A DNA stretch of 39,526 nucleotides from Bryobacteraceae bacterium. Lineage in GTDB: Bacteria > Acidobacteriota > Terriglobia > Bryobacterales > Bryobacteraceae. This document shows, in pieces, positions 1-39,526 of this stretch. How positions within the stretch are numbered: the first letter of the stretch is position 1; every line of letters begins with the position of its first letter. The stretch lies in contig JASIAM010000011.1 in the NCBI GenBank assembly GCA_030041985.1, forward strand, positions 1 to 39,526, given 5' to 3'. Made by a program: the position numbers and the translations under genes. A model generated the notes under the pieces. That model had not been told where the DNA came from and made no database searches. It saw only the letters and a program-made list of their open reading frames with translations.

Positions 1-870
1 TATATTGAGCCCCCACAAGACCGCTCTGGTTTGAAAACTGCACTGGTAGCTGGCGCGCTAATCGCTTTGGTCGCCGCCAACATCTACCTCTACACGCAGC
101 TTGATCATGTTCGTACCGATTTGGCCACCACCCGGGGGACCCTTTCGGCTGAACTGGCCAACCTTCGCGATGCGTCCTCGGTGAGTGCCGCTTCTCAGAC
201 CAGGCACATCGAGAACTTGACGCAGGAACTGGCCACCGCGCGCGAGCAGGCACGCACGCTTTCGAGCCAAGCCAAGACGGAAGCTACCGCCCGCGCCGAG
301 CAACTCGCCAAGGAGCTGCAAGCCGCGCAGACCCGGTCGCAGCAACAGTTGAGCACAGAGATCAGCGGCGTCAAGCAGTCCGCGGACGCCAATGCCGCCA
401 CCCTGACTTCCAAGATTACCGATGTTTCCACCGATGTCGGCGGCGTGAAGACGCAGCTCACCTCGACTCAATCGGATCTGGAGAAAACCATCGCCCAACT
501 CAAGTCCGTGCAGGGCGACCTGGGAGTAACCAGTGGGCTGGTCGCTACCAACGGAACGGAGTTGGCTGCTTTGAAGCTGAAAGGCGAGCGCGACTACCTG
601 GATGTGAAGCTTGGCAAGACGAAGCAGCCGGTCCACTTCGCCGACATCACTCTTCTGCTCAAGAGGACCGACCCCAAGCACAACAAGTTCACCGTAGATG
701 TGATGGCCGACGACAGGCTGACCGAGAAGAAGGACAAAGAGATCGACGAGCCGGTGCAGTTCTATACCGCAAAGGGCGGCCGTACGCCATACGAGCTCGT
801 AATTAATAAGGTGGAAAAGGATCAGATCGTCGGCTATCTTTCGATGCCGAAAGACCGGGCGGCGCGTTAG
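1..870 (+). CDS. Membrane-anchored coiled-coil protein, 5' end probably outside the window
   Basis: The frame is open from base 1 to the stop at 868-870. A TTG at 31 could start it (279 aa), but no ribosome site precedes it and the frame continues upstream, so the gene probably begins outside the window. From the TTG, a basic pair is followed by one hydrophobic segment (residues about 4-21, rich in A, L, V), which looks like a signal anchor. Residues about 22-185 are low in hydrophobics and rich in A, Q, T, E and K in a coiled-coil pattern. The last 90 residues form a compact polar domain with many K, D and E and a predicted beta character. I do not recognise the family. A structural or envelope-spanning role is only inference. 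Confidence 0.7.
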   Translation, partial: YIEPPQDRSGLKTALVAGALIALVAANIYLYTQLDHVRTDLATTRGTLSAELANLRDASSVSAASQTRHIENLTQELATAREQARTLSSQAKTEATARAEQLAKELQAAQTRSQQQLSTEISGVKQSADANAATLTSKITDVSTDVGGVKTQLTSTQSDLEKTIAQLKSVQGDLGVTSGLVATNGTELAALKLKGERDYLDVKLGKTKQPVHFADITLLLKRTDPKHNKFTVDVMADDRLTEKKDKEIDEPVQFYTAKGGRTPYELVINKVEKDQIVGYLSMPKDRAAR

Positions 871-1027
871 CCGGTCCTCTGCGGCAGACCTCCCCGCCAA
901 GCCGTCGCAACTCCGGCGAAAGCGGCGGCTCCTGCATTAACGGAAGTTCGCAAATTTGGCTAGCCGGAACAGCGAAAGCTGGCCCGGAACCTAAAGGTTT
1001 CCCGCCCAACCGCCGATATAGCGATTG

Positions 1028-1312
1028 ATGGCGGACGATGAACTGGTAGTTCTCGAATTAATGTTGAACCGCTTCCGGCGTTTGATCACCGACTTGCGGC
1101 GCGGGGCGCTTTCCCGTAACGACTTTCAACCCTGGGAAGTGGAAATCCTGCTGGATGCCGCCGACTGCCAGTTGGATCGCCGCCGCCGCGCGGATATCCT
1201 TCGCCAGTACGAAAGGGCCGTGGAGAAGCAAATGGAACTCGGGCCTGGGCCGCCCATGAAACTCTCCGAGTTTCTCGCAATCCGCGCCCGGCGGGCCGAA
1301 AGAACTACTTGA
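1028..1312 (+). CDS. Small conserved-looking hypothetical protein
   Basis: This is a 94-residue protein from the ATG at 1028; a TTG sits three bases earlier, but ATG is the better start. It is helical and highly charged, with a central stretch (about residues 35-65) rich in D, R, L and E, including QPWEVEILLDAADC, and no membrane segment or signal. It overlaps the end of purN on the other strand by 8 bases, so the two genes converge. I do not recognise the family and assign no function. Codon use resembles its neighbours, and the clean start and convergent packing support it as a real gene. Confidence 0.6.
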   Translation: MADDELVVLELMLNRFRRLITDLRRGALSRNDFQPWEVEILLDAADCQLDRRRRADILRQYERAVEKQMELGPGPPMKLSEFLAIRARRAERTT

Positions 1313-1904
1313 GGACCACGCGCCGCCCTTCGATGCGATAGTCTCCCTGCAGAACGAGCCGGATCGCTTCCGAATAAATCCGATGCTCTTCCACCAGAAT
1401 GCGTGTGGAAAGCGTCGCGACCGTATCATCGTCGAATACCGGAACGGCTGCCTGTAGCAACACCGGTCCCGCATCCAGGTATTCGTCCACGAAGTGCACG
1501 GTACACCCGCTAAGTTTGACCCCGTAATCGAGAGCCTGCCGCTGCGCATCCAAACCGGGAAACGCCGGCAGCAGAGACGGATGGATGTTGAGAATCCGAT
1601 TCGCATACTCTCGCACAAATCCCGCGCTCAGCACGCGGGTATAACCGGCGAGACAGATCAGGTCCACTTCCTGCTGCCGTAGCGTCTGGATCAGCGTATG
1701 ATCATAAACCTCCCGGTCTAGGCCTTTGGAGGATATAGCTAAAGCTGGAATGCCGCGCTCCCGGGCTAGCGACAACCCGCGGGCCTCGGGCCGGTTGCTG
1801 ATGACAATGCCAATCGAGGCATCGAGTGATCCCTTGGCAATGTTTTCCGCAATCGCGTCGAAATTGGAGCCGCGGCCGGACAGCAGAATCGCTAACCGTT
1901 TCAT
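1305..1904 (-). CDS. purN: Phosphoribosylglycinamide formyltransferase PurN
   Basis: This 199-residue enzyme transfers a formyl group from 10-formyl-tetrahydrofolate to GAR, the third step of de novo purine synthesis in the cytosol. The N-terminal ILLSGRGSNFDAI is the GAR-binding glycine loop. The catalytic triad falls exactly where the E. coli enzyme has it: N106 and H108 in NIHPSLLPAFPG and D144 in EYLDAGPVLLQ. Length matches the family. Its ATG at 1902-1904 overlaps the end of purM by 4 bases (ATGA), so the two are translationally coupled in the order purM-purN, as in many bacteria. Identification is secure. Confidence 0.97.
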   Translation of the reverse strand: MKRLAILLSGRGSNFDAIAENIAKGSLDASIGIVISNRPEARGLSLARERGIPALAISSKGLDREVYDHTLIQTLRQQEVDLICLAGYTRVLSAGFVREYANRILNIHPSLLPAFPGLDAQRQALDYGVKLSGCTVHFVDEYLDAGPVLLQAAVPVFDDDTVATLSTRILVEEHRIYSEAIRLVLQGDYRIEGRRVVLK

Positions 1905-2944
1905 TGATACTCTACTCGCGGCCGGCCACGGCGGTGGCCGATCACCGCGCCGATACGGAAAGGAGACTCACCCACCCGGCGAAGCAAACCCTCCGCTTTG
2001 CTGGCGGAGCGCCTGGCCACGGCGAAGATCATTCCCACCCCTAAATTGAACGTGCGCCGGTAGTCGTCCACCGGAATGTTCCCGAGGCGGCGCAGCACCT
2101 CGAAGAGCGGTGGAATCTTCCAGCACCCGGTCTCGATCACGGCAGCTAGTCCACCGGGCAACATGCGGGGCGTGTTATCCGTAATGCCGCCTCCCGTAAT
2201 GTGAGCCGCGCCGCGCAAGAGTCCTGCTGCCACCAGTGCCCTGATCGGTTTCAGATAGCTGCGATGAACCGCGAGCAGGGCATCGCCTAAGCTGGATCCG
2301 ATTTCGGGTAAGCGTGTTGCGGGGGTATGGCCCGCCTGCTCGAACAGCAGCCGCCGCGCCAGCGAGTAGCCATTGGTGTGAAGGCCGGTAGATGGCAGCG
2401 CTAGCAAAACGTCACCCTTGCGGATCGAACTGCCGGTGAGCAATTTCCCTTGTTCGGCCGCTCCCACGATGAAACCGGCCAGGTCGTACTCGCCGGAAGC
2501 GTACATTCCCGGCATTTCTGCGGTTTCGCCTCCAATCAGAGCGCACCCATTCTGTTTGCAGCCCCGTGCGATGCCCGATACCACCGCAGCAGTCACCGGC
2601 GCATCCAATTTACCGGCGGCGAAATAATCGAGGAAAAAAAGCGGCTGCGCGCCTTGCACCGCGATATCGTTGACGCAATGATTCACCAGGTCCTCGCCAA
2701 TGGTGTCGTGACGCCCTGTGAGGAAGGCGAGCTTCAGCTTGGTGCCTACCCCATCGGCGGAACTCACCAGAACAGGCCGCCGCATCCCTCGCAAACGGTA
2801 TGCCGCGCCGAAACTTCCGATATCCGTCAGCACTCCGCGGGTGAAGGTCCCGCGCGCCAATCGTTTGATAGAGGATACGGCCCGGCCGGCCTCATCGATA
2901 TCCACACCCGCATCGCGGTAGCGGACCTGCCTGTGCGTAGACAA
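1901..2944 (-). CDS. purM: Phosphoribosylformylglycinamidine cyclo-ligase PurM (AIR synthetase)
   Basis: This 347-residue enzyme closes the imidazole ring of FGAM with ATP to give AIR in purine synthesis. Family landmarks are present in order: YRDAGVDID near residue 9, SADGVGTKLKLA near 62, GGETAEMPGMY near 138 and LPSTGLHTNGYSLAR near 183. The start is TTG at 2942-2944; no ATG or GTG lies between it and the first conserved block. The gene is divergent from thiL with only 10-43 bases between starts, depending on the thiL start, so their promoters must overlap. purN follows with a 4-base overlap. Confidence 0.97.
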   Translation of the reverse strand: MSTHRQVRYRDAGVDIDEAGRAVSSIKRLARGTFTRGVLTDIGSFGAAYRLRGMRRPVLVSSADGVGTKLKLAFLTGRHDTIGEDLVNHCVNDIAVQGAQPLFFLDYFAAGKLDAPVTAAVVSGIARGCKQNGCALIGGETAEMPGMYASGEYDLAGFIVGAAEQGKLLTGSSIRKGDVLLALPSTGLHTNGYSLARRLLFEQAGHTPATRLPEIGSSLGDALLAVHRSYLKPIRALVAAGLLRGAAHITGGGITDNTPRMLPGGLAAVIETGCWKIPPLFEVLRRLGNIPVDDYRRTFNLGVGMIFAVARRSASKAEGLLRRVGESPFRIGAVIGHRRGRPRVEYQ

Positions 2945-2987
2945 ATCTCAGTATATGATGCCGCAATCCCGATCACTGGCCCGTGTT

Positions 2988-3932
2988 ATGATTCCGGTTC
3001 GCGTGAACGGCGAGGACGAACTGATCGCACGCATTTCTCGAAGGGCGGGACGTTTGGCTCATGGCCTGGTGTTGGGGATCGGGGACGACTGTGCCGTCTT
3101 CCGGCCTCAGGGCAGGGAAGATCTGCTGTTCACTACGGACCTGCTGATCGAAGACGTCCACTTTCGCCGCCAGACCCACAGCGCCGCTGATGTGGGCTGG
3201 AAAGCCCTGGCGCGAGGGCTGAGCGATGTTGCCGCTATGGGCGGTGAGCCGCGCTTCTTCGTGCTCTCTCTGGCGTTAGCCAGTTGGGTTGACCAGCGCT
3301 GGGTGAATGGCTTTTACCGTGGTTTGCTCGATCTCGCGCGCCGTGCGGGCGTGACTTTGGCCGGTGGCGATATGGCGCAGGGCGAAAAACTTGTGTGCGA
3401 TGTGATGGTGTGTGGCGCAGCGCCTCGCGGACGTTGGCTGCCGCGGAGCGGAGCGCGTCCTGGAGATGGCATCTACGTATCTGGGCTATTGGGGGGCTCG
3501 GCGTTGGGTCTGACACGCGGCCCTGCCGGACCGCCTGCGGCGTGGAGGCAGCACGTGCGTCCGCAGCCGCGTCTGGCCCTCGGATCTTTCCTCCGAGAGC
3601 GCCTGGCTGCCACCGCTGCCATGGATCTCAGTGACGGACTTTCCACTGATCTGTGGCGGCTCTGCCGGGCATCGAAGGTAAGCGCGACCATCGAAGCGCC
3701 CCCGCGGTTCCCGGGCGCCACGTTAGAACAGGCGCTCCATGGCGGAGAGGACTACGAACTGCTCTTCACTGTGCCACCAAAGACTAGCGTTCCCCTACGC
3801 TGGAAAGGAGTGCCGCTGACGCGAATCGGCGTGGTTCGGAAGCGAGCCCGGGCGGTGGTGCTGCTCGGTGGAGAGCCGCTAGAGCGTTTGGGTTACGACC
3901 ATTTCCGTCGCGCGGGTAGAATGAAGCTTTGA
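2988..3932 (+). CDS. thiL: Thiamine-monophosphate kinase ThiL
   Basis: ThiL phosphorylates thiamine monophosphate to the active diphosphate cofactor using ATP and Mg. It belongs to the same fold family as PurM next door. Visible motifs are GEDELIARI near the N terminus, the Mg-binding GIGDDCAVF, TTDLLIEDVHF, ARGLSDVAAMGG, LAGGDM and the C-terminal DLSDGLSTDLWRL. I chose ATG 2988 because it puts about 30 residues before GIGDD, close to the E. coli enzyme. ATG 2955 is also open and adds 11 residues without homology-like features. The stop overlaps the TTG start of the following PfkB kinase (TTGA), which indicates a two-gene operon. Confidence 0.95.
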   Translation: MIPVRVNGEDELIARISRRAGRLAHGLVLGIGDDCAVFRPQGREDLLFTTDLLIEDVHFRRQTHSAADVGWKALARGLSDVAAMGGEPRFFVLSLALASWVDQRWVNGFYRGLLDLARRAGVTLAGGDMAQGEKLVCDVMVCGAAPRGRWLPRSGARPGDGIYVSGLLGGSALGLTRGPAGPPAAWRQHVRPQPRLALGSFLRERLAATAAMDLSDGLSTDLWRLCRASKVSATIEAPPRFPGATLEQALHGGEDYELLFTVPPKTSVPLRWKGVPLTRIGVVRKRARAVVLLGGEPLERLGYDHFRRAGRMKL

Positions 3933-4861
3933 TTGTCACTGTTACGATTAACCCGGCGATTGACCGGATCATCAGCGTGGATCGGCTGGCTTTTGAAGAC
4001 CGCGCGTATATCAATTCCACCCGGGAATCCGCAGGCGGGCGAGGCATTAATGCTTCCTGCGTGATCCATTCCTTCGGCGGCGAGACGCTGGCCGTTGTCA
4101 CCTCCGGCGGTCCCACCGGAAAACGCCTGGCGAAATACCTGGAACATTATGGTTTTCCGGCGTCGCTGGTGCCCATCCGGAACTCCATACGCACCAATTT
4201 GACGATTACCGACAAACAGGGGCTAACGGTAAATCTGAACGAAGCCGGCCCCGAGCTGAGCGCGGCCGAAGTGGCGCGTTTCGAGCGGGTACTGCGCAGC
4301 AAGCTCGAAGGAGCGGCGTGGCTGATGCTGTGCGGCAGTTTGCCGCAAGGCGTCCCTCCAGCCTCTTTCTACGCCAAGTTGATTGCGCTCGCGCGGCGCA
4401 AAAACGTCAAAACGCTGCTCCATACCGGCGGGGATGCATTGAGTCACGGCATCGAGGCGCGGCCTACGGTGGTGACGCCCAACCAACATGAAGCGGAGCG
4501 TCTTCTGGGACGCATGTTGCTGACGCGTACTCACTTTTTGGAGGCGGCGGAGCGTATCCGCGGTATGGGGCCCGAATCGGTGGTGCTTTCTCTGGGCAGC
4601 CGCGGCGCTGTGGGAGCGTTCGCCGAAGGCCTGGTGGAAGCTGTGCCGCCGCCCATCGACGCAGTATCACCCATCGGTTCCGGCGATGCTCTGGCCGCCG
4701 CGTACACCTGGGCGCTGGCGCGCGGCGCTACCTGCACAGACGCTCTCCGCTGGGGTGTTGCCGCAGGAACGGCTTCCGCGCGCCTCGCGGGTATGCAGTT
4801 TGCCACTTTGGCTCAGACGACCCAGATCTATAATCAAGTCGAAGTGCGGATCCCTGATTAG
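3929..4861 (+). CDS. PfkB-family sugar kinase, 1-phosphofructokinase/tagatose-6-phosphate kinase type
   Basis: This 310-residue ribokinase-fold kinase begins MIVTVTINPAID, the typical opening of FruK/LacC-type hexose-phosphate kinases. The sugar-binding block is GGRGIN at 36-41, with Arg where the family usually has Lys (GGKG). The anion-hole and catalytic block IGSGDALAAAY spans about 249-259, with D253 as the likely catalytic base. GSLPQGVP lies near 137. The start is TTG 3929-3931, overlapping the thiL stop. The substrate (fructose-1-phosphate, fructose-6-phosphate or tagatose-6-phosphate) cannot be settled from sequence alone, and no phosphotransferase-system gene is nearby to support a FruK role. 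Confidence 0.88.
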   Translation: MIVTVTINPAIDRIISVDRLAFEDRAYINSTRESAGGRGINASCVIHSFGGETLAVVTSGGPTGKRLAKYLEHYGFPASLVPIRNSIRTNLTITDKQGLTVNLNEAGPELSAAEVARFERVLRSKLEGAAWLMLCGSLPQGVPPASFYAKLIALARRKNVKTLLHTGGDALSHGIEARPTVVTPNQHEAERLLGRMLLTRTHFLEAAERIRGMGPESVVLSLGSRGAVGAFAEGLVEAVPPPIDAVSPIGSGDALAAAYTWALARGATCTDALRWGVAAGTASARLAGMQFATLAQTTQIYNQVEVRIPD

Positions 4862-4869
4862 GCCGGCGG

Positions 4870-6318
4870 CTATCCCAGCAACCGCAGGCACACCAGGTGG
4901 CCGATTGCTCTGACGACCTGATGCGGCCGGCGGGATTGGAAAAGATTCCGGTACGTCTCCCGGTCCACCACATACACCCGCGGAGCCGGTTCGGACAGCG
5001 AGGCTCGTAGCTGTTCCGGGGTCAGCAGAATGTCCAGATACCGGTCCCCGTACCACAAAAGCTGATTGGTCTCATCGAAACGCGGCTGGCCGGCATCGTA
5101 GAATGCGATCCGCGATCCTTCCGGGGTGGCCAGCGTAGCCGCCTGGGCGATCGGCCGGATTTCCGCGGCCTGAGCGGTCTTGCGCGGGAACACCGTGATC
5201 GCTACCGAGGCGATCGCCCCCACCGCCGCCAGTACTCGCAGGCCCTTCCATATGTAGGCCGGCGGCACAAGCCGTTCGAGTCCGATTGCCGACAGGATCG
5301 CAAAGGCCGGGTAAGCGGGCAGCATGTACCGCAAAACGCGGCTCTTGGCAGCCGCACACAGCACAAACACCACGGCGATCCAAATCAATAGCAACCGCAG
5401 GCCGCGCACCCCGGTCATTGATTTCTGCCGGATCGCCGTAACCAGGCCCGCCACCAAAAATGGCAGCCACGGCCAATACGACTTCGTAATCATCCAAAGG
5501 TACTCTGGCGCGCCCGTGTAGCGCCGCCATGCTGGGGACAGTTCGCCAAACGCCTCCCGGTCGAGCCATGCCATGTGCACCGGCAAGAACCCCGTGCCGT
5601 GCAGGGAAAACTGGGTTGCGTACCAGGCCACCGCCGGGACAAATGCGAGCGCGGTGGCAGCCGCAGCGAAGCCGAACGGAGGCTTGCGCCGGTTCACGGC
5701 CGCATCGATGACGAAGGCCAGCGGGAGAGCGATTCCCATCAATCCGCGCGTGATTTGCGCCAATCCCGCGCACAGTCCGGCCAGCAAATACCATCGTGGA
5801 TTTTCTTCCCCCAAAAGCCATCCGCACAAAGAGGCCAGGCACAGGAACGTGAACGGCACGTCCGTCATTCCGCGCGCCGCGTACTTTAAGAAATAAAGAC
5901 TGCCGCACATGACGGCCATCGCCAGCACCGCCGTGCGCTCCCCCAACATCTGCCGCGCCAACCAGAAGACCAGCAGAATGATGGCCCATCCACACACCGC
6001 CGAAGGGAGCCGGTCAACGGCATCCGAGAAGCCGAACACCTTGAAAAGGGCCGCTTCCACCCACACAAACAGCGGCGGATGCTCCAGGGCCGCGTAGCCG
6101 TTGGCGGAAACGTCCCACCACTTTCCCGTCAGCACCGTCTCTTTGGCCATCTCGGCATAATGAGCATCGTCATACCCCGCCAGATCCCCCGTACGCAAGG
6201 GCGCCAAAAGAAGAACCGCGGAGACGGCCGCGAGCCACCAAAAATAAAACCGGGACCTCCCGTGGTCCTGGAAGGCCTCAGCCTCACCCGTCGAGCCTAA
6301 TAGAATGCGATAGCCCAA
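4870..6318 (-). CDS. Integral-membrane glycosyltransferase, GT39/ArnT-like
   Basis: This multi-pass protein of about 482 residues is related to protein mannosyltransferases and ArnT. These enzymes move a sugar from a polyprenyl-phosphate donor to lipid or protein on the outer face of the membrane. After the first membrane segment (FYFWWLAAVSAVLLLAPL) comes a periplasmic loop with the acidic pair in GDLAGYDDAHYAEMA, the usual catalytic/metal site. About ten further hydrophobic segments and a C-terminal soluble domain follow. I chose TTG 6316-6318. The only other start, GTG at 6420, would run 100 bases into the divergent sulfatase gene and adds a segment with no family features. The gene converges on the PfkB kinase gene with 8 bases between stops. 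Confidence 0.85.
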   Translation of the reverse strand: MGYRILLGSTGEAEAFQDHGRSRFYFWWLAAVSAVLLLAPLRTGDLAGYDDAHYAEMAKETVLTGKWWDVSANGYAALEHPPLFVWVEAALFKVFGFSDAVDRLPSAVCGWAIILLVFWLARQMLGERTAVLAMAVMCGSLYFLKYAARGMTDVPFTFLCLASLCGWLLGEENPRWYLLAGLCAGLAQITRGLMGIALPLAFVIDAAVNRRKPPFGFAAAATALAFVPAVAWYATQFSLHGTGFLPVHMAWLDREAFGELSPAWRRYTGAPEYLWMITKSYWPWLPFLVAGLVTAIRQKSMTGVRGLRLLLIWIAVVFVLCAAAKSRVLRYMLPAYPAFAILSAIGLERLVPPAYIWKGLRVLAAVGAIASVAITVFPRKTAQAAEIRPIAQAATLATPEGSRIAFYDAGQPRFDETNQLLWYGDRYLDILLTPEQLRASLSEPAPRVYVVDRETYRNLFQSRRPHQVVRAIGHLVCLRLLG

Positions 6319-6320
6319 TT

Positions 6321-8141
6321 GTGAAGAAACGCAGCCATGTCCCCTCGCGTTACACCCATATTGAGGAAATAGTGCTTCGAGGACGTTTGGTAATTGGCTT
6401 GCTCGCCCTGGCGGCGCCACAGCTCTCCCCCGCTGAAACGGATGCTCCCGTAATCCTCATTTCGATCGACACTCTGCGCGCCGATCACTTGAGCAGCTAC
6501 GGTGGAAAGCTTCCCACCCCCAACATCGACTCCTTTGCCGAAGGAGGCACACTCTTCACCGCCATCGATTCGCAAATCCCGCTGACACTGCCTTCTCACA
6601 CTACGCTATTCACCTCCACGTACCCCTTCGCCAACGGGGTCGAAGAAAATGGTGAACGGGTTCCCTCCGGCTTGCTTACTTTGGCGGCCGTTCTGCACGC
6701 TCACGGTTACCAAACCGGCGCATTCGTCGGCAGTATCCTTTTACATCGCCGGTTGGGACTCGACCAAGGTTTCGACGTTTACGATAGCCCTTTTCAATTC
6801 ACTCCGTCCTCGCCCAACACCGCGGAGAATGTAGTCACTGCGAACCCATACGCTTTGCGCGTGCGCCGCGATGGAGCGCTGGTATTGCGCGCGGCGCGCC
6901 AGTTCCTCGAGATGCACCACGGCCAGAAAGTCTTCCTCTTCCTCCATCTGTTCGATCTGCATGCGCCCTATGCGCACGCGGCTGGATTGCATACAGCGAA
7001 CACAGGGGCGCTGCCCGAGTCCGCCGGTTACAATGCCGAACTGGCTTATGTGGACCAGTTGTTGGGACGCTTCCGGCAGTCGCTCGTGGCCGGCGGCTGG
7101 TGGGACCGCTCGCTCACCGTGCTGCTCTCCGATCATGGTGAAAGCCTGGGGGAGCACGGCGAATCGAGCCACGGCTACTTCATCTATCAGAGTACTTTAT
7201 GGGTGCCGCTCATGATCCACTGGCCCCGCCAGGATTCCGCGCCTCCTCTGCCCGCGCGCGCCGGCCAGCCCGGCGGGCTGATAGACGTAGCTCCCACGAT
7301 CCTGCAGTATCTGGGCATCGCCCGCCCGCCCGCGTTCGCGGGTGAAAGCCTCCTGGGCGCTTCGGCACACCCTGTCTTGAGCGAAAGCGTGTACGCCCGC
7401 GATGCTTTTAGCTGGGCGCCTCTGCGCAGCGCGCGGGATGGTTTCTACCAGTTCATCGATGCTCCCAAGCCGGAACTCTACGACCTCCGAAACGATCCGC
7501 GCCAGCAAAATAACGTAATCGCCGGCCATGCCTCAGATGCGGCCAGGCTGCGGACCGAACTCGCCAGCCGTGTGACAGTTGCGACACCGGCAACCGCTGC
7601 GAACGTACGCAGGAGTACACTGGAATCTTTGGGATATCTGGGTTCAGCCGCTCCGCGTGGCGCCGGTCTCCAGGCGCCCGACCCCAAGGATCGCCTGCGT
7701 GAATACAACCTGTTTGAAAGCGATCTGGCTACTCTTTATGATGGACGGCCGGCTATTGCTGCGGCTGCCTTCCGTAAGCTGATTACTCAGGACCCCGCCA
7801 ACACCATGGCGCGCTACTATCTCGGCGAAGCTTATGTGCGGTCCGGCCAGCCGGAAGAAGCCATTCGCCAATGGAGCGCCGCCGTCAAACGCGATCCGCA
7901 ATATCAGCCTCTGTACCTGGCATTGGGCGAAGTTTGGCTCGCGCGGCGCGATTACGATAGGGCGCGCACTTTCTTTCTCCAAGCGGCCACGCTGGCGCCT
8001 TCCGACCCGGACGCTGTCCGCGGAGTTGCCCTGGCCGAAGATCGCCTGGGCCTCGGCCAGCAAGCCCGCGAGCATTGGACAAAGGCCTGCCAACTCGATC
8101 CTGAGTTCGCCGAATGCCGGAGCAAGTCAGGAAAGAACTAA
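6321..8141 (+). CDS. Sulfatase/alkaline-phosphatase-superfamily protein with C-terminal TPR repeats
   Basis: This is a 606-residue exported protein from GTG 6321; GTG 6372 is an alternative that leaves a more compact signal peptide (VLRGRLVIGLLALAAPQLSPAET). The metal site begins ILISIDTLRADH (D50), with SDHGESLGEHGE and SSHGYF further on. Where true sulfatases carry the C/S-x-P-S-R formylglycine signature, this protein has T89-L-P-S-H, so the nucleophile should be threonine, as in nucleotide pyrophosphatases and phosphotransferases of the superfamily. About residues 490-600 hold three TPR units (GEAYVRSGQPEEAIRQW and others). It lies in one run with the downstream glycosyltransferase, 5 bases away, which suggests surface-polymer modification. 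Confidence 0.88.
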   Translation: MKKRSHVPSRYTHIEEIVLRGRLVIGLLALAAPQLSPAETDAPVILISIDTLRADHLSSYGGKLPTPNIDSFAEGGTLFTAIDSQIPLTLPSHTTLFTSTYPFANGVEENGERVPSGLLTLAAVLHAHGYQTGAFVGSILLHRRLGLDQGFDVYDSPFQFTPSSPNTAENVVTANPYALRVRRDGALVLRAARQFLEMHHGQKVFLFLHLFDLHAPYAHAAGLHTANTGALPESAGYNAELAYVDQLLGRFRQSLVAGGWWDRSLTVLLSDHGESLGEHGESSHGYFIYQSTLWVPLMIHWPRQDSAPPLPARAGQPGGLIDVAPTILQYLGIARPPAFAGESLLGASAHPVLSESVYARDAFSWAPLRSARDGFYQFIDAPKPELYDLRNDPRQQNNVIAGHASDAARLRTELASRVTVATPATAANVRRSTLESLGYLGSAAPRGAGLQAPDPKDRLREYNLFESDLATLYDGRPAIAAAAFRKLITQDPANTMARYYLGEAYVRSGQPEEAIRQWSAAVKRDPQYQPLYLALGEVWLARRDYDRARTFFLQAATLAPSDPDAVRGVALAEDRLGLGQQAREHWTKACQLDPEFAECRSKSGKN

Positions 8142-8146
8142 CGCCT

Positions 8147-9718
8147 ATGCCGGTTTCCCCATCCGTCTCGAATTCAGCATTGAGCGATCGTTCCTGGTTC
8201 GGGAATACTGCCGCTGCCTTCTCGGAGCTGGCTTCATCCCGGCAAAGTAACTTATGGCTCGCGCTGCTGCTGGCGATTGCCATCGCCAGATTTTGGGTCA
8301 CCCCGCTGCCCTCCAGCTTCTGGGTGGACGAGATGGGAACTGCTTTTGTGGTGCAGCACGGCGCCGATGATCCTACGCTCAAAGTCGCTCCCCAGGTACC
8401 GGCTTCGATCTACTATGTGCTGCCTGCCATGGCGCAAAAGCTCTTCGGATTTTCCGAGATTGCCTATCGCGTGCCCTCGCTCGCCGCATTGACGTTGGCG
8501 CTGTTGTTCATCGGCCTGATTGCCGGGCGGCTGATCCATCCCCATGCCGGATGGTTCGCCGCTTTCGCTTGTCTCTTCCTGCGCGATTTCAACTTCCAAG
8601 CTGCCGATGCCCGCCCATACGCGCTGGCTACCTGTTTTACCGCGGCCTCTCTGTATTTCCTGATCCGCTGGCTCGACCGCGCCCGCTGGGCGGACGCCCT
8701 GTTGTTCGCTATTGCCGCGGCTTTTGTCTGGCGTATCCATCTGATCCTCTGGCCGGTCTATGTTCTGTTTGCCGTGTACGCAGTGGCTCGGTTGGCCCGC
8801 CACGATACCTCTGTGCGCTGGTGGCAGGCCGCGCTGATCTTTGGGGCAATCGGCGCCTGCCTGGTTCCCATAGTCTTCAACGCGCTGGCTATCTACCGCG
8901 GAGCAGCAGCCCACGTTGTGGTCGATGAGCCGAACGGAGGTGCTCTCACCCGCGCGCTCAAGCTCGACCTGGTGTTTCCCATTCTTGCGGCTGCGGCACT
9001 GTTAGCGCGCTGGCTGGGCTGGCCGCGCCCCAGCAAAACCGCCTCAGCCGATGCCTGGACCCTGATCCTCGGCTGGTGGCTCGTTCATCCTCTGTGTTTG
9101 TACGCGTTTTCCAAGGTAACCGGCAATAGCGTATTCGTATCGCGCTACCTGTATGTCGCCCTGCCGGGCGCCGCATTGATGGCCACTTTGGGTGCGGCGG
9201 CTTTTGTGCCCGCTTCGCAATGGAAGCGGGTGTCACTCCTCGCCGGCCTTCTCCTGGTAGTGTTCATGGGGCGTTGGAATCGCTTGCTGCTGAATCATAG
9301 CGGCTCGGATTGGCGCACCGCCGCCCAGCAATTAGAGCGTGCCGCCGCCGGGCGCCCTGCTCCGGTGATCTGCCCCAGTCCGTTTATCGAAGCCCAAACG
9401 CCGGTTTGGCAGCCCGATTACCCGACTGCGAGCTTTCTCTATTCGCAATTGCTGCTCTACCGTGTCCCCGGCAGACTGTATCCCTTCCCTTACAGCCCAT
9501 CGCCGGAAGCCACTAGCTTCGCGGCGCAACTCTCCCAGGGCGATCTTCTCCGCGCCGGCCGTTTCTTCCTCTACGGAAGCGACAAAAAGGTGGAGTTCTG
9601 GCGCACCTGGTTCAGCGCCCGCCCCGAGTTCGCGGGCTGGCGCAACGAGCAAATCGGCCTCTACGGTGACGTCGAAGTGGATGAGTTCGCGCGGGGGGAA
9701 GTAGCAGACAGCCAATGA
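8147..9718 (+). CDS. Integral-membrane glycosyltransferase-like protein (GT-C fold)
   Basis: This is a protein of about 523 residues with ten or more membrane segments. The first external loop carries SSFWVDEMGTAF, where the D-E pair stands in the catalytic position of GT-C enzymes. FNFQAADARPYALA is another loop often conserved in this group (the A-x-R-x-Y type motif). The ATG at 8147 is chosen because it lies 5 bases after the sulfatase stop and is preceded by AGGAAAG. An in-frame ATG at 8114 would overlap the upstream gene. The C-terminal 150 residues look soluble and outside. Donor and acceptor are unknown. It belongs with the sulfatase-like gene in one transcription unit. Confidence 0.8.
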   Translation: MPVSPSVSNSALSDRSWFGNTAAAFSELASSRQSNLWLALLLAIAIARFWVTPLPSSFWVDEMGTAFVVQHGADDPTLKVAPQVPASIYYVLPAMAQKLFGFSEIAYRVPSLAALTLALLFIGLIAGRLIHPHAGWFAAFACLFLRDFNFQAADARPYALATCFTAASLYFLIRWLDRARWADALLFAIAAAFVWRIHLILWPVYVLFAVYAVARLARHDTSVRWWQAALIFGAIGACLVPIVFNALAIYRGAAAHVVVDEPNGGALTRALKLDLVFPILAAAALLARWLGWPRPSKTASADAWTLILGWWLVHPLCLYAFSKVTGNSVFVSRYLYVALPGAALMATLGAAAFVPASQWKRVSLLAGLLLVVFMGRWNRLLLNHSGSDWRTAAQQLERAAAGRPAPVICPSPFIEAQTPVWQPDYPTASFLYSQLLLYRVPGRLYPFPYSPSPEATSFAAQLSQGDLLRAGRFFLYGSDKKVEFWRTWFSARPEFAGWRNEQIGLYGDVEVDEFARGEVADSQ

Positions 9719-9762
9719 CCAGCCGGGGCAGGGTGCATCACTTCCGGTGCTAGAATGTGGCA

Positions 9763-10686
9763 ATGAATGAGAGTTTGGCAGAGCCTCGCGCACATTTTGT
9801 CCCACTGGTGATGCCGGGTTGGAAAACAGCGGTAAGTTGGATCTCTGCGGTGGTGCTGGCCATTGTATTTCTCTCGGCCGGCCTCTTCAAGATTACAGAC
9901 ACACAGACGGCAGCGGTGCTGATGCATCAAGCACGCGTGCCGGAAAGTCTGAGTCTGTTGGCCGCTGTACTATTCGGCATTGCCGAGACCACGAGTGGCG
10001 TGCTCATTCTGTTGCCGCGCTTCCGGCGTTGGGGGGCCATCTCGACAGGTGTGCTGCTTGCGGCCTTCATCACTTACATCGGTATCAACTACGGCGCTCT
10101 GCATGGCCAGGATTGCACGTGCTTTCCCTGGCTGAAGCGCACGGTGGGTCCCGGCTTTTTTGCCGGTGATGGCGCCATGCTGTTAATGGCTGTTCTGGCT
10201 GGGATGTGGTCGCGGACAGCAAGCGGGCTCCGGACCGCATTCGTGATCCTGGGCGCAGTCGCCGTGCTTGCCGGTGTTTCGTATGGCGTCAGCGCGGCGC
10301 GAGTGACCGGCGTCAAAGCGCCCGAGAGCATCACGGTGGCCGGCCAGCCGTATTCTTTGCAACAGGGCAAGATCTTCGTGTTCTTTTTCAACCCCGAGTG
10401 CCTGCACTGCCTCGATGCGGCCACGCGCATGTCGCAATACAACTGGGGCGATACGCGGGTGGTCGCCATTCCCACACAGGAACCCCAATTCGGCCCCGGC
10501 TTTCTGGAGCGCACCAAGCTGAAAGCAGCGCTCTCGAATGACCTGCAACCGATGAAAGCGGTATTTCCTTTTGTCAATGCGCCCGCGGGCGTGGCCTTGG
10601 AGAATGGCCGGGAAAAAGCGCCGATTACGAAATTCGAGGATCAGGAACCCGGAGCTACGCTCAAGCAATTAGGCTTTGTAAAGTAA
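9763..10686 (+). CDS. MauE/DoxX-like membrane protein fused to a thioredoxin-fold domain
   Basis: This is a 307-residue protein from ATG 9763 (GTG 9757 is also in frame). Four or five membrane segments occupy residues about 22-175 and carry the MauE-type signature DCTCF (C118, C120) after a conserved GINYG turn. The outer C-terminal part (about 185-307) has a thioredoxin-like opening, FVFFFNPECLHCLDAA, with a CLHC redox pair at 213-216. MauE-type proteins help with disulfide chemistry during maturation of periplasmic enzymes. The fused layout suggests a membrane electron relay feeding its own thioredoxin-like domain. That role is inferred from the domain pair. The partner protein is unknown, and the gene stands just after the glycosyltransferase. 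Confidence 0.82.
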   Translation: MNESLAEPRAHFVPLVMPGWKTAVSWISAVVLAIVFLSAGLFKITDTQTAAVLMHQARVPESLSLLAAVLFGIAETTSGVLILLPRFRRWGAISTGVLLAAFITYIGINYGALHGQDCTCFPWLKRTVGPGFFAGDGAMLLMAVLAGMWSRTASGLRTAFVILGAVAVLAGVSYGVSAARVTGVKAPESITVAGQPYSLQQGKIFVFFFNPECLHCLDAATRMSQYNWGDTRVVAIPTQEPQFGPGFLERTKLKAALSNDLQPMKAVFPFVNAPAGVALENGREKAPITKFEDQEPGATLKQLGFVK

Positions 10687-10718
10687 GAAAAGAAAGCCCC
10701 ACAATTAGTGAGTGTAGT

Positions 10719-10790
10719 GTCCACGAAGTGGCTGGACAAAAGCCGCCGTCCTTCACGCGTTGGCAGGTGGAAACGCCTGCCCCACCAAAA
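10719..10790. repeat. REP-like palindromes in a convergent intergenic gap
   Basis: The 213-base gap between the MauE fusion gene and the MutS-like gene contains two short palindromes. CCAC-GAA-GTGG lies at 10721-10731, inside the longer GTCCA...TGGAC at 10719-10737. GGCAGG...CCTGCC lies at 10762-10781 with an 8-base loop, followed by CCCACC. The second resembles GGCAGG/CCTGCCCCAC palindromes that I recall as scattered in acidobacterial genomes, which I cannot verify here. It could also act as a transcription stop for both converging genes, although no T-run follows. Confidence 0.45.
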
Positions 10791-10899
10791 GCGCTGAGGT
10801 GTAGCGGGGCCGCTGGGATCGCGCCCGCCCTCCTGGCACGAACAATCGATTGTGCCGTGGATCTCTGTTGTTCGTGAAGCTGCCATGCGCCTGCGAAAA

Positions 10900-12429
10900 T
10901 CAGTTTAGATCCCCCGCCGGCACCGGAGACTCCTGGAAGACCCGCCGGTACAGATCTTCGCCATGACTCGTCGGGAGTGGCTCACCTTCGATGAGCCGGA
11001 ATGTGCGGCTGCCGTCGGCCAGTCTCTCTGCCCGAAGGAACAGGGCGTCCCCTCTTTTCTCGGCATAGAAACCATCGGCCAGATCGAACAGGTGAGTCAC
11101 ATAAAAGACCTTGATATTGCTCTCGAGCAGCGCATGAACAATTTGCCTCGCAATTTCCGAACCCTCTCTTTCGTTTGTCGAGGCGAATGACTCGTTCATC
11201 AACACAAGACTGTTGGGAACTAACTTCTCTACGATAGAGCTCATTCTCTTCAGCTCCTCATCCAGCTTGCCGCTCTTCATCTGAGAGTCCTCTTCACGCT
11301 TAAAGTGTGTAAACATACCGGAACAGATGTTCGCGCGGCAGGACTCCGCCGCCACGAACATGCCGCACTGCATCATCAGTTGCGCCTGGCCAAGACTGCG
11401 CAGTAGAGTGGACTTGCCGCCCCGGTTCGCCCCCGTAATCACGATGAGGGACTTATTTTCTCCGCTCACATCGTTCCCTACCGCTCTGCCGTCGATACAC
11501 AAACTTAAGCAGACATCATAAATCCCCCGCGCGGAGAAGGCCTGTGTTCCGCCGGACACTGGTTCTGGAAAACAGAATGGCTCCCCCTTCCCACTTAACC
11601 GCTCGCAAAGGTTGAGGCACGCGATATAAAACCCCATTTCCAGCCGCAGCATTTGAAAAAAGCTCAGAATATGGTCTGTGGACTGTCCCAGGGCCGCGGC
11701 AACATGGCCGATTCCGCGGCTTTGAATTTCGGACAGTGCACGAAACCCGCCTTCGTCGCGATCGGCGATCTCGTACACAAACGATTCGTCGCCGTCCCAC
11801 CCCAGCCAGCTCTGAACCCTTTCCTTCCAACTCAATTTCAGATCCGGAAGCTTGCGCAGAACGTAGTTCGTTCCCTTTAAGTCCTTGTCGAGATCGGCGG
11901 TCATCAGAATGCCGGCGGGAAATTCCAGGCGGCGCAGGTGCTCCTCGATGATGCTGAGGTATTCGTCATCCAATTCTTTGGTGAGCATTCCGAAGAATCG
12001 TTTAAACCCTTCCGAACGGAATTCCGAGCCATGATTATCGGCAACTTGCCTAAGTTGCTTCAGTAGGGCTGAGAAGATCTCAAGAACATCGACCGCCCGG
12101 TGCAAAGCGCTCGAAGGAATATCTGACGTCCAACCCCATACTCTTCTTTCCCGGTCGATTGCCTCGACTGCAATCCGGTAGATTTGCTTGACTAGATCCG
12201 GATGTGCGATGCAGTCTTGGAGCACGTGTTGACGGTACAGAATAGCGCCCGGCTCTAAAAGACTGGTCAGCACAGCCGTCTTTACAACTTCGAGCAGGAA
12301 TTCGTCGCCGCCTGCCATGGATTCGAACAGCGTGTCGAGCCCGAAATCCTTGGTCAAGTCAATGGAGTTGGGCGGGACGTACGTGTGCAACTGGAAATCC
12401 TGGTCCCGGTACATCAGTAAAGCTTTCAT
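10900..12429 (-). CDS. MutS-like ATPase, second gene of a pair
   Basis: This 509-residue protein has a C-terminal MutS/ABC-type ATPase domain but no mismatch-recognition (domain I) or connector domain. Walker A is GANRGGKST at 333-341. THFKREED near 374 and GKLDEELKRM near 387 form the family's Q-loop region. The Walker B is LVLMNESFAST near 408-418, with Asn in place of the usual Asp before the catalytic Glu. VFYVTHLFDLAD near 441 is the switch histidine region. The helical N-terminal half parallels the upstream gene (LDTLFESMAGGDEFLL against LDQVISSIVAGKDEYDL). Its ATG overlaps the upstream stop by 4 bases. Mutual ATPase pairing is likely. The function is unknown and canonical mismatch repair is unlikely. 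Confidence 0.85.
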   Translation of the reverse strand: MKALLMYRDQDFQLHTYVPPNSIDLTKDFGLDTLFESMAGGDEFLLEVVKTAVLTSLLEPGAILYRQHVLQDCIAHPDLVKQIYRIAVEAIDRERRVWGWTSDIPSSALHRAVDVLEIFSALLKQLRQVADNHGSEFRSEGFKRFFGMLTKELDDEYLSIIEEHLRRLEFPAGILMTADLDKDLKGTNYVLRKLPDLKLSWKERVQSWLGWDGDESFVYEIADRDEGGFRALSEIQSRGIGHVAAALGQSTDHILSFFQMLRLEMGFYIACLNLCERLSGKGEPFCFPEPVSGGTQAFSARGIYDVCLSLCIDGRAVGNDVSGENKSLIVITGANRGGKSTLLRSLGQAQLMMQCGMFVAAESCRANICSGMFTHFKREEDSQMKSGKLDEELKRMSSIVEKLVPNSLVLMNESFASTNEREGSEIARQIVHALLESNIKVFYVTHLFDLADGFYAEKRGDALFLRAERLADGSRTFRLIEGEPLPTSHGEDLYRRVFQESPVPAGDLN

Positions 12430-14036
12430 GGCTTCTTCGCGCTCCGCATAACACGTCCTTTGACCATCTCGTAGGTAAGCCGGTGCTTCTCCGCGATGGC
12501 TGCCGCAAAGGCGAGCCCGTCCGGCGGCCGCCGCACCACCTTGAAAGTCCGGAGCGCCGGATCTTTCGGGTCCACAGTGCTCACCATGCTCACTGTTGTT
12601 TTGCTCAGGGCCGCCAGTTCGTCAAGAAAGGTCACCGTCACACAAAGTAGATCTAACTCGATCACTCGCTCCATGACCCGCTTACTCAAAAAGAGAGCGT
12701 CATTTAAGGTTGTCGAGAGAAAGCTCTCGTTCATGATCAGTATGCTATCCGCAGTCGCGTCCTCGAGAATACGGCGGATTCGAATTAATTCGTCTTCGAG
12801 TTTGCCGGTCAGGCTCCGGAGATCTTCCTCCCTCTCAAAATGCGTGAAAAGCCTGTCCCACAAGAACAAGCGCGCGTTGCCCCCCGCTACCGGACAACCG
12901 ATACTGCCCAGATAATGCATTTGTCCGAATGTGCGGGAGAAAGTAGTTTTTCCGCCCTGGTTCGGTCCCGATACGACCACGATGCGCTCCGGATCGGCCA
13001 ACTCGAAATCGTTGGTGACGACCGGGGAACGCTCCCGGATCAGCCGGCTCGCGAGAGCCAGGTCGAACACTCCATAGCCGGACACTTCTTTGGAATGGCT
13101 AACGGCCGGATAGCAGATCACTAAGCCCGCGCTGCGGAACTGCTTCATATATTCCGCGCAGGAAATATAGAACTGTACTTCCCGGTCGAATGCCGCAATT
13201 ACCGGATTCAGATAGGCGACGTAACGCTCCGTGTATTGTTCGAACGATGCAAACATCTCCGGAAATGCTTGAACCACCAGATCCAAGACTGCCGCTTCGA
13301 CATGGTTCATCTCCCCTGCAGCGCTAAAGCGGAACCGGTACTGCCTCGGCGCGCCCTGTTTGAACCGCTCGAAAGTTTCGAGCACGTCAGCGCCATAGTC
13401 CGGTTCCGACTGACAGCGGCTCACCTTGATGCGCTTGCCTACAATGTGTATGCGATATCGGATATTGGAGAGACCCGACCGGACTCGCTGAGTATCGGTG
13501 GCTAGCGAAATAAAGTCTTCCGACTCCGTGTAAGCAAGTAGATACTCGCGCAGACCAAGAAAGCCGTCTGAGTGAAGATTGGCGTTTCGCAGATCTTCGG
13601 TTAGATGGCTCACCGCCCGGCAGTAAGTCTCAATCGCGCTCAGCAATGCGCTTTGCTTCTGATGTTTGTAATAAAGCTTTTCGCTTCGTGCCAGGTCGGC
13701 ACGCATCGTTCGCATCTCCTGTGCGAACGATTGGATAGACTTCCACAGGCTTTCGTTCTCCAGATCCCGAAAAACATCATGCCGGTAGTTGATTTCATTG
13801 GCATCCCTGAGCGGAGTGTAGAAGAAGGGCCGTAAATCGTACTCGTCCTTGCCGGCAACAATGGACGAAATAACTTGGTCGAGACTAAGATCCGACAAAA
13901 ACTCGGGGGCTTCCACACGATTCTGAGCGCTCCCGGGTTTCTCGAAAAGAATGCTCTGAAAACGGAGGGCAACAACTTTTTGGGATGGCAGATCGGCCGT
14001 TGGCGCTCCTGCCGAATTCCCCGATTGGGTTAGCAT
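12426..14036 (-). CDS. MutS-like ATPase, first gene of a pair
   Basis: This 536-residue protein is a paralogue of the gene that follows it. The helical N-terminal part (about 45-300) contains FLSDLSLDQVISSI and YRHDVFRDLENES. The ATPase domain has Walker A GPNQGGKTT at 357-365, THFEREEDLRSLTGKLEDEL near 398-417 and Walker B ILIMNESFLSTTLNDAL near 432-448, again with N instead of D before E. TFLDELAAL near 469 takes the place of the switch histidine motif, and the His seen in the partner is absent. No MutS domain I or clamp is recognisable. The ATG start at 14034-14036 faces the dynamin-like operon across a 412-base gap that carries two structured repeats. Confidence 0.85.
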   Translation of the reverse strand: MLTQSGNSAGAPTADLPSQKVVALRFQSILFEKPGSAQNRVEAPEFLSDLSLDQVISSIVAGKDEYDLRPFFYTPLRDANEINYRHDVFRDLENESLWKSIQSFAQEMRTMRADLARSEKLYYKHQKQSALLSAIETYCRAVSHLTEDLRNANLHSDGFLGLREYLLAYTESEDFISLATDTQRVRSGLSNIRYRIHIVGKRIKVSRCQSEPDYGADVLETFERFKQGAPRQYRFRFSAAGEMNHVEAAVLDLVVQAFPEMFASFEQYTERYVAYLNPVIAAFDREVQFYISCAEYMKQFRSAGLVICYPAVSHSKEVSGYGVFDLALASRLIRERSPVVTNDFELADPERIVVVSGPNQGGKTTFSRTFGQMHYLGSIGCPVAGGNARLFLWDRLFTHFEREEDLRSLTGKLEDELIRIRRILEDATADSILIMNESFLSTTLNDALFLSKRVMERVIELDLLCVTVTFLDELAALSKTTVSMVSTVDPKDPALRTFKVVRRPPDGLAFAAAIAEKHRLTYEMVKGRVMRSAKKP

Positions 14037-14047
14037 GGTGAAGCTGG

Positions 14048-14130
14048 CTCCGGTTCGAATTCACTTCCGAGGAGTCATCTTCCCACTAAACAGATGGGCG
14101 GTTAGCGGCGGACTCCAACACCCACGCTAC
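14048..14130 (+). repeat. Structured GGAGTCAT element, copy A
   Basis: Core GGAGTCAT is at 14071-14078, then a possible CATCT...AGATG stem (14076-14096), then a distal hairpin AGCG...CGCT (14104-14127) whose loop holds ACTCC (14112-14116). The loop is complementary to GGAGT, so a pseudoknot is possible. A CTCC...GGAG pairing may close the upstream side. Copy B, 240 bases away in reverse orientation, shares GGAGTCATCTTCCC and the segment around CCCAACACC/CTCCAACACC. It sits in the leader region between the MutS-like and dynamin-like operons. Confidence 0.6.
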
Positions 14131-14319
14131 CTCATCAGTATCTCAGCAAAAGAAAACCCCTGTCAATCCGCGACCGAATGCGGCGAATGCGAGTCTAAGT
14201 ATCAGGTCTGCGGCGCGCTCGGAAAATGCCGGTTCGCCGGCCTCGGCTGGGCCGTACCTGCCAATAACCTGGGCAGAATCAAATCGTTGACGGAACGGGT
14301 CCGCTGACTTCATAATAGT

Positions 14320-14395
14320 GACGGCAGGTGTTGGGGTCCGCCTTTGGAAAACATCCCATTCGGGGAAGATGACTCCTAGGGGATCTGGGCGGCGC
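14320..14395 (-). repeat. Structured GGAGTCAT element, copy B
   Basis: Read on the minus strand, the core GGAGTCAT (14376-14369) is followed by CTTCCC and a CATC...GATG stem. The distal hairpin GGC...GCC (14342-14323) has a loop containing ACCCC in place of ACTCC. One mismatch would remain in the loop pairing to GGAGT. It is close to copy A in sequence and inverted to it, with its 5' side facing the dynamin-like gene. The proximal hairpin seen in other copies is not clear here. Confidence 0.55.
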
Positions 14396-14402
14396 CGGCG
14401 CC
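14391..14402. promoter_or_regulatory. Perfect 12-base palindrome upstream of the dynamin-like operon
   Basis: GGCGCCGGCGCC reads the same on both strands and lies 46 bases before the ATG of the first GTPase gene. It could be an operator for a dimeric regulator or just a GC-rich palindrome. No regulator gene is adjacent to support the first reading. Confidence 0.3.
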
Positions 14403-14448
14403 TTTCACCGTCATCGATTCCCCAGTTTCTCGTGCGCGAAGAGGAGTC

Positions 14449-16515
14449 ATGCGAGAGTCGAACCCCTCGGGCGAATTGAATTCGTCGCAGAAGCTGCACC
14501 TTCTGACGAGCTGTCAGTACGCAGATAAGCTGCTCTCGGAGATCGAAGCGGCGCTTTCCTCCGCCACTTCGAAATCTGCATTCCCCAAATTCAACGTGGA
14601 TATCACTCCGGCGCAGACCAAGGTCGTCCAGGACTATCTTTCGCAATTCCGCGCGCAGATGCTGCGCGTGCTGGCCAGTCAAGATATTGCGCCGCCCCTT
14701 CCCAACGTAGGCTCCATTCATTCCATCCGCGTCACCCTTACCTTCATTCGAATTGCCTTTGAGGAATGCACGCCCGATCGAATGCGGGGCTACGGCGAGT
14801 TACCTGCCTCCAGGGTGCGGGAGTTGAACGGGATTGTCGGTGAGATGACGGCAACCGTGGAAAAATTGCAGCAATATCTCGCCCAAGGACTCGGACAGGA
14901 TCTTGAGGCCCGTCTGGACAGACTGGCCTCTACCAATGACGAAATTAACTTGCTAAGAGACCTGGAACGCATCATCAACAACCGCGGTCTCGTCGAGTTC
15001 CGGCCGGTAGTTTCCATGATCCTGGACCGGCTGGAGCACCAGAGTTTCGAGATCGCGCTGTTCGGCCGGGTTAGCTCCGGCAAATCATCCCTGCTCAACT
15101 ACATCGCCGGAGAGAATGTGCTCCCGGTGGGGGTGAATCCGATCACTGCGGTGCCAACCAGGATGGCTTTTGGGAATGAGCCAAGCTTGTCCATCTGGTT
15201 TGCGCACAAATCCGCTGAGCGAACCGAAACGAGCCGGCTTGCGGAATTCGTTACGGAGCAACTCAATCCCGGAAATTCGAAGCATGTTACGCGCATCACT
15301 GTAGAACTGCCTTCCGAGCGCCTGCGCGATGGGGTTGTACTCGTGGATACGCCGGGTCTCGGCTCTCTGGCAACCGCCGGCGCCGTGGAAACGCTCGCCT
15401 ACCTTCCTCGCTGTGATTTGGGTGTTGTGCTGGTGGATGCGGGCGCCACCCTAACACAAGACGATCTGGGAACAATTCGTGCCCTTTATGAAGCAGGCAT
15501 TCCGGCGAGTGTCCTGCTCAGCAAAGCCGATGTCTTGACTCCAGAGGATCGGGCCCATGCGTCCGAATACATCGCCGGTCATATCCGAAGAGAGTTGGAA
15601 GTCAACCTTTCCGTCCACCCCGTCAGTGTGAAGCCGGAATTTTCCTTTCTTCTGGATCAATGGCTTCAGCAGGAAATTGCTCCCTTGCTCGATTGCCATC
15701 AGCAACTCGCGCAGGAGTCGATCCGGCGGAAGATCGGGGCGCTCCGCGAATCGGTAGCGACCGCCCTGACCATCCGTCTGGAACGTTCTCACGGAAAAGC
15801 ACAGCCCGATACCGGGACGCTGCAAAATGTCGACGGTATTTTAAGGAATGCCTCAGGACGTTTCGAAGTAGCGCGGGAGGAATGCTTGAAGGTGACCGAC
15901 GAAGTCCGCCAATTTGGCGATACTGCGTTGCAGCAGGCCGCATCGCAAATCCTTCAACGATGGGAGGAAAACCGCGATCGCGCCGATTGGGCGGGACCTT
16001 TGGCGGATGCCATCACCAGCCAGGCAGCCGAGAAAGCCGCTTTGGCCTACGCGACACTCAACGCACTTGCCAAGGATCTTTCACGAGCGCTCCGTTCGGC
16101 CGCCGAAGCTCTCGCTTCACCGGACCCGCCTAGCGATGACGAACTGAGCAGCCTGGTTAAGGAAATGCCGCGTATCGATGCCGGCACGCTGGGTTCTGGT
16201 TCTCGTCCCAAATTGCTGCTGGTCCGCTGGCGGTGGATGGCGAAACGGCAGATCGAGAGCAGCCTGCGGGACCAGTTCGGACCCGAAGTCGCGGAGGCAT
16301 TTTCCTCGTATGGAAGAATGCTCGAAGCCTGGACGCGCAGGATACTTGCGGACCTCCAGCGGCATTTCGAAGCGGGGGCCGACGGCTATCGCGCTCATTT
16401 TCGCAGTCTTGCCGCGTCCGCATCGGCGCCAGTTGACAAAGAAGCTCTGCAGCGCGATTTGGACCGGCTGATGAGTGTGGAATCGGGCGCAAACAGCGGG
16501 CGAGGCTCTGATTGA
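14449..16515 (+). CDS. Dynamin-like GTPase, first of a tandem pair
   Basis: This 688-residue large GTPase starts with a helical N-terminal region of about 195 residues. The GTPase core has G1 GRVSSGKSS at 206-214, G2 in PITAVPT at 231-237, G3 DTPG at 300-303 and G4 SKAD at 358-361 (S in place of N). A long helical C-terminal stalk follows (about 440-680). This layout fits bacterial dynamin-like proteins, which bind and remodel membranes after GTP-driven dimerisation. Many of them act as heteromeric pairs, as the overlapping partner gene suggests. The start is ATG 14449 with GAGGAG only two bases away, an unusually short gap; TTG 14476 is a possible alternative. The membrane-inserting paddle cannot be located with confidence. 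Confidence 0.85.
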   Translation: MRESNPSGELNSSQKLHLLTSCQYADKLLSEIEAALSSATSKSAFPKFNVDITPAQTKVVQDYLSQFRAQMLRVLASQDIAPPLPNVGSIHSIRVTLTFIRIAFEECTPDRMRGYGELPASRVRELNGIVGEMTATVEKLQQYLAQGLGQDLEARLDRLASTNDEINLLRDLERIINNRGLVEFRPVVSMILDRLEHQSFEIALFGRVSSGKSSLLNYIAGENVLPVGVNPITAVPTRMAFGNEPSLSIWFAHKSAERTETSRLAEFVTEQLNPGNSKHVTRITVELPSERLRDGVVLVDTPGLGSLATAGAVETLAYLPRCDLGVVLVDAGATLTQDDLGTIRALYEAGIPASVLLSKADVLTPEDRAHASEYIAGHIRRELEVNLSVHPVSVKPEFSFLLDQWLQQEIAPLLDCHQQLAQESIRRKIGALRESVATALTIRLERSHGKAQPDTGTLQNVDGILRNASGRFEVAREECLKVTDEVRQFGDTALQQAASQILQRWEENRDRADWAGPLADAITSQAAEKAALAYATLNALAKDLSRALRSAAEALASPDPPSDDELSSLVKEMPRIDAGTLGSGSRPKLLLVRWRWMAKRQIESSLRDQFGPEVAEAFSSYGRMLEAWTRRILADLQRHFEAGADGYRAHFRSLAASASAPVDKEALQRDLDRLMSVESGANSGRGSD

Positions 16516-16517
16516 AC

Positions 16518-18956
16518 ATGCCGGCCGATGAGGAACTCCAGCCCGGACTGCTTCGCGGCTTTGATCACTTCAAATTGGAACTCGCCGCTGTGATCCGGTC
16601 TCTGCGTCAGATCGCCGGGAAGCAAAAAGATGCGCAAAAATCCGATGAGTGCCGCAAACTTCTTGCGCGCCTGGCCGAAGATCGCTTCAATCTGGTTGTC
16701 GCCGGACAGTTCAGCCGTGGCAAGACCTCGCTCATGAATGCGATTTTGGGCGTGGACCGGCTCCCTACCGGTATCCTGCCGTTAACCTCCGTGATCACCG
16801 CCGTTTCCTATGGGGACCGCGAACGCGTCTTGGTCCACTGGGACCGGTGGTCATACACGTCGGAGATTTCCCTTCGTGAGCTTCCTGAATACGTTACGCA
16901 GGAGGGTAATCCCGGAAACCGAAAACGCGTGCGCTCTGTCGAAGTGCAGCTTCCTCTCGAGCTTCTGCGCCTGGGATTCTATTTCGTGGATACACCTGGC
17001 ATCGGTTCGGCGATCGCCGCGAATACCGCCACCACGACATCATTCCTGCCGGAGGCTGATGCGGTCATCTTCGTAACCAGTTTTGAGTCGCCACTCACCG
17101 AGGCCGAACTCAATTTCTTTGAGCAAGTCCGCGCGTATGTCCGAAAGATCTTTGTAGTTATCAATAAGCGAGACCTGGCGCCTACCGAGTCTCAGGATTC
17201 CGTCCTGAAGTTCGTGGAGCGGCAACTCAAGGAGATCTGCGGGGACCCGTGTCCGCGCATCTACTCTGTTTCGGCTCGGGACGGGCTGCGGGCGAAACAG
17301 AATTCCGATACCGATGCGCTTCAACACAGCGGGATTCCACAGTTGGAGACGGATTTAATTCAATTCCTCGATACGGACAAAATGCATGATTTTCTCGAGC
17401 GCATTTCGGGCCGTGCATCAGCTATTTTGTCCCGGCTAATTGAGGAATACGAGTTGTCGCAATCGGTGAGCGCCGATGCGGAGAAGAGGAGAAGCCTCGA
17501 AGAGGCACTAAGCCAACGGGTGAACCAGATCCGGGGCGGTTGGGAACGCAGCAAGGTATCCCTTCGCGGCAAGCTGGCCGGCGCCTTGGTTGCCCGCTTC
17601 GAACCGGCCCTCGAACGCCCTTTGGCGGAAATCCGCGCTACAGCCGAGCAGAACATCATTCAATACGTGGATGGGCAGGCGTCTTTCACCGATTCATTCA
17701 ACGCGGGATTGGCGGCGGCGGTTGACAGCAGCGCTCAGCGCATCCTGACTGACTGGCTGAGCGAAACGCAGCGCGAGCTCCGGCAGGTGGTGGATGCTGT
17801 CGCCCACGAAGAACTGCGCGACGTTTTGCAGGGACTTCTCGAGATAGACCAGTCGCAATCGACTGAGGGCCGTATCAGTGAAATCCTTAGAGATCTGTCC
17901 CTATCCTTCCGCAGAACCTCACCCGATCTCTGGAATTTTAACCTTCCCTGGTGGATGGAGCCGTTGCTTTCCATCCGCGTGATTAGAGGGAGGATTAGGC
18001 GGTGGTGTCTCAAGCGTCTCGATAAGCTGGTTCCTAAGTTCTACTGTGAAGTTCTCCGGTTGTGGAACGTGGCGGCAGAGGACTGGACCGAGCAGTTGGA
18101 CCACGCACTAAGTGAAGTGATTACGAGCACCGCTGAGAGTCAGCTTCACACGCTCACCAGAACGGTGGATCGTGAGGAGCGGGACACTCTCACTCAGATC
18201 CGTTGCCGCCTTAATCGAGTCAACTCCTCGTTGAGCCACATCGATTTCCCCCACGGCCCACCGGCCTCGGGCGGCATTGTGGAAACAGATCATGTGCCGC
18301 GATCGGATGTAACAGCGCGCTGCCTGATTTGCGTGCAAGTCGAAGCGGGGCTGTTTGAGTTCATGCGCCACCGCCAATATGAACTGAGCACGAGCGCGCC
18401 GGATCAGGCCGCTCATGCCGAACAGAGCGGCTTCTGCGGTTTGCACACCTGGCAATATGAAGCGATCGCCTCTCCCCAGGGCGTCTGCACCGCCTATCCG
18501 GCGGTCTTGTCTACCATGCAGCGCCGCCTTCGCTCGTTGGCGAGGCGAGCTTCGTCCACGGTTGGCCTAGCGGAGGCAGTCGCCGAGACTCTGCCGCGGG
18601 CCATTAAGTGCCGCGCCTGCCAATTGATTGCCGGTATCGAGCGAACCGCCGCCCATGAAATCGTTTCCCGGTTGGCCTCTTCCGGAGAAAGCGCTGACTT
18701 ACCACCGTTGTGTATGCGCCATTTGCATTCTGTCTTGCTCGCGAAGCCCAACCTCGAAACCGCGCGGCTTCTAGTCGAGGAACAATCTCGTGTGTTGGAA
18801 CGAGTGAGCGAGCACATGCAGCGGTACGCAATCAAACACGAAGCGGTTCGCAGAGAACTCGCTACGGAACTTGAACACCGAGCCTACGAAATCGGGTTGT
18901 CAAGACTGGCCGGACTTCGCAGTACTGTAGCGCCTTGGAAAACCGATCCCGATTGA
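16518..18956 (+). CDS. Dynamin-like GTPase with C-terminal double CxxC...CxxH module, second of a tandem pair
   Basis: This protein of about 812 residues starts at ATG 16518, two bases after the upstream stop; TTG 16512 would overlap that stop instead. GTPase motifs (numbered from the TTG) are G1 GQFSRGKTS at 65-73, G2 in LPLTSVITAV near 89-98, G3 DTPG at 160-163 and G4 NKRD at 218-221. A helical stalk spans about 290-570, including a tryptophan-rich hydrophobic patch, WNFNLPWWMEPLLSI near 474-488, which could touch membrane. The C-terminal part has two repeated cysteine/histidine pairs: C604-x2-C607 with C642-x2-H645, and C700-x2-C703 with C734-x2-H737. They resemble the zinc-binding-type units of DUF6062-like proteins. 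The gene is coupled to the first GTPase. Confidence 0.85.
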   Translation: MPADEELQPGLLRGFDHFKLELAAVIRSLRQIAGKQKDAQKSDECRKLLARLAEDRFNLVVAGQFSRGKTSLMNAILGVDRLPTGILPLTSVITAVSYGDRERVLVHWDRWSYTSEISLRELPEYVTQEGNPGNRKRVRSVEVQLPLELLRLGFYFVDTPGIGSAIAANTATTTSFLPEADAVIFVTSFESPLTEAELNFFEQVRAYVRKIFVVINKRDLAPTESQDSVLKFVERQLKEICGDPCPRIYSVSARDGLRAKQNSDTDALQHSGIPQLETDLIQFLDTDKMHDFLERISGRASAILSRLIEEYELSQSVSADAEKRRSLEEALSQRVNQIRGGWERSKVSLRGKLAGALVARFEPALERPLAEIRATAEQNIIQYVDGQASFTDSFNAGLAAAVDSSAQRILTDWLSETQRELRQVVDAVAHEELRDVLQGLLEIDQSQSTEGRISEILRDLSLSFRRTSPDLWNFNLPWWMEPLLSIRVIRGRIRRWCLKRLDKLVPKFYCEVLRLWNVAAEDWTEQLDHALSEVITSTAESQLHTLTRTVDREERDTLTQIRCRLNRVNSSLSHIDFPHGPPASGGIVETDHVPRSDVTARCLICVQVEAGLFEFMRHRQYELSTSAPDQAAHAEQSGFCGLHTWQYEAIASPQGVCTAYPAVLSTMQRRLRSLARRASSTVGLAEAVAETLPRAIKCRACQLIAGIERTAAHEIVSRLASSGESADLPPLCMRHLHSVLLAKPNLETARLLVEEQSRVLERVSEHMQRYAIKHEAVRRELATELEHRAYEIGLSRLAGLRSTVAPWKTDPD

Positions 18957-19019
18957 GAGATACTCCAGTCTACCTGGAACGTAGTCCAAGCACGGATTGG
19001 ATGACCATGATTCGAGTCC

Positions 19020-19059
19020 GTTGCCGATGTATCGCTTGGCGCCACAAGCCAGCGGCAAC
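19020..19059 (+). terminator. Candidate hairpin terminator after the dynamin-like operon
   Basis: GTTGCCG at 19020-19026 pairs with CGGCAAC at 19053-19059, and inside it TGGC (19037-19040) pairs with GCCA (19048-19051). It lies 64 bases after the GTPase stop, just beyond the end of the converging small gene. A short pyrimidine-rich stretch follows but no strong T-run, so intrinsic termination is only likely. Confidence 0.35.
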
Positions 19060-19064
19060 CCGTT

Positions 19065-19364
19065 TCATTCCGGAGGCCGGCGCTGGTTGTCGTGCCACGC
19101 CCGATAATACGGTTCGGAGAATTCGGGATAGAGCACGAGCCATTGCACAAGGTTCACAATATGGCTGCTCTCTAGCGCTACCCGTAGCTTTGGGTTCTTT
19201 AAGCCCCTGCGCAAGATAGTCCGGATCACTTCACTGCTATCTTCCATTTCAAAGCAGTTTTGAAACACGGCTTCATTGGCGATGCGGTCGCGCAAAATAG
19301 TTCTGATCGCATACCGAACGCGATAAGCATGTTCCGCCGGGTCATAGACTCGCGGCAGGTACAT
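19065..19364 (-). CDS. Small hypothetical protein
   Basis: This 99-residue basic protein starts at ATG 19362-19364, six bases after the stop of the gene upstream, so the two are probably cotranscribed. It looks helical, with YRVRYAIRTILRDRIANEA near residue 13 and VNLVQWLVLYPEF near 70. There is no signal peptide and no motif I can name. It converges with the dynamin-like operon. Its spacing with the 160-residue neighbour supports it as real; I assign no function. Confidence 0.55.
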   Translation of the reverse strand: MYLPRVYDPAEHAYRVRYAIRTILRDRIANEAVFQNCFEMEDSSEVIRTILRRGLKNPKLRVALESSHIVNLVQWLVLYPEFSEPYYRAWHDNQRRPPE

Positions 19365-19370
19365 TAGGAT

Positions 19371-19853
19371 TCAGCGAATCAGCGTGAAAGTATTGGACTC
19401 CGCTGCCTCTGGCTGGCGCGGTTCCGCGAAAGAGAGGTCTACCACTCGAACTCGCTGCCCTTCGGCGAACTCTTGTAGCAGGATTTCAGCCCCGTTACAA
19501 AACCGGACCGCATCCCGGTACTGGTTTTCTTCCGCGGTAAGTTGGGTGAACATGACCTCTTCTACTGTTCCTACGGCAGCCTTGTGTTGCAGGCTCCGTT
19601 GCACACCGATTAGCAACAAGCGGGCGCCAGGTGGAACACAGACGGCTGGCACAGAATCCCCAACCGGCCCCCAAAGAAGCTTCCATAGGCCAGCCCAAAA
19701 GCTAGTTTGCGCCCGAACGTTTGCATGAATCCGCTCAATCCCTTTGTTCCATGGCGCAAGCCCTACTGCACCCGTCGAGAACCGGAAAGTAACCAACTCT
19801 TCCCCCTCGACCGCCAAGCGGTTCCGAATACCCATCAGCGAATAGTCACACAT
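19371..19853 (-). CDS. Conserved hypothetical protein (MCDYSL-type)
   Basis: This is a 160-residue protein from ATG 19851-19853; an upstream TTG or other start would add 12 residues without family features. The opening MCDYSLMGIRNRLAVEGEEL is one I recall from an uncharacterised protein family found in several bacterial phyla. After it comes a beta-rich middle, a short hydrophobic stretch (VPPGARLLLIGVQ) and an acidic C terminus. No catalytic motif is evident. The small gene at 19065-19364 follows closely. Upstream lies a 336-base gap with element copy C. Confidence 0.6.
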   Translation of the reverse strand: MCDYSLMGIRNRLAVEGEELVTFRFSTGAVGLAPWNKGIERIHANVRAQTSFWAGLWKLLWGPVGDSVPAVCVPPGARLLLIGVQRSLQHKAAVGTVEEVMFTQLTAEENQYRDAVRFCNGAEILLQEFAEGQRVRVVDLSFAEPRQPEAAESNTFTLIR

Positions 19854-19926
19854 ATCCTTTGCCTCCCTTGAGCCAATAGGCTCTAGCAATGCTAAGTGGG
19901 AACTTCAGGAATACACGATCTAACTT

Positions 19927-19990
19927 CCTGTAACGGTTCCCGCTACAGGAGTCATTGGCCGCGTAGCGACGTGATGCGAACTCCACCGCT
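19927..19990 (+). repeat. Structured GGAGTCAT element, copy C
   Basis: A proximal hairpin CCTGTA...TACAGG (19927-19932 with 19944-19949) carries a loop with TTCCC. GGAGTCAT follows directly (19948-19955), then TGGCCGC and a small CGT...ACG stem. The distal hairpin GCG...CGC (19976-19989) has AACTCCA in its loop. The sequence GGAGTCATTGGCCGC is shared exactly with copy D. Loop ACTCC can pair with GGAGT. Confidence 0.65.
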
Positions 19991-20094
19991 TTGGACTTAG
20001 GTTACACTAATCCCCTTACCTTGTCAATACATTGGGCCGAACATGCAGTGGGTCCGAACAGTTCGAACACAGCGAGCCGAAAGCGGCAAGGTCT

Positions 20095-20128
20095 GTTGGG
20101 TTAGGCTGCGCATGACTCACATGACTCG
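20095..20128 (-). repeat. Degenerate reverse partner of element C
   Basis: On the minus strand GAGTCAT occurs twice (20118-20112 and 20127-20121), followed by GCGCAGCC and a C-C-C-rich segment like that in copy E. The hairpins are not clear. It is listed because its position mirrors the inverted partners of copies A and D. Confidence 0.25.
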
Positions 20129-20189
20129 CAACACCAACCTCACAACACGGCGCCTACTGAGGCAATCGGGATGGGCATAACATGTCTCT

Positions 20190-20729
20190 TCACACAATCC
20201 GAAACTTAACGCCTGCTACGGTCAAAACTACGCCCGCAACCAGTAATGAAAGTAGCCATAAAATAGGATTTCCATGAATCGCCCGGCCAGCGGCAAAGCC
20301 TAGACCGCACAGAAGGACAAGCGCGATGACAATTGCTAACCACGAAGTTGCCGGCCGGATAGCGCCGGCAATTAAAGGAATCAGAGCGCCGAAGAAGTTA
20401 CACGTACTGGATACAACAGCCCTAATCGCAGTCTCGATCAGAATGGTCCTGCCGAGATTGGTGGTGGCGAGACGGCCTTGTGTGGTCAGGTTCAACTGAC
20501 GCTCGGCTCTGGCTAGCGAGCCCCGGAGGCGAATCAACTCTGCCGTAAAGAATACAAAAATGCCGGATGCCGACGACGCCGCGGAGATCCGAAAAGCCAG
20601 TCCGATGGTTATCGGATCCGAAGATTCGAAGATCCGGCCCGCGGCGAGCGTTAGGGCAGTCAGTATTCCGTCGGTTACACCGATCACAAGCGCGAATACC
20701 TGGCTGCTATCGTGGAATAAGCTGCGCAC
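20190..20729 (-). CDS. CCC1/VIT-related integral membrane protein (TIGR00267-like)
   Basis: This 179-residue protein has about five hydrophobic segments. The N-terminal VIGVTDGILTALTLAAG resembles the G-x-x-DG-I/L entry of the CCC1/VIT family, which moves Fe or Mn ions. A charged amphipathic stretch, AELIRLRGSLARAERQL, follows the second segment, as in that family. The short length fits the archaeal TIGR00267 group better than full VIT transporters. The start is GTG 20727-20729, sharing one base with the stop of the DUF211 gene (TAGTG), so the two are translationally coupled. The transported ion is unknown, and metal or cation handling is inferred from family and partner. Confidence 0.65.
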   Translation of the reverse strand: MRSLFHDSSQVFALVIGVTDGILTALTLAAGRIFESSDPITIGLAFRISAASSASGIFVFFTAELIRLRGSLARAERQLNLTTQGRLATTNLGRTILIETAIRAVVSSTCNFFGALIPLIAGAIRPATSWLAIVIALVLLCGLGFAAGRAIHGNPILWLLSLLVAGVVLTVAGVKFRIV

Positions 20730-21013
20730 TATCGTTCCCGTTTCACGCGCTCCACAGTCTTGGCTCCCGCGACAAGCTGATCGATGCTATGGACCACCGC
20801 GCCAGTCTGTTCGATCGCCTCAACCAGGGCTTCATACTCAATTTTTTCGCCTTCGACGGTTAAGTTCATACCGACTGTCTCAATATCGATTTCCGTCACT
20901 GTAATATTGAAACCTTCAACGCCAGCTACTCCCTCGATTGCTTCCCCGACTTCGAGAATAGTCGGGCGGCTAATCGCCTTGTCGACATCCAATACAAGCC
21001 TGCGAATATTCAT
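20729..21013 (-). CDS. DUF211 family protein
   Basis: This 94-residue protein opens MNIRRLVLDVDKAISRP and continues through VEGFNITVTEIDIETVGM, VEGEKIEYEALVEAIEQ and VVHSIDQLVAG. That is the full DUF211 pattern known mainly from archaea, with a ferredoxin-like alpha/beta fold that in an archaeal structure binds cations. It is cytosolic with no cysteines. It immediately precedes, and overlaps by one base, the CCC1/VIT-related gene, which suggests a soluble sensor or regulator for that membrane protein. That role is inference. The pair lies 91 bases downstream of the enolase gene on the same strand. Confidence 0.88.
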   Translation of the reverse strand: MNIRRLVLDVDKAISRPTILEVGEAIEGVAGVEGFNITVTEIDIETVGMNLTVEGEKIEYEALVEAIEQTGAVVHSIDQLVAGAKTVERVKRER

Positions 21014-21104
21014 GCTAGTAAGTTATTCACGCAATTGCTTTACCAAGTAACTTCATGTCCAGGCAAAACGCCGCCCGCACGAGAGCATTTTTATTGCGAT
21101 ACCG

Positions 21105-23119
<2,015 letters not shown>

Positions 23120-23389
23120 AGGTAAGTCAATTCCTCATGCTGCCACGAGATCCGTTCTGATCTCCGGCCACCCGTCAGGTTTACTCCAGCATGTGAAGTT
23201 GCTTGGCAGTTGGGTTGGAGATCGGCGCACGTTAGCGGGACTAATACTTCTGAACAGGCCAGTAAAGACACGAACACATTGAGGAGACCAGCTTGAGATA
23301 TCGGATTTTCGAGAACAGACGCCTGCTTTCTAGGAATGTTCCGTTCCACCGTCAAAGCTCCCATCAGTTACGGGAAGTCGCCAACCCCC

Positions 23390-23452
23390 GCAGTTCTTCC
23401 CAACTGCAGGAGTCATTGGCCGCTGTGGCGCTGTTAAGCGGACTCCACCGCT
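23390..23452 (+). repeat. Structured GGAGTCAT element, copy D
   Basis: This is the cleanest copy. The proximal stem GCAGTT (23390-23395) pairs with AACTGC (23402-23407) around a CTTCCC loop. GGAGTCAT is at 23409-23416. The distal stem AGCGG (23437-23441) pairs with CCGCT (23448-23452) around the loop ACTCCA. The loop ACTCC is exactly complementary to GGAGT. Copy E follows in inverted orientation 70 bases away. Confidence 0.7.
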
Positions 23453-23521
23453 GGCAATCCGTCCACATCATAACACCACTTGCTATTGAGCGAATCGGCT
23501 TGGACGCACAGAATAGCAGTA

Positions 23522-23588
23522 GGCGTTGGGGTTCGCCATGGATCGTCTTCCCGCGCAGATGACTCCCACGAGGGATCGGTCGTAGGAG
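23522..23588 (-). repeat. Structured GGAGTCAT element, copy E
   Basis: On minus, a proximal stem CTCC-ACGA with TCGT-GGAG (23588-23563) encloses a loop with ATCCC. GGAGTCAT is at 23566-23559. The distal stem GGCG...CGCC (23537-23522) has loop AACCCCAA. Loop-to-core pairing would have one mismatch, as in copy B. It is inverted relative to copy D. Confidence 0.65.
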
Positions 23589-23942
23589 TATGATCCGCCT
23601 GCGAAGACGGCACGCCGCGGCCGAGATTTTTCCGACTCACGATTTGGAGAAGCACGGTGGCCGAGGCTTAGGTTTCTACTTGATGAGAGCGATCCGGAAC
23701 TTGTCATTCGTGCCGCAAAGATCGCGACTCTGCTGGCCCAGAGGACAAAACAAAATGTCGTGGCAAACATGTTGCGCGTCTTACCAGAAGCGCCGTGGCA
23801 CCTCAAAGAGGAGGCCACAAAATGTTTGGAGGTGTTATATGACTGGGGTGAGAATCTCATCAGTCAAGCGCGCCGGCGGCGATGCATAGCTGCCCTGATG
23901 CGCTTACGCCGCCACGTACGGAATCGCCTGCGATCGACGTGA
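23586..23942 (+). pseudogene. Coding remnant, helical protein fragment
   Basis: One frame is open from 23586 to the TGA at 23940-23942 and reads like real protein: FLLDESDPELVIRAAKIATL, then LPEAPWHLKEEATKCLEVLY and an Arg-rich tail. The helical, DPEL-type phrasing suggests an alpha-helical repeat protein. No start codon exists before GTG 23751 or ATG 23760, which would leave only about 60 residues, and the frame runs into element E upstream. I read it as the 3' end of a decayed gene, or possibly a short gene of 60-63 residues. Function is unknown. Confidence 0.35.
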
Positions 23943-24068
23943 GCGTTGCCGGAAAGCGCCGCCGTATCAGTCCCACCGAGCTATGTCTCAGGATTAGACC
24001 AACTCATTTTCCGCGAACCGGCGAGAGCTCTTGCGACTTTCTCTGATCTGTGCTTGAATTGTGTTTTA

Positions 24069-24156
24069 AAGGCAATGGAGTTTGCCTTGCGGGCGTCTGC
24101 CCGTCAGAATTGCTGTTTTGGTTTGGCGGCTGATGACTCCTCCGAAAAGGGAGAGG
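24069..24156 (-). repeat. Structured GGAGTCAT element, copy F
   Basis: On minus, a proximal CCTCTCCC...GGAGGAG hairpin (24156-24137) precedes GGAGTCAT (24140-24133). After a longer insert that has its own GGGC-AGAC-GCCC hairpin, the distal stem AAGGCA...TGCCTT (24088-24069) carries the loop AACTCCAT. Loop ACTCC again matches GGAGT. It lies about 160 bases upstream of the Ehr operon, antisense to it, and no inverted partner was found. Confidence 0.6.
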
Positions 24157-24314
24157 CATGCTGCCCAATGGTGGTCGTAACCGAACGGGCGTCGCGCGGC
24201 CGGCGCCAACTTTCTTTTACTCTTCCCTTCTGTGTCGTCCGGTATGCGTTGGATTTTCAACCAGATCGCGACACCCGGTATTGGTGTACGTTAACCTGAC
24301 AAACTGGGGTTTGG

Positions 24315-25268
24315 ATGACACATACAATTGCCTATAACGTCCTGCAGATCCTCTTCGTGATGGTGTTCGCGCCACTTTACGCCGGGGTGCTTTCCCGATT
24401 TAAAGAGATAGTGCAAAGCCGGCGCGGACCGAGTATCTTCCAATCCTACCGGGACATCTGGAAACTGTTTCACAAGGATGAAGTCATCTCGGAGGAGACG
24501 ACCTGGATCTTCCGGTTCACTCCCTATCTTGTGTTCGTCACGCCAATTTTTGTGGCGACCCTAATTCCCGTGCTCACTGATTATCCGCTGGCATTCGCAT
24601 TCATGGCCGACATGGTGGGAGCGGGTTTCTATCTTGCTTTTGCGGGATTCTTCGCGGCCCTCGCAGCCGTCGACACCGGTAATCCGTACGGTCCCATGGG
24701 AGCAAGCCGCACCCGCATGGTGGGGTTTCTAGCGGAGCCGGTTTTTATGATCGTGTTTTTTACGGTTTCGTTTGTAGCCCAGTCCACGATCCCGTACATC
24801 GTGCAGCAGAAGTGGGTTGCCTCAGCGGCGGCGTTTTTTTCTCCGGCTCATATTCTGTTGCTGATCGCATTTTTAATGCTGATCCTTGCCGAGGGAGGGC
24901 GGATTCCAGTGGACAATCCGACGGGACATTTTGAGCTGGCAATGATCGATGAATCTAAGGGGTTGGAGTATTCCGGACGAGGCGCGGCGTTGATGAAATG
25001 GGGCGGCCAGATGAAATTTTTGATCCTCGCCTGCATTTTCCTGAACGTCCTTTTGGCGCCGTGGGGCTTGGCGCATGGCACCAATGCTGGCGCGGTGTTT
25101 GCAGCGATTCCGCAGATTCTTCTAAAAGTGTTTCTGCTGGCGCTGCTTTTGGTGGCCATTGAGACTTCGCTCGCCAAACTGCGCCTGTTCCGGATCAGTG
25201 AGTTCTTAGGCGCGGCTTTCATCACCTCAGTCGCCGCGATGGTGACGAGCATATTTCCTGGAGTTTAG
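24315..25268 (+). CDS. Ehr complex membrane subunit, HyfC/NuoH-like
   Basis: This is a 317-residue integral membrane protein with about eight hydrophobic segments, homologous to HyfC/HycD and complex I NuoH. That subunit links the soluble Fe-S arm to the ion-pumping arm. Conserved loops are SRRGPSIFQSYRDIWKLFHK near residue 36 and LAEGGRIPVDNPTGHFELAM near 191, the counterpart of the quinone-cavity loop with its acidic residues. The start is ATG 24315, with only a weak GGGG upstream. It is the first gene of a seven-gene run in which neighbours overlap or nearly touch. The role in ion coupling is known for the family; the redox partner here is unknown. Confidence 0.9.
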   Translation: MTHTIAYNVLQILFVMVFAPLYAGVLSRFKEIVQSRRGPSIFQSYRDIWKLFHKDEVISEETTWIFRFTPYLVFVTPIFVATLIPVLTDYPLAFAFMADMVGAGFYLAFAGFFAALAAVDTGNPYGPMGASRTRMVGFLAEPVFMIVFFTVSFVAQSTIPYIVQQKWVASAAAFFSPAHILLLIAFLMLILAEGGRIPVDNPTGHFELAMIDESKGLEYSGRGAALMKWGGQMKFLILACIFLNVLLAPWGLAHGTNAGAVFAAIPQILLKVFLLALLLVAIETSLAKLRLFRISEFLGAAFITSVAAMVTSIFPGV

Positions 25269-25271
25269 AAA

Positions 25272-25955
25272 ATGACAGGTTCCATACCGGAAGCGTTGAA
25301 CACACTTTGTGCAGGGCTGGTTCTCATTGCGGCGTTTGCTATGGTTGCGACGCGCCAGGTACAGGGCGTCATCAGATTCTTTATCATCCAATCTCTGCTC
25401 CTATCAGCATCCTGCTTTCTGCTTGGGTATAGCCGGTCCTCGATTCATTTGTTTATCCTTGGCGTGCTAACGATCCTGTCAAAAGTGATCGCGATTCCAT
25501 GGGTTCTCCGGAGGCTTTTACCGGTTGACTACTACGAACGGCGTGAGATTTCCCAGGTAGTGAACATACCTGCGTCCTTGCTGGTCGCATTGTTGCTTGC
25601 CATAGCCGCGGAATTTCTAACTGGCTCCTTGGTTACACACGTCAGCGACCCGATGATTGTCGTGAATGTGCCGATCGGTATGGCGGGGCTCCTCATTGGA
25701 GCTTGGGCGTTAATTGCGCGGCGAGAGGCGATCCCGCAGCTCATTGGAATTTTAGCTATGGAAAATGGCGCTTTCTTTGCCGGTATCGTGATTGCGAATG
25801 AGTTGCCGTTCATCGCTGAACTCGGGGTGTTTGGCGGTGTGATTCTCATTGTCATTGTCGTAGGGCTGCTGACGCGCAACATCGGCGAAACGGTTGGCAC
25901 GACGGAGCCGGCCGCAATGAGGGAGCTACGGGAGGCACCAGTCTCATGGCGCTGA
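25272..25955 (+). CDS. Ehr complex membrane subunit, HyfE-like
   Basis: This 227-residue protein has about seven membrane segments and follows the HyfC-like gene by 3 bases. It matches hydrogenase-4 component E in size and topology; the N-terminal part corresponds to the NuoK-like portion of that subunit. LSKVIAIPWVLRRLLP near residue 63 and IGILAMENGAFFAGI near 158 (with the intramembrane Glu) are the recognisable blocks. HyfE/NuoK subunits contribute a proton path to the antiporter arm. A GGAG about 10 bases before ATG 25272 supports the start. The end overlaps the next gene by 10 bases. Confidence 0.85.
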   Translation: MTGSIPEALNTLCAGLVLIAAFAMVATRQVQGVIRFFIIQSLLLSASCFLLGYSRSSIHLFILGVLTILSKVIAIPWVLRRLLPVDYYERREISQVVNIPASLLVALLLAIAAEFLTGSLVTHVSDPMIVVNVPIGMAGLLIGAWALIARREAIPQLIGILAMENGAFFAGIVIANELPFIAELGVFGGVILIVIVVGLLTRNIGETVGTTEPAAMRELREAPVSWR

Positions 25956-27391
25956 TTCTGGTAGTGGTGATTCCGCTTCTGGCAGCTCTGCTGTGCTGGA
26001 TTCCGCCGTTCCGGAGGTTCGCATGGGGCATTACGGTGGTATCGGGATGGGTCGTTTTTGCACTTACGGTGTTCGTCTGGCATGAAGTTCTCCTGAACGA
26101 AAGAGTAGTTAGCCTGCCCCGCTGGATCGAAATAGATGGGTTGGGGGTGCTGATATTAGGAATCGTCAGCTTGGTGAATGCGCTGGCCGCAGTATTTGCG
26201 GGTGGATATATGCGGCGGACCGAACACGAACCTGAGCGCCTCTGGTGGTATTACTGTAACTCCAATCTTTTTGCGTTTTCTCTGCTAGTGGTGCCGGCAG
26301 TGGCGGACCCAAATCTTAGCTGGGTCGGCGTGGAGCTAGTCACACTGTTTGCCATTCTTCTGGTCGGGTTCGAACGGTCGGCCAACGCATTGGAAGCCGC
26401 CTGGAAATATGCGGTGCTCACGATGATGGGCGCGCCGGTTTCGCTGTTTGGCTTTTTCACCTTGTTTTGGGCCTACCACGCGGTAAGCGGTGGAGCGCCC
26501 GAGACATGGCAATCGATTCAGGCCGCGGCTCCCAACATGGATCCGAATCTGCTGAAAATTTCCTTTCTCCTGATTTTTGTTGGATTCGGCGCCAAGTCAG
26601 GCCTCGCTCCGGTACACACTTGGCTGCCCGATGCGCACAGCCAAGCCCCTTCACCGGTATGCGCCGTTCTTTCCGGAGTCAAGACCAGCGTTCCTCTCTA
26701 CGTGATCTTGCGCCTAATAGGAGTCGTCTTAGGCTCGCCCATGGCTCGAGTGGGACACTGGATGGTCGTGCTCGGTCTCATCTCGGTTGGGATTGCCGCT
26801 TTCCTCCTGCTTCAAGTTAGAGATTACAAGCGCATGTTTGCTTACTCGACGGTCGAGCATATGGGAATCATTTTGACGGCCACCGGGCTTGCCACTGGAA
26901 CGGCGGATTTCGGCGCCGTACTGCAGATGCTCAATCATGCGATTACGAAGTCACTTTGCTTCTATGTCGCTGGGGTGGTTCTCCTGGTTCTAGGTACGCG
27001 TGAGATTGCGTCCATACGTGGCTTGTTCCGTATTTCTCCGTTTGCAGCTTCGGCACTATTATTCTGTTCTCTGGCGATCGCCGGCGCGCCGCCGTTCCCG
27101 ATTTTCTTGAGTGAGTTTTCGATTCTCTCGGCGGGTCTTCGCGTCGGGCAGTACGCTGCCGTGGCGATTCTGGCCACGCTGATTGTGATCGCGTTCGTGG
27201 CCATTCTGCTGCATGTCAATCGAATGGCCTTCGGGGAACCGGACGCGCCCCATTTGGCGAAACCACTTCCCCTGAGCTGCCGCGTTGCCGTCATTGCCGC
27301 CGCGGTGCCGGTCCTCTTTTTGGGCGTCTACATTCCCGCGCCAATAAATGACATCTTACAGCTAGCTGCGCGTGAACTTGGAGGACATTGA
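25946..27391 (+). CDS. Ehr complex antiporter-like subunit, HyfF/NuoN-like
   Basis: This 481-residue protein with about 14 membrane segments belongs to the Mrp/NuoL-M-N family. Key features are the broken-helix lysine block KSGLAPVHTWLPDAHSQAPS near residue 216, the region VRDYKRMFAYSTVEHMGIIL near 291 and a preceding Glu in the VELVTLFAILLVGFE segment near 130. All are typical of HyfF, a proton channel of formate hydrogenlyase-like complexes. It overlaps the HyfE-like gene by 10 bases and ends 2 bases before the ATG of the large-subunit gene. It should pump protons or Na ions, and the ion is not decided by sequence. Confidence 0.9.
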   Translation: MALILVVVIPLLAALLCWIPPFRRFAWGITVVSGWVVFALTVFVWHEVLLNERVVSLPRWIEIDGLGVLILGIVSLVNALAAVFAGGYMRRTEHEPERLWWYYCNSNLFAFSLLVVPAVADPNLSWVGVELVTLFAILLVGFERSANALEAAWKYAVLTMMGAPVSLFGFFTLFWAYHAVSGGAPETWQSIQAAAPNMDPNLLKISFLLIFVGFGAKSGLAPVHTWLPDAHSQAPSPVCAVLSGVKTSVPLYVILRLIGVVLGSPMARVGHWMVVLGLISVGIAAFLLLQVRDYKRMFAYSTVEHMGIILTATGLATGTADFGAVLQMLNHAITKSLCFYVAGVVLLVLGTREIASIRGLFRISPFAASALLFCSLAIAGAPPFPIFLSEFSILSAGLRVGQYAAVAILATLIVIAFVAILLHVNRMAFGEPDAPHLAKPLPLSCRVAVIAAAVPVLFLGVYIPAPINDILQLAARELGGH

Positions 27392-27393
27392 TC

Positions 27394-29004
27394 ATGACGA
27401 TCGCACCTCCTTCCCACTCGCCTTTGGATCTGGAGGGTTTGATCACGCTGCTAAACGAGCGATTCGGCACCGGGATTTCCCTCTTGAAGGAAGCGCCCGG
27501 GCTGGTGGTTCGGGTTCTGGATCAGGCGGTTCTCCGTGCTGTCAGCCGTTTTCTGTTTTGGGAAGCCGACGGATTTTTTGGCGGGCTGATTGTCGAGGAG
27601 CGGTTCGGCGAATGGACCCTACAATATCTTTTCCTGCTGCGCCACATCGGTTGGGTAGATGTCGTCGTACGCTCCCCATTCGCCCAGAAGGCGATTCCCA
27701 GTATCGTCGCCGAGGTTCACGCCGCGGACTGGTACGAGCGGGAAGCCGAGGACCTTTTCGGCATCGATTTCGAAGGCCACCCGCGGCTGGGCGATTTTAT
27801 TCTTCACGACGAAACGTGGCAAGAGCACATCGCGCCGATGCGTAAGGAGTTCGATGCCGCCGTCCGCAACTTCGAGCGGGAGCCTAATCAAAAATGGCGG
27901 CCCACCCTGGTCGTGGAGGACCCTGGCTCGTTCGCGATGCCGGTAGGGCCGGTGTATGAAGGCGGGCTCGGCGAGCCGATCCACTTTTTGCTCGAAACCG
28001 TAGGCGAGGATGTGATCCGCGAAGTTCCACGCCTCTTTTACAAATACCGCGCTGTCGAAAAGATCGCCGAAGGAAAGGCGGTTTCCGACGTTTTGCTGCT
28101 GGCCGAGAGGTTTTCCGCGACGTCCGCTTTTGCGCATTCGTTGGCGTTCTGCCAAGCGATCGAAAATGCGGTCCAGGTGGAGATTCCCGCGCGGGCGAGC
28201 AGGCTTCGGGTGGTGCTTGCGGAACTGGAGCGGCTGCGGCATCATGCGGGAGCAATCGAGGGGATCTGCCAGTCGACGGCGTTGAGCGTTTCCGAAGCTC
28301 ATGCGGCGATCATCGAGGAACAACTGCTGCGGGCGTCGGCGGCGTTCACGGGACACCGCTACCTATTCGGACTCAACACACTGGGCGGTTTGCAGCGGGA
28401 TGTTGAGGAATCCGGCTGCCGCGACCTTCTCCGCGCCATTGATGACGCCGATTCGCAGCTTCGCATCCTGGAAGATCGCCTGCACTATACCAGCAGCTTC
28501 CTCGATCGTCTCGAGGACGTGGGCGCGATCAGCCTGGAAAATGCCCGCGATCTGGACTTGGTGGGACCCGTTGGACGAGCATCGGGCGTGGCACGCGATT
28601 TGCGGAAAGCGTGCCCGTATGCGAGCTATTCGGAATATTCGTTCGATGTCCCAAGCGAGAAAGAAGGCGATGGATATGCCCGCTTGCGCGTGCTGTTCGC
28701 GGAAGCGCGCGAATCGGCGCGGCTGATTCAACAGGCGATTGCATCGCTCGAACCCGGCGAAATCTCGATCCCGCTGGATGCGCCGGTTTCCACAGTCGCA
28801 TTTGGATGGGCGGAAGCGCCGATCGGCGCGGCTCTCCATGGACTCCGTCTGGATTCTCAGGGCCGCATTGAGCGATACCGCATCCTGACGCCATCGTTTC
28901 GAAACTGGCTGGGGTTCCATCTTGCCGCTGAGGATTTCGCCTTCCAGGATTTTCCGATTATTCTGGCGACTTTCGGATTATCTGCCACGGAGTGTGACCG
29001 ATGA
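27394..29004 (+). CDS. Ehr complex large subunit (fused NuoC/NuoD-like, HyfG-related) lacking Ni-Fe ligands
   Basis: This is a 536-residue protein from ATG 27394 with GGAGG nine bases upstream. The N-terminal NuoC-like domain (to about 165) has WYEREAEDLFGIDFEGHP. The hydrogenase-large-subunit/NuoD-like domain opens with GPVYEGGLGEPIHF near 187. At the first Ni-Fe motif, where HyfG has R-x-C-G-x-C, this protein has RFSATS (about 239-244), with Ser in place of both Cys. The C terminus reads FGLSATECDR where hydrogenases have DPCxxC. All four nickel ligands are therefore missing, and the protein cannot be an active [NiFe] hydrogenase. It matches the energy-converting hydrogenase-related (Ehr) group. 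The overlap with the next gene is 4 bases (ATGA). Confidence 0.9.
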   Translation: MTIAPPSHSPLDLEGLITLLNERFGTGISLLKEAPGLVVRVLDQAVLRAVSRFLFWEADGFFGGLIVEERFGEWTLQYLFLLRHIGWVDVVVRSPFAQKAIPSIVAEVHAADWYEREAEDLFGIDFEGHPRLGDFILHDETWQEHIAPMRKEFDAAVRNFEREPNQKWRPTLVVEDPGSFAMPVGPVYEGGLGEPIHFLLETVGEDVIREVPRLFYKYRAVEKIAEGKAVSDVLLLAERFSATSAFAHSLAFCQAIENAVQVEIPARASRLRVVLAELERLRHHAGAIEGICQSTALSVSEAHAAIIEEQLLRASAAFTGHRYLFGLNTLGGLQRDVEESGCRDLLRAIDDADSQLRILEDRLHYTSSFLDRLEDVGAISLENARDLDLVGPVGRASGVARDLRKACPYASYSEYSFDVPSEKEGDGYARLRVLFAEARESARLIQQAIASLEPGEISIPLDAPVSTVAFGWAEAPIGAALHGLRLDSQGRIERYRILTPSFRNWLGFHLAAEDFAFQDFPIILATFGLSATECDR

Positions 29005-29750
29005 GCTTCTGGTTCTGGAACGGTTTGAAACGGGGAATCCAATCCACACGCTATCCGCGCCTGCCGGAGACGACGCCGGGCGTTACACCCGGGCGTCCCA
29101 TGGCGACTACGTTCGCATCCGCGGAAGAGGCCGCCCACGCTGCTTCCGGATGTCCGGTGGGTGCGATCACGGCCGCTGGCCGCGAAGCGCTGATCGACCT
29201 CAGAACATGCATCCATTGCCAGCGTTGCCGCTTTGGAGGTTCGCCGCCAGTGGAATGGGTTAACGATTTCGAATGGACTCAACTGGCTAGGACACAAACG
29301 AGCTTCGAGCCGCTGAACAGATCCTTCCAGCGGTCGCTTCACATCATGGTGGTGGATGCAGGCGACTGTGGAGCCTGCCTGCGCGAGATCAAGCAGCTTA
29401 ACAACCCCCTGTACAACATTCACCGTCTTGGGTTGTTTTTCACGCCGACGCCGCGAACGGCTGACGTGCTGTTGGTGGTCGGACCCGTTACCGAAAATAT
29501 GCGCGGGCCGCTGGAAAAAACCTATCACGCGATGCCTCAGCCGAAGAAGGTTGTTGCGGTGGGAACCTGCGCGATTACGGGTGGTGTTTTCGGGCGAACA
29601 TTCGCCTCCGCAGGTGGTGCTGGTATGGTTCTTCCAGTCGATCTGGAGGTTCCGGGCGATCCCCCGCCTCCGCTCGCGATTCTTCACGGCTTGCTCGTTC
29701 TCACCGGACGCAAGAGTTTGCAACTGAGTCAGACTGCTGCCGCGTCATGA
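29001..29750 (+). CDS. Ehr complex Fe-S subunit: reduced ferredoxin domain fused to HyfI/NuoB-like domain
   Basis: This is a 249-residue protein. Residues 1-90 resemble the HyfH/HycF/NuoI subunit (GLKRGIQSTRYP opening) but keep only one cluster: GCP at 50-52 and C70-x2-C73-x2-C76. These would bind one [4Fe-4S]; the ligands of the other usual cluster are absent. Residues 110-249 are the small-subunit domain with C123-x2-C126 and C190 in GTCAITGG. In VPGDPPPP, D220 stands where HyfI/HycG proteins have Cys. The proximal cluster would thus have three Cys and one Asp, or be altered. It couples to the large subunit upstream and overlaps the next gene by 4 bases. Confidence 0.88.
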   Translation: MSFWFWNGLKRGIQSTRYPRLPETTPGVTPGRPMATTFASAEEAAHAASGCPVGAITAAGREALIDLRTCIHCQRCRFGGSPPVEWVNDFEWTQLARTQTSFEPLNRSFQRSLHIMVVDAGDCGACLREIKQLNNPLYNIHRLGLFFTPTPRTADVLLVVGPVTENMRGPLEKTYHAMPQPKKVVAVGTCAITGGVFGRTFASAGGAGMVLPVDLEVPGDPPPPLAILHGLLVLTGRKSLQLSQTAAAS

Positions 29751-31888
29751 CCGCCGGAATCGGATTTCCGCTATTTCTGGTCTTCGCCTGGTGTGCGATC
29801 GGTGTCTTTTTCGGCTTTTTCGTTTCCGAGCGCCGGATTCCGGCGTTGCTCGCGTGGACAGGTTCACTCGCCTCCGGCGCAGCGCTGTGGGCAGCCGTAG
29901 CCTCCCTGATCGGTAATGGGGAATTCCACCGTGATCTTTGGACCGTTCGCTCAATCGGGACGGTGACCATCTCGCTCGATCACATTTCCGCGTTTTTCCT
30001 GTTACTGGCTGCCCTGGTGGTTCTCGCGAGCTCCATTTTTTCCGCCAGCTATCTGCGGCGGTATGTCGGACATTACAGCCTGTGCGCGTTCAACTGCTGG
30101 TATCAGATTCTGCTCGCATCCATTGTCTGGATTTTGATTGAGGATGATGTGCTCGGGTTCCTGGTGGCCTGGGAACTCATGTCCATCTCGAGTTACCTGC
30201 TCGTCAATTTTGAGCATCGGCGCGAGGGCACCAAGCAGGCAGGTTATCTCATGCTTGCGACGGGCGAAGCGGGTTTTCTAGCTGTCAGCGTCGCGTTGTT
30301 ATTCCTGGCATCACGGGTTGGATCGCTGGAGTTTTCTGGTTTCCGCGGTAGCTCTGTGGAAATCGGGCGGATGGCGCACTGGAGCGTTTTCTTACTGACC
30401 TTTTTCGGATTTAGTGTCAAAGCAGGTCTTGCGCCGGTGAACAGTTGGTTGCCGCGCGCGCACCCGGCCGCGCCGGCGAATGTTTCGGCGATACTCTCCG
30501 GAACTATTCTGAATCTGGGAATCTATGGAATTGTCCGTGTAAATCTCAATCTGGTGCCGGTCCGCACAGCCGCGGAAGGCTCGATTCTTCTGATCATCGG
30601 TGCGATTTCCGCGTTGCTGGGGATCCTTTATGCCACCACCGAAAGTGACTTGAAGGCGTTGCTAGCCCACAGTTCCATCGAGAATATCGGAATCGTTACG
30701 CTCGGACTGGGTGCGGGGATCATATTCACGGCATATGGGCGGCCCGTGCTTGCGGGCATGGCATTTATTGCTGCTTTTTATCACATGATGAATCACTCGC
30801 TCTACAAATCCCTCCTCTTTCTGGGAGCAGGCGCAATTGATGAATGCGCCGGGACCCGCGACCTGGATCGGTTGGGCGGCCTGATTCGGGTCATGCCGTA
30901 CACCGCGAGTGTTTTCCTGGTGGGCGCCCTGGCGATTTCCGGCTTGCCGCCCTTCAACGGGTTTGTCAGTGAATGGCTCACCCTGCAAACGCTACTGCGC
31001 AGCGCGGAGTTGCCATCGACTGTCATGCGCTTGGTGTTCGTACTGTGCGGCGCCGCGTTGGCATTGACTGCCGCGCTCGCTGTGACCTGTTTCGTGAAGG
31101 CGTTCGCGATGGGGTTTCTCGGGACTTCGCGTTCCAAAAAGCGTCCCGCCAAGGATGCCAGCCGTGCTGAAGTCGTGCCCATGGCGCTACTGGGCGCCCT
31201 CTGCCTCCTGCTCGGCGTTCTGCCCACCTATGTGGTTCCGATGCTGAACCGGACACTCGCACTCATTATCGATCGGGAGGCAACCGCCGCTCTCGTTCCT
31301 CCGTTCTTTTCCGGAAGCCCCGCGCATGGAGAACTGCCGGCGGCATTTGTCGCCGATTTCCACAACCTGGGTGCGCAGGTCGGGCAATTCTTGCCAGGAA
31401 GGGGGCTGGTGCTTTTGCATCGTGGCGGCACGGAAAATCCCGTCGTTTTTGCGATGTCGCCGAGCTATGCGTGCGTCGCCCTTGGGGTCTTTCTTGTGCT
31501 GATCTGGATTGTGGTCAGACGAACAACGGCGAGGCGGACCGCAGTCCGGCGCGAGTTGTGGGCGGGGGGTATCCCGCGGCTTCTGCCGGAAATGACGTAC
31601 ACGGCGACGGGATTTTCGAATCCGGTGAGAGTCGTTTTTCAGGCGATCTTCCGTCCTGGATCCATGGGAGACACACGGCAGACGGTGGCCGTTCACTTCC
31701 GTACGGCAATTCACCGGCAGCGGCGAAATATTTACCCGGCCGACAGCCTGTTTTTCTACCCGCTCGGCGACGCTGTCATCTGGCTGGCTAGGCAATTCGC
31801 CGGGATGCATCACGGGCGGCTGAATGCCTATGTCGGCTATTCGTTAGGATTTTTGCTAATCGTCCTGATCTTGTTCCGGGTGTCTTAA
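29747..31888 (+). CDS. Ehr complex antiporter-like subunit, HyfB/NuoL-like, copy 1
   Basis: This 713-residue protein with about 16 membrane segments belongs to the Mrp/NuoL family. DHISAFFLLLAALVVLASSI near residue 83, the lysine block KAGLAPVNSWLPRAHPAAPA near 224 and ESDLKALLAHSSIENIGIV near 304 are the conserved proton-path regions. A long C-terminal extension with GGIPRLLPEMTYTATGFSNP near 604 corresponds to the HyfB/HycC tail. The start overlaps the Fe-S subunit stop (ATGA). The next gene is a clear paralogue with the same layout over the whole length. Two ion-channel subunits of this class would enlarge the pumping arm. Confidence 0.9.
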   Translation: MTAGIGFPLFLVFAWCAIGVFFGFFVSERRIPALLAWTGSLASGAALWAAVASLIGNGEFHRDLWTVRSIGTVTISLDHISAFFLLLAALVVLASSIFSASYLRRYVGHYSLCAFNCWYQILLASIVWILIEDDVLGFLVAWELMSISSYLLVNFEHRREGTKQAGYLMLATGEAGFLAVSVALLFLASRVGSLEFSGFRGSSVEIGRMAHWSVFLLTFFGFSVKAGLAPVNSWLPRAHPAAPANVSAILSGTILNLGIYGIVRVNLNLVPVRTAAEGSILLIIGAISALLGILYATTESDLKALLAHSSIENIGIVTLGLGAGIIFTAYGRPVLAGMAFIAAFYHMMNHSLYKSLLFLGAGAIDECAGTRDLDRLGGLIRVMPYTASVFLVGALAISGLPPFNGFVSEWLTLQTLLRSAELPSTVMRLVFVLCGAALALTAALAVTCFVKAFAMGFLGTSRSKKRPAKDASRAEVVPMALLGALCLLLGVLPTYVVPMLNRTLALIIDREATAALVPPFFSGSPAHGELPAAFVADFHNLGAQVGQFLPGRGLVLLHRGGTENPVVFAMSPSYACVALGVFLVLIWIVVRRTTARRTAVRRELWAGGIPRLLPEMTYTATGFSNPVRVVFQAIFRPGSMGDTRQTVAVHFRTAIHRQRRNIYPADSLFFYPLGDAVIWLARQFAGMHHGRLNAYVGYSLGFLLIVLILFRVS

Positions 31889-31901
31889 GGAGGTTCGTAG
31901 A

Positions 31902-31919
31902 ATGGAGAAGCTTTGGTGA
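31902..31919 (+). other. Five-codon mini-ORF between the two HyfB-like genes
   Basis: A strong AAGGAGG (31887-31893) overlaps the stop of HyfB-like copy 1. Eight bases later ATG opens a reading frame MEKLW ending in TGA at 31917-31919, one base before the ATG of copy 2. It may be a translated leader that delivers ribosomes to copy 2, or chance. Confidence 0.3.
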
Positions 31920-31920
31920 T

Positions 31921-34068
31921 ATGACGACTCTCGCGGGCGGCGGGCTGTTGCTGTTCTTTCTTTTATGCGCGATTGCATTGATTCTGTCATTGATTGTCAG
32001 CGAAATGGCGGCGGCTATTCTCATCGGTTGGGGCGGAGCCATCTGCTCGATTCTTCTAATGCTTGCCGGCGCAGCCCGGCTCGCGGGTGGCCAGGACTAC
32101 TATCAGCCTCTGTGGATGGTCCATGGTGTGGGCCAACTTTCGTTACGCATTGACGCACTTTCCGCTGTCTTCTTATTTGCAGCCGGGTTAGTGTACCTTT
32201 CTTGCTGTTTGTTTGCGCCGGGGCGCATGATGCACAGCCGTAACCGATATCCGGCGAGAAGGTATTCGTTGCTGCACTTCGCGCTGATGATTTCCGTGGC
32301 GGTGATATTGACGGCGGGCGATGCGCTTACGTTTCTGATCAGTTGGGAATGCATGTCGATTTTGACCTACCTGCTGGTCAACCATGGGCAGGAGGAGCAG
32401 ACCGATCCACCCGCGGGCTATATCATGCTGGCGATGAGCGAGGCGGGATTTTTAGCTGTTGTGATCGCGTTCCTGATTGCCGCGAGCGGCGCGGCGGGGT
32501 TGTCTTTCTCCGCTCTCCATGAATCGTCAGTTCAGCTTTCGGCTGGCGCTGAGTGGGGCATATTTATCCTGTCTTTGTTTGGATTTGGAGTCAAGTGCGG
32601 ACTGGTTCCCGTGAATTTCTGGTTGCCGCGCTGCTACACTGCTTCGCCCGCCGTCTTCGTGCCGGTGCTCGCGGGCGTGACGCTGAACCTTGGCTTTTAC
32701 GGAATTCTGCGCATGAATGGCGATTTGATCCCCTTACATGGGATCGGACCGGGTCTGTTCGCGCTGGTCACCGGTAGCATCACTGCCCTCGTTGGGATTC
32801 TCTACGCCACCACCGAAAACGATTTAAAGACCATGCTGGCTCACAGCTCGATTGAGAATGCGGGAATCATCGTGGCCGGAATTGGAGCATTCTTGGCGTT
32901 CCGGAGTTCGGCAATTGCTGTTCCCGCGGCGATTGCGCTCACTGCGGCTCTTTACCACACGGTTAATCATTCGCTTTATAAGACTCTACTCTTTGAGAGC
33001 GCAGGTGAGATCGAGTCGGCCGTCGGCACCCGCGACATGGATCAGATGGGTGGTTTGATTCGCGCGCTGCCGGGGATCTCCATCGTTTTTCTTGCGGGCT
33101 GCCTCGCCATTTCCGCCGCGCCGCCGTTTAATGGCTTCGTGAGCGAGTGGCTGACGTTACAAACCTTCTTGCGGAGCGCGCTGCTCTCCTCAGCGCTCGT
33201 GAAGGTGGTTTTCGCCTTGTGCGGCGCGATCCTGGCGCTGACGGCGGCGCTGGCAATCACCTGTTTCGTTCGAACCTACGCCATGAGTTTCCTGGGAATC
33301 CGGCGAGGCGATTGGCGCTTTACGGTTGCGGGTCTGTCCAGGCGCGCACGGGCTTCCATGATCCTCCTGGCCGTTGCTTGCCTGCTACTGGGAATCTTGC
33401 CAACTTATGCGATCGGCGTTCTCAATCGCGCGGTGGAACCGCTTGCGGGCGCTAGCGCGACGGCTGCCCTGGTACCGCCGTTTTTCACAGCGAACGGATC
33501 GAACGGCCAGCTCCCCGCCGCATTCCTCCAGGATTTTCATAATTTGGGGGCGCAGACCGGTGCCCATGTGCTTCCCGGACGCGGACTCGTGCTGCTGTTG
33601 CGCGGCTTGGAACAAAACCCCGTGGTGTTCGCGATGTCCCCGTCTTATGGAGTGGCCGCTGTTGCGGTTTTCGTGCTCGTCGCGTACGTAGTCGTGGGCT
33701 GGCTGACGCGGCGGCGCGCAGCCGCAAGTGGCGAACTCTGGGCGGGAGGAATACCGAGGCTGTTCCCGGAGATGACCTATACTGCGACTGGATTTTCGAA
33801 TCCCGTGCGTGTCGTCTTTCAGGCGATCTTTCGTCCCAACATCGTCGAGGATGCCCGGGACACCGTAGCCGTGCACTTCCGCACTGCGATTCGCCGCAAG
33901 CGCGATGAAACTCATTTAGTAGACCGCATCTTCCTTGAGCCGATCGGCACCGCATTTGGCGGTTTCGCGAGGTTTCTTGCCGGGATGCACCACGGCTTGC
34001 TCAGCGCCTATGTCAGCTATGCTCTCGTATTTCTGCTGGCCATTCTCTTTCTCTACCGGCTAACCTGA
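31921..34068 (+). CDS. Ehr complex antiporter-like subunit, HyfB/NuoL-like, copy 2
   Basis: This 715-residue paralogue of the preceding gene has the same topology and tail. The lysine block reads KCGLVPVNFWLPRCYTASPA near residue 222, with Cys replacing Ala and a changed second half. ENDLKTMLAHSSIENAGIIV near 302 and GGIPRLFPEMTYTATGFSNP near 607 match copy 1 closely. Divergence is greatest in the N-terminal third. The start is ATG 31921; the best ribosome site lies further upstream, at a five-codon mini-ORF. A tandem duplication within the operon is the simplest origin, and separate roles are possible. Confidence 0.9.
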   Translation: MTTLAGGGLLLFFLLCAIALILSLIVSEMAAAILIGWGGAICSILLMLAGAARLAGGQDYYQPLWMVHGVGQLSLRIDALSAVFLFAAGLVYLSCCLFAPGRMMHSRNRYPARRYSLLHFALMISVAVILTAGDALTFLISWECMSILTYLLVNHGQEEQTDPPAGYIMLAMSEAGFLAVVIAFLIAASGAAGLSFSALHESSVQLSAGAEWGIFILSLFGFGVKCGLVPVNFWLPRCYTASPAVFVPVLAGVTLNLGFYGILRMNGDLIPLHGIGPGLFALVTGSITALVGILYATTENDLKTMLAHSSIENAGIIVAGIGAFLAFRSSAIAVPAAIALTAALYHTVNHSLYKTLLFESAGEIESAVGTRDMDQMGGLIRALPGISIVFLAGCLAISAAPPFNGFVSEWLTLQTFLRSALLSSALVKVVFALCGAILALTAALAITCFVRTYAMSFLGIRRGDWRFTVAGLSRRARASMILLAVACLLLGILPTYAIGVLNRAVEPLAGASATAALVPPFFTANGSNGQLPAAFLQDFHNLGAQTGAHVLPGRGLVLLLRGLEQNPVVFAMSPSYGVAAVAVFVLVAYVVVGWLTRRRAAASGELWAGGIPRLFPEMTYTATGFSNPVRVVFQAIFRPNIVEDARDTVAVHFRTAIRRKRDETHLVDRIFLEPIGTAFGGFARFLAGMHHGLLSAYVSYALVFLLAILFLYRLT

Positions 34069-34211
34069 TAAAAATCGCATTCATCCCAGAAGTGTATCCG
34101 GACGCGGCCACACGCGCGGCGGCCGAAACGGGTTTGGGAACAGGGGCCTTTCCATCCGCCTGCCCGTACGGTTTGGAGCAGACTTGGATCCCGGACTTCC
34201 TGCCGGAGTAA
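34069..34211 (+). other. Open frame without start codon after the Ehr operon
   Basis: Directly after the stop of HyfB-like copy 2, one frame runs to TAA 34209-34211 and reads like a protein (IKIAFIPEVYPDAATRAAAE, then CPYGLEQTWIPDFLPE). Its first codon is ATA, and the only standard start is GTG 34093. It could be a 39-residue peptide gene or a decayed fragment; no family was recognised. Confidence 0.2.
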
Positions 34212-34226
34212 AGCGGGGTTCTATCC

Positions 34227-37091
34227 TCACCGTTCTGTGAGCAGCCCTCGGATCAACACAGCCGGATGGACCGCTGTCACTCCTGCCAGCTCCGCAACCT
34301 GGTGGCGGCAGGAAGTGCCCGGCGCTACTAGCACCTCTCCCGGCTGCAGCCCACGAGCCGCCGGGAGCAGGCGCCGGCCGGCGATAGCGCGCGATACCTC
34401 GTAGTGCTCGCGCTTATAGCCGAACGAGCCGGCCATGCCGCAGCAGCCGGCATCGATATCTGTGACCGTTACCGAGGGAATCCGCGCCAGCAGCACCAGG
34501 GTGGGAGTCAGCAGCCCCATGGATTTCTGATGACAGTGGCCATGCACCAGAATGCGGGAAGGGCCGGCACGCAGGGGCAGCTCCAGTTGCATGGCAAATT
34601 CTTCGAAGAGCATGGAGGCTTGCGCTACCGCGCGGGCTTTGGTTTGCGCCTCGCCCCGAAGTAGGGAAGGCGCATCTTCCTTCACCGCCGAAAGGCAGCT
34701 CGGTTCCGAGAAAAGGATTTTTTCGCCGCGCGAGGCGATAGGAAACAAACCCTCCACTGTCTTGGCCGCAAGCGTCCGCGCTTCTGAGAGCAGGCCCTGC
34801 GATATCAGGGGCCGGCCGCAGCAGGCGGGGCGCACCACGCTGACGGCGTGGCCGGCGCGCTCCAGTATTTCGAGCGCCGCTATGCCGATTTCCGGTTGAT
34901 AGTGATTCAGAAACGTATCGTTGAACAACGTCACCGCGCGGCCGCCGGTGTTTGGCCGCGGATGGCGCTCGAGCCAGCGCTCGAAGGTTTCGCTTTTCCA
35001 GGGCGGAGGGATTCGCCTGCGGTCGAGGCCCAGCACCTTTTCGTTCAGCCAGCGCGCGGGCGCACTCGCCGATGCCCAATTGGCCATAGGCGCAAAGCGG
35101 CTGCCCCATTTCGAAAGCCTATGAATGTTGCCCAGCGCCCGTGCCCCCAGAGGCGTTCCGTGGCGGCTCCAGTAGTCCGCCAGAAATTCGCTTTTGATGC
35201 GCGCCATATCCACGCCCACGGGGCACTCGGATTTGCAGGCGCGGCATTCCAGGCAGAGGTCGAGCACGCGGAACACACCCTCGTCGCCCAGGCCGCTTTC
35301 GCCCAGCCGTCCGGTCATCGCCAGGCGCAGCACGTTGGCGCGGCCGCGCGTGGAATCCGATTCCTCGCGCGTGGCCATATACGAGGGGCACATGGTGCCG
35401 GCCAGTTTCTTGCGGCACGCGCCCACCCCGCTGCACATTTCGACCGCCCCGCCCAGGCCGCCGTATTCGGAATAGTCGAACCAGGTTTGCGGTTTGGGAG
35501 TTTTATAATTCGCGCCGTACCGCAAATTCGAAGCAAGCGGCGGCGCGTCTACAATTTTGCCGGGGTTGAAGATGTTTTCAGGGTCGAAGGCGCGCTTTAC
35601 TTCGCGAAATGCCTGATATAGCGTATCGCCGAACATCTGGCGCATGAAAGGGCTGCGCACCAGCCCGTCGCCATGCTCGCCGGAGAGCGCGCCACCATAC
35701 TCCAGCACAAGATCGGCAACCTGGCGCGCGATGCTCTCGAATTTGCGGACGCCTTCTTCCGTCTTCAGGTTCACCACGGGACGCACATGCAGACAGCCTA
35801 CGGAGGCATGCGCGTAAATGCCGGCGGTGGTCTGGTGGTTGCGGACGATTTCGAGGAACCGCCCGATGTATTCGCTCAGTTTTTCCGGCGCCACGGCCGT
35901 GTCCTCTACGAATGACAGCGATTTGGCGTCTTCCTTCATCGCCATCGAGAGGCCCAGCGCCGCTTCGCGCAGGCTCCAGATGCGCGCCTGCTTGGCCGGA
36001 TCGGTTTCGGGATGATAAAAATAGCCGAGGCCCTGGGAGCGCAGGTCACGTTCCAGAGCTTCGAGGCGGGGCGGGAGGTCTTCTTTCCGGTCCGCGTAGA
36101 ATTCCACGCAGAGAGTAGCGGCGGGGTCGCCCTGGATGAAGGCGGAGCGGATGCGGTCGAGCGACGGATTCTGGCGCGTATTGTCGAGAATCGCTTTGTC
36201 CATTATTTCGACCGCGGAGGGCCGATGGACGAGAATCGCGGGCGAGGCGCGCAGGGCTTCGAGCAGATCGGCGAAGCCAATCACCATCACGGCCTTGAAT
36301 TTCGGCAGCGGCACCAGGCGCACTTTCGCCTCCAGCACCACGCCCAGCGTGCCCTCGGAACCCACTATCATCTTTGCCAGGTTGACGGGCTTGGCCGGGT
36401 CGGTGAATTCGTCGAGATTGTAGCCGCCCACGCGCCGGATAATTTTCGGGTAGCGGCGGGCGATCTCGCCGGTATGCTCGCGCGCCAGGCGCAGTACGGC
36501 CTGGTAGCATCGAGCCTCCAGCGTGCCGTCCTGGGGCACTTGATTCCGCGGGATTTCGCGAAACTGCGCCACGCTGGTATCGGAGAGCGCGACCGTGGTT
36601 TCGAGCACATGGTCGATGGTCTTGCCGTACAGAACGCTGCGCGCGCCCGCCGAATTATTGGCGATCATGCCGCCGATGCTGGCGCGGCTGGCGGTCGAAA
36701 TATCGGGAGCGAAGCGCAGGCCATGGGGCGCGAGCTGCGCGTTTAACTCATCCAGCACGATGCCCGGTTCCACGCGCGCCCATCGCTCCTCCGCGTTCAG
36801 TTCCAGCAGCCGGTTGTAATACTTCGAAATGTCCACCAGCAGGCCCTCACCGATGGCCTGCCCGGCCTGGGAGGTTCCGCCGCCGCGCATGGTGAGCGGG
36901 CACTGGAACCGGCGGCAGATTGCGATGGTGTGGAGAATATCTTCGCGGCCCTTGGGAATTACCACGCCCAGGGGCTGGATCTGGTAGACGCTGGCATCGG
37001 TGGAGTAGAGAGCGCGAGAGATCGCATCGAAGCGCACCTCGCCTTGGAGGTTCTGTTTCAGTTCGCGCTGGAGGTCTTCGACGTTAATCAC
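34227..37091 (-). CDS. FAD- and Fe-S-containing 2-hydroxyacid dehydrogenase (YdiJ/D-2-hydroxyglutarate dehydrogenase-like)
   Basis: This 954-residue multidomain oxidoreductase begins with an FAD-binding PCMH domain (residues about 40-220, RGGGTSQAGQ at 69-78, then the IGGMIANNSAGARSVLYG loop). An FAD-oxidase C-terminal domain follows to about 540. The Fe-S region has GACRKKLAGTMCPSY and CLECRACKSECPVG. The CCG domain pair has PACCGRPL, HGHCHQKSM and DAGCCGMAGSFG. Enzymes with this layout oxidise D-2-hydroxyacids such as D-lactate or D-2-hydroxyglutarate and pass electrons on through the clusters. The substrate is not decided. The start is GTG 37089-37091. The divergent neighbour is a 2-oxoacid aldolase-like gene. 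Confidence 0.92.
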   Translation of the reverse strand: MINVEDLQRELKQNLQGEVRFDAISRALYSTDASVYQIQPLGVVIPKGREDILHTIAICRRFQCPLTMRGGGTSQAGQAIGEGLLVDISKYYNRLLELNAEERWARVEPGIVLDELNAQLAPHGLRFAPDISTASRASIGGMIANNSAGARSVLYGKTIDHVLETTVALSDTSVAQFREIPRNQVPQDGTLEARCYQAVLRLAREHTGEIARRYPKIIRRVGGYNLDEFTDPAKPVNLAKMIVGSEGTLGVVLEAKVRLVPLPKFKAVMVIGFADLLEALRASPAILVHRPSAVEIMDKAILDNTRQNPSLDRIRSAFIQGDPAATLCVEFYADRKEDLPPRLEALERDLRSQGLGYFYHPETDPAKQARIWSLREAALGLSMAMKEDAKSLSFVEDTAVAPEKLSEYIGRFLEIVRNHQTTAGIYAHASVGCLHVRPVVNLKTEEGVRKFESIARQVADLVLEYGGALSGEHGDGLVRSPFMRQMFGDTLYQAFREVKRAFDPENIFNPGKIVDAPPLASNLRYGANYKTPKPQTWFDYSEYGGLGGAVEMCSGVGACRKKLAGTMCPSYMATREESDSTRGRANVLRLAMTGRLGESGLGDEGVFRVLDLCLECRACKSECPVGVDMARIKSEFLADYWSRHGTPLGARALGNIHRLSKWGSRFAPMANWASASAPARWLNEKVLGLDRRRIPPPWKSETFERWLERHPRPNTGGRAVTLFNDTFLNHYQPEIGIAALEILERAGHAVSVVRPACCGRPLISQGLLSEARTLAAKTVEGLFPIASRGEKILFSEPSCLSAVKEDAPSLLRGEAQTKARAVAQASMLFEEFAMQLELPLRAGPSRILVHGHCHQKSMGLLTPTLVLLARIPSVTVTDIDAGCCGMAGSFGYKREHYEVSRAIAGRRLLPAARGLQPGEVLVAPGTSCRHQVAELAGVTAVHPAVLIRGLLTER

Positions 37092-37103
37092 GAGTTCACT
37101 GAA

Positions 37104-37134
37104 GTTATACTGTAGCGCGACCCGCCCCTGTCAA
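37104..37134 (-). promoter_or_regulatory. Candidate sigma-70 promoter for the FAD/Fe-S dehydrogenase
   Basis: On minus, TTGACA (37134-37129) and TATAAC (37109-37104) are separated by 19 bases, slightly long for a sigma-70 promoter. Transcription would begin near 37097, leaving only about six bases before the GTG start, so the message would be nearly leaderless. Confidence 0.45.
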
Positions 37135-37173
37135 CGGCGCCGCAAATGATACGCTATGCTGGCTACATCACCC

Positions 37174-38058
37174 ATGAAACTGCAAGGAATCTTCCCTCCC
37201 ATTACGACTCCTTTCGACCACGCGGGCAACCTGTACCCCGTCAAGGTACAGCACAACGTCGAGAAGTGGAACAAGACCGGGCTGGCCGGCTATGTGGTTT
37301 GCGGTTCCACGGGGGAGACGCCGCTGCTGGCCGCGGAGGAGAAATACGCGCTTTGGGAACTGGTAGCGCGCTCGGCAGCGCCCGAGAAGATTCTCATTGC
37401 GGGGACGGGCGTGGATGGCGTCAACGAGACCGTTTGCCTGACCAACCGCGCCGCCGAAATGGGCTATAAAGCGGCGCTGGTGCTCACGCCTCACTATTTC
37501 AAGAATCAGATGAGCCGGCCGGAAACACAGATGCTCTATTTCCGGTCGGTAGCGGACCGGGCCAAAATCCCGGTTCTGCTCTACAATTTTCCGCAGGTGA
37601 CTGGTGTGGACCTCTCGTGGGAAACCGTGGTGGCGCTTTCCGAGCACCCCAACATCATCGGCATGAAAGATAGTTCGGGAAATATGGAACGGCTGATGCA
37701 TGTGGTGCGGGAGGCGAAGTCAGGGTTCCAGGTTCTGGTTGGCTCGGCGCAGATTCTGCTGCCCGCGCTGCTGATGGGCGCCACGGGGGGAATTCTGGCC
37801 TACGCCAATGCCTCGCCCTATTCCGCCATCGCCGTGTGGGAGGCGTTTCGCACACGGGAAGAAGAAGCAGCCCGCGACTGGCAGCAGCGTGTGGCTCGGG
37901 CGGCTCCATTTGTGACCAGCAAATACGGCATTCCCGGGCTGAAGCATGCCATGGACTTAAACGGCTACTACGGGGGACCACCCCGCTTGCCGCTCTCCGT
38001 GCCCACGCCGCAGGCGAAGCAGGAAATCGAAGAAGCTTTTAAAGACCTGAAGGGCTGA
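37174..38058 (+). CDS. DapA-family aldolase, possibly 4-hydroxy-2-oxoglutarate aldolase-like
   Basis: This is a 294-residue class I aldolase/lyase from ATG 37174 (MKLQGIFPPITTPF, the standard family opening). ATG 37156 adds six residues. The pyruvate-binding Schiff-base lysine is K165 in GMKDSSGN, and the catalytic Tyr is Y137 in LYNFP. The substrate loop reads GSTGETPLL where dihydrodipicolinate synthase has GTTGE. GSTGE with LYNFPQVTG is closer, in my reading, to hydroxy-oxoglutarate aldolase-type members than to lysine-pathway DapA. Both products would be 2-oxoacids, which fits its divergent pairing with a 2-hydroxyacid dehydrogenase. It converges on and overlaps the PhzF-like gene by 20 bases. 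Confidence 0.88.
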   Translation: MKLQGIFPPITTPFDHAGNLYPVKVQHNVEKWNKTGLAGYVVCGSTGETPLLAAEEKYALWELVARSAAPEKILIAGTGVDGVNETVCLTNRAAEMGYKAALVLTPHYFKNQMSRPETQMLYFRSVADRAKIPVLLYNFPQVTGVDLSWETVVALSEHPNIIGMKDSSGNMERLMHVVREAKSGFQVLVGSAQILLPALLMGATGGILAYANASPYSAIAVWEAFRTREEEAARDWQQRVARAAPFVTSKYGIPGLKHAMDLNGYYGGPPRLPLSVPTPQAKQEIEEAFKDLKG

Positions 38059-38863
38059 TCAAATCCCCGCGCAGCACGGTTACCGCTTGGCCGCCCAAAA
38101 TCACACGGCTGCCATTGGCTCGAACACGCACCACGCCGCCGCGCGGAGACGCCTGGTAAGCCGTAAGCTGCGTCTTGCCTAGTTCTTTGCTCCAATAGGG
38201 GCCGAGCGCGCAATGCGAAGAGCCAGTGACGGGATCTTCGTCGATGCCCGCGGCAGGGGCGAAGAAGCGCGAGAGGAAATCGAATTCCGGCGATTCCGAT
38301 CGCGCGGTGACAATTATGCCGCGCGCGGAAATCCGGCGCAGTAAAGCAAAGTCGGGTTTGAGTGCGCGCAACTCGCCTTCGGATGCTACGCGCACCAGAA
38401 AATCAAACTTCGTTTGGCCTACAAATTCCGCCGCAACGCCTAAAGCGTCCAAAAGGCCCGCTGGAGCCTGCGCAGGCTGCGGCGGCGTCGACGGGAAATC
38501 CATTTCGATCCATTCGCCGCGCTTACTGGCCGCCAGAAGGCCGCTGCGCGTGTGAAAGCGAGCCGGCTCGTGCGGGGGCAGGTGCCCATCTTCCCAAAGA
38601 ACATGCGCGCTCGCGAGGGTGGCATGACCGCAGAGATCCACTTCGACCGCTGGCGTGAACCAGCGCAGGGAGTAACCGGATGGCTCAGACGAGGCAGAGG
38701 ATTGGGCGGGCGTCAGGAAGGCGGTTTCCGAAAGGTTCATCTCGCGTGCGACATCCTGCATCCAACCCTCGCGCGGATTTGAGCGTAGGACGCACACCGC
38801 CGCGGGATTTCCCGTAAATGGCCGGCCGGTGAAGGCATCCACTTGAACGATCCGGATCGTCAC
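38039..38863 (-). CDS. PhzF-family isomerase-like protein
   Basis: This 274-residue protein has the PhzF/diaminopimelate-epimerase-like fold. It opens MTIRIVQVDAFTGRPFTGNP, carries the catalytic glutamate E46 in MNLSETAFL, and has CGHATLASAHV near 78 and DPVTGSSHCALGPYW near 210. PhzF in phenazine makers isomerises a dihydroanthranilate intermediate. Most bacterial homologues sit outside phenazine clusters and have unknown substrates, and no phenazine genes are present here. Its 3' end overlaps that of the aldolase gene by 20 bases on the opposite strand. Confidence 0.9.
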   Translation of the reverse strand: MTIRIVQVDAFTGRPFTGNPAAVCVLRSNPREGWMQDVAREMNLSETAFLTPAQSSASSEPSGYSLRWFTPAVEVDLCGHATLASAHVLWEDGHLPPHEPARFHTRSGLLAASKRGEWIEMDFPSTPPQPAQAPAGLLDALGVAAEFVGQTKFDFLVRVASEGELRALKPDFALLRRISARGIIVTARSESPEFDFLSRFFAPAAGIDEDPVTGSSHCALGPYWSKELGKTQLTAYQASPRGGVVRVRANGSRVILGGQAVTVLRGDLISPSGL

Positions 38864-38888
38864 GTTTTCCAGGGTAACGCACTTGGGG

Positions 38889-38942
38889 AAGCTGTCAGCC
38901 TTCAGCCGTCAGCTTCAGCGCAAAAGCTGACCGCTGACCGCT
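38889..38942. repeat. Intergenic imperfect palindrome built of 7-base CAGC/GCTG units
   Basis: The left arm repeats a TCAGCCT-like heptamer (near 38895-38918), and the right arm carries the complementary GCTGACC unit twice (near 38926-38940), joined by CGCAAAAG. A transcript would form a long hairpin from either strand. It lies between divergent genes, so it is not a terminator for either. Similar CAGC/GCTGA palindromes are, to my recollection, common dispersed intergenic repeats in several phyla. Confidence 0.55.
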
Positions 38943-38993
38943 CGCCATTTCCAGTATGCTTTGCTATAGATAGACCGCACGGGACGGATAAAG

Positions 38994-39413
38994 ATGGCGA
39001 GAACCGCGGACAAAATAATAGGAGCTGTCGCGCTCCTGGTGGGGGTGTGGGGCTTGGCGCAGTTGAATGCGCCCGCCGATGGCGCCTGGGCGCAGATGCC
39101 GGGCGCGCCCGGCCGGGTGCGTATCCTGCAGTTTCAAACAAGCGTCGGAGCCCTGGTAGCCGGACAAAAAGCCCAGCTTTGCTATGGTGTGGAAAATGCC
39201 CGTTCGGTAAGGATTGCCCCGGTACGGGAGAGAGTGTATCCCTCGCCGAACCGCTGCATGGAAATCGGGCCGCAGCACACTACACACTACACTCTGATCG
39301 CGATCGGTTTCGACAGTTCCGTAGCTACACGCTCCCTCACACTGCCCGTACAAGCTGCGCCGCCGGGGAATTCCGAACTGCTCGATATTATTCGATTGAC
39401 GTTATCAGATTAA
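38994..39413 (+). CDS. Small exported protein, Ig-like fold possible
   Basis: This 139-residue protein has an N-terminal hydrophobic segment (IIGAVALLVGVWGLAQL, residues about 8-24) followed by alanine-rich sequence and AWAQ, a plausible signal peptidase site. The mature part is beta-rich: VRILQFQTSVGALVAGQKAQ, then LCYGVENARSVRIAPV, and CMEIGPQHTTHYTLIA. The pattern resembles small Ig-like domains in secreted proteins (axis of W/Y-V-E-N-A, then T-x-Y-T-L). The two cysteines near residues 63 and 88 could form a disulfide outside the cytoplasm. The stop overlaps the stop of the minus-strand glycine-rich gene by four bases. Confidence 0.65.
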   Translation: MARTADKIIGAVALLVGVWGLAQLNAPADGAWAQMPGAPGRVRILQFQTSVGALVAGQKAQLCYGVENARSVRIAPVRERVYPSPNRCMEIGPQHTTHYTLIAIGFDSSVATRSLTLPVQAAPPGNSELLDIIRLTLSD

Positions 39414-39526
39414 CGGCCGTGGCCCCCACCGCCGCCATGAAAGCCGCCCCCTGGGGACCCGCCCCCAGACAAGCCACCACCACCAGACCCGCGGACGCTG
39501 CCATTGGAATTCGAAACGGGGGAGTT
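39410..39526 (-). CDS. C-terminal end of a glycine-rich protein (partial)
   Basis: On minus, a frame enters from beyond the window and ends at TAA 39412-39410. Its 38 residues are mostly Gly and Ser with late His (SGGGGLSGGGSPGGGFHGGG, ending HGR). Such tails are common on exported or membrane-associated proteins, including TPM-domain proteins, but the main domain lies outside the window and cannot be named. Coding is supported by the clean frame, Gly codon bias and the close convergent stop. Confidence 0.5.
   Translation of the reverse strand, partial: NSPVSNSNGSVRGSGGGGLSGGGSPGGGFHGGGGGHGR

Follow-up and report, generated by a model that had tools for sequence, protein, structure and literature searches.

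Why would two MutS-like ATPases and two dynamin-like GTPases face each other across a single control region? We addressed this question in a 39,526-nucleotide stretch of DNA from a Bryobacteraceae bacterium (GenBank assembly GCA_030041985.1, contig JASIAM010000011.1, positions 1 to 39,526), the whole of which we call the window. It carries MA and MB, both on the minus strand, and, divergently, D1 and D2, both on the plus strand, with a 4-base overlap within each pair (Table 1). An earlier note, made from the letters alone, had described two overlapping pairs with a common control region, and the open reading frames together with matches to MutS domain V (PF00488) and Dynamin_N bear this description out. 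The common intergenic region, 14037-14448, contains two divergent fluoride-riboswitch-like elements. Six such elements are present in the window, five ahead of recognised units and one without a clear gene, and the surrounding ~23 kb form a fluoride-stress island that comprises the MutS pair, the dynamin pair, an enolase, a phosphoesterase and a hydrogenase-4-like operon. Because the four genes share a block with fluoride-sensing RNA switches, we suggest that MutS- and dynamin-related proteins help the cell to survive fluoride. We consider it very likely that the two gene pairs represent modules of a fluoride-induced stress island, with the roles proposed below; their membership of the island is well supported, while the protein functions there are those that we infer.

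Table 1. Genes and riboswitch-like elements of the fluoride-stress island (window coordinates).
Feature	Coordinates	Strand	Details
MA, MutS-core ATPase subunit A	10900..12429	-	509 aa; Walker A GANRGGKST, Walker B Asn-Glu, VTH retained
MB, MutS-core ATPase subunit B	12426..14036	-	536 aa; Walker A GPNQGGKTT, Walker B Asn-Glu, VTF (Phe replaces His)
Element ahead of MB-MA	14062..14131	-	Rfam RF01734 22.5 bits, E 0.042 (14070-14122), sub-gathering; R1 43.6 bits, own R1 seed
Element ahead of D1-D2	14318..14385	+	R1 36.5 bits, non-seed; no Rfam listing at E<=1
D1, dynamin-like GTPase	14449..16515	+	688 aa
D2, dynamin-like GTPase	16512..18956	+	814 aa; C-terminal region with two CxxC...CxxH sets
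172-aa protein	19371..19889	-	No family match; by eye, similar ORF in G293 island
Weak element ahead of 19371-19889 ORF	19939..19999	-	R1 only, 25.1 bits, non-seed; no Rfam listing at E<=1
Enolase	21105..22406	-	Sole enolase found in assembly at E<=1e-10
YfcE-type metallophosphoesterase	22403..23119	-	
Element ahead of phosphoesterase-enolase	23400..23461	-	Rfam RF01734 26.8 bits, E 0.0018, sub-gathering; R1 43.5 bits, seed
Element, no clear gene	23513..23575	+	R1 33.6 bits, non-seed; no Rfam listing at E<=1; then only small ORFs up to next element
Fluoride riboswitch ahead of hydrogenase-4-like operon	24062..24149	+	Rfam RF01734 39.8 bits, above gathering
NADHdh / HyfC-like membrane subunit	24315..25268	+	
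HyfE-like membrane subunit	25272..25955	+	
HyfF-like antiporter subunit	25946..27391	+	
NuoCD/HyfG-like large subunit	27388..29004	+	Without Ni-Fe cysteine pairs
NuoB/HyfI-like small subunit	29001..29750	+	CxxCxxC motif at N-terminus
HyfB-like antiporter subunit 1	29747..31888	+	
HyfB-like antiporter subunit 2	31921..34068	+	

The gathering score of the Rfam model for the fluoride riboswitch (RF01734, crcB motif) is 34 bits, and one of the six window elements, that ahead of the hydrogenase-4-like operon, passed it. The other five did not: two gave weaker Rfam matches and three were seen by R1 alone, a riboswitch model that we built from 36 of 38 Rfam hits in relatives plus three of the six window elements, and whose seeds come largely from MutS-anchored loci. 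Elsewhere, equivalent elements pass the Rfam cut-off both before MB (for example in L055, L068, L071, L090, L095 and L098) and before D1 (L153, L156). An alignment of 39 sequences revealed two hairpins and a pseudoknot with covariation: pairing held in 88.9% of cells and two-sided change occurred in 8 of 11 pairs, values that none of 500 shuffles reached; the pseudoknot helix was weaker, at 76.9%. The genome as a whole has at least 11 riboswitches, all located on three contigs, and the same contigs carry its four strong dynamin genes. Only part of the candidates was scored (150 of 1,584 first-look candidates in the genome-wide riboswitch scan, 17 per genome in the phylum dynamin scan), so the dynamin counts, like the figure of 11 riboswitches, represent minimum values. 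On contig C69 of this genome, a CrcB-like gene adjoins another riboswitch-led dynamin.

A passage in PMC11139923 reports that this riboswitch class upregulates downstream genes and that fluoride inhibits enolase. In the window, the gene encoding this fluoride-inhibited enzyme is the second after the 23400-23461 element. No CrcB was labelled among window ORFs of at least 60 aa, in an exporter check limited to CrcB. Judging from the known behaviour of the class, our model suggests that fluoride accumulating in the cell would act through the riboswitches to turn on the units behind them, and that the island would then supply enolase, the inhibited enzyme, and the phosphoesterase. In [NiFe] hydrogenases, two CxxC pairs in the large subunit form the Ni-Fe ligand motif. 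Both pairs are absent from the large subunit encoded here, and CxxC was also absent from all six related large subunits, two of which are fragments. The complex-I-like complex cannot be a standard Ni-Fe hydrogenase; it would more likely move ions. In such islands the name 'formate hydrogenlyase' may be wrong, at least for complexes without the Ni-Fe ligands.

Both GTPases matched Dynamin_N (D1, 1e-22, 81.4 bits; D2, 4.1e-25, 89.2 bits; cut-off 27 bits), and their best PDB sequence matches were IniA 6j72, 5owv and 2j68. Neither contains a 19-residue window with mean hydropathy >1.3. The structure model of D2, built from 7 sequences, has a mean pLDDT of 60.8 and a pTM of 0.43, and is poor outside the GTPase. 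The NCBIfam LeoA cut-off of 325 bits was not reached (D2, 12.5 bits; D1, no listing). D1 and D2 do resemble the Leo dynamin models of PADLOC, with a best score of 57.4 bits, which could recall the phage-defence role raised in the earlier note. However, MA and MB gave only weak PADLOC matches, to general ATPase models, and the recognised neighbours are fluoride-type genes. As the PADLOC scan showed general similarity only, giving this role no support, we rejected phage defence as extremely improbable.

The association between dynamins and the riboswitch extends beyond the window. Among 41 relatives, with Rfam run on 9 of the 12 relatives' stretches, 15 of 18 dynamin genes (the four of the window's own genome included) had an upstream element, 10 directly and 5 via a same-strand gene run. 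We then counted 33 non-self dynamin genes in a phylum sample of 199 genomes, of which 28 were tested as loci and the other five left out. An element was present upstream at 17 or more of these 28 loci, in 15 cases at Rfam's own cut-off (Rfam was run on 20 of the 28, comprising every one of the 17 positives plus three negatives). At 11 loci no element was found upstream, counting as misses L194 and L218, which lie near contig ends. The binomial value for the link, ~5e-45, is built on the lower-bound count of 11 riboswitches in the window's genome and takes loci as independent, and serves as a guide only. When MA was searched at E<=1e-30 in the 199 phylum genomes, it was found solely in the window's own genome, and the riboswitch-led dynamins of the sample sit in genomes without a detected MutS pair. 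We hypothesize that the dynamin pair most likely acts at the membrane, where it would curb leakage or damage caused by HF and acid stress. Stress membrane repair, another role offered earlier, comes nearest to this evidence, the stress being fluoride.

To examine the linkage of the MutS pair, we turned to a contig scan in which 387 stretches matched and 326 encoded a relative; the best 80 of these 326 loci were analysed. Some redundancy was kept: L055 matches G220:C300 in length and content and is the same record, the stretches L069 and L124 overlap within a single contig, one genome contributes both L058 and L059, and L081 and L082 are near relatives; in L105 and L089, MB is split into two frames. 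MB immediately precedes MA in 79 of the 80 loci, and for this reason the heteromer that had been proposed for each pair appears likely for MA-MB. A riboswitch was found <=500 bases upstream of 45 of 68 scorable MB ORFs, versus 64 of 716 ORFs without a label; none of the 80 MA ORFs had one, because MA is second in the operon. This tally counts ORFs rather than loci, takes R1 hits of >=24 bits, and omits ORFs <100 aa and hitless ORFs with <300 bases upstream. In the same MutS-anchored loci no element lay within 500 bases of 23 of 68 MB, 3 of 6 D1-like and 17 of 25 D2-like ORFs; some ORFs without an element are inner operon genes and some are fragments. Neighbour clusters of these loci included enolase (23 of the 80; none in the available flanks of the other 57) and dynamins, as well as clusters that inspection of the sequences named CrcB, DUF190, UspA-like, pyrophosphatase and Na/H-antiporter-like. 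Of six plasmid stretches, four carry a CrcB annotation and three an eno annotation.

Could the four proteins instead constitute a dedicated nucleoid-membrane linker? The genes are adjacent here, and D1- and D2-like genes accompany the MutS pair in L049, L053, L054, L056 and L061; a dynamin occurs in the flanks of 20 of the best 80 loci, and in 9 of the 28 that exceed 20 kb, so the neighbourhood is not limited to this genome. However, the divergent order, which the earlier note had asked to see repeated, is not conserved, order and strand vary among genomes, and each module occurs without the other: no dynamin was seen in the available flanks of 60 of the 80 loci, many of them on short contigs, and the riboswitch-led dynamins of the phylum lack a detected pair. 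These observations speak against a self-contained four-gene system, and we regard the linker as very unlikely.

What, then, might the MutS pair do? MA and MB matched MutS domain V (6.7e-20 and 5.3e-14), and MB also gave a MutS_III match under its cut-off. As had been noticed before, mismatch recognition is missing: the domain search gave no match to the recognition (I) or connector (II) domain in either protein. The predicted structure of MA comprises the MutS core, lever/clamp and ATPase, with the alignment beginning at E. coli MutS residue 260, and its best structural matches were MSH2 in MutSbeta, E. coli MutS and MutS2. The Walker-B Asp, present in 50 of 50 MutS-family comparators, is replaced by Asn in 54 of 55 MA and 43 of 43 MB sequences (97 of 98 together). 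The usual His is kept in MA (VTH) and is Phe in MB (VTF). In E. coli MutS the same Walker-B change, D693N, reportedly weakens Mg handling; PDB 3k0s, which carries it, was among the structure-search matches, and 1nne (MutS-ADP-BeF3-DNA) was among those of the MA-model comparison. Averaged over MA sequences, the clamp carries a charge of +4.8, compared with -6.2 for the entire protein, and ranks 10th of 455 sequence windows; the MA of this genome has -2 and MB has +0.16, a pattern that weakly supports nucleic-acid binding.

These features bear on two further explanations. The pair could be an accessory to DNA repair that acts on damage arising under fluoride stress, a reading that resembles the one offered when the crcB motif was first described: a passage in Weinberg et al. 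2010 (PMC2864571) places mutS (DNA repair) behind the motif and suggests DNA-damaging stress. The retained core, lever/clamp and ATPase regions of MA and its net positive clamp would fit, but the recognition and connector domains are absent and an ordinary MutS with the Walker-B Asp is also present in the window's genome. MutL was found in 25 of 30 genomes with the pair and not in the other 5, a weak argument because the genomes are mostly MAGs. We consider repair possible, if rather doubtful. Alternatively, the pair could be a protein reactivase that frees fluoride-poisoned enolase or pyrophosphatase, as KamC-type relatives are named for aminomutase. MA matches KamC (NF052383, 'reactivase ATPase') at 72.6 bits, much like its NCBIfam mutS2 score of 72.4, and enolase does occur at some of the loci. 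Both proteins, however, fall far short of KamC's 300-bit cut-off (MB, 33.5) and miss the mutS2 cut-off of 400 (MB, 44.9), the two proteins above the KamC cut-off (L171, L172) carry the Walker-B Asp, and most loci have no enolase in their available flanks. The reactivase function of KamC comes from the NCBIfam name, as we found nothing relevant in the open-licence PMC literature, and we judge this explanation unlikely.

Returning to the fluoride-island reading, MA and MB would most likely form an asymmetric heterodimer, one subunit with the usual His and one without, whose clamp may grip nucleic acid or ribonucleoprotein. The Asn that replaces the Mg-coordinating Asp may allow cycling where metal-fluoride complexes trap ordinary MutS. 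Many plasmid annotations list the pair as mismatch repair, which is probably a misnomer. Tentatively, and with more doubt than confidence, we propose that bacterial dynamin-like GTPases are a widespread and dedicated membrane-guarding arm of fluoride resistance and that the MutS-derived heterodimer, with its Asp-to-Asn magnesium site, is a second, metal-fluoride-proof arm.

Accounts of fluoride resistance centre on export, enzyme replacement and pH control. If true, the two-arm proposal would add the machinery of membranes and nucleic acids to a picture of ion export and enzyme replacement. The riboswitch-led dynamins point to the membrane as a further fluoride target and make fluoride a chemically simple inducer for probing what bacterial dynamins do, and the fixed Walker-B change offers a direct handle on how metal fluorides poison P-loop ATPases. 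Among the open-licence PMC papers searched, the 2010 article (PMC2864571) was the sole report found of MutS behind a crcB-motif riboswitch, and we found none linking dynamins to the fluoride riboswitch, fluoride resistance or crcB.

How do these modules compare with known systems? MA shares the core, lever/clamp and ATPase regions of MutS, MutS2 and MSH proteins, whereas the pair lacks domains I and II, has Asn for the Walker-B Asp in both subunits, lacks the usual His in MB and misses the MutS2 cut-off. KamC is likewise a MutS-like ATPase of ~510 aa, but differs in score and in the Walker-B Asp of the two members seen. With IniA, BDLP, the Campylobacter DLP pair and LeoABC, D1 and D2 share the Dynamin_N GTPase and the tandem arrangement; they differ in the CxxC/CxxH region at the D2 C-terminus, in missing the LeoA cut-off and in lying behind fluoride riboswitches. 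The membrane operon has HyfB, C, E, F, G and I-like subunits, as do group 4 [NiFe] hydrogenases and formate hydrogenlyase, but its large subunit is without both cysteine pairs. The island as a whole resembles fluoride-riboswitch resistance operons (RF01734) such as the FRM operon of Enterobacter cloacae, given in a passage of PMC5533749 as ppaC-uspA-eno-gpmA-crcB. Like these, the island combines a riboswitch with the gene of a fluoride-inhibited enzyme, enolase, and MutS-pair plasmid islands carry crcB, eno and universal stress genes, two of them also phosphoglycerate mutase. Unlike these, the window yielded no CrcB, and its island adds the MutS-core pair, the dynamin pair and the hydrogenase-4-like complex.

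The earlier note placed two overlapping MutS-like ATPase genes (MA, MB) opposite two overlapping dynamin-like GTPase genes (D1, D2), and their positions, protein classes and pairwise overlaps were borne out, with Pfam matches for all and a 4-base overlap in each pair. The candidate four-gene system was not supported as a self-contained one: the unit is wider, with enolase, phosphoesterase and hydrogenase-4-like genes accompanying the MutS pair and D2 relatives elsewhere. The surrounding assembly (6.0 Mb, 355 contigs) is 98% complete. Full-length MA orthologues were found in two of 100 related genomes, the window's own genome not counted. In one (G220), the contig starts inside a D2 relative, which lies tail to tail with MA; in the other (G293), the MutS pair is followed by a shorter D2 relative, an enolase gene, a small ORF and a phosphoesterase gene lying in between. 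Hydrogenase-4-like genes lie near both, recognized by comparison in G220 and by eye from the ORFs in G293. Across these two genomes and the window, gene order varies and gene content is retained. A 172-aa protein encoded at 19371-19889, carrying MCDYSLMG near its start, has no family match, and a similar ORF is present in the G293 island.

Positions of the four genes and the riboswitch-like elements in the window
Feature	Position	Strand	Basis
MA, MutS-like ATPase	10900-12429	-	MutS domain V, above Pfam cut-off
MB, MutS-like ATPase	12426-14036	-	MutS domain V, above Pfam cut-off
D1, dynamin-like GTPase	14449-16515	+	Dynamin_N, above Pfam cut-off
D2, dynamin-like GTPase	16512-18956	+	Dynamin_N, above Pfam cut-off
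Riboswitch-like element	14062-14131	-	R1; R1 seed; under Rfam cut-off
Riboswitch-like element	14318-14385	+	R1; non-seed; under Rfam cut-off
Riboswitch-like element	19939-19999	-	R1; non-seed
Riboswitch-like element	23400-23461	-	R1; R1 seed
Riboswitch-like element	23513-23575	+	R1; non-seed
Riboswitch-like element	24062-24149	+	R1; R1 seed

In the window, Rfam identified the fluoride riboswitch, with one match above the gathering score, at 24062-24149, and two below it, at 23400-23461 and 14070-14122. Our own model, R1, was built from 39 sequences with good base-pair support. Across the whole genome we counted at least 11 elements on three contigs (150 of 1,584 candidates scored). The plus-strand element at 23513 has no convincing gene ahead of the next element at 24062, and is possibly a tandem or decayed copy. 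Besides the enolase gene at 21105-22406, no other turned up in the assembly at E ≤ 1e-10, so a fluoride riboswitch may control the housekeeping enzyme itself.

A scan of named bacterial and archaeal genomes gave 326 related loci, of which we retained the best 80. By record title these 80 span many phyla, including MAGs labelled archaea, and among the named records in this set the closest MutS pairs are mostly in Acidobacteria, which points to an acidobacterial host for the window. Cultured, non-pathogenic carriers of MB-MA include Thermoanaerobacter wiegelii. MB immediately precedes MA in 79 of the 80, and the remaining locus starts 94 bases before MA. Neighbour clustering recovered enolase and dynamin clusters, and reading the sequences gave names to further clusters: CrcB, DUF190, UspA-like, pyrophosphatase, Na/H-antiporter-like and MFS. 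Together these neighbours make up a fluoride-resistance set. At least one element was present in 64 of the 80 loci, and elements lay within 500 bases upstream of 45/68 scorable MB ORFs, 9/9 HyfC-like, 9/22 enolase, 3/6 D1-like and 8/25 D2-like genes, compared with 64/716 unlabelled ORFs and 0/80 MA ORFs. Rfam, applied to 24 loci, returned 38 fluoride-riboswitch matches above the gathering score in 20 of them and listed no other RNA family there. One Actinomycetota contig (PMSW01000120.1; L069 and L124) carries three MB-MA copies, with a riboswitch at each MB start.

The MutS pair also occurs on 47 plasmid records, 21 of them predicted to be conjugative. All six plasmid stretches inspected have riboswitch matches; CrcB is annotated in four and eno in three, one stretch being unannotated. 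On three stretches (L165, L166, L167), next to crcB and eno, MB or both genes bear the name "DNA mismatch repair protein MutS", which is likely a misannotation.

The AlphaFold model of MA (mean pLDDT 81.8) predicts a MutS core, lever and ATPase, plus a short clamp of low confidence. Its best structural match is MSH2 in MutSbeta (8rz9_A; Z 30.6, 385 aligned, 4.2 Å), and the best for E. coli MutS is 3zlj_B (Z 28.5, 384 aligned, 4.9 Å), over its residues 260-772. Curated cut-offs ruled out assignment of the pair to KamC (named in NCBIfam as a reactivase ATPase), MutS2 or MutS. Walker B carries Asn in 54/55 MA and 43/43 MB sequences; Asp-Glu was found in the comparators (MutS, MutS2, KamC and relatives), in 49 by pattern and in one by eye, after one further row was excluded as a non-MutS protein. 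His 446 is present in 54/55 MA sequences, and Phe occupies the equivalent place in 43/43 MB sequences. This Asn and the His/Phe contrast suggest that the pair forms an asymmetric heterodimer whose Mg site is altered.

The large subunit of the hydrogenase-like operon (27388-29004) lacks both Ni-Fe CxxC pairs, and so cannot be part of a Ni-Fe hydrogenase or formate hydrogenlyase of the standard kind. None of six related island large subunits (L052, L063, L064, L069, L097, L112; two fragments) has a CxxC. A review cites formate hydrogenlyase as linked to the fluoride riboswitch (PMC11139923); at these loci the name is unfitting, and the hydrogenase-4-like complex is more likely an ion-moving one.

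Dynamins also follow the element apart from the MutS pair. Strong dynamin genes occur in nine of 41 related genomes (n = 18, four from the window's own genome); an element lies directly upstream of ten, five are reached via a same-strand gene run and three have none, one of which adjoins DUF190-like genes. Rfam, run at its own cut-off on nine of the stretches that carry these genes, listed seven elements; they fall in six stretches and precede 7/18 genes. Dynamins occur in at least 26 of 199 phylum genomes, and among 28 non-self dynamin loci tested there, 17 have a same-strand upstream element (15 confirmed by Rfam), none a same-strand downstream one and two an element on the opposite strand. 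The distance from element to GTPase domain is 137-207 bases in 14 of the 17. MA was found at E ≤ 1e-30 in none of the other phylum-sample genomes with dynamins. Among MutS-anchored loci, L071, L080, L086, L090, L098 and L118 likewise have a dynamin directly behind an element, and none of these records carries an Acidobacteria label.

Dynamin_N matched 23/23 dynamins assembled as a check set, and DUF6062 matched one of 23 related dynamins. The D2 C-terminus (18321-18956) has two CxxC...CxxH sets; stand-alone proteins with motifs resembling it by eye occur at four loci (e.g. L061, 4651-5334). A dynamin and two adjacent DUF190-like genes recur behind a fluoride riboswitch (L155, L164, L042, L159, L160), sometimes joined by a CrcB-like gene.

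We assign the feature with strong confidence to a fluoride-resistance island, and infer the modes of action of the MutS pair and dynamins. The crcB motif was already reported in 2010 upstream of mutS and formate hydrogen lyase genes (PMC2864571), and known fluoride operons contain ppaC, uspA, eno, gpmA and crcB (PMC5533749). We found no link between dynamins and the fluoride riboswitch or fluoride resistance in the open-licence PMC papers searched. In the literature consulted we also saw no mention of the invariant MB-MA pairing, the Walker-B change or the missing Ni-Fe ligands. The feature is real and, as a fluoride-resistance island, ordinary; its unusual parts are the dynamin module and the altered MutS pair.
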